DNA of 64,000 nucleotides from Morchella semilibera (lineage: Eukaryota > Ascomycota > Pezizomycetes > Pezizales > Morchellaceae): the NCBI GenBank assembly GCA_009192285.1, contig WBVU01000017.1:558001-622000 (forward strand), read 5' to 3'. Positions 1-64,000 of this stretch are shown piece by piece. The notes beneath the pieces were generated by a model that saw only the letters and a program-made list of their open reading frames with translations, searched no databases and was not told the origin of the DNA. The position numbers and the translations under genes were made by a program. Within the stretch, counting starts at the first letter, position 1. Every line of letters begins with the position of its first letter.

Positions 1-489
1 GTAGAGGCAAAAGAGGCATGAAGGGAGAAGAGTGAGGATTGGATAGACCTCAACAAGAAAGATAAGTGGTACTATAAGTTTTCTCGTTACTGAGGACAAA
101 GCTTTAAGTCAAAGGAACTACGGCTTTGAAATAGAAGTATATTCCTATGTATTGAAATAACAGGAAGACGAGACAGAGAGAAAAGAAAGAAGGAACTAAG
201 GAAGATATCTATCTCCGCTATTTAACACTTCTCTCCCACGAGTGCAGTATGACTCACATATCAGCTCACAGAAACCCATAGAAATTCATCGCAATCACAC
301 TTCGTATTCCTCACCACCACTTTGCCACTTCCTATTACCAATCCTCCCTGCAACCAAACCTCGTAGAACCTGATGACGACAGCCTCGCCTCATCTCACCT
401 TGTCCTCGCTTAACATAACTCCATCCGTTGCAACAGTGCTACGACTACCAAACTATAGGGACTACTAGTAGTGCCAAAATGCCAGGACA
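1..489 (-). mobile_element. Partial solo LTR, family A
   Basis: This is the minus-strand copy of a long terminal repeat that recurs about a dozen times in the window. The family consensus starts TGTCCCGGCGTCTTGG and ends GTTACTCCGTCACA, about 600-630 bp, with TG..CA termini. Here the sequence ends at 489 with the inverted start (CCAGGACA) and the other end runs off the window. The polypurine stretch around 170-205 and the conserved core of the family near 240-290 are recognisable. No coding capacity is seen. Confidence 0.7.
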
Positions 490-1061
490 TGTTGGCTTTC
501 ATCCCAGCCAAAAATAACCTGAATTATAGTGATCTGCATATGCGTTTGTATTGCTGGCCAGCATTTTCTTACCTCATTAATCCAAAAAAGTCCAAAAATA
601 TCTACTGGTGCCATCGCATCCTGTTCTACTCATAGTCAGTAATGATATCCAAATTTATTCAACCACTTGTACCCGGACCCCCACCCATTTGGCCATGGCT
701 AAATAAATAAACTTAAGAAATGTTCTTACCTCTAAGAACAATGATTCCGCATCATGGTAAATCATAGGTAAAGTCATATAGTATGGCTTTCTATTAGCAA
801 CAGAAGCTGCTCGCAAGCAACCTGCTCTGGTTCCTTCACTTATATTTTCTCTCCTTCCTCTTGATCTGCACAATCTTCCTAATACAGATCAAGATGTTTG
901 TACTAGCGGCCTTACTGATGTTTGTTGAAACTCTCTTTAAAGGTGCCCGCTGATCTCGTGTTATCAATATCACCTGCATTTATCAGAACTGTACTCCAAT
1001 GATGAAAACAGTGAATAGTACTCACGCATAGCTTGAAATTTGAACCCAAATCTATATAGTA

Positions 1062-1140
1062 CTACAATACAGTGTGTCTCAAAAATACTGAGACATATAC
1101 TAAGACATATATTGAGACCGGTTGGTAGTTGTATTGTAGG
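1062..1140. repeat. Small fold-back in Helitron 5' region
   Basis: The words CTACAATAC (about 1062) and GTATTGTAG (about 1131) form inverted arms. Between them are repeated words of the type ATACTGAGACATA / ATATTGAGACC, similar in style to fungal Tc1 terminal repeats. It may be a tiny degenerate MITE. No target duplication was established. Confidence 0.35.
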
Positions 1141-1322
1141 ATGACTAAGCAGAGGGCCAGGGGGCGGAAAAAAGCGGTTTTGAGTGGTACAAGGTAGGGT
1201 AACACATGCAAGCAGTTGTAAATAGTTATAATTAGCCGTTTTGACCCCGCAGAAGATACAACAGCCCGCAACCAAATCTTCAAATTTTTTACTTGTATTT
1301 ACCAATTATTAAAGCAACAAAG

Positions 1323-4300
1323 ATGTCTACTGCAAGGTGTTCAGTGTGTCGACGTGATAAAGTTCTTGCAGAATTTGATTTGAACTGCAATGGAGTTATG
1401 TTTAGATCATGCAGGAACTATCCGGTAATTGCGACTTGATACATATTTGAATATTTACTTAACTAACACTTTACCGCAAAGAACAGCTGAAATGCGACGA
1501 AGACGTGCAGTTGCACAACGGCAGCAAGTTGAAAATCAACAGGTATATATTGCCACATTCTAGAGGGAATATTGGTTTAATTGTAAACTTATTGTTTTGA
1601 ATAGCTGTCACCTCCAAGAGCTGCACGTTTCTCACACCCAATTTTTCCCTATGCATTTGTTAGTTCACGTTTGCAATGGCGTCCATTGGTGTTGGGCGCA
1701 ATGAACATCTCTTGCGAGTCATGCGGAGTATTGCATTGGATTGACGAACGAGTATCAGCGAGCTCAAGAGTCAAGCCCCACTTTGAAAGTTGTTGCAAGA
1801 AAGGAGATGTTCAACTACCCGCTTTGCGAGAGTCTCCTCCATATCTACAATACCTTTTACAATCCTTGGACACTGTTGCGAGACAATTCCGTACGAATAT
1901 CCGAGGATACAGCTCTGCGCTCGCATTCACGTCGGTCAGGTATACTGCTGATCAACGTCCTGCCATACAAGGTGGTGGTATTCATTGCTTTCAAATTCAC
2001 GGTGAACTCTACCATATGCAAAGACCATTACATCCACAGGAAAATGCTACCCCATGTTTCGCACAATTGTATTTTTACGACCCTGCCTACACAGCCAATT
2101 TACGATACGAATCACATCTTAGCCTTAATCTTGAGGTATTGCAACGTCTTACAGCTGAGTTACATGAGGTTAATCCTTTTATAACTATATACAAAACTTT
2201 ACGTGAGCGATTCGATGATGCAGAACGAATGCGGGAACCTGCAAGAGTTTTGCTCAACCTGCAATTGCAGTTGATAATAGAATCAGGTGCTGATAAACAT
2301 CGCAACAACTTGCCAACCAGTAATGAAGTTGCTGTAATCATACCTGATGAGTATGAGGCAGCTGGGTTTCAGGATATTATTCTTGCAAACCGTGACGCAG
2401 ATGGTAATGCAGCATTTAGCAGAATCGAACCAAATAATGCTGCATATATGCCTTTGCATTATGTTTCTATTTCCATTTGGTGTTGCAGGTTGGCATTGGG
2501 GTTTGAGGTTACGAGATGATTTGCAGGTTCGCAAGATTTTACGCCTTAGTCAACGGGTATTTTACAGGTATAATTTATGATTTACAAATAATGCATAATT
2601 GTAAAGGGCTAACTCATATATTAGATATTGTTTGCATATACATCCAATGGAGTTCCCTACGCTTTTTCATTCCCAACGCCTCCTACAATAATATTTGGTC
2701 GATGCATGGTCTGTTTGCGATCATAACAAATTCAACTAGATTCGATTGAACCAAGCGCAATTACGTGCAGACTTATATAATGGTCTCGCAGATGCTTTGC
2801 TACAGCAGGACTTTAATGCGGAGGAAACCGGCAAACGTATAATACTCTCAAGCAGTTATACTGGCAGTGACCGATATATGCAACGGTTGTATCAAGATTC
2901 TATGGCAATTGTTTGTCATTTTGGACGCCCCACTTTGTTTATCACGTTTACAGCAAATCCAAAGTGGCCTGAGATCGTTGCAGAATTGCTTTCAGGACAA
3001 ACAGTTGTTGATCGGCCAGACCTTACTGCAAGAGTTTTTCATATGAAGCAACAACAGCTCCTTGCTGAAATCAAGCACAAAAATATATTTGGGCGCTATT
3101 TGGGTTGTGTATGGACAATTGAATACTAAAAACACGGTTTACCTCATATGCATCTGTTGCTTTTCTTGCATCTAAAAGACAAGTTTATTACAGCGGATCG
3201 CATCGATGAAATAGTATGTGCAGGGTTACCGGATCCTATTGCGGACCCAAATGGAGAGTTGCGAGGGGTTATAACGAGCTGTATGGTACATGGACCCTGT
3301 GGAGAAGCAATGCCAAATGCTACATGCATGTCAAGATCGGATGCAGGCTATTTTAAGTGTGCAAAACGGTTCCCAAAAGAATATCAAACTGAAACTATTG
3401 TACAGGAGGATGGATATTCTTTTTATCATCGTCGCAATGATGGAAAAACCCATATAATACCATTGCGAGGTTCCGGTGGAAATGCGACATTCTCCTTTGA
3501 TAATCGCTGGGTTGTACCATACAATCCATATCTCTCTTGGCGTTACAAAGCACACATTAATGTCGAGGTCTGTACTTCCATTCATGCAATCAAATATATA
3601 CACAAGTATATATATAAAGGATCAGATCGTACCGCTCTGCAGGTTGGCAATGAAGTTGATGAAGTCAAACGATATTTGCAAGGTCGTTACATTGGGGCAA
3701 CAGAAGCTGTGTGGATGATTTTTGAGTATGCAATGCATGAGGAGGCTCCTGCTGTCATGCATCTAGCGGTACATATGCCTGGTGAACAGGCAGTATATTA
3801 CGATGCAGATGCAAACCGTGATGAGATTCTGCAAAGAATGGAGTCTGCAAAATCAACATTTATGGCGTTCTTCCAGTACAATTTGGAAAATATTGATGGT
3901 CATCTATATCTCTATCAAGAGTTTCCAACTCATTTCACATACAGCAAACCTACCCGCAGATGGTCGTGAAGGAAGGCTGGGGTTTCAATTGGACGCATGT
4001 ACTATTGCAATCCTATGATGGGTGAAAAATATTACCTACAGCTGTTACTTACAGTTGTGAGAGGTGCAAAGTCATTTGAACATTTGCGAACAGTCTCCAG
4101 TACATTGCATCCAACATTTAAGTCTGCATGTATGGCTCTTGGTCTTCTACAAGATGATAGAGAGTGGACCCAGTGTTTTACTGAAGCAGTGTTAGTTGCA
4201 ACGAGATATGCACTAAGAACATTGTTTGCAACTGTCCTACTATTTGGTGATGTTACAGACCCTGCAGCACTTTGGACAGAGTTTGCAACGAACATCTGTG

Positions 4301-5937
4301 ATGATTTACCTCGCACAATCGAAAGAAATGAAGCATTGGCTGTTCCGGCTGACATGCAAGACCCGCATCTTGATTACAGTCTCTCTTTGATATCCCAAAT
4401 CCTTGCGGATTCAAGCAAAACACTGGCAGATTTTGCATTACCTCCATATATTCACGATTGGAACCGCAACGCTGGGAATGAAATGATTGCAGCAGAACTC
4501 AGTTACGATCAACAGTCAGAACAGTTATTGTGTGATGAGAGAGTTACAAAACTTAATGATGACTAGTTGCGGTGCTACAATGCTATCGTAACAGGTGTTA
4601 CAAATCCTGCAACAGCACAGTTCTTCCTGCAAGGGCCTGCTGGAACAAGAAAAACATTCCTCTACAATACGATATGCAACCACTTCCGATCGCAAGGAAA
4701 GATTGTTCTTTGCGTCGCATCTTCTGGCATTGCCGCGCAACTGCTACTTGGTGGCAGGACCTCACACTCACGTTTCAAAACACCAATTGTTATCAATGAA
4801 TTTTCTACCTATGCAATTACTCGCAATACGTTACTTGTGGGATTACTACAGCCCGCAAACCTGATTATTTGGAATGAGGTTCCTATGCAACACAAATATT
4901 GTTTTGAGTCTGTAAATAGATCACTCAATGATATTTGCGGTGTTGGAGATGATGCATTGTTTGGCAATATACCGATTATTTTAGGTGGCGATTTTGCACA
5001 AATTCTACTGATTGTGAGACGTGGTAATCGTGGTGGAACAGTAGAGGCATGTTTGCAAAGATTCTTTCTATGGAACCGGTTTCAACAACTTCCTTTATGG
5101 ACCAATATGCAAGTACGCGAAGGTGAAGCAAATCAACAATTTGCGAGGTGGCTTTTGCAAATGTCATATGATCGTCAGTGGCATGGTCGGATCTCATTGC
5201 CTCGATTCATCCAAGTTTGCACAAACGTACCAGATCTTTGCGAACATGTATTTCCTGCGGTAATAATTGCGTCAGCGCATACCAATCATACGGTTTTTAA
5301 GGGACGTGCAATACTTGCAATTTGAAATGATACAGTTGCGGAGTTTAACAATACAGTTCTCAACTTGAATGCCCTGCAAGGGGAGGTTCAAACATACTAT
5401 TCTGTCGATAGCATGGATTTCAACAATTCGGAAGAGGCATCAAACGAACTCCCTGCAGAGTATTTACAAAACTTAAACCCAGCTGCATTGCCACCATCAC
5501 ACTTGCGACTCAAAGTTGGTGCTCCTGTTATATTGTTGCGAAACCTGTATCCAAAGCAAGGCCATTGCAACTGGATGAGAATGACTGTAACCAGGATGGA
5601 AGGACGTTGCATTGAGGTTAGGATATTGGGTGGTGATAACGATGGACAAGTGAAAGTTATTCCTCGCATTAAGCTTTCAAGTACTGAAAGAGAGTTGCCA
5701 TTCATTTTAACGCGAAAGCAATTTCCTGTAAGGCTATGCTTTGCGATGACTGTAAACAAGGCGCAAGGACAATCACTGGATGTTGTAGGAGTGGATTTAC
5801 GGACACCGCCATTTACTCATAGGTAATTATTTGTTGCGTTATCAAGAGCAACAGATGTAAATAGATTGCGAGTCTTGCAAACAGAGGAAAGAGGGAGAGA
5901 AACTGATAATATAGTATATCCAGAGGTACTATTGTAG
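1323..5937 (+). pseudogene. Helitron Rep/helicase (RepHel), disabled
   Basis: Decayed Helitron transposase combining a HUH-type Rep nuclease and a PIF1-like helicase. The 5' part appears to contain short introns (about 1432-1489 and 1543-1604; donor GTATAT, acceptor AATAG for the second). A Helitron-like N-terminal domain is read at 1671-2465, then a frameshift. The Rep region at 2746-3969 has FITFTANPKWPEI, the HUH core PHMHLLLFL directly after a TAA stop at 3127, and the two-tyrosine motif YIHKYIYKG near 3600. Frameshift near 3965, stop TAG at 4564, helicase from 4567. The Walker A is GPAGTRKT instead of GPAGTGKT and the Walker B is IIWNEVPM instead of IIWDEVPM, so ATPase activity should be lost. 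A TGA follows at 5323 and a break at 5824 just before the terminal FVALSRATDV motif. Family assignment is secure; the element is not autonomous. Confidence 0.9.
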
Positions 5938-6167
5938 GATACCTAATATGCTAGAATGATTATAGCTTAAAGGTCTAATGTATAATGGTAGCAACGTTTT
6001 ACAATATGTCATTGATAGTTGCAAATACAAATACAGGTATGCGTTACCCTGCAATAACATCAACCCTTATTGCAAGGACTTTAAGATATATGCAAGTGTT
6101 GTAAATATAATGCAATCTCATTCCCAACCCCCGCAAACGTTTACAATGAAATAATGACTAAATACAT

Positions 6168-6972
6168 TTAATCTTCCATATCTTGCATAATTTCCTCAAT
6201 TGCATCAGCTATATCCTCAACTGCCTTCAATAATTTACCCCATTTTTCCTTAACAGAGAGGCACTTTCTTTTTGTAACCCTCCTGCGCCTATTTGAAAGC
6301 TCTGTAGGCTATGTAGAAGTGCTTGCAGTTGCAACAGAACGTTCGCGAAACTTAGACTCTATTGCAAACATTAGCAACACATTGTAAACCCATTGCAAGC
6401 ATTGCAAATCACTTACCAGGCCGGAAACTGCATTGTTTGCCTTGACTGTTATAGTGGCAGTTGGTACAGCTACCCGCAAATTTGCCATCTACAATTACAC
6501 AATCTAGGAAAGGACCCTTGCCATCTGCACAGGTTACACACTCAGGTCCCTCAATCTCACCTCTGCTGTATCCTAAAATAGCCTCAACATTAATAGGCCT
6601 AGCCATATTAAGGCCCCTGTCATCCCTTAAGAGAACAGGCTTAACCCATTCCATATTGACTAACTTTTTAGCAGTTGCAGTAGTGGTTGCACCCCCCTGT
6701 ACTAGAGCCTCTGCAGTTGAATCATGCTGGATTGGGCGGATTTTTGCTTGCCGAGTCTTGGCGGTCTTGGCAATCTCGGCAGGTTGCTTGTCTTTATTGA
6801 GTTTAGGGACAATTTCTACCTCAGACTCAAAGCTAGGCTCTTCTGGGGGGACTAGGGGCTTGGCGGTCTTGGCAGCCTGAGTCTCGGCAGCAGGCATGGT
6901 AGGGAGTCTTTTCTGGACTGCATTAGAGGCAGCAGGAGCAGGAGTAGGAACTTCAGGAGCAGGAGAGGACAT
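6168..6972 (-). pseudogene. DUF3716-like Cys-rich protein gene inside Helitron 1
   Basis: Starts at the ATG at 6972 and lies antiparallel between the helicase and the Helitron 3' end. Exon 1 (6972-6417) has a low-complexity Ala/Pro/Lys-rich N-terminus of about 100 residues, then a compact Cys domain: RPINVEAILGYSRG, CVTC, GPFLDC, GSCTNC and QCSF, six cysteines plausibly binding zinc. This resembles the fungal DUF3716 pattern from memory, not a search. The exon ends in a good donor (GTAAGT); a 58-bp intron (6416-6359) has a GCTAATG branch point and CAATAG acceptor. Exon 2 reads in frame to a TAG at 6309-6311, but coding continues beyond it to TAA at 6168-6170 with a KRKCL motif and an acidic coiled-coil-like tail. 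The paralogue at 11635-12209 has the same tail, so the TAG is most likely a lesion. Function unknown. Confidence 0.65.
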
Positions 6973-7180
6973 GATTAAAAAAACCAGGAAATTCTGAGAG
7001 GAGGCAATGTTTGGGAGAAGGAAATCTGGATGATGATTCAAAAAAATGCGGAAATTCTAGCCCTATTTATCTCTTTTTTCTAGGTCTTCAAATTATCTTT
7101 GCAAATGCCAAAGTTATTTTTGCAACTGTCTGTACCATTTTTGTAATCATTCAATCCTTTACGCGCGCGTAGCAAAACCA

Positions 7181-7270
7181 GCTACCAAACCCACCCGCTA
7201 CCAAACCCACCCGCTACCAAATCCACTACCAAACCCACTACCAAACCCACCCAAACTCCACTACCATACC
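7181..7270. repeat. CTACCAAACCCAC minisatellite
   Basis: Tandem, slightly irregular repeats of the unit CTACCAAACCCAC(CCG), six to seven copies. It lies directly inside the Helitron 3' hairpin, so it belongs to the element's 3' end. Confidence 0.85.
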
Positions 7271-7276
7271 AGGCAC

Positions 7277-7306
7277 CCTCGCGGTCGCGAGGTGGCCCAC
7301 TGCTAG
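7277..7306 (+). other. Helitron 3' terminus (hairpin + CTAG)
   Basis: A perfect palindrome CCTCGCG-GT-CGCGAGG (7277-7292) is followed by 10 nt and then CTAG, with T at 7307. Helitron 3' ends have a short GC-rich hairpin 10-15 nt before CTRR. This fixes one end of Helitron 1 and places the Cys-rich gene inside it. Confidence 0.85.
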
Positions 7307-8290
7307 TAATACTAGTACTCTAGGTTGGGTACCCATTGTTCTGTTAAGGTATCTGGGTCAACCTGAGTGGGAGGTTTAGCTGGCAGGGGTGGGACGGTCA
7401 ATGTCACGAATTTGAGAATTTCATGCGTCCAAGAGATAGACTTGAAAACTGTTGTATCCCAATTAATGACCGAGTGATATATCATGATTATCATACCTCC
7501 GAGTGATATTCTGTGATTAATAATCTCTTCCCGGTGAAAGCGAAACGTTTCAAACTTAGACTATACTTTCTATTAGAGATTCGTCTAATAAGCAGCTTAG
7601 TTTGAATAGCCGTTGCGGACCCTGATGTGGGCGCCTCTGGTAAGTAGTTAGTTTGGTTTTTCTTTTTTTTTTTCTTAACAAGACGTGTATAACATTATTT
7701 ACTATTATACTACCATTATAGGCCTGAACTTATGAGTCACTCACTACGGAACTCTTGGTTGACTATGCCTACGTTCTATAAGCATTTCTACTGTGGCTCT
7801 GGGGGACCCTAGGTTGTGGTCGATGGGGCTCGTGGCTCGCGGTATACTTGGAGGTGTTGTAGGGTGATAGGAATACGGCAGTGGCTTGAAAGTCCGTAAT
7901 CGGGGCTATGACCCAGCAGGCAAGAACGCCATGCTTATAATCCACAAGGCCAGGAGCCCAAGGACACTATCTGCTAGAATAAGGCCAGCAGAGTCGAGAT
8001 GACTCGAGGAATACCTCCTTAAGCGTCCTCGTGGAACACACTTCTCGGACCCTCAAGACAATTTACCTCTAGTTTTAGAGGTTATAGGGAAAAGTGGATT
8101 TTATCTCTCTTCTCACCCCGTGTTGCTGATGAGCTATTCAGTGGGATCTATAGTCCTCACTGGATTTGACCGGGTAAACCTTCAACGCCTCTTGTGTGTC
8201 TAAAGGCATAAGTACACGACTATATTTTTAGACATTGGTATCATATCATACAATCATTCACGCCACCAGGCTTGAGAGCCGATTTGATAT
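7307..8290. other. Intergenic, no gene seen
   Basis: No conserved reading frame, tRNA or rRNA recognised. The only notable texture is a T-rich run near 7665-7675. Confidence 0.5.
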
Positions 8291-9522
8291 TCAATATCTC
8301 TCAGAGCGGACTACTTTGCACAAGCAGTGTTCTAGATCAGAATACCAAAACCCCTGCCTACGGAAAAGAATCTCTTGTGTTCCTAACCCCGCCTTAACTC
8401 CATGGTATATCGACTCCAAGTGATCGGTCAGAGCATCTTCTGTCACTTCTGGCCAGTCTTCCTCTTTAATATCCTTAACCAAGCCACCCAAGTTCCCGAA
8501 CCGCCCTTCTTCTCTTTAACTGATCGTTCAACTCTCTTAGCTAAGTCTCTAGCTGTTGGCGGTGTCACAGTTCCGTCAAGTTCTGCAAGGTCACACGCGA
8601 GTAGCCACTGAAATATTGACCCGGGGCTGTAATAAGGAATACCCGCTTCCCCAATTAATTCAACCACCCTCTTGAATAAAATAGTTGTACTACCCGCCCT
8701 TCTTTCTTCACAAATTCTTGTAAATAGTTTTGGCACTGTGTCGAATACTTTGACAATTTGGCCAGGGATGTGTTCCGGATTAAATCTGACGTTCCCATAA
8801 ACGGGCAATGAGTTGGTCCCATAGCCAGTAGATCTTTTGTACGTCTCTCTGGCCTCAAGAACATCTTTAGCGGTCTTGACAGTTCCTAAGGAAACAATTA
8901 GGTCTGGATGTCCAAAGGCGTATAGGCGCATGATCACCCAGCGGGTTAGAAATATTTCATCAATCTCTGCCACTACAGAGTGAGATAAAGTATCTCTTAT
9001 TGCATTGAAACTAGGTCCTGACGTCCGGAATGCAAGCAATTTATCAGCGAGGAGGGCAGAACGTGAGATTGCCGAAGCATAAGCCTGGAACTCAGGGTGA
9101 ACTCGTCTCAGCAATAACTGGTTCTGACGCAAGCGAAGGCCGGAGAGAGACTTGGCGATCACAGTGAGGATATTCATTATGGTAATTCGTCGAGATGTAG
9201 AAGGGTATCTGGGTAGTAGGATTGGATCGGGGGATGAAACGGTGTTGGATTTATTTAGAACAAAAGGAACAATTTCTTCATTTCTCTTAGTTTTGGGTTG
9301 TTGTTGCTCTTTTCCTCCCAAATTTCCTACTGAACCCTCCTTTAAACGCGGCCGAAGTATTCGGTCCGTATTTTCCCTCCCGGGAGCAAGGCCCGAGGCT
9401 AGCATTGGCCTCTTCCTTCCTATTCCTTCTGTTGTTGGTAATCCATTGAGGCCTGGTCGGGGTGTTCGGGTGTTTCCCCCCTCATCATGGGCAGCATCGG
9501 GACTCAATTTCCTTTTCGCCAT
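8291..9522 (-). pseudogene. Unrecognised basic protein, one late frameshift
   Basis: An open frame begins at the ATG at 9522 (MAKRKLSPD) and runs 359 codons to 8443. I chose this start because the upstream in-frame sequence is a simple (GTAC) repeat. The first about 110 residues are basic and low in complexity; from about residue 115 it looks like a globular, largely helical domain with motifs such as SIFQWLLACDLAE. Near 8490 the frame most likely shifts: the alternative frame (GNLGGLVKDIKEEDWPEV, continuing to 8291) reads as a natural extension of about 65 residues, whereas the original frame ends quickly. I do not recognise the family and assign no function. It is in a noncoding, transposon-rich setting without visible terminal repeats. 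It could be a degenerating host gene or an unrecognised element gene. Confidence 0.5.
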
Positions 9523-9618
9523 TGATAGGGAAATAGAGAACGGGTATATAAGGGTTGGCGAGCTTTTCTGGGGTATCAGTACTAAAGAAGAAATAGACCA
9601 GAAACACATAAGAAGAAC

Positions 9619-9716
9619 ATGTACATACATACAAGTACGTATACAAGTACGTATACAATGTACATGTACATAAATACACGTAAGTACATACATCATGTAT
9701 ACATGTACATCCATGT
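9619..9716. repeat. GTAC/ATAC-rich simple repeat
   Basis: Irregular tandem words GTACAT, ACAAGTACGTAT and ATACATGTAC upstream of the 8291-9522 gene, strongly palindromic in composition. Confidence 0.75.
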
Positions 9717-10636
9717 ATCCACGGTAGCCTAAGCAAAAAAGAGTATACCTACTCCAAATACATCTATATGAAGAAACCTAAAACACCATAATTCAGCTCG
9801 GTACCTCCAACCACAGGTTCTGAGATGGGCTAACATATTTGGCTGTATGGAAGTGGATGCGTTCCCCATAGCTTGTGATCACGTCTAGTAGCTGTTAGGG
9901 TGGGTGGTGGTGAAAAATTAAATCAAGAGCTAACGTGAATGCATCATTAACTGCTAGCTAGTATTAGGCAGCTGGTGAAGAGGGAAGAGACTCTGTTGCG
10001 CCGTACCTAAAATCGACTTCAAAATTGCAGATATACATAATACTTACATGTATATAAGGGCCGATTTTATCCCGTTGCATGTTAGTGCTGCCACATTGGA
10101 AGCCTTCCCGTGGATGTTCTGAAGGTGCTCAAACTTGAAGCCTTGAAGATAACTTACAGATCTTGCATAGGAAGGGCTCGCAGAAACTCTGTAACACCTC
10201 CTGGGGGGATCTACAGACCACATTTGAGCGCCTACAAACCTTCAAAAATATCTGCGAGAATGCTCCCATTCTATCAGCAGATTTATATATGATTGATACA
10301 AAAATCCCTGTGGTACAAAATTTGAGTATCCTGAATAGAAGGATGAGTAATCCCAGTATGTAGGATATGTATGGTAACGGCTCCCATACTAATATATTCC
10401 AAACAAGAGATGACTTATACCTCCAGTTGCGTAACTCGTGCACTTTCACGAGTTTTTAGGATAGATTTACCTTGGTGGACCAATATACTACCCTCAGAGA
10501 CAGATATATCATGTATTCTTAATGCAGTTGGACAGGGCGGTAGGGAAGCGCGGTGGGATAGCAAAGCGGCAAAGAATCACAGTGGGATAGTAGGGTGATG
10601 GAGTGACAGTGGGCTGGGATGGCATGGCAAGCTAAA

Positions 10637-10668
10637 CCACCATCACCATCACCATCATCATCAATAAT
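10637..10668. repeat. CAC/CAT microsatellite
   Basis: Tandem (CACCAT)n grading into (CAT)n. Related CAT-rich sequence continues imperfectly to about 10725. Confidence 0.8.
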
Positions 10669-10961
10669 ATCGCTATTAGCCCCCCATCCTCACCATTATC
10701 AATGCTAATCATCAAGATTATCATAGCAGTAACAGATAAACCCTAACCTATTTTGCTCAGATTCGTTTGCAAATAATTCATTTAGTTATTGTATTCCCCA
10801 ACTCTGCCATGCCCAATGATGGAAAAGATGAACTGAATTCGCTATTGATGGGACTGGTGATGAATATGGTACTTTAGTAATGACCGGATAATGAAGCTGG
10901 AAAAGTTCATAATAGCTCAGCAAAGTACGGTTGCCAGTTCTAGCGGGAGCAGCAAAATGCT

Positions 10962-11058
10962 CCTAGGAGTAACTAGGGAGTAACTGAGTGGCACTAGGAG
11001 TAACTGAGCATGGCTGGGAGTAATTGGGAGGTAACTGGACATGCCTGAAAGTGACTGA
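10962..11058. repeat. Degenerate GGAGTAACT minisatellite
   Basis: About five imperfect copies of a 15-20 bp unit with core (A/G)GGAGTAACTGAG. No coding meaning seen. Confidence 0.7.
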
Positions 11059-11141
11059 TTGTGATTATCCTACCTAAGTGATATATATATCTCGAGGGAC
11101 AGGTAAAAGTATAACACATACGGCCCAAAAAATACCTCCAC

Positions 11142-11240
11142 TATCAACAAACTTTACCCTTTGTGACTGGAGTCTCCTGAATCTCCTGACAGTTTCTTGA
11201 GTTTCCTGAGACTCAAATAATCGGTAAAATCTTGCTGATG
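11142..11240. mobile_element. MITE, CATCAGCAA family (short divergent copy)
   Basis: About 99 bp bounded by ATCAACAAAC and TTGCTGATG, with the family's internal GTGACTGGAGTCTCCTGA words. The left end is diverged, so the target duplication cannot be called. Confidence 0.6.
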
Positions 11241-11438
11241 ACCCTCTGAACTCAAACATGCAAAACTATCATTTCCTATCCCTGTATTTGAGATAGATTA
11301 CCGTATCACCATACAAATCGTTATACCACAGGGAATTCAGGTTGCCTAGGAGGTTGGAAAAAACTAAAATATTGACGATATTGTAGGTTCGTTATTTATG
11401 CTACAAGCAAAAACAGGAAACGGGATATAAGAAAAAGA

Positions 11439-11597
11439 CATCAGCAAACTCAACTTGTGACTGGAGTCTCCCAACAGTCTCCCAACAGTCTCCCAACAGT
11501 CTCCCAGGTCTCCTGAGAGTCTCCTGAGACTCCTACATATTTTTTGAGTCTCCTAAGGCTCAGGAGACATCAGGAGACAAATGAAGTTTTGCTGATG
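11439..11597. mobile_element. MITE, CATCAGCAA family (internal repeat expansion)
   Basis: Ends are CATCAGCAA and TTGCTGATG. At 159 bp it is about 20 bp longer than the standard 137-bp copies because AGTCTCCCAAC is present in tandem (about 11465-11500). It lies just upstream of the DUF3716-like gene 2 and may have removed that gene's original start. Confidence 0.85.
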
Positions 11598-11634
11598 AAC
11601 CTGCTAAGACTCTGCCACGCGAAGCCGCACCGCC

Positions 11635-12209
11635 GTGTCAAGCCTTGCCGAGTCCGATGAGTCAGCTGGCCCCTCCCTACCAGTTAAATCCTATAACCTA
11701 CAGGTAATTGAGGCTATGGTTGAGAATAACATTTTCACTACTAATAACTTTAAAAGATTATTGGTATTAAATAAGATTAATGAGGTATTGTTTAGGGGGG
11801 AGAAGAATTTTAACCTTCAGAGGCCAGTTAATATTCAGGCTATTTTGGGTTGCTCTAGGGGTAAAGCTCAGTGGTATAAGTGTGAATCATATGAGGAGGG
11901 TAATGGACTCTTTGATACATGTATTATTGTGGAGGGGTTTTTTCAAGGCAGTTGCACCAACTGTGACTATAGAAGCAAGGGTGTAAGTGTAGTTTACGCC
12001 CTACGCCAGGGGTAAAGTGTGGCGGAAGGAGAGTTAGTAAGGTGCAAGATGATGAGGAGCCTGTTGGTAGAAGTGCAGAAGGTGTAAAAAGAAAGTGTTT
12101 GAGATTAGGAGAGAAATTTGCTAGGATTGCTGAATTTGATAAGCAAATCAGTCTGTTGATGAAGTTGAGAGCTGAGGTTATGGAGGGGATTGCTGAGGAA
12201 ATGGAGTAA
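11635..12209 (+). pseudogene. DUF3716-like gene, second copy (Helitron 2)
   Basis: Paralogue of the gene at 6168-6972. The frame 11635-11980 contains RPVNIQAILGCSRG, a degraded first CxxC (CESY), GLFDTC and GSCTNC. A single-base change near 11981 shifts the frame; in the next frame CKCSLRP restores the final cysteine of the domain and reading continues without a stop to TAA at 12207-12209 through KRKCL and an acidic, coiled-coil-like tail matching gene 1. No intron is needed here. There is no credible ATG: the frame opens with GTG just after a MITE. The Helitron 2 helicase pieces lie downstream on the opposite strand, the same relative layout as in Helitron 1. Confidence 0.65.
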
Positions 12210-12375
12210 ATGTATGTAAATAGTTTACATTGGTATTGGAGTTGATTACACTTTCTACTTTATAATTTGCACCTGCTACGCTGAGTACCAATACTTGACG
12301 ATTGGTCTACGCTGGCGTAAATGTAAAAATGATTATAGATTAAGTGTAGTTTTGACTTTATATATTTAAAGTTAT

Positions 12376-12719
12376 TGTTCCGGCATCTTGGCATTAGTCC
12401 CGAGGGTTCGGTAGTCGAAGTGTTGTTATGATTGTTAAGGTATTGCTAAGCGAGGAAGGGGTGTGTAACGAAGTAACCCGACGCAAAGTAGAAGATGACA
12501 ATGATGACGCAGAAGGACTTGAGGAGCACAGCCCATACGACGAGGAGACCGACGAGGACAGGGACAATACCGGGCAGGCACAAGCACAAGGACCGGCAAA
12601 GGCAAAGGCAAAGGCAAGGGCACAAGAACGCAGAGTAGAGAGAGTAAGGGCCGGATAGACCTCAATGAGAATGATGAGAGGTACTATAGTTGTTCCTCTT
12701 CAGAAGACAGAGTTTTTTA
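12376..12719. mobile_element. Family A LTR fragments joined head to head
   Basis: The first about 90 bp of a plus-strand family A LTR (from 12376) run directly into the inverted 3' end of another copy (12465-12719; GAAGTAACCCGACGC and onward). The second fragment is cut at 12720 by a MITE. Open frames here are translations of GC-rich LTR repeats, not genes. Confidence 0.7.
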
Positions 12720-12820
12720 CATCAGCAAACTCAACTTGTGACTGGAGTCTCCCAACAGTCTTCCGTGTCTCCTGAGAGTTTCCTGAGAACCCTGGATATT
12801 TTTTGAGTCTCATGAGACTC
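12720..12820. mobile_element. MITE, CATCAGCAA family (truncated by LTR)
   Basis: Starts with CATCAGCAAACTC and stops at 12820 where a family A LTR begins. The remaining about 35 bp are missing. Confidence 0.8.
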
Positions 12821-13450
12821 TGTCCCGGCGTCTTGGCATTTGTCCTGACAGTTCGGTAGGCGATGCACGGTTGTGGTTGTTAGGGTAATGTTAGGCGAGA
12901 GTGGGGAGTGCGAGGTGGAGGTTGTCGTCATTGGGTTCTGGGAGGTTCGATGGCGTGATGGATTGGTAATGTAGAATAGCGAAGATGGTGGGGAGGATTA
13001 CGAGGTGTGGTAGCGACGGGTTTCTATGAGGTTCTATGAGCAAAAGTGTGAGTCATAGCGGACTAGTGGAGGAGGTGTGTTAAATAGCGGGGATAGATGT
13101 TTTCCTTAGTTCTTTCTTTCTTTTCTCTCTGTCTCGTCTTCCTGTTATCTCAGTACATAGGAATCCACTCCTATTCTCAAACCATAGCTCCACGTACCCA
13201 AGATCCTGTCCTCTAAAGAGGAAAACCATAGTACCTCTCATCGTTCCCGTTGAGGTCCATTCGGTCCTCACTCCCCCTACCCTGTGCTCTTGTGTCCTTG
13301 CCCTTACCTTTGCCTTCGCCGGTGCCTGTGCTTGTGCCTGCCGGTGTCACCTTTGTCTTCGTCGTTCTCCTCGTCGCTTAGGCTGTGCTCCTCGGGTTCT
13401 TCTGCGTCATCATTGTCATCTTCTTCTTTGCGTCAGGTTACTCCGTCACA
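12821..13450 (+). mobile_element. Solo LTR, family A
   Basis: Complete 630-bp copy from TGTCCCGGCG to ACTCCGTCACA. Flanking pentamers (GACTC left, TAATC right) do not match, suggesting rearrangement after insertion. Contains the family's CTTTG/CTTGC-rich 3' segment. Confidence 0.85.
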
Positions 13451-13504
13451 TAATCCAACCCTGCTGCTATCATGTTGTTACCTTCTGTACGCCCCCAATC
13501 ATAG

Positions 13505-14990
13505 GTGTAAGGAGGCAGGTTAAAGTCCGAGAGTGTTTTACCAGAATCAGCCAAAATCTGGGAGATGAGATAGAGGCCATAATCTAGATGTGGATCTTGT
13601 AGTCTATCTGGAATAAGTAGCGCTTCATGACGCTCAAGCGCATGAGAAAGATCATCACATATGTTGGTTCAAAAGTGTTGCCAAATGTGTATTAAGATCT
13701 GTTACATCACCAAAAAGGAGTGTAGTCGCAAATAGGGTTCTGGGAGAGGTACCACACAAAAATACTGACGGTTCTGTAAAATATTGTAGCCACTCTTGAT
13801 CATCCTCCAATAATCCAAGTGCAAAACATGCACCTTTAAAGGTTGAGTGTAAAAGTCCTTCCACCATGTGTAAATGTTCAAATGACGTTGCATCTTTGAC
13901 AATAGTGAGTAGCAGGCGTAAGTAATATTTTTCACCCATTATAGTATTGCAATGATAGATTCTACCAATTGCAACACCCTTTTTCTTAGGTGACTATTTT
14001 CGCGCTTGCTGATTGTGTAGGTGGGGAACTCCTGATAAAGATACTGTCTGCTGTCGGTATTAAGTGTATTGTATTGAAAAAATACCATGAGGGTTCAGCG
14101 CGCTGATTCCATTCTCTGCACCAGTTCCTCTGCGCTTACATCATTGCGAAAGTAAACTGGTTGTTCACATGGTAAGTCTATCGCTAGGTGTATAACTGCC
14201 GGTAGCTCCTCATGCATCCCATGTTCAAACAAACGCCAGGCTGCCTCTGTTGGGCCCCTGTAGATACCTTCACGCTTCATCTGCATCATCTCCAACATGA
14301 AGTGTAGTGCAAACTGATCCCTTGTAAATATATTTATGAATATATTTTACGAACGCTCATCTGCAGTATATTTTACCGATGTAAACGTGAGTGCAGAGTT
14401 GTATTCACGAATATTTGCGCAAAATCTCCTTGCAACAGTATCCAAGGGCTCAAGCAAGTACTGCAAATAAGGTGGTGATGCTTGTAAGAGGTTAAAATAT
14501 ACATCTCCTTTTTTGCAGCAAATCTCAAAGCGTAATGTATTCAAAGAGCTAGCGGAAATACGTTCACAATGCGTTGTAAGAGGTTCAAACTACAGACATT
14601 CTTCCCAGCTCAAGGGGAGCCCAACATAAGTGGGATGAGATGAAAGCAATTGGCTGTATCTGTACAGAAACTCTTACAGCCCGGTAGCGAACCTATTACA
14701 CTTCGTTTAAATCTAGGACTACTTCTATCTGAATCAATAAGTGTAAATCACCTCTGTAGGATTTTTTTGCTCTTGCAAACGTCTTGCTCTTGCTCACACA
14801 TGCCACCGCTCACGCGCAAGTATTTATTACATATTCTGCAATTGGCCTAAATAAGTTGCATTGAGCTTGCACCAACTTTGCCATTCACCAGACATTGCTG
14901 AAAGGATTTACGCAAGTTACCCTAGCAATCTCTAGCGTAATCCTAAGTTGACTTCTCTCTCTTGTAGGTAATGCATTTGATTGATATTGT
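13505..14990 (-). pseudogene. Helitron 2 Rep/helicase remnant
   Basis: Minus-strand fragments collinear with Helitron 1. 14544-14347 matches the N-terminal region (CCKKGDV, SPPYLQYLLEPLDTVARRF), 14298-14095 matches the segment after the tyrosine motif (GPTEAAWRLFEHGMHEE), and 13939-13655 matches the part upstream of the helicase (MGEKYYLRLLLTIVKDATSFEHL). The Rep catalytic core between the first two blocks is deleted and the helicase domain is absent. The divergence indicates a separate family from Helitron 1. The sequence is rich in GTGTAA/GCGTAA words. No Helitron end was identified. Confidence 0.85.
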
Positions 14991-15013
14991 TTTGAGCAGA
15001 ATGGATAACCTAA

Positions 15014-15651
15014 TATTCCGGCATCTTGGCATCGGTCCCGGTGGTTTGGTAGTTGCAGCGCTGTTGCAACGGATGGAGTTAGGTTAAGTGAGGATGGGGT
15101 GTGCGAAGGGGAGGTTGTCGTCATTAAGTTTCATAAGGTTCTATGGCGTGATGGATTGGTAATAGGAATTAACGAGATAGTGGGGAGAAATACGAAGTAT
15201 GGTTGCGATGGATTTCCATGAGGTTCTATGAGTAAATGTGTGAGTCATACCGGACTGGTGGGGGGAAAGTGTTAAATAGCGGAGATAGAAGCTTTCCTTA
15301 GTTCTTTATTTCTTTTCTCTCTGTCTCGTCTTCCTGTTATCTCGGTACATAGGAATCTACTCCTATCCTCAAACCACAGCCCCTCGTACCTAAAGACCCT
15401 GTCCTCTAAAAACTTGAAGAGTAAAACTATAGTACCTCTCATCGTTCTCATTGAGGTCCATCTGGTTCTCACCCTCTCTGCTTTGTGCTCTTGTGCTCTT
15501 GCTCTTGCCTTTGCCTTCGCCGGTGCCTGTGCTTGTGCCTGCCGGGGTTACCGTTGTCTTCGTCGGTCTCCTCGTCGCTTAGGCTGTGCACCTCGGGGCC
15601 TTCTGCGTCATCATTGTCATCTTCTTCTTTGTGTCGGATTACTCCGTCACA
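15014..15651 (+). mobile_element. Solo LTR, family A
   Basis: About 638 bp, ending ACTCCGTCACA at 15651. The first bases are diverged (TATTCCGGCATC for TGTCCCGGCGTC). No matching target duplication. Confidence 0.75.
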
Positions 15652-15741
15652 GTAGTGATGGTAAGTTGTTCCCCTACCCTCCCCCCTGTTCTTTTTTTTG
15701 ATTTTGATGGGGCATGCTTACTAAGTGGACTCCTGTCACCT

Positions 15742-16360
15742 TGTCCCGGCGTCTTGGCATCGGTCCCGAAGGTTCGGTGGTCGAATCAATGTTGTGGTTG
15801 TTTGGGTTATGTTAAGTGAGGAGGAGGTATGCTGGGGGGGGTGTCGTTATTGGGTTCTAGGAGGTTCGATGGCGTGATTGATTGGTAATGTAAATAGCGG
15901 AGATGGTGGGGAGGAATACGAGGTGTGGTAGCGATGGGTTTCCATAAGGTTCTATGAGCCAAAGTGTGAGTCATAGCGGACTGGTGGAGGAGACGTGTTA
16001 AATAGCGGGGATAGAGGTTTTCCTTAGTTCTTTCTTTCTTTTCTCAGGCTCTCTGTCTCGTCTTCCTGTTATCTCGGTACATAGGAATCTACTAATATCC
16101 AGCCATAGCTTCTTGTACTCCAGACTTTGTACTCTCGAAAGAAGAAATCCATAGTACCTCTCATTGTTCCCATTGAGGTCCATTCGGTCCTCACTCTCCC
16201 TGCCCTGTGCCCTTGTGCCTTTGCCCTTGCCTTTGCCTTTGCCGGTGCCTGTGCTTGTGCCTGCCCGGTGTTGCCTTTGTCTTCGTCGGTCTCCTCATTG
16301 TCCAGGCTTTGCTCCTCGGGTCCTTCTGCGTCATCATTGTCATCTTCTTCTTTGCGTCGA
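15742..16360 (+). mobile_element. LTR, family A, 3' truncated
   Basis: Begins TGTCCCGGCG at 15742 and follows the family to TTTGCGTCG near 16360, where the last about 15 bp are replaced by unrelated sequence. Confidence 0.75.
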
Positions 16361-16803
16361 GTTGGGGTCTATGAGCCTCAGTCTCGGCGGTAGCAAAGTA
16401 GTACTGTGAGATCCAGCTAGTGGTCTGACATAGATTCAGCGGCAAAGCAACGAAATTTGACCCCTCAATTGCGCAAACTTACAGCTTTCTCATTTCTTGT
16501 CCAATTGTAATGAATTATAGGCCGTTCAGAAGCTAGAATCAAGCTCTACTTCTATACAAAAGGCCATTTCCCGTGTACAGGTAAGTGTGGCGATGATCTC
16601 AATTTCAGATAGGGTGATAACCGGTAATCTCATAGGAATATGGAAGCAATTGAACTACTCTTTCAACAGTTTATAGAGGGGATTGAAGCGCTGGAGCACC
16701 TTGCCAATCTTATACAGCATGATAATACTAGGTGGAGAGGTCAACAAAGAGATAGTGGTTGTATCAATTTATAGAGTATAGAAGGCGATACATGATTGAC
16801 ATA

Positions 16804-16864
16804 CATCAGCAAGCTTAACGATTTGTGACTAGAGTCTCCTGAGACTTGAAAAATCTTGCTGATA
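16804..16864. mobile_element. MITE, CATCAGCAA family (61-bp mini copy)
   Basis: CATCAGCAAG at the left and CTTGCTGATA at the right, flanked by TA on both sides. Internally deleted relative to 137-bp copies. Confidence 0.75.
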
Positions 16865-17170
16865 TATTTCCGGCTAGTACAATGTATATACACTTTCACT
16901 CAAGCCTATTGTTCAGGTTATTAGATTTACAAAGGAAGAGGTATATCGACTTGCCTTCTATTTACAAATTCCCGATGTCATAAAATGTGATAATGATATT
17001 ATTGAGGACAGAATTACAGCTTTTTGTATGCTTTTGGCTCGGTTTTCCTGGCCTAATAGGCTCTTCGACTTTCACTTAAAGTTTGGCTGAATAGCAAAAA
17101 GGTTTTCCCGTACAGTCAACACATTAACAGTGTTTCTACACGATAAATGAAAGCATTTGTTGGTGTTCAA

Positions 17171-17307
17171 CATCAGCAAGACTTCATTTGTCTCCTGATG
17201 TCTCCTGAGCCTCAGGAGACTCAAAAAATATCCAGGAGTCTCAAGAGACTCTCAGGAGGCCCGGGAGACTGTTGGGAGACTCCAGTCACAAGTTGAGTTT
17301 GCTGATG
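17171..17307. mobile_element. MITE, CATCAGCAA family, in transposase
   Basis: 137 bp, ends CATCAGCAAG and TTTGCTGATG, flanked by AA on both sides (17169-17170, 17308-17309). Confidence 0.9.
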
Positions 17308-17832
17308 AATACGGAGTGTCTTATACCGGCTAGACTAGTATTATATACCGACATTATACGAGGTAGAGGAGCTCCATTGCATACATGCTTTGGGTTTATT
17401 GATGGTACAATCAGGCATGTAGCACATCCTGCTCGGGGGCAAGAAGCAATCTACAATGGATGGAAACGAGTACATTGTTTAAAGTATCAGGCTATCGTAT
17501 GTCCTGATGGAATTATCTCACATTTATACGGACCAGTTGAGGGATAGCTTCATGATTTAACAGTCTATAACGAGAGTGGTCTTTCAGAAATCCTGGAACT
17601 GTATGCAAATGCGCCTGACGGTACACCACTTCAAGTATATGGTGATCCAGCATATATAGGAGCACTCAGTGACCATCTAATCACATCTTTCCGAGGTGCA
17701 GCACTTGACCAACAAGAGATTGGAATAAAGTGATGTCAAAACTTCGTATCATTGAATGGAGTTTTAAAGAAGTACTACTGCGATCACCATTTTTGGATTC
17801 CCCTAGATTTCAGTGTATATTGCGTTCTCCTG

Positions 17833-19013
17833 TCAGTCTTCAATACCTAGTAGCAGTAATCTTACATAACGCTCATATCTGTTTACACCATCCCCAAATT
17901 CCCCAGCACTCCGCAAGAGAAAACCTGATCGACCCAGCTGAAGGGGAGGAAGCACCGGAACTGCCACCACCACCCACCCCCGAGGAGTATTTTCATGCAT
18001 CCGATCACCCTGCGTGACTCTTTGTATCCAGTTTCGAATCATATCATTTGTTGACTTCTGAGAACGTATCAAATCCCGCATATCCTCATGCAACTTTTCA
18101 TCCGAACTTCTTTTCTTTTGAATCTCTATCTCTATATCAGTTGCTTTTTCTTTTAACCCCCTTACGATCTCGTCAATCTGATTTACAATGAGGTTTTTTG
18201 GTGCCCGGGAGCCTGAAGAGATAGAAGAATCCCCTGCAATGGAAAGCAAGTCTTTTTTGAGAACCCTCGAGGACTCTCTTATTATCTTTCCCTTTTCCGT
18301 TTTCTCAGCCAATTTTTCCTTTGCAGCTTGCTTCATATCCGAACTGGTCGAGATGGAGTCGTAGAGTATCATGATTTCTGATAAGTTTTCTATGTATTCG
18401 GTAGTCTATTCATCGATCCCAATTTTCTGTCTTGACTGTGAAGTCTCGCTTTACCCATTGTTAATTAGTAAAAAACTCTTATTTATTATCTCAAACAAAT
18501 ATAGTATATTATACTCTGTGTTGCGCAATCAATCTGTCCATCCTGTCAATACAAGAAGCCCAAGTACGATCGATACCAACAAGTTTTCTCAAATTTTCTG
18601 AGACCGTTCTCCATCGCTCTTCTTTTTTCCCAACCTTATTAGTTATAAGATTATCAGCGACATCAGCAAACTCAACTTATGACTGCAGTCTCCCAACAGT
18701 CTCTTAAGTCTCCTGAGAACCTCCTGAGACTTCTGGGGGTCTTTTGGGTCTCCTGAGGCTCAGGAGACATTAGGAGACAAATAAAGTCTTGCTGATGGAG
18801 CACCTGAATAGCAAGTGCTCTATCTTCCCACTCAGCCCAAGCAGCACCTCTCAGCCTTTTATTTGGTCTTTCCATTTCTGAATCGCTAGCTGATAATTCA
18901 GAATTAAGGCCTCCCTGGTTCCTAACAATACCACTGGTAGTATTCCCCGACTTTTTGTGCTCCTGCTCAAGAAGCTCCAACAAGCCCGCACTCAGTTCTG
19001 TTCTAGTAGACAT
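17833..19013 (-). pseudogene. Myb/SANT-like Harbinger partner, split by MITE
   Basis: Likely DNA-binding partner of the Harbinger transposase. Starts at ATG 19013 (MSTRTELSAGLLELLEQ). A trihelix/Myb-like region spans AWAEWEDRALAIQVL, then after the MITE (18661-18797) KKEERWRTVSENLRKL and DRTWASCIDRMDRL, with tryptophans in SANT-like spacing. Deleting the MITE and one GA duplication gives an uninterrupted join (QVL-ADN). A 109-bp intron (18514-18406; donor GTATAA, acceptor AATAG) then joins to TTEYIENLSEIM and a Lys/Glu-rich helical C-terminus ending at 17833. Apart from the MITE it appears intact. Identification rests on the tryptophan pattern and location beside the transposase. Confidence 0.65.
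18661..18797. mobile_element. MITE, CATCAGCAA family, in Myb-like gene
   Basis: 137 bp, perfect CATCAGCAA/TTGCTGATG ends, flanked by GA on both sides. The boundaries are not GT..AG, so it is not a simple intron on the gene strand. Confidence 0.92.
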
Positions 19014-19029
19014 TAAGCTCGGCGGCTCG

Positions 19030-19215
19030 GCATTTCACTTCACTGTTTGTTCCGTTTTTGATTCGTTTCGTTGTTTCGTTCCGATACTGTTTCGTTCTGA
19101 TGTTGTTTCATTCTAAACCTATTTTGTTTGGTCGATGTTTTGATGTTTCGTTCCAATGTTGTTTTGTTTTACACCTGTTTCGTTCCGCCGATGTTTCGGT
19201 ATTTCGTTTAATTTG
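19030..19215. repeat. GTTTCGTT-rich subterminal repeats
   Basis: Many imperfect copies of GTTTCGTTCCGATG in one orientation, just upstream of the Myb-like gene. Probably subterminal repeats of the Harbinger element or a shared promoter. The element's own terminal repeats were not resolved. Confidence 0.6.
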
Positions 19216-19383
19216 AAGCTCTATTATAAATTAGCAAGAGTTTACAATTGATTTTTAGATGGCATGCCTTTGAAGAGCTGTGAGATATATGATGATAGGG
19301 ACTGTGGTGAGGAACTGTGGGGAAGAGCCGTAGTTGTGAATTCATCCTCAGTTGATCTGGTGATGATGATGTAGCAGCTACAG

Positions 19384-21724
19384 TATCCCTTGGGCTGTCA
19401 GGCCTGCTCGAAATCATACACTAACGGGGTTTGGGGTAGGGTATAGACTAGTGAATATCAAATTGGAACTTGTGGGTACCGGACATAATGGCTAAGAGGA
19501 GCAAATATATAGTTTTATATTGATTCTAATTCAAGTTATGAAAGGAAGAAAAACAGGAATGACAGAGTGTAACATCACACTCTTTACACCCGCTTGATGT
19601 TGATGTGACTCTAACAGTTTGGTCACTCTTTCTTTTCCATCTACAATATAGACAACCTCTTCTTGTAGGCCGGCTCTCCATAGTATGAACTGAAGGCTTG
19701 GGGGAACACTTTGGTAGAGGACGAGAAAGTGAGGGGCGCTTGGTATGCTCGGCATTTCTCGGCGTTGATTGTCTTAGAGCCCTTCGTCCTTCAGAGAGTA
19801 GATTGCGTGCTACACTCAAGCGAAAGCATTTGTGGAAACTTTTTCTTCTCCGGAGAGGTGGATAAAGTGTGCAAATCATTTGATGTGCATTTACAAGAGC
19901 AATATCAAGAAGCCAAAAGAAATAAGGAAGCCAGTTACGGCGTATCTTTGGTTGAGTCAAATAATAGCTGCGCAGTTGGTCGGCAATATCAACACCACCC
20001 ATATTGAGATTATAGTCGTCAATGAAGGCAGGAATAGGTAGCAATTTCCTAGACTGTTGGCCAAAGATATCTCGTACTGCTGTGCTATTTGTGCTTGTAT
20101 CTTTTGGTTTCCGTCGCATTCGTAAAATTGACTGCTTAGAATCGTGGTAGGAGGACATGAATTTGACTGAACTATTATCCTGCCAGTGGTAGCAACAAAT
20201 ACCCTCGACAATTGCTCCGCTGAGATGACCCCATTGTAATAATTTCCTTGCTTTTTCTTTTTCAATCTTTAAAACATCTGGAAAACCTGGTGCATTTGTA
20301 CGTGCAGTACCAGCACCACCAATTCCAAAATGATCTCGTAAAGTTGTTAAAAGTGGAACACTAGTAAATAGGTTGTCCATCAATATTTCAAATCTTTTAT
20401 ACCCATATGGTAATGTTTTCGCAAGGTGGTAAACCGCAGAAGCCGTAGGTGAAAGATTATCAATAGTCGTAATTTCAGCTGTACCGATACCTTTTAATCC
20501 AGAGTAAAAGAGGAAGGAATAAGTGTATCTATGATCGGAAAGAGCCCACATTTTGTAGCCCTGCTTAATTGGTTTTTTCGGCATTTTAACTGTATGCTTT
20601 GTTCTTCCAAAAAACTCTATCATCATTTCATCAACTGATACTTTAGTACCAGGAGTGAAATAGTATTGAAATGAATTTCGTAATTGAGTTGATAGCGGTT
20701 CAACCTTCTTATACCATTCTTGATCGCTCAATGGTGATAAATTTGGATCGGAAACATGGAAATATCGCTTCAATTGTTGAAACCGAGTCATTCCGAGAAT
20801 GTGGGTTGCACAGGATATGTTATAATATCCTTTGGTATGGTCTGATAGATGATAGCGTACGCTCAAAATTTTCCGCTTCAATTTTGGGTTCTTTTTACCG
20901 CAGTGCCGCCAATGGTCATCAGAACAGGTAACACGGTTGATTCCCATATAGATCCATATACTCAACAAAATCTTTATTTCACCGGCACTACAGGGCCTCC
21001 ATCCTCGCTGTAACTTAAATGGATTGGATGAACTATATTGTTGTCTTTTTATTTCCGCATATTTGTTGGTATTTATTGCAAGTTCCTCAAATATTTCATC
21101 GGTAAAAAATAACTTGAACAGCGCTGGTGGGGAAGTTGCATCGGTATTTTTGACCTGTGCCGTATGTGGAGGAAAGTATGATTGAAAGGGCTCAAAGTCG
21201 GGTACTTCAGGTAAACCACAGTTCCTATCAACAGCGGGTAATAATGGTTCCCTTGTATTTTCCACTGGTTCCTCCTGTTCCCGTAGCAAATCCAATAGAC
21301 GAAGAATAGCACTAATATAATTTTAGTATCTAGCATTTATAAAATGTCTCGGCGCTTTCTCATTGCAATAGAAAGCTTCAATATACCTTTCTCTTTCAGA
21401 ACCGAGTGAAGTACCATTGGCAGATTCATCACTTCCTTCTGTCACTTCGCCACCATCACTCTCAATTGACCTTCTCTTTCTGCTAGGGCCCGATGGGGTG
21501 TGTCTAAATTCCAATTAGTTTTCGGAAAAAAAGCTCGGCACTGTCTCACATACCTTCTACTGAAAGGCTTCCTCTTTGATGGCATTGATAATTGTGTTGA
21601 GTACATATGCAGTTGAGTACGCTCTAGCCTGAGTATTTGGGTTGAGGTTGGGTATGACATAAGGGTCAATTAACCCGATATCGTTGGTGCACAATCTCGA
21701 ACCGGCCTGACAGCCCAAGGGATA
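19384..21724 (-). mobile_element. piggyBac-type element bounded by inverted repeats
   Basis: 43-bp inverted repeats at 19384-19426 and 21682-21724 agree at about 36 of 43 positions, with the outer 21 bp identical (TATCCCTTGGGCTGTCAGGCC). They flank the transposase gene closely; the gene starts only 22 bp inside the right repeat. The expected TTAA target duplication is not present at these edges, so they may be subterminal repeats or the site has mutated. Confidence 0.75.
19526..21660 (-). CDS. piggyBac-like transposase, three exons, intact
   Basis: Cut-and-paste transposase with RNase H-like fold. My splice model: exon 1 21660-21554 (ATG, MSYPTSTQILRLERT), intron 21553-21504 (GTATGT..CTAAT..TTTAG), exon 2 21503-21387, intron 21386-21312 (GTATAT..TACTAAAA..ATTAG), exon 3 21311-19526. 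Total 2010 bp, 669 residues, all junctions in phase. Within exon 3 the catalytic aspartates are in VSVDEMMIEFFGR, ILMDNLFTS and NMGGVDIADQ. The C-terminus has a cysteine cross-brace (CLYC, CKEC, CHSC) typical of piggyBac DNA-binding tails. No stop or frameshift is seen, so it may encode active protein. Exon 3 alone would give 589 residues from an internal ATG at 21295. Confidence 0.88.
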
Positions 21725-22231
21725 GTATCAACGCAAAGGGAAAGTAGTTCACAACCCTCACTAGTGCGGCAACCGGCTTTTGCACCCTGGATCGATCCAG
21801 CGCAAAGGCTGTATTAGATGCTGGGACATTCACAGCCTCAATGCCAGGATAAACATGAGCGGCGTTCAACATAGAATAGATACCGGGTATGGTTAGTTTT
21901 ATATTTCAATTCTGACTGACTGTCTAAGGAATAGGCAAGAAAGGGTTAGGGTGGCGCTAAAGATCCTAAAAAGAACAACTTAAAATATAACATCTATAAT
22001 GAACTACTTTGTTTTTCTAAAGAGAGAAATTGCTATTATGACCTGTAACTGAGTATATAATGCGTTGCAAATTATTTGGTGGTCTTGTGGCGGATCGTAC
22101 GTGTAGTATCAACCTACATGTATCAACCCAGGGTGATAATGGTTCCAAGGCCGGGTAACCTATGTTCTGCGTAAAGACTCGGAAAAATTTGTTTGTTCAA
22201 CAGTACTCTCTCTACTCACCACAATTTAACA
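21725..22231. other. Intergenic / DBP9 upstream region
   Basis: No gene recognised. This is the 5' flank of the DEAD-box helicase gene. No clear TATA box. Confidence 0.5.
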
Positions 22232-24402
22232 ATGAAGCGGAAATATGATCAAGACAGAAACACAGCTGTAGCTGATGAGACAATCGTCGATCCGAATTCC
22301 TCCTTCTCCACTCTAGATCTAGATGCAAGATTATTACAAGGTATCGCAAAGTTGAACTTTGCGCACCCTACTTTGGTCCAGGCCAAAGCAATTCCTCTGG
22401 CCCTGGAAGGAAAGGATATCTTAGGTATTGATCTCTTGAATCTATCAATAACATTCTCAACCACAAGTGAAGGCTGACAATAACTGATGTATAGCTAGAG
22501 CAAAAACCGGTTCTGGGAAGACGGCAGCGTATTTGTTACCAATACTTCAGGCAATACTTAAACGGAAAGAAGTACTTCATGTTCGAACTGTAAAACTAGG
22601 TCTATGTCCGGCTAACCTTACACCTATGGGGTCATAGAGTTCTCCAGACGAAAGGTTCACAAGCGCCTTGGTTCTAGTCCCCACAAGGGAACTTGCGGAA
22701 CAGGTCCACAGCACCACCGAAAAGCTTTCAGCGTACTGCGCGAGAGCAATCCGAGCTGTGAATATAGCCCAGAATGTCTCGGAACAGGTCCAGCAGTAAG
22801 AATCCTCCTTGAGCAGTTTGTTGTTCAGTCCCAAAACTGTTATAATGACTGTACGGAGGCAGCGCTAACATACCTACCCTGCATTTCAGGTCTCTACTTG
22901 CCGAAAAACCGGATATAGTAATCGCCACCCCTTCCCGCGCCCTCTTATACAGCAATCATTCCGCCCAGGTCCTTACATCAAACGTTACTCACCTTGTAAT
23001 TGACGAGGCTGATTTAGTGTTATCGTACGGATATGAAGATGATTTACAAGCCGTGGCGAAGGCGCTACCAAAGGGACTTCAAACATTTCTCATGAGTGCT
23101 ACATTAACTGCGGAGGTTGAGACACTGAAAGCGCTTTTTTGCCGGAATCCAGCAATACTACGGTTGGAGGAGAATGAGGAACAGGATGGGGGGGGCGTGA
23201 GTCAATTTGTGGTCAAGTACGTCCCATAGCCTTCAATGCCAATCCCTAGCCAAGTATCGGTAACCAAGCTAATCACGGAACTAGGTGTGGAGAAGATGAA
23301 AAGTTTTTGCTGGCTTACGTGATCTTCAAGCTTAAACTTATAAAGGGGAAGTGCATCATATTTGTTGGTGATATAGATCGGTGCTATCGTCTTAAGCTGT
23401 TCTTAGAACAGTTTGGGATACGGAGCTGCGTCCTCAACTCAGAACTTCCCGTCAACTCTCGTCTTCATATCGTGGACCAATTCAACAAGAATGTTTACGA
23501 AATAATCATTGCGTCGGATGAGAGCGAAATCTTAGGAGAAGAGGACGAGCAAGACGAGGGGGGAGAACCAGGTGAAAATGTGACGGCAAATTTACACAAA
23601 AACGCTAAGGCCTTTAATTCTGGTTTGGATGAATTGAAGGTAGTGGAAGCAGTATCCAAAATCTCGCTAAAGAAAAAACGAAAAAAGGTTCGTCGGGATA
23701 AAGAATATGGTGTTTCGCGCGGTATCGATTTTCAAAACGTTGCTTGTGTCCTCAATTTCGATCTTCCGACTACTTCTAAATCATACACCCACCGTATTGG
23801 CCGCACCGCGCGAGCTGGAAAGACTGGTATGGCGCTTTCATTCGTCATCCCCACCGAACTTTTCCGGAAACATAAAACCCACCAGCTTTCCAACGTGTGC
23901 GAATGACGAGAAAATACTTGCAAAGATTTGCAGACACCAAAAAAAGCGCGGGAAAGAGGTAAAACCTTATCACTTCGATATGAAGCAAGTTGATGCATTC
24001 AAATATCGTATGGACGATGCACTCCGCGCTGTGACCCGCATTGCCATCCGCGAGGCTCGCACTAGAGAGATTCGACAAGAGCTTTTGGCTAGTGAGAAAC
24101 TGAAACGTCATTTCGAGGAAAATCCAGAAGACTTAATCCACTTGAGACACGATGGCGAGCTGAGAGCTGCAAGGGTGCAGCCACACCTGAAGCACGTCCC
24201 TGACTACCTGCTTCCAACAGCTGGAAGGGCTGCTCTCTCTCCTGGATCTTTAGATTCCACTAGTAGAGGGAGGTTTGTTGGTATCAGGAAGAGTAGTGAC
24301 AATAGGATTAGAAAAGCCAGGATGAAAAAAGCAGGGAAGTCCGGAAGGAAAAGTACTGGATCGGGGCGGGACCCACTAAAAATGTTTAGAGGGAAACAGT
24401 AG
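22232..24402 (+). CDS. DBP9: ATP-dependent RNA helicase DBP9-like, apparent frameshift
   Basis: Nucleolar DEAD-box helicase of 60S ribosome assembly (27S pre-rRNA processing in yeast). Exons: 22232-22424, 22495-22571, 22638-22795, 22890-23216 and 23285-24402; all introns are GT..AG with CTAAY-like branch points and all junctions are in phase. Motifs in order: Q motif region ([16 protein letters not shown]), [26 protein letters not shown] in [20 protein letters not shown] in MSATL, the DBP9-type acidic insertion after [32 protein letters not shown] and [13 protein letters not shown]. The C-terminus ends [10 protein letters not shown], typical of DBP9. Near 23872 an AAAA run appears to hold one extra A: the frame moves from KHKTHQL to the conserved [16 protein letters not shown]. 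It is either a sequencing/assembly indel or a real truncating mutation. Convergent with TLG2. Confidence 0.92.
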
Positions 24403-24951
24403 ATAATGGTAGAAAATGGAGGGGAGCACCTGTAGAAAATCAAGGCAAATTGGTTAAGGACCCTCTGGATTTGTTACCCGCATTACGTTGCAGGCTTCTA
24501 GGGGCCTCTAGGCTGTGTCCCGCTTTGTAATAATTCCCCCATCTTAATCATCAACTCTCACTCGACCAACTAAACTGCCAAGGGTGGGGCCTCCACGAAA
24601 ACTGTGCTGTTTGATTTTCTTCACTTATGCAATTTGATCAACCTATTCGGCAGGGCGTTGGCAAACCATTTTCCCTCGTGGAGCGAGGCCGTAGAGATTT
24701 TAGGGACATTTAGTGATTTTCACACCCTCCGACCCTCTTCACTTGTTGCGATATAAGTGGAGAGACGTTGGATTAAAGGTGAACGAGAATTAGTTGAGCT
24801 CCGTCTTTCACGACGCTTGAATATTTGAGGTTCAATCAAGACCAAGAATGAAAAATGGAGGTAAAAAGCATGGGAAGGATGAATGAAAGAGACCACATAG
24901 TTTACAAAAGCCGCCAAGGTGTTTTGAGCAGATACAACGTATGACCTATTC
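24403..24951. other. Convergent intergenic region
   Basis: 549 bp between the 3' ends of the DBP9-like and TLG2-like genes. No further gene seen; it presumably holds both polyadenylation regions. Confidence 0.6.
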
Positions 24952-26311
24952 TCAAAGATAGTCAAGACCATCCCAGTTGCGTTCAAATTTCAATGCAGCC
25001 ATTGCACTTTCTCGAACTCGTCGTCTACCTTTCGTCTTCGCTAGGTTATCCTCTAGCGCAGGAACGAATCGACGGTATACAGGGGGATCATCTTTTATGG
25101 GGATTGGAGGTGGACGAGGGGTGTTTGGGTCAGGCGGAGGTAGAGGTGCATGCTTTTTCGGCTTGATGACAAGAAGAATAATCATCCCTGCTACTAAGAG
25201 CAGTAGAAGTAGTATCGCCTTCCGCTTAGTTGTTCTACGCTGATATCCAGAGGCCTATTGTGCAAACATGAGCTACAGATCTCTCATTACATCAAGTGCA
25301 GGCAGGAAACAAACCACTGTCATTTCTTTATCCGCTGCTTTGATATGCACGCTCATTCGTTCAACGTTGTAGTCGATCCTATCAAGAAGTGTTCCCTGAT
25401 CTATCACCATGGTCTGCAGTTCTTTAAATATATCGGCAAGCTCTATAATCCCTTTCGCTATGTCGGTGATTTCTCGCTCTCTCTGCATGATAGCGGCATC
25501 GTTCGAAGTCAGCGTGGCTGACTGCTGCAGGGCCGATTGCGAAAATGAGATATCTGCAGAAGGATCTGAATCTTGGTTAAATTGAGATGGTGAACCGGCG
25601 CGATCAAGTGGGGTTGTCATTCCGGAGAGACCACGGAGTTCTCAACACTCAAAGTCAGCAAATGCCTCCTCTACCCAAGCATTCATAGCGCTCACGTAGT
25701 AGGGCACATACTTTTGAGATAAGCCGATTGTTTCTTTCTAAATGATGTACTAGCTTCTTGAACCTTAGTCGCTAAATTTATCTGAATATTCTTGCTCATG
25801 GCTCCTTCTGCTCTTGACCCGCCATTCACCATTGCTTGTACCTTGCGTATTTTCTTTTGGCACTGGTGAAATTCGCCCGTGATTTCCGTTGTTAGTCTCT
25901 CAATTTCCCCCTCTTCTGCTGATCGATTGTCATCAAATCCGGGCAGAACGTGCTTTTGGTGGAGTTTATCCAATTTAGCGGATTTGCGAGCTATATCCAC
26001 CAAAATCTCATTAACCTCGTCGGAAACGTCGGCCCATCTCGGGGGAAGTAGATCCATCTCAATGACTGCGTCTCCATTATTGGAGAAAGTGTCTTCAGCC
26101 TCGTTGGATGAGATAAGACCACGACGCTCTTCGTCCGTATGGAAGCCAGGGGAGAATGCACCCGCGGATGGCCCAAAACGGGGACGTTTAGCTGGATGGT
26201 GAGAGTAAGACTGGCGATAGGAGATGTAGCTTGGTAGAGAAGGTAGTTAGATAATCAGTAGTGTAAAAAGATACGAAACACAGCTCACAGGTTAGTTCTA
26301 TCTCGCCACAT
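24952..26311 (-). CDS. TLG2: t-SNARE syntaxin TLG2-like (syntaxin-16 family)
   Basis: Qa-SNARE acting in traffic from endosomes to the trans-Golgi network. Splice model: exon 1 26311-26289 (ATG, MWRDRTN), exon 2 26229-25712, exon 3 25640-25315, exon 4 25254-24952. Introns are 59, 71 and 60 bp, all GT..AG. Total 1170 bp, 389 residues, all in phase and without stops. The N-terminus MWRDRTNLYISYRQSYSHH is characteristic. The Habc region includes LPPRWADVSDEV and LDKLHQKHVLPGFDD. The SNARE helix includes REITDIAKGIIELADIFKEL, then MVIDQGTLLDRIDYNVE with its central Gln. A single transmembrane segment (ILLLLLLVAGMIILLVI) follows, and then a proline-rich tail of about 75 residues. A Tc1 element sits only about 260 bp upstream of the start. 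Confidence 0.95.
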
Positions 26312-26569
26312 TAGCCTGTAGGTGCGCCAGTGCTGGGTCTGCGATAAAAGTCCTGCCAGTGTCTACCTGAAGGAAAGTATGATTATCGGAAAGTATCTAA
26401 CGGTAACGGTGTAATAATAGTGATATGTATCTGAGACTGGAAGGGTTTTAGTCATCACCCCCTCTGGGCCATCACAGTGAATGAGGCTCAGCTATTGCCT
26501 GTTAGGAAGCCCTAGCTACTGCTGCTAGTCTCACCTGGTCTTAGTCTGACCACTATTAGCCGCCAACTA

Positions 26570-28006
26570 CTCGCGTGTAGGATAAAGAACCAGAAAATGC
26601 ACTCTTGACCCATGAGGTCTCGGCGTCAAGGGCTATGTGCCGGGTTTGATTTCTATTGGTTGTTGCGTACTACTCCTAGTAGGAGCAAACGAGGAAAGCA
26701 AACGGTGATAGAACTTTGGGGAAGATGATAGAGTATGACTCGGAAGTGGAGGTCTTGTAAAGTAGGATAAATTGAGGGGAGCGATACGGTCGTAGAGGAG
26801 AACTCCAAATCAATCAATCATAGTACTATCTTTACTATGGCGGTCAAAACCTGTGAACTTTCCTACAAACAGCGAATCTATATTCATACCCTACGCTTCA
26901 AAGCCGGTTGGACTCTCCAAAAAATAGCTCATGATCAAAAGATAAGCGTTAGCATAGTCTGGAATATTTGTAGGGGTCCCGAAACTCCAAGAAAGAACCG
27001 GAGAAAAGGTCGTCCCCCTAAAATAACAACCCCATTACGCCGAAAACTCATCAACCATGCTACTCTAAACGCCGAAAACCGTCGAAAGCCTCTCCTAGAG
27101 GTTGCTATGGACCTTGTTATCACCGCCAACGAGATTACACTTCGGAAGGCATTCCGTAAGGAAGGCTACGCGAGGAGAATCGCACGAAAGAAGTGTCTGC
27201 TTACACACAAACATAAGGCCAAAAGACTCGATTTCGCAACGAAGCATCAACATTGGACGATTGAAGATTGGCGGAGGGTTATCTGGACCGATGAAAGTTA
27301 TATATGGCTTAGTGGAAATAGAGGCAACACATGGGTTACAAGGAAAGTTGGAAAAGAGGAGGTTTATACTCAGGACTGCATCGTACCCAAGTTCAAAAAG
27401 CAAAACACCTTGATGATATGGGGAGGAATTGTTTATGGGAGGAAGTCTGATTTAGTTCTTTGGGATCGGCATAATTGGGGGACCATTACAGCTCGCACCT
27501 ACATTGATCATGTCCTTCAACCAACCCTCCATCCATTTTGGTACCACAATTCGGTAGACTTAGGTGCTGGAACACTATGGGTTATGGAAGATGGAGCTTC
27601 TGCACATCGAGCACTTATCACCAAAGCTGAGCGTAGATGGTATAATATGCCATATATTGATTGGCCCCCGGCTTCCCCTGATCTCAATCCCATAGAAAAT
27701 GTATGGAGACTTCTCAAGGATCGCCTTGCTGAGAGACACCCTCGCCCCAAGGGCCTGAAACAAGTAAAGCAAGCAGTAGTGGAGGAATGGGCACGGGTTA
27801 CACCTGAGGAAATTTTGAGATTTGTGGACAGCATGCCTGAGAGGATCGCTGAGGTGATTGCAAACAATGGAGGTCACACCCGTTGGTAGACTCATGTATT
27901 TAGAATTGAGGGTTCGTCAATTTGACATAGTATTAACCCCTGTCCATACCTGCCCTGATAATATGCGCCCAGACCTCATTTTCTGATACTTTATCCTACA
28001 CGCGAG
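26570..28006 (+). mobile_element. Tc1/mariner element, complete
   Basis: 1437 bp. TIRs start CTCGCGTGTAGGATAAAG at 26570 and end with the inverse at 28006; similarity extends about 30 bp (CAGAAAATG inward). TA flanks both ends (26568-26569 and 28007-28008). It encloses one uninterrupted transposase gene, so it looks young and potentially autonomous. Confidence 0.93.
26837..27889 (+). CDS. Tc1-like transposase, intact
   Basis: 350 residues in one frame from ATG (MAVKTCELSYKQR) to TAG. The N-terminal half has paired helix-turn-helix DNA-binding motifs (TLQKIAHDQKISVSIVWNI) and a GRPPK-type linker. The catalytic DDE triad is in VIWTDESYIW, VMEDGASAHRA and SPDLNPIENVWRLLKDR, the last two separated by 34 residues (DD34E). 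Length is normal for Tc1 transposases and no lesion is visible. It acts by cutting and pasting its own element at TA. Confidence 0.95.
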   Translation: MAVKTCELSYKQRIYIHTLRFKAGWTLQKIAHDQKISVSIVWNICRGPETPRKNRRKGRPPKITTPLRRKLINHATLNAENRRKPLLEVAMDLVITANEITLRKAFRKEGYARRIARKKCLLTHKHKAKRLDFATKHQHWTIEDWRRVIWTDESYIWLSGNRGNTWVTRKVGKEEVYTQDCIVPKFKKQNTLMIWGGIVYGRKSDLVLWDRHNWGTITARTYIDHVLQPTLHPFWYHNSVDLGAGTLWVMEDGASAHRALITKAERRWYNMPYIDWPPASPDLNPIENVWRLLKDRLAERHPRPKGLKQVKQAVVEEWARVTPEEILRFVDSMPERIAEVIANNGGHTRW

Positions 28007-28137
28007 TACAGTCAGTTTTCGAGCAACGACGAAATGAGTTGAACTACGAACAGGGATATTGTGGCGGATGTGGCAAGTTTTTGACTAAAAAAAAATATGT
28101 ACAGCCATTTCTCAAAAGACTTGGCACCTCAAATCCC

Positions 28138-28785
28138 CTATACGGTCCGTAGTGATTTGCGGATTGAATAACCACAACGAGTATGATAGAAAAGTTTAAA
28201 TGGGAATATGAATGTATATACTTGTGCTACTATCTCACCATTTGGTATGACTTCCATTTGCGGCAATACAGGCTTCAATTCTGTCAGGCATACTTTCCAC
28301 CCATGAATCAAAACAATTTTGATCCAACCCGTCCCACTAGCACTCCTCCTCCATAGCTTACAACAACTCTGCTTCACTATGAGGTCTTCTCTCTCTATCT
28401 GACCATCGCTTATGAAGTTTTTTTTTAGGCTATTCCATGAATTTTTAACGGGATTGAGATCAGGGGAAGATGCCGGCCAAGGAAGATTTTTGATATTATA
28501 GGCTATTCGGAAATTGTCATTAATCTTTGCTGTATGATATCGTGCTCCATCCTCCATTGGGAGATATTGATCAGTGGGTTCCTCTTGGGAATGCATATAA
28601 GGAATAAGATATGGCTCCATAATCTTATTCCTATATTGTTCTGCATTGGTGCCAAGTTTGTCTTTTATACTGGTTCGTTCAAAAGCCTGCCTTTTCCGAA
28701 TTAAACAAAGTGGGGTTTGACTGTGATAAATGTATGCTGCCCAACAACCTACACTAGTTCGTCCTGACTTAAAACTAGGTGCCAA
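28138..28785 (-). pseudogene. Tc1-like transposase, C-terminal half
   Basis: Starts abruptly at SFKSGRTSVGCW and includes the second catalytic Asp (LPMEDGARYHTA) and the SPDLNPVKNSWNSLKK block, where the usual third acidic residue (NPIEN) is Lys. It is a different lineage from the intact element at 26570. It may be the distal half of the gene at 29998-30675, separated by an LTR insertion. Confidence 0.8.
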
Positions 28786-28892
28786 AAGATCGTCTCGAAG
28801 TTCTTGCCCAGGCTTGCACCGTCACGGTGGGGCGAAGATTAGGCAACCAGCGTGTAAGCGAGGGCTGAGAGCGCGGCTAGAGATTAGCGCGC

Positions 28893-29911
28893 TGTTACGG
28901 GCATGAGAAAAGGAACCCGAAGACTGAAAGAGGAGGACCCTCCCCACGCTACTACGCTACTAAAAGTCTCTATGTCCCACTGGGCGCGCCAGAGAGGCAC
29001 GGTGTTGCCAGTATGGAGCCCAGTGCGGAGTTGCGGAATCCCTAGTTAACGAACCGGTTTTCAGCCCCTGAAATAACCCCCGGAGCATCAAAGCGCCGGC
29101 ACAGTCGCTCAGGACACCGGTGGGTATATGAGGGGGCAACAGTGCGAGTTTGGAGTCAATCGGACCATATTTGATCGAATGGCGAAGGTCGTAAGGAAGT
29201 TCACACTGGTGGCGCCTCTGGGGAAGGTAAGACTACCTGACTCCTCCGGTACCGATCGTTAGTAGTCCTAATGTTGAGCTATGCTCCTTGGTGATAGGTA
29301 ACGATGTCGGGAAAGAGTTGGCGAGCGAAGTCGAGCCCGGTACCGGGATGTTATCAGGTAGGCTAACTTCGAAGACTCCTCATGATCACTGGTGAAGGCT
29401 GAGTGCATGCAGCGACGGGTTGTTATCTATTAAGGGAATAGAGCGTGAGGGATTTTCTGGAATTAGAAGTCAGGGGTATGTTAGATGGTGGGAATAGATT
29501 TGGTGTTTGATTGTCTTGGCGTATTTTCAGGGTCTTCGGGGTTTCGCACTTGTTGTTTGTATTCATAATGTTTAGTCCGCGTGACATTTGCGCGGGATAT
29601 AAATACTGTGTCATTCTCCGACTTTGTTGAAATCATCAGCGACGAAGAAAGAGTCTTATCGATATAATCACTATTACTTTACGATTTATACTTTGTCTTC
29701 AAGAATTTATCAAGTGACCTGGAAAATTCCACCTCGAACCATCTTCGTATTTCAGAACCATTTGCATACTGAAAGGACTAGCATCGAGCGATCGAGACTC
29801 TAGGCTGGTTAAGACTGAGGAGACCTTGTTCCTTACTGCCTTTCTGGTTAGCGTTTCAAACTCTAAGCTCTTGACTTGACTACTCGGGTTGCTTGGTGTA
29901 ACACCCTAATA
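28893..29911 (+). mobile_element. Solo LTR, family B
   Basis: 1019 bp from TGTTACGGG to CACCCTAATA, flanked by CGCGC on both sides (28888-28892, 29912-29916). A TATA box (GATATAAATAC) lies near 29597. The termini TG..TA are unusual but shared with other copies. Confidence 0.85.
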
Positions 29912-29997
29912 CGCGCCTTGGCGCTTTGGCGATGATTTTGTCACGTGGCGCGTTTGATAGTTCACTGTTTTGTTTCCTTTCGCTCTCTTCATCATCA

Positions 29998-30675
29998 TCA
30001 ACAATAATCAGTTTTATGGTTCATCAGTTTGGACAACAGTTCAAACATAGTGAACAGTGAATCTATCAAAGTTATCGATCCTCTATCTAAATCTAAAACA
30101 CCTCTTTCCAAAGCCTCCAAAACCTCCATAATCTGTGTCCGCAGCCACAACGATACACGTTGTCCTGGGACAATTACATTGGGCTCCATTTTTGTTTCAT
30201 CTGTCCAACACACATGCTTCCAATGCCCTAACAGCCAATTTCGATACTTGAGACACCAAACTAATCGTTTATGTTTTTGAAGTGCTGTAAGGAACAGTTC
30301 TTTGCGGGGAATTCTAAGCTTATAGCCCAACTTGAATAATGTGCGATCAACTATACTTTTGCTTATGTTGCAGTCGACAAGATCTGCAAGCTGTTGCAGA
30401 GTTGCACGAGGATGTTGTTCAGCTACTAGTAGCATATCAATCTTTTTTCTAATCGGAGTTGTAATTTTTGGTGGTTTTCCGGAGCGTTGAGCATCCTGAG
30501 TATCTCCTTGCCGGAGTTTTGCTCGGCGTACTACCTTTCCAATAGTTGAATATGATACACCCGTAACATCATGGATTTTGTTATATGTAAAATGTGCTTT
30601 ATTGCTAAGTGTCCAGATTTCCCTGTTACGGTCATATCTTTTTGACCGGGGCGAAAATGTATTTGGTGGAGCCAT
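29998..30675 (-). pseudogene. Tc1-like transposase, N-terminal half
   Basis: From ATG 30675 (MAPPNTFSPRSKRYDRN) it has a helix-turn-helix region (VTGVSYSTIGKVVRRAKL), a GKPPKITTPIRKKI linker, a second DNA-binding subdomain and the first catalytic Asp (VCWTDETKME). After about 30190 the frame stays open but no longer resembles a Tc1 transposase and no second or third catalytic residue follows. Likely the proximal half of an element whose distal half is at 28138-28785. Confidence 0.75.
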
Positions 30676-30762
30676 AGAGGCAAAGGAAAGTGCGGTCGCG
30701 ATGCTAGGTTTTGGCGAGTTGCCAAGTCCTTTGGGAAATGGCTGTATAATAAGGAGGGTCAT

Positions 30763-31569
30763 AGCGATTTAATGAAATCATTGAAAGAACTATGTACCGG
30801 GTGTGCACCTTAAATACCGAGACACCTAGATTAATTAGGTAAATTTGTATGGGCGTCATATGTGGCAACCAAAAGCATCCAATGAATTTTGGCCTTGGCT
30901 GCAAGATTTGTATGAGGGAAAGAAGTACGGAGACACTTCATATTATATTCTAATTTAAAAAATCTAAATATTTTCCTAAAAATACAAAAAAATAACTACT
31001 GAATAGCGCTCAATCTTAGCTTCATCTGCATAGCGATTTGTAGTCAACAAGAAATATTTTGGTGAAGTTCGAAAGAAACAGGAGTAGAAAGGAGGTCAAA
31101 GAGGTTGTGTTATGAGAACTGCGGGGCACACTATCCAAATACCTGCTTGGCTTCCAAGTGTGAATTTTTCAAAAAATTATATCATCTGCCCAACCAGATT
31201 CTTTTGCAGACCCTCAATTTTTAAAATTCCCTAAAATAGGCGTCTCAATACTTACCCTTATACCCCGGTACACAAAAGATTTTGCGTATAATGACTTAAT
31301 CGTGAACACATTTCACAATGGAATCAAGAACGAGTCAGCTACAAATTATCAATTATAATAATAACCACTCTAAATAAGAACGGCTTGTTTTAGCTTTAAG
31401 TCACTAACATATAGATCTTAAGAGATACTTGGATAGCTCTGATTTCCTGAAACCAGTTGTTTTGCAATTAGCAAAAATTTATCGAGTGTCCGAGCCAACT
31501 TTGAGACGACATAGTAAAAATCCTAGCCAAACGACAAAAAAAGATGTCGATATTGATAAGAGACTATTG
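30763..31569. other. AT-rich noncoding region
   Basis: No gene recognised. Short words resembling Tc1-type terminal repeats (CCGAGACACC near 30822, inverse GGCGTCTCAATAC near 31240) are present but do not pair convincingly. Confidence 0.4.
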
Positions 31570-31580
31570 TGTCCCGACGT

Positions 31581-32171
31581 TGTGAAAGAGTAACCGGACG
31601 CAACGTGACAGATGACAATGATGACGCAGAGGGGCTCGAAGAGCACAGCCAGCACAATGAGGGCACTGACAAAGACAAGAATGGAGCCGGGCGGGCACAA
31701 GTGCAGGCACCGGCAAGGGCAGAGGCAGAGGGCGCAGGGCAAAGAAGGGAAAGCAAGGACCAGGTAAGGCCCCAGACAAGGATCAGAGAACTTGAAACTA
31801 GAGAGGGACCTTCCGCGAAGGCATGTTTGGAAGCGAGGACTATGGCTATGGATAGGAGTATATTCCTACATACCAAGATAACAGGAAAAGTCTTCCCGCG
31901 CTATTTAACACTCTCCTACACTAGCCCGCCATGACTCATACCTTTGTCCATAGAAACCCATAGAAATCCATCTGAACCATACCTAGTATTCCTCCCCATC
32001 GTCTTCTCTAGTTATATTACAAATCCATCACGACATAGAATCCAATAGAACCTAATAATGACACCTCCATCTTGTCACATTCCCCCCTCGCTTAATATTC
32101 CTTCATTACTAGTAGTTACATCAGCGCTTCGACAACCGAACCCTCAGATCCGATGCCAAGATGCTGGGACA
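31581..32171 (-). mobile_element. LTR, family A
   Basis: Inverted copy from TGTGAAAGAGTAACCGG to CTGGGACA. It is preceded by an 11-bp plus-strand LTR start (TGTCCCGACGT, 31570-31580) and followed immediately by another plus-strand copy, giving head-to-head arrangements. Confidence 0.75.
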
Positions 32172-32590
32172 GGCATCTTGTCATTGGTTCTGAGAGCTCA
32201 GTAGTTGCAAGGAGGGGCTGAGGTAAGGTGAAGATTTCATCAATAGGTTCTATTAGTGTCCTGGCGTCTTGGCATTGGTTCTGACAGTTTGACAGTTGTA
32301 GCGCTGTAGTAACTAATGGGGTTATACTAAGCGAGAGAGGGATGAAGTGAGATAAGATTGTCGTCATTGGATTCTATGAGGTTCGATGGTATGATGGATT
32401 TGTAATATAAATGGAAAAGATGGTGGGGAGGAATATGAAGTGTGGGAGTAACAGGTTTTCTGTGAGATTCTATGAATTGAGGTATGAGTCATAGTGTACT
32501 GGCGGAAGAGGGTATTAAATAGCGAGGGAAGACTTTTTCCTTAGTTCTTTTTTTCTTTCCTCTCTATCTCGTCTTCCTGTTATCTTGTTA

Positions 32591-32976
32591 TAGTGCGGCG
32601 CATCTTAAAGGTGACAGCAAATACCGTTGCTAATAACTTTTTATCAAGACATGATATTCAAAATCTGTCTGACAGAAGTGTAGGTCTAGTGATGGTGAAT
32701 ACTTCTATCAGACAGATTTTTGATATTTTCCCTTGTTAAAAAGTTATTAGAGATTGAATTTGCCTGTTTTTGTATGTAAAAAGCGCCAAGACCTGGTGAA
32801 GTGGAACAGTATTATACCCATTTATACCCCTGCACCACAGACCTGCAGCCAAGATTTAGTTCTCAGCCATAATATGGCTGGAATATAAGGCTTCAATTGG
32901 CTCAAGAGCCAATTGGAGTGGCCAAGATTGTTCCAGCTGAAATGCCGGCATGTCACCTTTAAGACGCGCCGCACCA
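32591..32976. mobile_element. TA-flanked MITE with 26-bp TIRs
   Basis: 386 bp. The left terminus TAGTGCGGCGCATCTTAAAG and the inverse of the right terminus TGGTGCGGCGCGTCTTAAAG both continue to GTGACA. TA on both sides indicates Tc1/mariner-type mobilisation. No coding capacity. Confidence 0.88.
32630..32750. repeat. Fold-back nested inside MITE
   Basis: 121 bp with long imperfect inverted arms: CTAATAACTTTTTA and CAAAATCTGTCTGACAGAAG on the left, matched by inverses ending AAAAAGTTATTAG on the right. It could form a strong hairpin; it is either an inserted second MITE or the MITE's own core. Confidence 0.8.
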
Positions 32977-33602
32977 TACATAGAAATATACTCGTATTAT
33001 AGAGCCATAGTTCACTTTATCTTGGAACCTTTCTTCAATAAAACGAGGTAACTCATCGTACATCTCATTGTTTGCATTGAGGTTCATCCGATCCTCACTC
33101 TCCCTGCCAGTGCCTGGTGCCTCTTTTGCCTCCGCCCTTGCCTTTGCCCTCACTGTTGTCTGTGCTTATGTCCACCCGGTATCATCTCATCCTCGTTAGT
33201 GTTCTCATTGTGTTGGCTGTGCTCCTCGAGTCCTGCTTCGTCATCATTGTCATCTGTCATATTGAGCCCGGTTACTCCATCACAATGAGATTCGGTTGCA
33301 GGTAGAATTGTTAATATGTTTTGGTGAGATTGTGGGGAGGAATATGAGGTGTGTTTAGAGCTGATTCCTATGAGTTTCTATAGTCTGACGTATGAGTTAT
33401 ACTGGACTGGCAAAGGAGGATGTTCAATAGCAGACTCTGCCCTCCCCCGCGTCCCTTTTGCTTTTGCCCTTGCCTTTGCCCTTGCCAGTACCTGTGCTTG
33501 TGACCACCCAGTGTCTTCGCTGCTCCTGGCTATGCTACTTGAGTCCTTCTGATTCATCATTGTCATTTGTCACGTTGCGTTTCGGTTACTCCGTCACATA
33601 TT

Positions 33603-35384
33603 GACACTGGGGGAGGAGAAGGTTTACCAAGGCAACTTCTTTTCTTGGACGATTTTAATATTCCTGCAAGTCGGGAACAGTTTTATGAGCTGGCACGTGA
33701 AATTCTACGTCAACGTGAACCTGTTCAACCAATCGGTAAAGATTGGTTCTACCGATTTTTTAATAGTTATGGGGAGTACATGTATTTGGTAGTAAAGTCT
33801 ATCTGTACTGGTCTTGCAAATACAGTTAGTTGGGATATGATGGATGATTTCTTTGCTAAGGTAAGCTTGAACGACTTATCAGCAAGTTACTATATGAATC
33901 CAGATTCTCCTAAGGATTTCATGAGACTCTGGAGTATATGTTACCTTGCTAATATAGGAAAATTGATAATTTCGATACATTAACTTGTCTCTTCCTGGAT
34001 ATAGCTTAAAGTTTCGATAATTAAATATAATATTTTACCTAAAAATACTTAAAATCTCGAGAGAATGGTTTCATTTTGGGCATGGGTGAAGAGGTTAAAC
34101 AAATACGTTGAAATGTAAAATCAGACTCAGTTTTCAAGGAATTCAAAATAGGTGGGTCTTATACTCTTATCGAATCGGTTTTAGCAACAGACGACTTCTG
34201 TGTAGCAGCAGTTGGTATTTTTAAAGGACAAAACCATCTTGCTGGTTGGTTCACAGACGTAAATGCAGAAAACTGGTAGTATGGATATTTGCTGAAAGGA
34301 TACAATAGAAGCCAATTGTGTTTGAATTATTTGAAGAAAATATTTGAGCCGGAAACAAGAGACCGGTTAGTATATTATGAAGATATATTTTTTAAATACC
34401 AAGTGGAACGAGCAACTAATTGTTATTAAGAGAGCAGATAACCATTAGAGATTGTTCATCTTCGACGGATATGAATCGTATATGCAACTGAAATAAATAG
34501 AGTTTTGCCTTCAAAATAAAATTCTACCTTTTTCAGACGTCTTACAATCTCTTCACTTTCATAGATACAATAGTGTGGCAGGATTGGAAGTATTGGGATT
34601 GACAAGGCTGGGATTACTGTGCGCTAGGAGGTAGAGATGAGTCAGAAAGGCTTCTATGAGTTTCTGTTATGCAAAGGAGTGAGTCATGGTTGGGGTTATG
34701 TGAGAGTATGAGTCAGGCTTGATGACAGAATGTTGGATATATAAGGGAGGCAACGGTGCCTACTTCTGTACTTTCTTTCTTTTTCTTTTTGCTCTTTATG
34801 CAACGTCTTCTGTACTTATCTACCAATATATATTTCATAGTTTCTACCTCACTAGTTACTATTCAAGTTGCTGCCCCTCTATCCCGACACTTCCCTTATA
34901 CTTTCCCCTTCCAGGGAGTATTGTTGTTGTTACTCCGCATCCTGCGGAACAAAGCTACACTCTAACGCCTCCTTGAGATTGACGTCAGTGTTTTCTCACC
35001 TCCTGAGAAATATTACAAACATGAGCTTACAAGTCTCTGTTCAACTATTACTAAAAGCAATTTTCCAACATTGCTTGCCGGAGTCAGACAACAAGCGCTT
35101 AGTAAAGAAAACATAGAAGCAGGATTTAAAGCAACCAGCATACACCTTTTTAAACCCAGAATAATACTTGATGAACTAGTAATACCGGAACCTTCTATCA
35201 CTGATGATATCGATCTTGCGAATTCTGATTCAGTTGCACCGTCACACTTAAGAGCACCTTTTGATCTCTATTCTTTTAATCCCCCAATCTCTCGTGCACC
35301 TCGCTCGCTACAACAAAGACTACGTATGGGTCTTTCCACAATCAGATCGAACAGTCCGTCTTCTTTCATGTCAAAAGTAGTGTT
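33603..35384 (+). pseudogene. pogo/Fot1-like transposase, split by LTR
   Basis: Tc1/mariner-superfamily transposase of pogo type. The CENP-B-like DNA-binding domain is at 33630-33840 (LDDFNIPASREQFYELA, QPIGKDWFYRFF). Core fragments follow: ENGFILGMGEEVKQIR (about 34063), ESVLATDDFCVAAVGIFKGQ (about 34170-34230) with a TAG after NAENW, and FDGYESYMQL (about 34470), equivalent to the DGHxSH motif. An LTR occupies 34574 to about 34974, after which EIDVSVFSPPEKYYKHEL and QALSKENIEAGFKATSIHLF continue the C-terminal part to about 35384. Multiple stops and frameshifts. Confidence 0.8.
34574..34974 (+). mobile_element. LTR-like insertion, family C
   Basis: Begins TGTGGCAGGATTGG, contains TATA box GGATATATAAGG (about 34735) and the conserved GCAACGTCTTCTGTA segment, and ends near CAAAGCTACA (34959) or slightly later. 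Related copies are at 45134-45490 (inverted) and 61690-62010. No clear target duplication. Confidence 0.6.
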
Positions 35385-36849
35385 TCAAGACTTCCCCATT
35401 CTACGAGTTATCCTCTATCTCCATATCTCTCCCCTACTAGTAGTGTCCAGTTTCTAGTGGTGATCTGAGATAGTAGAAGGAATTTATCAATGGTTGCCTG
35501 AAGTCCTTTGTCTGTATGTATGGCGGTTATCCAGTTGAGTGGCATTGGTTTGATTGTGACGGTAAAATCTTTTCTGAGTTTTGGTAGTGGATGTTGTTTG
35601 CAGTAAAGTAGCAGGTGAGTTGGGGTTTCCTGGAAGTACCCGCACCTGCATTCCGCTGTATCAATGTTTGTTGTTGGTATTCTGGATGGGTAGGATTTGG
35701 TGTATCCATGGCCTGTTCGCATTTGGGTAATTGTGCTTGCAAGTCTCCTTGGTATGTTTCGACGAAGGGGTGCAGACATCTTGGAGGAAGGAGCATCTCT
35801 GTAGCTGCTTCCTTTCTTCATAGTTTTCCAGTTCTCTCTCCAAGTAGCTATAGACTGCTCCTTGATTTTCCTCTTCAAGTGGGTGATTGATACCCTTGCA
35901 TCTGGTTCGACCCTTTTACCCTGTGCGCCTCTTTTTGCCAACCTGTATGCATGTTCATTGCCATCTACCTGCACATGTCCTGGTACCCGTTGGATATGTA
36001 TTTTGATGTTTAGCGCTTCAAGTTCCAATAGGTTTGATCTTGCTAGTTGAACCCAATGTTGGCCTGGGAATGCTTCCGGTTTTTTCATTCTCCATATCAC
36101 TGCCTGGTTGTCTGAATAGATCCAGACATCACTTGTGTGATAACGTGAATTTCTGATCTCTTTCCGCGCAAGCTGTGTAGCTTGAGCTATTGCGTAAAAT
36201 TCGCAATTAAAGACTTCCACCTCTCTTCCAAGGTGGTAGAATTGCTCCACCACTATTTCATTGTCTCTAATGCCAACGACTCCAGCCCTAACTTTTCCTT
36301 CTATTCGGGATCCATCAGAGTAGAATATACCAAACGGTATAAGTTGTTGTAATTCCCTTGAATTGTTTGTCTATGGTTTTGTGCTGCTGTATCTTTGTCC
36401 ATCGTATCAATCTGGATGTCTATGATGTTCTGATACCATGGGGGACAGGCAATTGTATCTATGTCCTCCAGTGGACATTAAGGTTGAATCCAATCGCTGA
36501 CTTTGTTTAGGATCTGGTGTTATCTGGACTGGTACTGTGGCCTAGCACCAGCAGAGTGCCATGGGGTAGCTGTAGGTTCTTCCTCTCTTCCTGATTCCTG
36601 TGTACTTGGAAACGACTCTGGGCTGAAGGTACCCATAGGGTGAGTGGCTGGCCTACTAGGAATGCGTAGCGCATATTTCTGTTGTTGAAGTTCAAGCCTG
36701 ATTTCTGTGGGTAGTAGTGCAGTTTCTGCTTGGAGTGCTGATATTGATTTTGATCTGAAAGCGTCAGTGATCCTTCTAATCGCACTGCTTTGAAGCTTCT
36801 GAAGCTGTATCTTGTATCCTATCTGTCCGTTCCACCAAACCTCTGCACC
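35385..36849 (-). pseudogene. LINE (Tad1-like) 3' fragment
   Basis: 5'-truncated copy of the full LINE at 46706-52733. It covers the end of the RT-associated region (ALQAETALLPTEIRLELQQQKYALR) and the RNase H domain (VFNCEFYAIAQATQLARKE, IYSDNQAVIWRM, VPGHVQVDGNEHA) and the terminal Cys motif (CRCGYFQETPTHLLLYC). Truncated at the edge of an LTR at 36850. Confidence 0.88.
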
Positions 36850-37801
36850 TGTTACGGGCTTTGGGAAAATAGAGACAGGAAGACCAGCAAAGCCTCCCTA
36901 TGCTACTAACCTCTCAAGTGGCGCCCCAGAGGGGTACAGTGGTGCCAGTATGGGCCAGATTGTGGAGTTGCGGAATCACTAGTTAGAAAACACATTTTTG
37001 ACCCTGAAAAAAACCCCCGGAGCGTCAAAGCACTGGCACAGTCGCTCATGACACCGGTGGGTATATGAGCGGGCAGTAGTTCAAGTTTGGAATCAATCAG
37101 ACCAAACTGATCAAACGGCGAAGGTTTTGAGAAAGCTGACACTGGTGACTTCTCAGGGAAAGGAAAGAATACCCGACAGCTCCGGTACCTGGCCGTTGGG
37201 GGTCCTAATGTTGAGCTATGCTCTTTAGTAATAGATAACGATGCAGGGAAAGAGTTGGCGAGCGAAGTTGAGGCCTGGTACCAAGGTGTTATTGGGTAGG
37301 CTGACTCCGGCATTTCCCCGCGGACGAAACTGAGTGTATGCAGCAGCGCGATCTAACATAAGGGGTTTAAAAGGCGTTGTGAATGTTGGAGTTGGTGTTT
37401 GGTTTTCTTGGCGACTATCAGGGTCTTCTGAGTCTCCCACATATCTGTTGTAATTATAGTTCTTAGTTCGCATGACATTTGCGCGGGATATAAATACAGT
37501 GTCATTCTCCGACTTTGTTGAAATCATCATCGACGAAGAAAGAATCTTAACGATATAAATCTATTACCTCTATTCTATACGCTCTTAGTGATCCTTGAAA
37601 ATATCTACCTGAACCAAGCTTCGTGTTAGCATTACCCCAATCTAAACAACTTTCTATACTCATCGGACTAGCATTGGACGGCGGAGATTCTAGTTACGTT
37701 TAGACTGAAGTGACCCCATTCCTTTCTGCCTTTGCAGTTAGCGTTTCGGGCTCTGAGCTCTTCACAGTACCACTCTAGTAGTCCGGCGCGACACCCTAAT
37801 A
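36850..37801 (+). mobile_element. LTR, family B
   Basis: 952 bp, TGTTACGGG to CACCCTAATA, TATA box near 37487. LINE sequence lies on its left and gypsy pol on its right, with no matching pentamers (GCACC, CGTTG). This suggests recombination between two copies rather than a simple insertion. Confidence 0.8.
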
Positions 37802-38930
37802 CGTTGGTAAGATTCTCAGCATATTTCCATGTAGGGGCAGCATAGCCCTTCCAATTAATCAGGGCAAGAGTAGCAGAGGCCGGAATCGAGAAGTTCAACT
37901 ACTTCCTATTCTTCATCACTATCAATAATGACTGGAGGTACAGGAGCAATGACCTAGCCCGACAGGTGATCCGTAGCGTAGGGTTCCAACTTCTAGATGT
38001 GGAAGACATGGTATATCTCCATTGTAGAAGGCAGGTCGAGCTCAAATGCGTAGGGTCTGAAAACAGATTTGATCCTGAATCACTCAAGGCGTTTCCAATC
38101 TAACTTACAAGAGGGCCGATTAGTCTGGATGTTTGTCGCGTTCAACCATACTTCATCATCAATCTTATAAATTGTGGCGGGAACCCGATGGGCATTGGGG
38201 TTACTCTCCTGTCAATTCTGAGTAGAGCTGTCCCAGCCTGCAAATGATCATGGAACTCTGCTATCTTTATAAAAAAGTACTTAGTATTCTAGGGGCGGTC
38301 GGTAAGCAGTGATAGTGCAAGATTCTCGGTTAAGAGTGGGTCAAAACCATAGTTTGCCGTGAATGGGGAGACTTGCATGGTTTCCGATAGGAGATAATTT
38401 GATGCAAACTCAGTCAATGGTAGCCACATCAGGAAAAGTTCATTTGTCTCCTGATGTCTCCTGAGTCTTAGGAGACTCAAAAAATATACAGGAATATCAA
38501 GAAACTCTTGGGACACCTGGGAGACTATTGGGAGACTCTAGTTACAAGTTGAGTTTGCTGATACAGTCGACACAGTTATCTTGCTAATAGGAGATGTAGC
38601 TCTTCAGGTATTGTTCTATGACCGCATTAATCAATTCCATTTGGCCATGAATCTCTGGGTGAAAGGCACAGGAGATGAAGACATCAATCTTGAGTGCCTT
38701 GTAGAGGGATCTCTAGGTTCTGGATTTGAATTGGATGCCATGGTTAGGGACTATACTAGTGAGGAGGCCATGAAGCTTCCAGATATGATTGATGAACAAT
38801 CGAGCCAGGTTCTCAGATCCGGTAGTGGTATTGCAAGCAATGTAGTATCTAATCTTTGATAAACGATCAACTACTACCAAAATGGCATTTCTCTCTTTGC
38901 TCTCAGGCAGACCTGTCCCAAAGTCCATGG
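37802..38930 (-). pseudogene. gypsy integrase and chromodomain remnant
   Basis: Integrase core at 38928-38713 (MDFGTGLPESKERNAILVVVDRLSK, then LFINHIWKLHGL) where the second catalytic Asp region reads SIVPNHGIQF, apparently D to [22 protein letters not shown] follows after the MITE. The chromodomain WKGYAAPTWKYAENLTNV is at about 37850-37805. Several stops and frameshifts. Confidence 0.8.
38427..38563. mobile_element. MITE, CATCAGCAA family, in integrase
   Basis: 137 bp, flanked by CA on both sides. Removing it and one dinucleotide gives a gypsy integrase frame reading [13 protein letters not shown] on the minus strand, confirming both the boundary and the 2-bp duplication. Confidence 0.9.
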
Positions 38931-41068
38931 AAATATATGTTCAGGGTCTCTGAGAAATCAGCAGGGGACGAAGGACTCTATAAGGGGCGTGGCAAGAGGT
39001 TTTACTCCTATTTCAGGTATAGCAATTCCTCACATAGCAGTGAACTGTACTGCTCATTCCTGATCAGCAATAAAATCAAACTAAAAGCTGAAGGGTCTTT
39101 CCCTTTCCGGAGTGGCCTGCTGATGGGGTATTGTAATGTTCTCTGATGAGATGAAAGTGCAAAGCTGAATTGTTAGGGACAAAGAGGATCCCGTGGTATG
39201 TGAAGAGACTTTTCCTGGTGGAACAGTCTGTTAGCATGATTTCTCAGAAGTGTCTAATACCATCTCGGAGAAGTCCTAGAATTTATTTGAGAATTGATCA
39301 GTGATATAAGCCTGTTGAAAGAATTTCAAGTTTCTACGGGTGACTGCCAACTAACCCAGGTTCTGGGACTTCAACACCATCCGATTTTGGTGGGCCAGGC
39401 ACTCATCCTTCTCTTTAGGCTGATCTCCTAATCTCCCAATCAATGCATCCAGTTTACCCCCTTGCTTTTCTGGTCAATACTTGATCACATAATGGAAACG
39501 AAAAAGAAATTCAGACCAATGACCCTGCCGACAATTCAGGTCCCTCTTAGTCATGAAATATTCAAGATTATAGTGGTTGCTCAAAACTTTAACTGGTTCA
39601 GGTACAGACATGAGTTCAAATCTCCATTCTTCAAATCATCTAATGATCGCTAGCAGCTCCTTATCGTAAATCTCATAATTGTACTCAGTTGGGGAGTGAC
39701 TCTTGGAGAGGTAGGCAACAGGGTGGAGGATTCCTTCGTTACTATATTGGGAGGGTGTACCGCCCAAGATGTAGTCAGATGCGTCAGCTTCCACAATGGT
39801 ACGGTGATTAAAGTTGAAGCGGCGGAGGATCGGGCCGTGGTGAATGCAGTCCTCAGTCCTTCAAAAGTACCCTTGAATGCAGGAGACTAGGTGAGTTGAA
39901 CATTCCCTTTAGTATTATAGTGAGACGACGAATAATTCCCGAGTAACTCTTGATGAATTGACGATAGATCGGAAGTTTGCTCATTCATTGCATACCTGTA
40001 TATCTGTAACGTTTAGGGGGTGGGCCCACTTAATGACTATTTCGATCTTACTAGAGTCCAGTTTGAGCCCTTTGGTAGTGACAATAATTTCTTGGTATTT
40101 CATTTCCTAAACCTGGAACCTACATTTTTTAGAAGAGCAGTAGAGATGTGTATTAGTAAGGCCTTGCAATTATTGATTGAAGTGATCACAATCTGATTCT
40201 GGATTCTTACTATAGTTGAGGGTATTGTCGAAGTAGACTATACAGAAGCGATTGAGGAAGGGCTGAAGCATATGATTGATTAAGTGTTGAAAAACAACAG
40301 GTGCATTCATTAGTCCAAAAGGGATTACCTTATACTGGAAGTGACCAACTCGGATGCGGAAGGCGGTCTTCCACTTGTTACCGGGTGGCAACTCAGACTA
40401 GGTTATAGACAACCTTCAGATCCACCCCTGTATATCATTTGGCATTAAAGAGCTTATTGAATCTCTTGTTGTGTAATGACGGTAATACATCGATTCTTGA
40501 AGGTGATGGCGTTTAGTCCTCGGTAGCCGCTGATGCAAAATCTAAGTCCATTAGCTGGCTTTTTCATAAATAAGATGGTAGAGCTAGTGGGGGGAAGAGC
40601 CCGCCCCGCCTCAATGAATTCTTTCTCCAGCATGTTATTTATGTATTCGATTAATGTAGTTAACTCTTCTCGGGACATAATGTATAGAGTACTAAAGAAA
40701 GGTTTCTTTCCTTCATGAAGGTTGGTTTGCATATTGTAAGGTTGGTGAGTTGGGAGCTTTCGGAAGCTTTCCTGGCCAAACCAATGCCAGAGCTGCTGAT
40801 GCTCCAGAGGGACTAGGGCAGTAACCTAAGGGGATATTGACTAAGTAGAGCCAGTAGAGCCAACAAGGAATAATGCATACACGTTGAGTCACTGGGTGGT
40901 TTTGGCGAAGGTGACGGCCCTAACGATTTCAAAATCATTGTTATCGGGAAATGGTGAAGTAATCCCATTCATATAGATGGGAATATGGTTATCATTACAG
41001 CGGCAGAGATGGCAAGGGGAGCTCAATGAGTTATCAGCAAAGTTAATGGTAGCATTATGTTGATGGAG
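38931..41068 (-). pseudogene. gypsy reverse transcriptase / RNase H remnant
   Basis: RT N-terminal part at 40732-40454 ([36 protein letters not shown]) and palm region at 40391-40170 ([33 protein letters not shown]) with YFDNTLNYS in place of the usual YLDDILIYS, so the catalytic Asp pair is damaged. RNase H segments lie on the minus strand around 39890-39450 in broken frames. Confidence 0.8.
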
Positions 41069-41665
41069 TATGGTGGAGTACCGGAGCACAATGTTACAGG
41101 TGACAATGATAATGCAGAAGGACTTGAGGTATGCAGCCAGAGAATGCCAGGGTACAGGACGGGCACAAGCATAGGCGCTAACAGGGGCAGAGATAGCAGA
41201 GGCGCAGAACAGAGAGAGTGAAGACCAGATGGACCCCAATGTGAACGATGAGAAATATTATGGTTTTCCTTGTTACTGAAGACAGGTATTGAGGTCACAG
41301 GGATTATGGCTATGGATAGGAGTATATTCCTATGTATCAAAATGACAGGAAGACGAGAGAGAGAAAAGAAAGAAAGAACTAAAGAAAAAATCTCCACTTG
41401 CTATTGAACATTATCCTCCAACAGTTCACTATAACTCATACATCAGGTCATGGAATCTCATAGAAATCCGTTGTTACCACACTTCGTAGTCCTCCCCACC
41501 ATATCCTCACATTCCATTACCAATCCTCCTTGTAACTGAATCCCTTAGAAACTAATTATGACTACCTCACCCCATCTTAACCCATCCTCGCTTAATATAA
41601 CTCCATTGATAATGACACTGCTATCACCACCAAACATTCGGGACTGATGCTAACAGGCCGGGACA
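41069..41665 (-). mobile_element. Solo LTR, family A, in gypsy remnant
   Basis: 597 bp inverted copy ending CCGGGACA, flanked by TGGAG on both sides (41064-41068, 41666-41670). Gypsy sequence resumes on either side. Confidence 0.88.
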
Positions 41666-41670
41666 TGGAG

Positions 41671-42084
41671 CTAGGGAATACCTAGCACTGGGGCATAGTG
41701 TCCCAGGTAAGTAACATATGTAGTGATTTTTTTGGTATGCCAGTGGCCTAAGATATGGAAAAACAAGTGAGTAATATGGGTGATGCTACTGGAGGAAATT
41801 TCTCTGCCATCAATAACATGAAGAGCGTGGGAGTTGGGTAGAAGAGTAGTGGACATTTCCTTGTGGTGTACAAATGATTCATCAATGAATGCGAATCTAG
41901 AAGTCCTAGTGTCAACAAGTGAGGAGGATTTGACTGTTTTATTTTGATCAGATACGATGCATAAAACAACAAAATGATCGTTATGCAAAACATTCCCAAC
42001 AGAGACACCAGAAGCAGCAGAAACAGACAAAAAAATAGAGGGGACCTGGCCTAAGCTATCTAGGACAGGTCCTAGTGAAACCTA
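41671..42084 (-). pseudogene. gypsy protease-region remnant
   Basis: Reads SLVDTRTSRFAFIDESFVHHKE on the minus strand; the active-site DTG is DTR. It corresponds to SLVDTGASGFAFIDESFVR of the element at 54224-58112. Confidence 0.8.
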
Positions 42085-42089
42085 GACTG

Positions 42090-43040
42090 GTATTAGGGTG
42101 TCGCACCGGACTACTAGAGTAGTGCTGTGAAGAGCTCAGAGTCCGAAACGCTAACTGCAGAGGCAGAAAGGAACGGGGTCACTTCAGTCTAAACGTAACT
42201 AGAATCTCCGTTGCCCGATGCTAGTCCGACGAGTATAGAAAGTCGTATAGAGTTGGATAAAGCTTTTAACACGAAGATTGGTTCAGGTGAATGTTTTCAA
42301 GAATCACTAAGAGCGTATAGAATAGAAGTAATAGGTTTATATCGTTAAGACTCTTTCTTCGTCGATGATGATTTCAACAAAGTCGGAGAATGACACTGTA
42401 TTTATACCCCGCGCAAATGTCACGCGGACTAAGAACTATCATTACAACAAATATGTGGGAGACCCAGAAGACCCTGATAATCGCCAAGGAAACCAAACAC
42501 AAACGCCAATGTTCCCAACGCCTTTTAAATCCCTCATGTTACATCGCGCTACTGCATGCACTCAGTTTTTCGTCAGCGGGGAAGTGCCGGAGTCAGCCTA
42601 CCGGATAACTCCTTAGTACCGGGCCTCGACTTCACTCGCCAACTCTTTCCCCGCATCGTTATCCATCACTAAGGAGCATGGCTCAACATTAGGACTATCA
42701 ACGATTAGGTACCGGAGGTGTCGGGTAGCCTTACCTTTCCCTGAGAAGTCACCAGCATCAGCTTTCTCAAAACCTTCGTCGTTTGATCAGTTTTGGTCCG
42801 ATTGATCCCAAACTTGAACTGCTGCCCCCTCATATACCCACCGGTGTCCTGAGCGGCTGTGCCGGCGCTTTGACGCTCCGGGGGTTATTTTCGGGGTCGA
42901 AAACGTGTTTTTTAACTAGTGATTCTGCAACTCCGCAATCTGGCCCATACTGGCACCACTGTACCTCTCTGGGGCACCAATTGGGAGTTCAGTAGCATAG
43001 GGAGGCTTTGCTGGTCTTCCTGTCTCCAAATCCCGTAACA
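42090..43040 (-). mobile_element. Solo LTR, family B, in gypsy remnant
   Basis: 951 bp. On the minus strand it reads TGTTACGGG..CACCCTAATA. Perfect ACTGG duplications (42085-42089, 43041-43045) fix the LTR ends. TATA box GGTATAAATACAG on the minus strand near 42406. Confidence 0.92.
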
Positions 43041-43045
43041 ACTGG

Positions 43046-44743
43046 TCGGGGGCAGCAGCAAACATCTCAACAGGAGAGTTCAAACCCAAAGAACCAGAAG
43101 CAGAAGAAGAGGAACCAAACAGAAACCCAAAAGCATACTCAGAAGAATAAGAAGAAGGATAACCAAAAGATGATTGACGAAGACCATTGTTTGAAACTGG
43201 GGGCATATAACTGGAGGTGCGTCGATCTGAAAAGTAGTAGTAATACGAGCAAAATGAGCAAGAGGATGATCAAAACATTCGGCGGCAAAGTGGCCAAGAC
43301 CTCAGCAATATATATAGAGTTTCCTGAGTAGTATGGCGGGCATGTTCAGCAGGGAAAATTGGGCCATGAAGTTTGGGACAGCAGGCACCGGAGAGATCTA
43401 TTGGATTGGCACCTCCAGGAAGAGGAGAGAGGTGAGAGACAGTGGCCAAGGCAGAGGAGCAGAAGCAGAAGTACAGGCAGGAGCCTAGGAGGGGGCGAAA
43501 GTGGACAAGAGATGGAGGAGGAGAAGCGATCTCTGGCTCGAGTATCTTGTAGCCTGATATCCAGTTTCTGGAGTAGGAGAACTTACTTAAATGTTGTGGC
43601 TCTGATATCAAGATGAATCATGGTAGACTTGAGTTGGCAGGAGAATCCTTGAGTTAGTGCATCTTCTTGGCCTGATCGTTCCATCTAACTACAGCAGCAA
43701 AGTGTTGGAATTCAGCAAAGTAGGTTGAGAGGTTCCGGCATCCTGCGTGAACCGCATCAGCAAGTCTTTATTGTCTCTTGATGTCTCCTGAGCCTCAGGA
43801 GACTTAAAAAAAAATTCAGGAGTCTCAGAAGACTCTCAGGAGATCCGGGAGACTGCTGGGGGACTCCAGTCACAAGTTGGGTTTGCTGATCGGCGTTTGA
43901 GCTCTCGTTCAGCGGTGGCAATACAGTGTGGACAAAGGCAGTTTCCAGGATGGTGATATGGGCTTTGATATCTTCAAGATCAATATGTCCCCCTACCATA
44001 AGAGGCATTGCATGGGCAAGGGCACATCTAGAGGAAGGTTAATGGCATAGGCGAGGAGGGCTTGGGTAGTGGGAAATCAACCATGGTTGGCGAGCATCTT
44101 GAGATGAAGTTGAGTGATGATCTCCTTCCTCTTTCCATTGAACTTGGGAGGGTCAGGAATCTTTTCAGAATAGAGAGTAACTGGGGGAGCAGCAGGGGGA
44201 GTGGCGGTGACCTGGGTGTAGGGAGTGCTGTTGATTTGGTGAATCTCCAACAGTTGGGTATACAGGTCAGCCATGCAGGCTGCAAATTGTTGGGCACTAT
44301 CTGCCATATTCAAGGCATGATCCAGCTCAGCTTCTTCTTTTGCCAGGTCGGCCTCCACTCTTGCCAGATCAGTACGAGCTTGATTCCTTTCTGGTATGGG
44401 CTCAGTCCTGAATTTCAAGTTGGGGAAGATAGGTCAGGTGATAGTATTAGACAACAGTGTCATTAGTGTGCTGTTGGAATTCAACTAAGGTGGCAGGCAA
44501 TTCCCATTCTGTTTAGGAGGACATAGTGTATGAAGAGCTGATAGGAGAGGCAAAGTAATCTAACAAAATATGATCAGGTTTGGGAATGAGGGTGAGCTCA
44601 AGGGCCGAAGCGAGGACAAGATGTAAGCAGGGACGAGGTTGGCTCGGGATACAGTTCAGGGGCCAGGCCAGGGCAGGCTTAGGTTTAGGTTCAGGTTCAC
44701 ATTCAGGTTCAGGGATGAAGCGAGTACAGAAGGCCAGAGACAA
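43046..44743 (-). pseudogene. gypsy gag remnant
   Basis: N-terminal coiled segment (about 44418-44260: ARTDLARVEADLAKEEAEL), proline-rich linker and core FNGKRKE..QLHLKMLANHG, then a MITE. The C-terminal part has PGGANPIDLSGA and a decayed zinc knuckle (about 43330-43280), followed by the Ser/Gly-rich segment AFGFLFGSSSSASGS. Confidence 0.75.
43755..43890. mobile_element. MITE, CATCAGCAA family, in gag
   Basis: 136 bp with CATCAGCAAG and GTTTGCTGAT ends, flanked by CG on both sides; the last base of the right repeat appears lost. Confidence 0.85.
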
Positions 44744-45133
44744 AGATATAGGTTGCTAACAGCAAGAAGAGGTTGCTTAGAGAGGCGAGGATAGAGGAAG
44801 GGCAGAGTTCTTTATATACAACCTTTTCCTTAGACCACCGACTCACTCCAAAACAACTGATTGGAAGTCAATAGGGTCCCATGCTATCCATACGACTTGT
44901 AATATCAATCCTTCTAACCTACAATTTACCCAAACATCCCTAGCATTTATATTCCATTACACGAGCTACTTTCCAATCCGTTACCCTGATCCCACATGGT
45001 TCGATTCTATTCAACAACTTAGTTCCGGAGGTGTCTTGGTGGCAGGGGAGGTGCTGAAGGCTGAGCTGTGACACCTGACCATCTTCAATATAGTCTATGC
45101 AAGAATAGCCTTTTCTCAAGTGGGCTTCAGGGG

Positions 45134-45490
45134 TGTAGCTTTGTTCCGCAGGGTGCGTGATAGTAACAGCGATACCTGCAAGAGGGGAAGGTATATGAGA
45201 GAGAATAAAGGGGCGGCGATAGTCACTAGTATATAATAGAAACTATGATGGATTGGTATGTAGATACAGAAGACGTTGCGTAAAGAGAAAAGGAAGAGAA
45301 AGAAAGTACAGGAGTAGGTGCAGTTTCCTAGCTCATATACCCATCATCCTGCTGCCACGCCTGACTCACATTATCACGTAACCCTACTCTCACCCATCCT
45401 TTTGCGTAACAAAAACCCATAGAACCGATTCTGACTCATCACCGCCTCCTAGCGCACAGTAATCCCAGCCTTGCCAATCCTTCCATTCCA
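45134..45490 (-). mobile_element. LTR-like copy, family C
   Basis: Inverted relative of 34574-34974: TGTAGCTTTGTTCCGCAGG at its left, GCCTTGCCAATCCTTCCA at its right, with AAGACGTTGCGTAAAG inside. Confidence 0.6.
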
Positions 45491-45554
45491 CCGATCCTAA
45501 TATATCCATGAAACATTGCTGCAGGCAGCTGTGGTTGTTCGGGAATAATACATA

Positions 45555-45721
45555 ATGAGTTATAGCTATGCAGCCACCTTGGGTAGCTCATCTGAGTGGA
45601 GACTTATTGCATGCATGCCTGTAGCTGTATGACAGCCAGGCTGCAGGTGATCCTAGACCCTGGCTAAGGGTGCTTACTCTAAGACCAGAAACACCTTCTA
45701 GCGCTTAGGAAGAGTTTAACC
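45555..45721. repeat. Unclassified repeat shared with 59870-60010
   Basis: The words ACCTTGGGTAG, CTGCAGGTGATCCTAGACC and CTGGCTAAGG recur in similar order near 59880-59985. No coding potential and no element assigned. Confidence 0.5.
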
Positions 45722-46705
45722 GTCCTAGTATTGTGGCTCTAGTCCCGACGATTCAATAGTCGCAGTGCTATTCTGGTTGATAAGGATATGTTAAGCAAAC
45801 AGGGAATGAGATGAGGTGAGGTTGTCATCATTTGTTTCCATGAGGTCTGGTTGCAGGGAAGTGTCCCGGCGTCTTGGCATCGGGCTCGAGGGTTTGGTGG
45901 TCAAAGCACTGATGTAACTAATGAAGGAACAATAAGCAAGGAGGGTATGCGACAAGTGGTAGTGTGGTCATTAGGTTCTATGGAATTCTATGGCGTGACG
46001 GATTTGTAATATAATTAGAGATAATGGTGGGGGAGAATTACGAGGTGTGGTTGCAATGGATCCCTATGAGTTTCTATGAATGAAGGTATGAGTCATAGCG
46101 GACTGGTGGGGGAGGGTGTTGAATACCGCGGGAGGACTTTTCTTTTAGTTCCTTCCTCCTCTTCCGAGTCTTTCTGTCTCGTTTTTCTGTTACTTTGGTA
46201 CATAAGAATACACTTCCACCCCCAAGCCATAGCTCCTCGCACCCAAAATCTTGTCCTCTTTGGAGGAAATCCATAGCACCTCTTATTGTTCTTGTTGAAG
46301 TCCATCCGGTCCTCACTCTCCCTGCCCTGTGCCCTTTTGCCTCTGCCTTTGCCCTTGCCTTCGCCGGTGCCTGTGCTTGTGCCTGCCCGGTGTTGTTCCT
46401 GTCTTCGTTGGTGTCCTCGTGGCACTGGCTGTGCTCCTCAAGTCCTTCTAGTGATCATTGTCATCTTCTACTTTGCATCGGGTTACTCCGTCACAGAAAA
46501 ATTGATAATGAGATTTACGGAGATGGTGGAGAAGGGTATGAGATTTGGTTACATGGCAGTTTCCATGAGTTTGTATGAACTGATGTATGCATCATATTAG
46601 ATTGGCGGAGGAGGGTGTTAAATAGTCAACGTCGATATTCTTCTTATTTTCTTTCTTTCTTTTCTCTTTGTCTCGTCTTTTTGTTATTTCTTTCCTTAGT
46701 AATAT
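45722..46705 (+). mobile_element. Old family A LTR, left part
   Basis: Diverged LTR (from about 45722), interrupted by a younger family A LTR (45862-46495) and cut at 46705 by a full-length LINE. The rest of the LTR is at 52734-53036. Confidence 0.75.
45862..46495 (+). mobile_element. Solo LTR, family A, nested
   Basis: 634 bp, TGTCCCGGCG to ACTCCGTCACA. Flanking pentamers GGAAG and GAAAA do not match cleanly, although the surrounding sequence is continuous old LTR. Confidence 0.8.
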
Positions 46706-46988
46706 GGAACGCAACCCCACCTCAGGAACTGATTTTTGAAAATAACTCAACAACCAACAGAGATATCATCAAACCGACTTCAGATCCATCATCTCCATCT
46801 CAACTTGCACCTAATCACCAACTCCTGAAATCACAGCTCTTCTTTTGCAGAAGTTGCTGTGAATTTCCGCTTTTTTTTCTGCTATTTTTTACCCCACCTT
46901 GCTGCCAAGCCAGCCTCAAACAAAAACTCTGCCAAACCGCCCTCACCCACCCCACTCAATTCCTAGCGCCACAGCCACTAGCTTCAAC

Positions 46989-48558
46989 ATGTCTGAAGGG
47001 GTTGAGCAATCCCTGCCAGGCATGCCGTCATCCCCTCCCCCTGCACAGTCAGAAGACAGGGATATGGGAGTTAGAGATGACTATAGCATAGCCATGGACA
47101 GAAGCGAACCGGAGGACCATATGGAAGATCCTAGCAGTGATCCTCTAGCCTCTAATGGCCAACAACACAGAATTATACCAACTAAAAGAGTATTATTTCA
47201 ATCTAATGAAAATATTTCTGGAAAAAGACAGGCTCTACCAGGACGTTCTGGTCAGCCTATTTCGTTTGGATCCTCAAACTACATCAATCAACGACTATGG
47301 GACTGCGTTCAGACTCTCACATTGCAGAATACCGAAATCAAAGAACAGAATACCGAAATCAGAGAACAAAATCAACAGCTGATAACTCAGATTCAAGCAT
47401 TACAGACCCTTGTTAACTCAGTCCTTGCCGCCACAAACCAAAACAACAATGAAATGAAGAGCAGATTCGATGCAATGGCTAGATCTATGAAAGCTTCAGC
47501 AATACAGAAAAATATACCACAATCATCAGCCCAGAACGCCACATCAGGCCCGGCAAACTCCAAACCTCAACTCAGCAAGAGAGCTCAAGGAAAGCAACCA
47601 GTCCATTCGAATGAGCATGCTCAACCCGTTCAGCTACAGGAGAAACAGAAGGATACTTGGGCAACTGTGACTAGGAAGGGAACTAGGCAACAGGCCCAAA
47701 TGCTCAAGACACCACTTCCACCAAAACTCCCAGTTACTAAAACTATTATTGTGACTAGGTCAACACCTAAAGATGGGGCACTCAACCTTGTCCAGCTCAG
47801 AAACACCATCAACAGGGATCTCACTATAGCCAAAGCAGACCAAGCTATTCAAATAGGCGGAGCAAGTTGGAATCAGAGGGGGAATCTTATGCTCTTCAGC
47901 AAAGGAGCATTCACTGAGACTCAATTCGCTGATTATAAAACGAACATTGAAAAAGCTATGAAAGAGGTTGATCCTAGTGTTGTATCCATCGCAATGCAAG
48001 AAACATGGTTCAAGCTTGCAGTACACGGCATCAATCTCGAACACTATCCTGACAACGCTCAAGGAATGGAGGACCTGAGAAGCGAAATCCACGAACTCAA
48101 TACCGGAGTCACTCTAGCTACCACACCTAGATATATGACACATCCCGAAAAGAGAGTAGGAAAATCTCACAGCTCAGTTATGATTGCCGTCAGTAACAAG
48201 TCATCATACAATGCCATGCTCTCTAGGGGGATCCGAATCTTCGGACAAGTACACAGAGCCACTGAGTACCATACATCAAGACCAACAGACCCAATGCAAG
48301 AACTGTCAGAAATTTGGACACAACTGGCAGAGATGCGCAACCAAGGATAGCCCTGTGTGCTCTATCTGTGCTGCCGGACATACCAGTCAAAACCATCTCT
48401 GCCCTCAATGCAAGGTTCAGAGCAAGAGCTGTCCTCACTTCCCACCAAAATGCGCCAATTGCGAAGGACAACACCCAGCCTATGATCCTTCATGCCCTGT
48501 CAGAAACTCTATCATCCAACGCCTAAACAACGAAGACAATGAACAGGAGATGCTATGA
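46989..48558 (+). pseudogene. LINE ORF1 (gag-like, zinc knuckles), one frameshift
   Basis: RNA-binding protein of the LINE. Starts at ATG 46989 (MSEGVEQSLPGMP). A Gln/Asn-rich coiled coil with an 8-residue repeat (QNTEIKEQ, QNTEIREQ) is near 47320-47370, then a conserved domain (TIIVTRSTPKDGALNLVQLRN..). Between about 48245 and 48290 the frame shifts; the next frame carries CKNCQKFGHNWQRC, then CSICAAGHTSQNHLC and CANCEGQHPAYDPSC, three CCHC-type knuckles, to TGA at 48556. It overlaps ORF2 by 20 nt. Confidence 0.88.
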
Positions 48559-51500
48559 TGGGACACAACCTAATCCTCACAGAGTGCGAATTATTCAACA
48601 TAACTGCGCAAGATCACAAAACTGCATGATTGGATTGCTGCACTCAGTCTATGAGACAGCAGACATAGTTATAATTCAGGAACCTTTTGTTATGCCTGGC
48701 GTAATTGCAGGTTCCTGGACATCAATATCACACCCCTCCTTCGATAGTATCATTCCCACATCAGATCGACCACCAAGAACACTCACCTTCACCATCAAGA
48801 CACACCTCAATCCCCACCTCATTATTCAACCTAAACCAGATATCGTCAACGATCCAGACCTACAAGCAATAGAGATATCAACCCCCTCAATACCTGCCCT
48901 AACCCTCTTTAACATTTATAATGAAGATCCACCTGGACACAGCAATGAACCCTATACGGTGGAGAGAGTATTGGTTAATATTCAACTCCCTACAAGAACA
49001 ATTATAGCTGGAGACCTCAACTCGCATCATCCATGGTGGAACTCAGCAAACCGTACACCCAAACGCCATGAAGCATTGGTTCAACTCCTGGAAACTGGAA
49101 ACTTCACTCTCATCAACGAACCAGACATCCCAACCTACCACTATAGAACTGGCACTGGCACCTCAGTTTTAGACTTAGCTTTTGCATCTACAGCGGTCAA
49201 CACACTACCTTCCAATTGGGCTATTGATGAAGAAGCAGCAACAGGATCAGATCATGAAGTAATTCGATTTGATCTTGTATCTGATTCAATTGAATCAGTA
49301 CCTCCCCCTTCAACTGAACGGTTCAACTGGGATAAAGCAGATTGGGAATCCTTTCAAACAACGCTTAGAGATCTCTCCCTGAACTCAGCCTTTCGATGGA
49401 ATTTCCTTCATTCTCATCCAAATGAACAAAACCTAGAAGCAGGAGCAATCCTACTTCTGGAACTTATAACCACAGCAGCTGAACGTAATGTTCCTATCAG
49501 GAAATCTTCTCCTCGATCTAAACCATGGTGGAGTGGGGAGATCACAGAACATAGACGGCATATGAAGAGTGCTTTAAGAGAATGGAAGTTGGAAAGGTCT
49601 CCAATGATGCATCAAAGATTCAGATCGCACAGATCAGAATACTTCAAATGCATCAGGAGAGCTAAAGAGTCCCATTGGAACAGCTTCCTTGAGAACGCTC
49701 AAGGAAAAGACATATTCACAGCCTTCAGATTCACTAAACCCAGAAAAACGGAACGTACACCACCACTCAACAATGTTACAACTGGAGAAACTGCCACTAC
49801 ATTTGCAGAAAAAGCCAATCTATACAGAGCTGCTCTCTTCCCACCTCCCCCTATCTCACCTCAAAGGGACATCCAAACGCAGGGAGACAGAATACCATGG
49901 AAGGACCTGACGGATGATGAAATCAAGAGGGCGATTATGACTTCATCTCCCAATAAAGCTCCAGGGCCAGATGGGATCAACTTCAAATGCATTCAACAAG
50001 CATACCTAGCGATACCTCACCACTTCAACTCATTTTATAAAGCAACCATGACCGCTGGCTATCACCCACACATTTGGAGAGAAGCCACTGTTGTTATTAT
50101 AAAAAAGCCCAACAAACCAGACTATTCGATTCCAAAAGCATATAGGCCAGTCTCCTTGCTTAATTGCTTAGGCAAGGTACTGGAAAAGATAATGGCTTCA
50201 AGACTTGCATACCTAGCGGAGAGATACAATCTACTCCACCACTGGCAGATTGGAGGAAGACCAAAGAGATCCGCTGTGGATGCCTGTATGCTGGTAGCAA
50301 GCATAGTGGATGAAGCGAAGAGAAAAGGAATGGTCGTTTCAGCACTGTTTATGGATGTCAAAGGGGCATTTGACAATGTATCCAAGGACAGACTCATACA
50401 TACAGCGAAAGAAAAACGCCTACCCGCTCAAATAGTCAGATGGATAGACAACCTCCTAAGCAACAGGAAAGCTTCGCTAGCCTTTGATGGACAACAAGAA
50501 CCTATGTCAATGATAGCAACAGGAATTCCACAGGGAAGCCCAACATCACCAATTCTTTTTCTTCTTTACTTATCACCACTCTTCGATATTCTTCAACGCC
50601 ACTTTCCTCATCAACAAATATCAAGCTATATTGATGATATTGGCATGATAATGGTGGGGAAAGATGAGAGCTCGAACTGCAGACACTTGGAAAGAATGGC
50701 ACAGCTAGCTGTCACATGGGGTGAAGCCAATGCTCTGGCATTCGACAACCCCAAAACAGAACTACTTCACTTCCACAACAAACGCACTACAAACACTACG
50801 GATACAGCCAAGGTCAGAATGCCTGATGGTACTCTGGTTGAGGTAGCGATACACTGAGATGGTTGGGTGTTTGGTTTGATAGAAAGCTATCTTTCAAACA
50901 TCATGTCAAAACTAAAGCGGCTTCAGCTATGAGGGCATTTCTTGCACTCGCCAGGTTAGGAAATACAGAGAAAGGGCTGAGCCAAACAGCTCTCAGACAA
51001 CTCTATCAGACCTGCGTCACTACAATCAGCGATTTTGGTGCAGAGGTTTGGTGGAATGGACAGATAGGATACAAAACACAGCTTCAGAAGATACAAAATA
51101 ATGCGATGAGAAGGATCACTGGTGCTTTCAGAACAACACCAATATCAGCACTCCAAGCAGAAACTGCACTACTACCCATAGAGATCAGGCTTGACCTCCA
51201 ACAACAGAAATATGCTCTACGCATTCTAAGCATGCCGGCCACCCACCCTATTAGCACCTTCAGCCCGGATTCATTTCCAAGTACACAGGAATCAGGAAGA
51301 GAGGAAGAACCCACAGCTACCCCATGGCACTCTGCTGGTGCTAGGCCACAGTACCAATCCAGACTACACCGGATCCTAAACAAAGTCAGCGATTGGATTC
51401 AACCTCAAAGTCTGGTGGAGGACATAGATACAATTGCCTGTCCCCCATGGCATCAGAACATCATTGACATACAAATTGATACAGCGGATAAAGATACAGC

Positions 51501-52522
51501 AGCACAAAACCATAGACAAACAACTCAAGACAATTACAACAACTTACACCGTTTGGTATTCTATTCTGATGGATTCCTAATGGAAGGAAAAGCTGGGGCT
51601 GGAGTCGTTGGCATTAGAGGCAACGAAATAGTGGTGGAGCAATTCTACCACCTTGGAAAAGAGGTCGAAGTCTTTGATTGCGAACTCTACGCAATAGCTC
51701 AAGCTACACAGCTTGCCCGGAAGGAGATCAGAAATTCACGATACTCCACAGATGATGTCTGGATCTTTTCAGACAACCAGGCGCGATACGGAGAATGAAA
51801 AAACCGGAAGCATTCCCAGGCCAACATTGGGTTCAACTAGCAAGATCGAACCTCTTGGAACTTGAAGCACTAAACATCAAAACACATATCCACTGGGTAC
51901 CAGGACATGTGGAGGTGGATGGCAATGAACATGCAGACAGGTTGGCAAAAAGAGGGGCACAGGGTGAAAGGGTCGAACCAGATGCAAGGGTATCAATCAC
52001 CCACTTGAAGAGGAAAATCAAGGAGCACTCTATGGCTACGTGGAGAGAGAACTGGAAAACTATGAAGAAAGGAAGGAGCTACAGAGGTGCTCCTTCCTCC
52101 AAGATGTCTGCACCCCTTCGTCAAAACATACCAAGGAAACTTGCAAGCACAATTACCCAAATGCAAACGGGTCATGGATACACCAAATCCTACCTATCAG
52201 AATACCAACAACAAATATAGATACAGCGGAATGCAGGTGTGGATACTTCCAGGAAACCCCAAAGTACCTGCTACTTTACTGCAAACAACATCCACTACCA
52301 GAACTCAGAAAAGATCTTACCGCCACAATCAAACCAATGCCACTCAACTGGATGACCGCCATGCATATAGATAAAGGACTTCAGGCAACCATCGATACAT
52401 TTCTTCTACCATCCCAGATTGCCACTAGAAACTGGACAATAGGGGAGAGGGATGGAGATAGAGGGGAGCACGTAGGATGGGGGAGACTTGAGGAAGAAGA
52501 AGAAAGGGAAGGAGAAGGATAG
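48539..52522 (+). pseudogene. LINE ORF2: endonuclease, RT, RNase H
   Basis: Starts at ATG 48539 (MNRRCYDG). APE-type endonuclease: QEPFV, AGDLNSHHPWW, GSDHEVIRF. Reverse transcriptase about 49950-50700: AYRPVSLLNCLGK, FMDVKGAFDNV, GIPQGSPTSPILF and the catalytic YIDD. Three one-base lesions: near 50855 (before RWLGVWFDRKLSF), near 51781 (after FSDNQA; other copies have an extra base here) and near 52185 (before RIPTTNIDTA). RNase H: FYSDGFLMEGKAGAG, CELYAIAQA, WVPGHVEVDGNEHAD. C-terminal Cys motif CRCGYFQETPKYLLLYC. The domain set EN-RT-RNH fits the Tad1/I-group LINEs of fungi. Confidence 0.92.
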
Positions 52523-52733
52523 TCACCAAGGTGCTTGCACCTATCGTTATGAGCTGGAATGGAGAGGACAACATGCATGATAACCTTGAAAGAGGGTTGA
52601 TAGGAACACGGCCGTGAGGAGGATTCGCTTTATGAAAGATAGTATATGACCGTGATGATTGGGTTCTTTCTTTGTATGCCATATCCGGATTCGGATGCAA
52701 GCAGTATGAGTAATAAATAAATAAATAAATAAA

Positions 52734-53036
52734 TTCCTTAGGAATATACTCCCATCTCCAAAGCCATAATCCACGTGATCTTGGAATCTGCCCTCAGTAA
52801 ACAAGGAGACCTATAGTACCTCTCATGGTCCACCTTGAGGTCTATCCGGTCCTCACTCCCCCTGCTCCGTGCCTTTCTTGCCTTTGCCCTTGCTTTTGCC
52901 CTCGCCGGTGTCTGTGCTTGTGCCCGCCCAGTGCTCTACTTGTCCTAATGAGTGATCTCGTTGTGTCTGTTGTACTCCTCGAGCCCTTCTGCATCATCAT
53001 TGTCTTTTGTCACCTTGTCTCTTGATTACTCAATCA
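52734..53036 (+). mobile_element. Old family A LTR, right part
   Basis: Continuation of the LTR interrupted by the LINE: GGAATATACTCCCATC through the CTTTGCC-rich segment to a diverged end near 53036. Confidence 0.75.
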
Positions 53037-53040
53037 CCGT

Positions 53041-54180
53041 AACAGAGTGACTAGAGGTAACTGCTTGACAGATGAAGATGACAGATGATGCAGATGAGAT
53101 CAAGGCGCACAACTTGGGCTAATGGAAGTGCAAAGCAGCAACAAAGACAAAGGCACAGACAACAACAGGGCAGGGAAAGTGGGGACCAGATGGGAATACT
53201 GCGCGAAGATATTGTCCCGGCGTCTTGGCATTTGTCCCGACAGCTCGGTAGGCGATGTACGGTTGTGGTTGTTAGGGAAATGTTAAGCGAGAGCGGGGAG
53301 TGCGAGGTGGAGGCTGTCGTCATTAGATTCTGGGAGGTTCGATGGCGTGATGGATTGGTAATGTAGAATAGCGGAGATGGTGGGGAGGATTACGGGGTGT
53401 GGTAGTAACAGGTTTCTATGAGGTTCTATGAGCGGAGGTGTGAGTCATATTGGACTAGTGGAGGAGGTGTGTTAAATAGTCGAGATAGATGTTTTCCTTA
53501 GTTCTTTCTTTCTTTTCTCTCTGTCTCGTCTTTCTGTTATCTCGGTACATAGGAATCTACTCCTAGTTCTAAAGCCATAGCCTCTCGTACCAAAGACTCG
53601 ATCCTCTGACAAGAGGAAACTCATAGTATCCCTCATCATTCTCGTTGAGGTCCCTTCGGTCCTCACTCTCCCTGCTCTGTGCTCTTGTGCCCTTGCTCTT
53701 GCCTTTGTCTTCGCCGGTGCCTGTGCTTGTGCCTGGCGTTGTCCCTGTCTTCATCGGCCCCCTCGTTGAGTACACTGTGCTCCTCGAGTCCCTCTGCGTC
53801 ATCATTGTCATCTTCTTCTTTGCGTCGGGTTACTCCGTCACAGATATCGAGAGAGTCTAGAGTCACCTTCTGTGAAGGCAGGTTTGGGGTGAAACAACTA
53901 TGATGGTAAATAGTAATATCTTTCTATGTACTGAGATAACAGGAAGGTGAGATTAAGGGAAAGAAAGCAAGAATTGAAGGAAAGGTCCATATCGGCTATT
54001 TAACATCCTTCTCCACCAGACCAGTATGACCCATATATCAGCAGCCCATAGAACCTTAGAGAAACCTGTTGCTACAATACCCCGTATTAGTATCCAACAT
54101 CTTTCAAATCCTATTAACAAGCCCTCCTGCAGCCGAAGCTAATAGAACCAGATGATTACTACATCGCTTATTATTACCAT
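53041..54180 (-). mobile_element. Old inverted family A LTR, split
   Basis: Inverted fragments at 53041-53212 and 53843-54180 flank a younger plus-strand LTR. Both fragments are strongly diverged. Confidence 0.65.
53213..53842 (+). mobile_element. Solo LTR, family A, perfect duplication
   Basis: 630 bp, TGTCCCGGCG to ACTCCGTCACA, flanked by GATAT on both sides (53208-53212, 53843-53847). This copy fixes the true ends of family A. Confidence 0.95.
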
Positions 54181-54683
54181 ATTATCACGGCTTCTCCTTC
54201 TGCACCTCGCCTCCCGCCAAGACGTCTTCGGAACAGGGTTGTTGGATAGTATCGGTCAATGCCGGAAGTAGAATGATGGTTTAGGAAGGAGCTCGGGTAA
54301 TGGAATGTAAGCGCTAGGAAGGATGGGGGTTAGTGGGAATAGTATGGGTGGTACGGGAGTAGGGGAGTTTCTATGGGATTCTATGGTATGAGTCATTGGT
54401 GCGGGGAAATAGTTGTATATATAGGGCTCGTTCTTTCCTATGTTTCTGTCTCTCTAGGCAATGTCTTCTTTCTGTTAGCAATACATTACTTTGGCTTCGG
54501 CCCTTCTGTCTGCGCCTCGTTCCTGAACCTGACCTGAACCTGAACCTGAGTCCGCCTCGCCTCAGGTATCTCCTGAGCCGACCCCGTTCCTATCCTTGTT
54601 CCTGAAACTACCCCGCTTTGTCCCTGCCCCGACCCCACTCCGTTAGACTACGTTGCCTCGGCTTTGGCTCCCGAGATAATATT

Positions 54684-56123
54684 ATGGCAGCCTCCGGATC
54701 CTCGTTTATTATTGCTCCCCCTCCCGTTATTACCGAACGCATCGCTAACAGCGATGTGGTTCCTGCCACCTGGGCCACCCCTGAGGATGTCTGAGTCTTT
54801 TCCAAGCAATACGACCATGACAAGGCCCTTCTCTTTGATCTCCTGGGATATAATATCTCTCGCATCAGACATGAGAGAGACTTGGCCCGTTTCGAGAGAG
54901 ACACGGCCTTGAACACCGCCTCCGTTATTCCCGACCTCGAACAGCAAATTGCAAATCTGGAAAGCCAGCTCGCGGAGGTCCGCCAGCTCAATAGCTTGCT
55001 GTCTGCCCAGGCGGCTGCTCCTCCTCCTGCTCCTTCGGTTGCTCCCCCTCCTGATCCTCCGGTCACTCCTCCTCCTGCTCCTCCGGTCGCTCTTCCCCCC
55101 CGCTCCGAGAAAGTCCCTAATTTCCCTAAGTTTGACGGTAAGTGGGAGGAACTTCGCCCCTTTGTTACTCAACTCCGCCTCAAGATGCTCGCCAACCATG
55201 ATCGCTTCCCTGCTGCCCAAGCCCGTCTTGCCTATGCTATTAATCTTCTCTCCGGTCGCGCTCTTGCCCAGGTGATGCCCCTTGTTGTTGGAGGACGCAT
55301 CGACCTGGTGGATATCGAAGCCTTGATTACTATTCTGGAGACCGCCTTCGGGGATCCAGATCGTATAGCCACCGCCGAGTGCGAACTCAAGCGTCTTACC
55401 CAAGGAGGCCGAGACTTCTCCACTTAGTTCGCTGAGTTTCAACGTTTGGCTGCTGAGGTTAGATGGAACGATGAGGCCAAGAAACATGCGCTTACTCAAG
55501 GGCTCTCTCTTGAGCTCCGATCCGCTATGATCCATCACGACGTCCCGGCTACCACCTCCGAATAAGTTCTTTTGCTCCAGAAGTTGGATAATAGGCTCCG
55601 AGATTCTCATGCTAGAGATCGCTCCTCCCCCTTTGTCCCCCACCAGCCCTTTGCTTCCTCTGTTCCTGCTCGTGCTCCTGCTTCTGCTTCTGTGGCCCAC
55701 GCTCCTCACCCCTCTTACTCTCCAGGTGGTGCGGTGCCAATGGATCTCTCTGGGGCCCGCCGCCCCCAATGATGTGGCCCTATTACACCCGCTGAACGCG
55801 CCCGTCGTGCCGCTCAAGGACTCTGCATGTATTGCGGAGGTCCTGGGCATTTTGCTGCTGAATGTTCTGCTCGCCCCGTTGCTCGCCCTGCTCGTGTTGC
55901 TGCTACTTCTGAGGTCGGCGTACCTCCGGTTATGACTAGGGCCGGCGCGCCCCCTGTTGTTAACAATGCTTCTTGTTCTTCTTCTTCCTCTGGTTACGTT
56001 TTTGGGTTTCCTTTTGGTGCTTCTTCTTCTTCTTCCGGTTCTGGTTCTTTAGGTTCTGGTTCTTCTGGTCCGATTTCTGCTGTTACCCCAGATCAGTCGG
56101 GTTTTCACGAGGACCTCTTTTAG
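54684..56123 (+). pseudogene. gypsy gag, disabled
   Basis: From ATG 54684 (MAASGSSFIIAPPP). TGA at 54792-54794 precedes the coiled N-terminal domain (ARFERDTALNTASVIPDLEQ), a Pro-rich linker with PPAP/PPPD repeats and the capsid-like core (FPKFDGKWEELRPFVTQLR). TAG at 55425-55427 and TAA at 55563-55565 interrupt the C-terminal part; a frameshift near 55780 leads to the zinc knuckle CMYCGGPGHFAAEC and a Ser/Gly-rich segment (about 55975-56075). Confidence 0.85.
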
Positions 56124-58112
56124 TTGGCTTAGACCAGGTCCCTCCTCTTTCTTTGTCTGCTTCTGCTGCTTCTGGTGTCTCTGGTGAGAAGGTTTCGGAT
56201 AACAATCATCTTGTTGTTTCATGTATCGTATCTGATGAGAATAAAACTGTTAAAACCTACTCACTTGTTGACACCGGGGCTTCCGGATTTGCATTCATTG
56301 ATGAATCATTTGTACGCCACAAGGAATTCCTACTACTCTTCTCCCCAACCCTCGCGCTCTTCATGTTATCGATGGAAGAGAAATATCCTCTGGTAGCATT
56401 ACCCATATTGCCCACTTTTCCCTCTGTATTCAAGGACATACTGAAAAAATCTCCGCTTATGTTACTCGCCTGGGACATTATCCATTGGTGCTAGGGATCC
56501 CCTGGCTTCGCCGACATAATGTTACTATTAATTTTGCTGATAACTCGGTGACCTTCGGGTCCCCTCACTGTCTCCAACGCTGCAATGATGATCAAATCCC
56601 TGTCTACGTCAAGGGCATTTCGTCTCCGCTCCTCGCCAATCATGATTTTGAAATCGTCAGCACCGCTACCTTTGCCGAAACCACTCAGGGACTTACGGTC
56701 TATGCCCTGTTCCTCGGTGGCTCTACAGAATCCATTCCTCCGGAAATTGCCGCCCTGGTTCCACCTGAACATCATCACTTCTGGCAACGGTTTGGAAAGG
56801 AAGGCCCCCAGAAGTTGCCCCCTCATCGCCCCTATGAGATCCGAATAAACCTCCATGAGGGGAAGGAACCACCGTTTGGCCCTTTGTACAGCATGTCCCG
56901 GGATGAACTGGCCGCACTAATCGAGTATGTCGACGATATGCGAAAGAAAGGTTTTATTGAATCTAGCTTCCCCCCCCCCCCCCGCTGGAGTCCCTGTATT
57001 GTTTGTAAAGAAACCTGGTGGGGGACTTCGATTCTGCGTGGATTACCGAGGCCTGAATGCCATTACTGTTAAAAATCGCTATCCGCTGCCGCTACCTAAG
57101 GAAACGTTTAACCAACTCTGCAAGGCCAAATGGTATATCAAGTTGGACTTGAACAATGCCTATAACCTGATTTGAGTTGCAGCTGGAGATGAATGGAAGA
57201 CCGCGTTCCGCACCCGGGTCGGTCATTTTCAGTATAAAGTAATGCCCTTCGGATTGACCAATGTCCCCGCGGTCTTTCAGCACTTTATTAATGATACTCT
57301 TCGCCCCTTTCCGGATCGCTTCTGCACAGCTTACCTCGATGATATCCTTATCTATAGTGAGGATTTGGAATCACACCGTGATCATGTTGATCAAGTTCTG
57401 CAAGCCCTCACCGATGCCGACTTATATTGCTCCCCCGAGAAATGCGAGTTCCAGGTTAAGGAAGTTAAGTACTTGGGTATAATTGTTACTACCAAAGGCC
57501 TGAAGCGCAATCCCAAAAAGATTGAAACCATCGTTAAGTGGGCGCGTCCCCTAAACGTTAGAGATATACAGGTATTCAATGGTTGGGCGAATTTCTACCG
57601 GCGTTTTATCAAAAATTACTTAGGAATTGTTCGACCCCTTACTACGCTTACCAAAGGAAATGTACCATTTATATGGTCTCCGGCTTGCGAAGCGGCATTC
57701 GAAGGGTTGAAAACCGCCTTTACCACCGCTCCAATTCTTCGTCACTTTGATTTTGATCGCTGGGCCATTGTGGAAACGGATGCATCGGACTATGTCTCAG
57801 GTGGTACTCTCTCCCAGTACAGTGATGAGAATATTCTGCACCCCGTCGCTTTTTTCTCCGGGACTCATTCCCCTACCGAATGTAACTACGAGATCTACGA
57901 TAAGGAGTTACTGGCCATTATTAAGTGCTTTGAAGAATGGAGAGCTGAACTCATGGGTGTCGCCGAACCCATTGAAGTCTTGAGTGATCACCAGAACCTG
58001 GAGTATTTTATGACCAAGAGAGACTTGAATCGGCGACAGGCGCGATGGTCAGAGTTCCTCTCCCGCTTTAATTATGTGATTAAATATCGACCTGGGAAGC
58101 AAGGGGGAAAAC
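56124..58112 (+). pseudogene. gypsy pol: protease, RT, RNase H; disabled
   Basis: Protease active site SLVDTGASGFAFID (about 56265) is intact. Frameshift near 56480. The RT N-terminal block INLHEGKEPPFGPLYSMS is followed by a 14-C run (56970-56983) where the frame changes to [24 protein letters not shown] at 57173-57175 splits NNAYNLI from [11 protein letters not shown]. The RT catalytic [11 protein letters not shown] is intact; RNase H ([34 protein letters not shown]) reads to [10 protein letters not shown]. Integrase is absent. Confidence 0.9.
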
Positions 58113-58915
58113 CAGAAAGTTGTTTAGATTGGGGTAATGCTAACACGAAGATTGGTTCAGGTGGATATTTTCAAGGATCACTAAGAGCGTATAGAATAGA
58201 GGTAATAGATTTATATCGTTAACAGTCTTTCTTCGTCGATGATGATTTCAACAAAGTCGGAGAATGACACTGTATTTATATCCCGCGCAAATGTCACGCG
58301 GACTAAGAACTATCATTACAACAAATATGTGGGAGACCCAGAAGACCCTGATAATCGCCAAGGAAACCAAACACCAACGCCAATGTTGCCAACGCCTTTT
58401 AAATCCCTCATGTTACATCGCGCTACTGCATGCACTCAGATTTTCGTCAGCGGGGAAGTGCCGGAGTCAGCCTACCTGATAACTCCTTAGTACCGGGTCT
58501 CGACTTCACTCGCCAACTCTTTTCCTGCATCGTTATCTATCACTAAGGAGCATGGTTCAACATTAGGACTATCAACAATTAGGTACCGGAGGTGTCGGGT
58601 AGTCTAACCTTTCCCTGAGAAGTCACCAGCTTCAGCTTTCTCAAAACCTTCGCCGTTTGATCAGTTTTGGTCCGATTGATCCCAAACTTGAACTGCTGCC
58701 CCCTCATATACCCACCAGTGTCTTGAGCGGCTGTGCCGGTTCCTTGACGCTCCGAGGGTTATTTTCGGGGTCAAAAACGTGTTTTTTAACTAGTGATTCC
58801 GCAACTCCGCAATCTGGTCCATACTGGCACCACTGTACCTCTCTGGGGCCCCGATTGGGGGTTCAGTAGCATAGGGAGGCTTCGCTGGTCTTCCTGTCTC
58901 CAAATCCCGTAAAAA
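58113..58915 (-). mobile_element. Family B LTR fragment fused to gypsy
   Basis: Inverted family B LTR, lacking about 150 bp on its left (3') side and the last bases on its right (CCCGTAA instead of CCCGTAACA). The join to gypsy RNase H occurs around GAAAGTTGTTTAG, a word present in family B, suggesting a microhomology-type junction. Confidence 0.8.
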
Positions 58916-60379
58916 TAAGTCAATGTTGTGCATGTATTTCTAATAGAAGGATTTCCTTTGGATTCTATGAGTTTCTATGGTATGAGTTAGCGAAGGGATT
59001 CTGGAGCTATATATAGGGAGCTCTCTCCCTCGCTTGTAGGGTTTCTCTTTCCTTCCTTTCTTCTTCACGCAATCTTCCTGTCCTTTTAATCAATCTGGAC
59101 TTTAGGACCTTTAGTCATCAAGATATCCCTTGGGGGACTCCGAGAATTCTCATTGTCCATGTGCCCCTTCTCGCCTCGTTCCCGTCCCTGGATACCTCTT
59201 TAGGTTCTACCTCACTCCGCTCCGCCTTGCTCCGCCCTGCTTTCCCCAGTCTCGGTTGTGTACCTTGGCTCCTCCCACCACGTCCTCGTTTCGCTCCGTG
59301 AAACACCTGCAGCCTGGCTCAGGCTGTCACACAGCTCCGGGCCTGCATTAGACGAGTCTCAGCTCAGATGATCTACTCCATGAGGCTGCAGAGCTGTAAC
59401 TCATTGTAGATTATTCCTAGGTATAAACACTGCCACCTGCAGCAGGGATATTCTTCTACAGAAGAATATGGGAGATGTTCAGACACTTAGAGGCCTTGCT
59501 CTAACCGATCCTCTAATCACTGACAAGGCCTAGACTCGCTAGCCTATCCTTCTATGAATAGATCTCCACACTAGCAGTCAGAAGGTTACACTTGCAGCAC
59601 GTTGCGGTCCTCAGTACAGTTACTTTTCCTGTCACTGTAACTGCTGGATTCTATGAATGACTCTGAGCCTATAACAGGACCGGTGAGAACTATTCTCCTA
59701 AACGTTGGTGTAACTCTGTTATACTAGCCTACTACTTTGTCAGTGTCTAGCGGACTGGCCAGAGCTAGGTTCCGAGTGCCCGAGCATCTTCGATTATTTC
59801 TCTGAGTATTAAGGTCACTGCTGTTGGCAGTGTTGGCCTGGCCCGGAAAGGCCTACATTGAATGACAGCTCTATCGCAACCTTGGGTAGACTATGTGAGC
59901 GCAGTGTCATCTAATAATACCCAGAGAGCTGCTGCTAGTCTAGGATGCAGGTAGTCCTTGACCTTGACTAAGGATATTATACCCACAAAGCTGAGAAAGT
60001 CCGTTAGCACTTAGAGTAAAGCGGGGTAATGTAGGAATATAGTTCCGCTCCGCAATCAGGGTAATTATCAAAACTTAGTAGAAAAGATATAGTTCAGGTC
60101 CAGAGAGGCTCGGAGTAGAAGTACTCGCCTTGGTTCCCTTATGTCATCTCCGACCATTATCTCCAGTTGAGGAATCAGATTGGAAGCAGTCCCTTAAGAT
60201 TATTCTAAGTGAATATACGAAGAATCCTTTATCTCTAAACCTGATTTATTTCTATTGGCCTTTACTTCACATGGTAGTAGAGAGAGTCATCTATTGATAC
60301 CTTAGAGCTCACATTTACGTTAGAGACTTATTGTGGACCCTTTGTTCTACTCTTCTCCTGTTGTAGAGACAGAGCCAAG
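58916..60379. other. LTR-like and unclassified repeat sequence
   Basis: 58950-59340 resembles the leader of the gypsy family (TTCTATGAGTTTCTATGG, TATA box CTATATATAGGG near 59014). 59341-60379 has no gene; part of it (59870-60010) recurs at 45555-45721. Confidence 0.5.
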
Positions 60380-60745
60380 TCACAGAGTCAGCCTACCCGA
60401 TAACACTCTTGTACCTGATCTTGACTTCACTCGCCACTTCTTTCCCATACTGTTATCTATCACTAAGAAGTATGGCTTAGAACTAATGACGGAGGGTACC
60501 GGAGGTGTGAGGTATTCTTACCTTTCCTTGAGAAGCCACCAGCATCGCCTTCCTCGCTGTCTTTGCTGTTTGGTCAGTTTTGGTCCGATTGACTCCAAAC
60601 TCACACTGTTGCCCCCTCATATACCCACCAGTGTTCTTAGCAGCAATGCTGGCACCCTGATGCTCTGGGGGTTTTTTCCAGCTTCAAAAACGTGTTCATT
60701 TACTAGGGATTCTGCAACTCCGCCCTGGGCTCCATACTGGGAGTA
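60380..60745 (-). mobile_element. Family B LTR fragment
   Basis: About 365 bp matching the 5' half of the family B LTR in inverted orientation (CCGATAACACTCTTGTACC to CTGGGCTCCATACTGG). The frame open across it is a translation of LTR sequence, not a gene. Confidence 0.75.
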
Positions 60746-60867
60746 ACGTATCTGTTCGACGCTCCCAGTAGGTGATAAAACCCTTTGAAGTATTCAGAGT
60801 AGTGCTATAGGTACTGTGCTTGGCTCCTATCTCTTTGGTCTTTGGTTCCCAACTCTCATGCTCATAA

Positions 60868-61655
60868 CAAGAAGTGTTTGATTGTGAGCTTTACGCAAAA
60901 GCCAAAGCTACACTGCTTGCCCGAAAAGAGATAAGAAACTCATCTTACTCCACAGTTGATGTCTGCATCCATTCAGACAACCAAGCAGCAATACGGAGAA
61001 TGAGAAAACTGGAAGCATTCCCAGGCCAACACTGGATTCAATTAGCAAGATCAAACCTCTTGGGACTTGAAACAATAAACATCACAACACATATCCATTG
61101 GGTACCAGGACATATAGAAGTGGATGGCAATGAACAAGCAGACAGGTTGGCAAAAAGAGGGGCACGGATTGACAGGGTCGAATCAGATGCGAGGGTATCA
61201 ATTACCCACTTGAAGAGGAAAATCAGGGAGAAGTCCATGGCTATATGGAGAGAAAACTGGGAAACTATAAAGAAATGAAGGAGCTACACAAGTGCTCCCT
61301 ACCCAGATGCCTGCACCCCTTTGTCGGAACATGCCATTTAAACTTGCAAGTGCAAAATTACTCAAATGCGAACAGGCCATGGATATACCAAATCCTACCT
61401 ATCTATAATACTAAAAACAGTCATTGATACAGATGAATTCAGGTACGGGTACTTTCAAGGAACTTCAGCTCATCTACTACTTTACCGCAAACAACATACA
61501 CTACTAGAACTCAGAAAAAATCTTATTGTTACAATAAAACCAATACCACTCAACTGGATGACCACCATGCATACAGAAAAATGACTTCAGGCAACTCTTA
61601 ATAAATTCCATCTACCATCTCAGATCGCCACTAGAAACTGGACACTAGGGGAGAG
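60868..61655 (+). pseudogene. LINE (Tad1-like) 3' fragment
   Basis: 5'-truncated third LINE copy. RNase H domain from VFDCELYAKAKATLLARKE through WVPGHIEVDGNEQADRL, then stops and frameshifts; the terminal Cys motif is degraded (FRYGYFQGTSAHLLLYRKQH). Confidence 0.88.
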
Positions 61656-61689
61656 AGATAGAGATTTACATGAATACACTAGGATCGCG

Positions 61690-62010
61690 GAACTGGAAGG
61701 ATTGGCAAGGCTGGAATTACTGTACGTTAGGAGAAGGATATGAGTCAGAATAGGTTCTATAGGTTTCTGTTACGCAAAGAGGTGAGTCATGGTTGGAGTT
61801 ACGCGAAGATATGAGCAACAGCACCTACTCCTGTACTTTTTTTTTTTCTCTTTTCTCTTCACGCAACGTCTTCTGTATCTACATACCAATCTATTATAGT
61901 CTCTATTATATACTAGTGACTATCGCCGCCCCTTTATTCTTTCTTATATACCTCCCCCTCTTGGAGGTATCGCTGTTACTATTATGCACCCTGCGGAACG
62001 AAACTACACC
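61690..62010 (+). mobile_element. LTR-like copy, family C
   Basis: GATTGGCAAGGCTGGAATTAC through CACGCAACGTCTTCTGTA to GAACGAAACTACA. No target duplication. Confidence 0.6.
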
Positions 62011-62159
62011 TCTGACGCCCCTTGATAGACAACTGGCTACTGTTGGCCGAGTTCACCTAACAACCATCCCTCAGAATTCATGCAAGTCTCTTCATTCGCA
62101 GGTAACCACACAGCCTTCACTTACGTTTTATTCAGAATCTCGCACTACCGCTACTCACT

Positions 62160-62800
62160 GACTGCCCCCAGAATACCAAGGCTCCCGTCAGGAAAATGGC
62201 AAGCCAAAATACGCTATTCTCATTATTGACAGGAGGCCAGTAATACCTACTGAGTCAAGACCTCAGGTTACAAGGTAAGCAACGAGATATAGTTGAATAC
62301 ATAGGAACATCCAGACTAAGAGGTCATTCCAGAAGCTCAATCGGACGCATTTGGGATGGTTCAAGATTAAATCAGTCATTGGTACCTAAGCCTATGAGCT
62401 TGACCTCCTATCTACAACGAAAACACACCCTGTCTTCCCCGTCTCAAAGCTGAAACCCTGTGCTATAGATGTTCTGTCAGGCCATGTCCCCCCTCCCACA
62501 CCTCCGGTCATTGTTGATGGTGATAAGGAATAAAAAGTGAATGAACTCTTGGACTCCAGCCTCCATTACTCGTTTCTTCAGTATCTGGTAGAATGGAAGA
62601 GCTATGATGCTCCTCTCTAGGAATACATTGAGAATTATACTAATGTCCCCCACCCCTTGACCCTCTTCCATGTAGCATACCCTACCAAACCAAGACCCGA
62701 CGGAGTTCTCGCGGAGCTCAAACCTAAATAGAAGGAAATTGTTACAGTTCAGCTTCCTACGTCTCGTCTTCAACCAAGGCGCATTTGTAACAGGGTGGCT
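62160..62800 (+). pseudogene. gypsy integrase C-terminus and chromodomain
   Basis: Reads LGWFKIKSVIGT, LSTTKTHPVFPVSKLKP, PPTPPVIVDGDKE, then a chromodomain FLQYLVEWKSYDAPL, ENYTNVPHPLTLFHVAYPTKPRPD, with several in-frame stops. Chromodomains at the integrase C-terminus mark chromoviruses of the Ty3/gypsy group. It belongs to the same lineage as the minus-strand remnant at 37802-38930. Confidence 0.8.
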
Positions 62801-62954
62801 GAATAAAGTCAGGTGATATCTGAATCAGTATGATGGATTAGAAAACAACGGGCTTCTAACAATGACTCTTTGCATATAACGAGCTCCATATGTACTCATA
62901 CACCAGATGGTTTGATATGGCTCCGTTATAGCAAGATGCAAACAAAGCAACCTG

Positions 62955-63402
62955 TGATAGACAGATGGACCTGAACGAGAACGATGAGAGGTACTATGAT
63001 AGATTTCCTCGTTACTGGAGAGAGGTCACGAGGTCAAGAGAACTATGGCTAGAGATAGGAGTATATTCCTATGTACCGAGCTGAGAGGAAGACGAGACGG
63101 TGAGAAAAAAAAAGAACTAAAGGAAAACACTTCCCGCACTATTTAACCCCCTCCTCCACCAGTCCACTATGACTTATACCTCAGCTCATGAAATCCCATA
63201 GAAACCTATTACAACCACACCTCGTATTCCCTCCCACTATCTTCTCTACTTATATTACAAATCCATCACGTTATCGAATCTCATAGAATCCAATGACGAC
63301 AACCTCATATCATCTCCTCCCCCCCTCGCTTAACATTACTTCACAGTCATAACAGCGCTTCGACTACCAAACCTTTGGGACTGATGCCAAGACGCCGGGA
63401 CA
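62955..63402 (-). mobile_element. LTR, family A, partial
   Basis: Inverted copy, 3' end missing, ending GACGCCGGGACA at 63402. Confidence 0.75.
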
Positions 63403-64000
63403 CAACTAATGGGAAAGCTGGATCAGAAGAAGATGGGGCCATTTAAGCTTATAGAGTCTATAAGTATCTGTGCTTACAAGTTCTTCCTCGCCAGATGGCT
63501 ATCTACTCAGTCTTCAATATCTTTGTGCTAGAACGTGACTTAGCAAAAGTAGATCTGGGGTGAAAAGTTCTCCCCCCAAAACCAGGAGAGATTGGTGAAG
63601 AAACAAACTAACTGGTCTGAGAAGTAACTGATAGCCAGTTCAATAGCTGAGGAGAAGAGTGAAATCTCTAGTATGATAGGAATGATATGAGAATGAGGAT
63701 GCTATATGGGACCCGATCAATATGTCAAGGGGAATGATTAGGAAGCCCTTCGGGATTTTCAAATGAGGTGCCAGTGTTTTAAGAAACCCAAAGACAAGCA
63801 GCTTGAGGGTGTAGTTTTATTTGAATTTTCTGTTTGAACATAGTCACAGAGGTTCCTGTAAAAATAGGTTGAATAAAATTGGGTTACTTAATCTTGAAGA
63901 TTAAAATCTTAAGAGAGGATAGTCACGGTAGTATAACAGAGCCGTATATGTACCTCCCTTGTAACTAATAGTATGTTGATTTATTCATGAGAGAATACAC
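63403..64000 (+). pseudogene. gypsy integrase C-terminal fragment
   Basis: The first about 150 bp read KLDQKKMGPFKLIESIS and CAYKFFLARWLSTQSSIF, the post-integrase region of a gypsy element, from a lineage distinct from 62160-62800. Stops follow. The remaining sequence to the window end is AT-rich with nothing recognised. Confidence 0.6.

Follow-up and report, generated by a model that had tools for sequence, protein, structure and literature searches.

A decayed canonical Helitron of Morchella semilibera with an antisense DUF3716 gene as probable lineage-specific cargo

Introduction

Several fungal Helitrons are reported to encode more than their RepHel transposase. In the HELPO1 elements of Pleurotus ostreatus, RepHel is followed downstream by between one and four genes (Castanera et al. 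2014, PMC4289320). According to that article, several of these cap genes are of unknown function, capA, capA2, capB, and capC are devoid of a conserved domain, capB also lies beside RepHel in other basidiomycetes, and those cap genes that encode domains of viral type occur in Helitrons alone (PMC4289320). FoHeli3 of Fusarium oxysporum possesses an extra ORF on the opposite strand, described as restricted to Helitrons (Chellapan et al. 2016, PMC5148889), and the same article names plant Helitrons with RPA genes. The statement in the preliminary description of the present locus that fungal Helitrons normally consist of RepHel alone is therefore not supported, in view of HELPO1 (PMC4289320) and FoHeli3 (PMC5148889). 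In the open literature searched, outside of which most subscription journals lie, the word "DUF3716" occurs in no paper and no description of this domain on Helitrons was found. The accession "PF12511" returns one paper, a study of two Colletotrichum species in which the excerpt makes passing mention of it for a strain-specific gene (PMC5225507).

Boundaries and type of the element

The M. semilibera genome covers 56.76 Mb in 23 contigs, here designated by the letter C and a number, and the window, that is the whole 64-kb stretch of DNA analyzed, corresponds to C14:558001-622000. The Helitron is best read as spanning window positions 1051-7306 on the forward strand (6,256 bp), with TC preceded by A1050 at one end and CTAG, ending at 7306, followed by T7307 at the other; the 3' end is shared with a copy on contig C16, while the 5' end is a prediction from repeats whose control is noisy. 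The 5' terminus TCTATATAGTACTACAATAC (1051-1070, forward strand) has no other match in the window at up to three mismatches and is repeated genome-wide, with three exact and 12 one-mismatch sites elsewhere, four of the latter, on C22, mirroring four on C21. With up to three mismatches allowed, the genome contains 33 sites in total as compared with 13 for a reversed-pattern control, so that the looser sites mean little and the near-exact ones alone count. Alignment of five near-exact sites with the window reveals that the first 16 bases are invariant and that a few further bases are shared, while flanks and interiors are unlike. Near-exact repeats with unlike flanks are expected of a Helitron left end, and the 5' end is therefore placed at 1051. 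The start at 601 given in the preliminary description was rejected in favor of this repeated terminus. The base preceding TC across the six aligned copies reads A, T, A, T, G, and A, hence A is not strict. One of the 5' copies, at C5:591250, is followed by a 3' hairpin of the same type 241 nt downstream, at 591491.

At the 3' end, the hairpin CCTCGC-GGTC-GCGAGG (7277-7292), a 10-nt spacer (7293-7302), and a CTAG of the CTRR type (7303-7306), with T7307 outside the element, can be read directly on the forward strand, exactly as first described. The DNA fold of the hairpin (-8.7 kcal/mol) is equalled by 10 of 200 shuffles and is by itself unexceptional. Its core is conserved genome-wide: the 20-mer CTCGCGGTCGCGAGGTGGCC returns 189 sites with no more than three mismatches, some of them on contig pairs resembling duplicates, versus three for a reversed-pattern control. 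Among the first 100 matches listed, 12 are exact, namely nine downstream of RepHels of a related lineage (lineage A, see below), the window, C16, and C1:2730863. A second match to the hairpin was not found in the window at up to three mismatches. In six copies of the terminus (window, C16, C8, C20, C2:4829k, and C1:4368k), the element ends with CTAG followed by T in five cases and with CTAA followed by T in one.

The element is thus a canonical (Helitron1-type) Helitron, with TC...CTRR ends and one 3' hairpin. It exhibits the 5' TC and the insertion between A and T of this type (A1050 before TC, T7307 after CTAG), the CTRR end with a hairpin 10-12 nt upstream, and a RepHel combining Rep and a PIF1-type helicase, this gene being present but broken. 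Helitron2/Helentron elements are characterized by asymmetric terminal inverted repeats and by insertion at TTTT|T/C or TT; compared with these, the ends in the window look canonical, but two of the six 5' copies have T before TC.

The decayed RepHel gene

The RepHel gene covers positions 1323-5937 of the forward strand, as delineated by Pfam, a genome-wide PF14214 search, and comparison with an intact relative, the start codon and first exons being assigned by eye. A likely Cys-rich first exon, also assigned by eye, starts at 1323. Pfam places the Helitron_like_N domain at about 2617-3162, the PIF1 helicase within 4567-5325, and the 2B domain within 5326-5826; the PF14214 match (E 5.6e-56) contains three stops, and PF05970 is matched with E 4e-57. 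Sampled at intervals of 120 nt, the frame stays in line with that of the intact relative of 1128 residues between about 2734 and 5934, with 67% nucleotide identity. It is interrupted by five in-frame stops, at 3127, 3967, 4564, 5323, and 5824, four of which are aligned with CAA or CGT of the relative, the fifth with AGG. Furthermore, the GTGKT and WDE motifs of the relative, which we take to be Walker A and B, read GTRKT and WNE in the window. With five in-frame stops, a full RepHel is beyond the element's own means and the gene is dead.

The antisense DUF3716 gene

Downstream of RepHel, the reverse strand contains a gene of 229 codons, complement(6168..6301,6417..6972), identified from its open frame and spliced translation. 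The ORF scan delimits exon 1 (6972-6417), and an acceptor scan predicts an intron of 115 nt (6416-6302, GTAAGT...CAG) and exon 2 (6301-6168). Alternative acceptors yield shorter ends; an earlier acceptor, with which a TAG would break the gene, is unneeded, the acceptor at 115 nt keeping the frame open to the tail. Pfam analysis reports a hit with PF12511 (E 2.1e-16; 60 bits for a curated cut-off of 22; positions 1-59 out of 59 in total), well above the cut-off, which confirms the DUF3716 domain suspected in this Cys-rich gene. With the predicted splicing, the C-terminal part of the protein is basic and then ends in an acidic tail. The AlphaFold model of the exon-1 protein, computed from four rows, has a mean pLDDT of 45.6. 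A profile search of PDB sequences returns no match at E up to 1, and a pattern scan of viral contigs returns 52 matches with no relative among them. We know of no function for DUF3716.

A second insertion, on C16, matches window positions 6706-7238 at 82% identity and 7233-7307 at 91%, a short repeat having been inserted close to the end. Both copies are alike up to the T that follows CTAG and diverge immediately after. The C16 copy retains the first 89 codons of the DUF3716 gene together with the region upstream of it and the terminus, all three of which have hence moved jointly at least once more. It is decayed, with ATA as start codon, ten bases missing, and the remaining part of the gene, including that of the domain, as well as RepHel, gone. 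The preliminary description placed the antisense gene (6168-6972) within the Helitron and proposed to look for it in other insertions: the former is borne out by the terminus beyond the gene together with the C16 insertion, and the latter are represented by the 89 codons kept beside the same terminus.

The same description proposed that the codons be examined for purifying selection, and none is evident in the one pair compared, which involves a pseudogene on C16 and the gene start only, the DUF3716 domain lying outside. The 85 gap-free codons exhibit 13 synonymous, 32 non-synonymous, and three stop changes, whereas random placement of the same changes yields 14.8, 31.9, and 1.4, respectively. 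Divergence amounts to 48 of 257 sites in the gene versus 30 of 335 upstream, 45 of the 48 changes in the gene being transitions. The openness of the gene over its 229 codons was rejected as proof of selection, since its chance probability is about 0.5 given the decay of RepHel.

Relatives devoid of the gene

Lineage A comprises nine RepHel copies, three on C1, two on C2, and one each on C8, C19, C20, and C23 (for example C2:4825k, C20:2065k, and C8:632k), which share 66-72% identity with a 279-residue probe from the window (62% for a second piece of the C23 copy). Four of them retain open RepHel frames of 1114-1128 residues, and the exact CTCGCGGTCGCGAGGTGGCC core is located downstream of all nine. 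The preliminary description held that copies with the same terminus and without the gene would speak against it, which is in part the case: among the matches listed from the genome profile search, PF12511 is found in none of these nine exact-hairpin relatives. RepHel probe and hairpin are separated by 2719-2909 nt in eight copies and by 3385 nt in one; the corresponding spacing in the window element is 3312 nt. The four lineage-A tails that were read (C8, C20, C2:4825k, and C1:4371k) extend over ~820 nt after the RepHel stop and contain five intron-like stretches, whose removal leaves no long ORF. The broken copy at C2:4010k, a tenth relative, is nearer to lineage A and 55% identical to the probe; it likewise has no PF12511 match among the matches listed. 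Therefore, lineage-A Helitrons resemble the window element in their identical 20-nt hairpin core and their CTRR end followed by T, but the four tails read show ~820 nt of non-coding sequence in place of the DUF3716 gene. This points to an exchangeable segment between RepHel and hairpin in Helitrons sharing one hairpin, a non-coding tail in one lineage and an antisense gene in the other.

A second DUF3716 gene beside a sister RepHel

The reverse strand of the window also carries the remnant of a second RepHel (13450-14530), identified by blastn, tblastn, and tree analysis as belonging to a sister lineage of the first. Positions 14530-14353 match window positions 1781-1958 and 14347-13461 match 3592-4495, which leaves out the helicase half as well as an inner part; besides the short upstream piece, the remnant covers about residues 361-654 of the intact relative. 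The two RepHels share 60% protein identity over 283 positions. A tree computed from a 15-row alignment with 294 columns (both RepHels of the window, the nine lineage-A copies, L057, and a distant outgroup of three) unites them in a clade, lineage B, against lineage A and L057 with 99/96 support (99/99 under a mixture model, with a bootstrap that had not fully settled), and the alternative placing the first RepHel with lineage A and L057 has a p-AU of 0.025. The second RepHel sits on a long branch of this tree.

Downstream of this remnant and convergent with it, the forward strand contains a second DUF3716 gene (11608-12209; PF12511 match of 34.8 bits), which has lost its 5' end and exhibits one frameshift. 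Its order and orientation relative to RepHel are those of the first pair. The C-terminal tails of the two DUF3716 genes align with a score of 51 versus a shuffled mean of 22.7, a value reached by one of 2000 shuffles, and a similar tail was not found in the DUF3716 stretch of C2 that was read (see below). Neither terminus has a match near the second pair at up to three mismatches in the window. Comparison of the RepHel-to-gene stretches of both elements reports short matches only, which are taken as chance, the best of them (16 nt, E 0.003) being wrongly oriented. Hence, the second Helitron with a paralogue that was initially announced holds as far as RepHel fragments, the DUF3716 paralogue, and their common arrangement are concerned, and the 99/99 clade supports that the gene adjoins a RepHel of the sister lineage; the termini are unmatched, RepHel is devoid of its helicase half, and the gene carries a frameshift. 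No more than 8 kb separates the two linked cases, which are therefore non-independent places.

DUF3716 genes elsewhere in the genome

A whole-genome profile search over 56.8 Mb, whose counts are lower bounds, reports at least four DUF3716 loci: the gene of the Helitron, the second gene (at 11.7-12.0 kb of the window), and two on C2. By eye, the C2 pair is located among ordinary genes, with phospholipase C-like and SRAP-like frames, and one of the two shifts frame within the domain. Querying this 19-kb stretch with RepHel returns no match, so that the possibility raised earlier that the gene occurs mostly outside Helitrons applies to two of the at least four loci. That the C2 genes belong to a giant Helitron was rejected, the nearest 3' hairpin found, at C2:2306507, being ~10 kb off; this hairpin likelier belongs to a short decayed element, judged by eye. 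No 5' end is present at up to four mismatches in 19.7 kb of the C2 region. The DUF3716 gene of the Helitron shares 43% identity with a C2 gene, as compared with 41% for the second gene of the window. In a quartet tree, the two Helitron-linked genes group with 53/31 support, and the other two groupings have p-AU values of 0.286 and 0.421.

Origin and role of the DUF3716 gene

We favor, with a probability of roughly 0.6, the reading that this dead canonical Helitron of lineage B carries an antisense DUF3716 gene that was acquired once from the host and then became lineage-specific cargo. If we assume that it worked as known Helitrons do, RepHel would begin at the 5' TC end, peel off one strand, and halt at the hairpin and CTAG. 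The DUF3716 gene and its upstream region, which adjoins the 3' terminus, would be copied with the element because they lie between these start and stop points. The gene may derive from a host DUF3716 gene, with a single uptake in the lineage-B ancestor at the place where lineage A holds its non-coding tail, and would afterwards have been carried as cargo of that lineage. As close relatives in the same genome are devoid of the gene, it looks like lineage-specific cargo and not like a required part. That it is passive cargo is probable, while a real accessory role, for instance that of a zinc-binding adaptor for nucleic acids or proteins, is a tentative alternative.

A true accessory gene, selected on the element and assisting strand handling or target choice as RPA might in plant Helitrons, appears rather unlikely. 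RPA-like proteins bind single strands, and to our knowledge nothing of the kind is described for DUF3716. The same place and orientation of the gene beside two RepHels that are 60% identical, the similar tails, and a frame of 229 codons kept open next to a RepHel with five stops are what such a gene would lead us to expect, but that openness has a chance probability of ~0.5. Moreover, an accessory gene would be expected in the majority, if not all, of the related autonomous elements, which is not observed: the gene is found beside two lineage-B RepHels and in 0/9 lineage-A copies, four of which have open RepHel frames. The comparison with C16 (13 synonymous changes versus 14.8 expected, and a gene more changed than its upstream region) adds to these objections. 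The preference of the preliminary description for an accessory factor over captured debris was accordingly not upheld, in view of the nine lineage-A copies without a match, the two C2 loci in a stretch without a RepHel match, and the absence of a sign of purifying selection in the one pair compared. It is more doubtful still that DUF3716 is the lasting second gene of a Helitron lineage, transcribed inwards from a promoter in the 3' terminus, whose product binds to nucleic acid or to chromatin in the course of rolling-circle transposition; if true, this would be the first lead to the function of a DUF3716 protein.

Because the quartet tree fails to group the Helitron-linked genes firmly, it must also be considered that related Helitrons captured host DUF3716 genes on two separate occasions, with plain debris as the outcome both times; we regard this as unlikely. 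The other DUF3716 genes on C2 and the fragmentary state of the second element would accommodate such captures, but position and strand are the same and the tails similar in both elements, and with few DUF3716 domains (at least four) found in 56.8 Mb, two captures by one lineage are improbable. Lastly, a host gene that was never mobile and merely happens to stand between a 3' end and an unrelated 5' end is very improbable. The placement of the 5' end at 1051 from repeats leaves some room for it, whereas the C16 copy, with gene start, upstream region, and terminus at 82-91% identity, largely refutes it, and the 3' hairpin is matched nowhere else in the window. A single uptake followed by carriage as cargo of one Helitron lineage thus remains our preferred reading, and it provides a testable context for the domain.

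Comparison with described Helitrons

Helitrons with extra genes are already in print, and the element with its probable DUF3716 cargo belongs with them. As in plant Helitrons with RPA, a second gene accompanies RepHel in the window element. FoHeli3 shares with it an extra ORF opposite to the transposase; however, the FoHeli3 ORF precedes the transposase and is devoid of known domains, while the gene in the window lies downstream and encodes DUF3716. The FoHelis possess Helitron2-type ends according to the same article, in contrast with the TC...CTRR ends and single 3' hairpin found here. HELPO1 resembles the window element in carrying its extra gene or genes downstream of RepHel. According to their description, the HELPO1 cap genes with viral-type domains are confined to Helitrons, whereas DUF3716 genes of M. 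semilibera also occur outside Helitrons and the window element is dead.

Lineage-A Helitrons and hairpin pairs

In the lineage-A Helitrons, the RepHel relatives that carry the exact hairpin core and return no DUF3716 match, five short intron-like stretches follow one another after the RepHel stop codon in all four copies read (L076, L077, L078, and L079; about 4930-5441 of the joined stretches). These stretches are spaced by ~113 nt and display GTA.GT at their start, CTAAC or CTAAT, and AG at their end, one stretch of the C8 copy beginning with GTATAT instead of GTA.GT. Splicing them out did not yield a long ORF in the four tails. Introns located 3' of a stop codon can mark an mRNA for decay, and the series may therefore limit the lineage-A transposase. 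At the other extremity, four lineage-A copies (L019, L021, L022, and L028/L047) share 91-96% identity from one exon onward. Before that exon (position ~510-560 in the joined stretches), their sequences show almost no resemblance to one another, as if the 5' parts had been swapped among copies.

Among the genome sites listed, some Helitron 3' hairpins occur as same-strand pairs about 280-550 nt apart (C1:6959229/6959507, C3:2659803/2660104, C19:5498830/5499141, and C23:95206/95758), possibly representing composite or tandem short Helitrons. Genome-search matches recur at nearly equal places in the contig pairs C9/C10 and C12/C13 (5'-end and 3'-hairpin searches) and C21/C22 (both searches and the PF14214 profile search). 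The assembly thus seems to contain some regions twice, as two haplotypes or as duplicates, and the genome-wide counts are inflated to that extent.

Other repeats of the window

A ~440-640 bp repeat family, present in many copies throughout the window in both orientations, flanks or interrupts both Helitrons (approximately 29-462, 12374-13450, 15018-16359, 31581-33600, 41200-41665, 45862-46705, 53211-54155, and 62964-63402). The element at 46713-52733, with endonuclease/reverse-transcriptase-like frames, appears LINE-like by eye, and shares 97% identity with a C16 copy that adjoins the Helitron remnant of that contig. Lastly, a 598-residue open frame (19526-21322) returns Pfam hits with DDE_Tnp_1_7, a piggyBac-type domain (E 5.4e-54), and, slightly below its cut-off, zf-Tnp_2.
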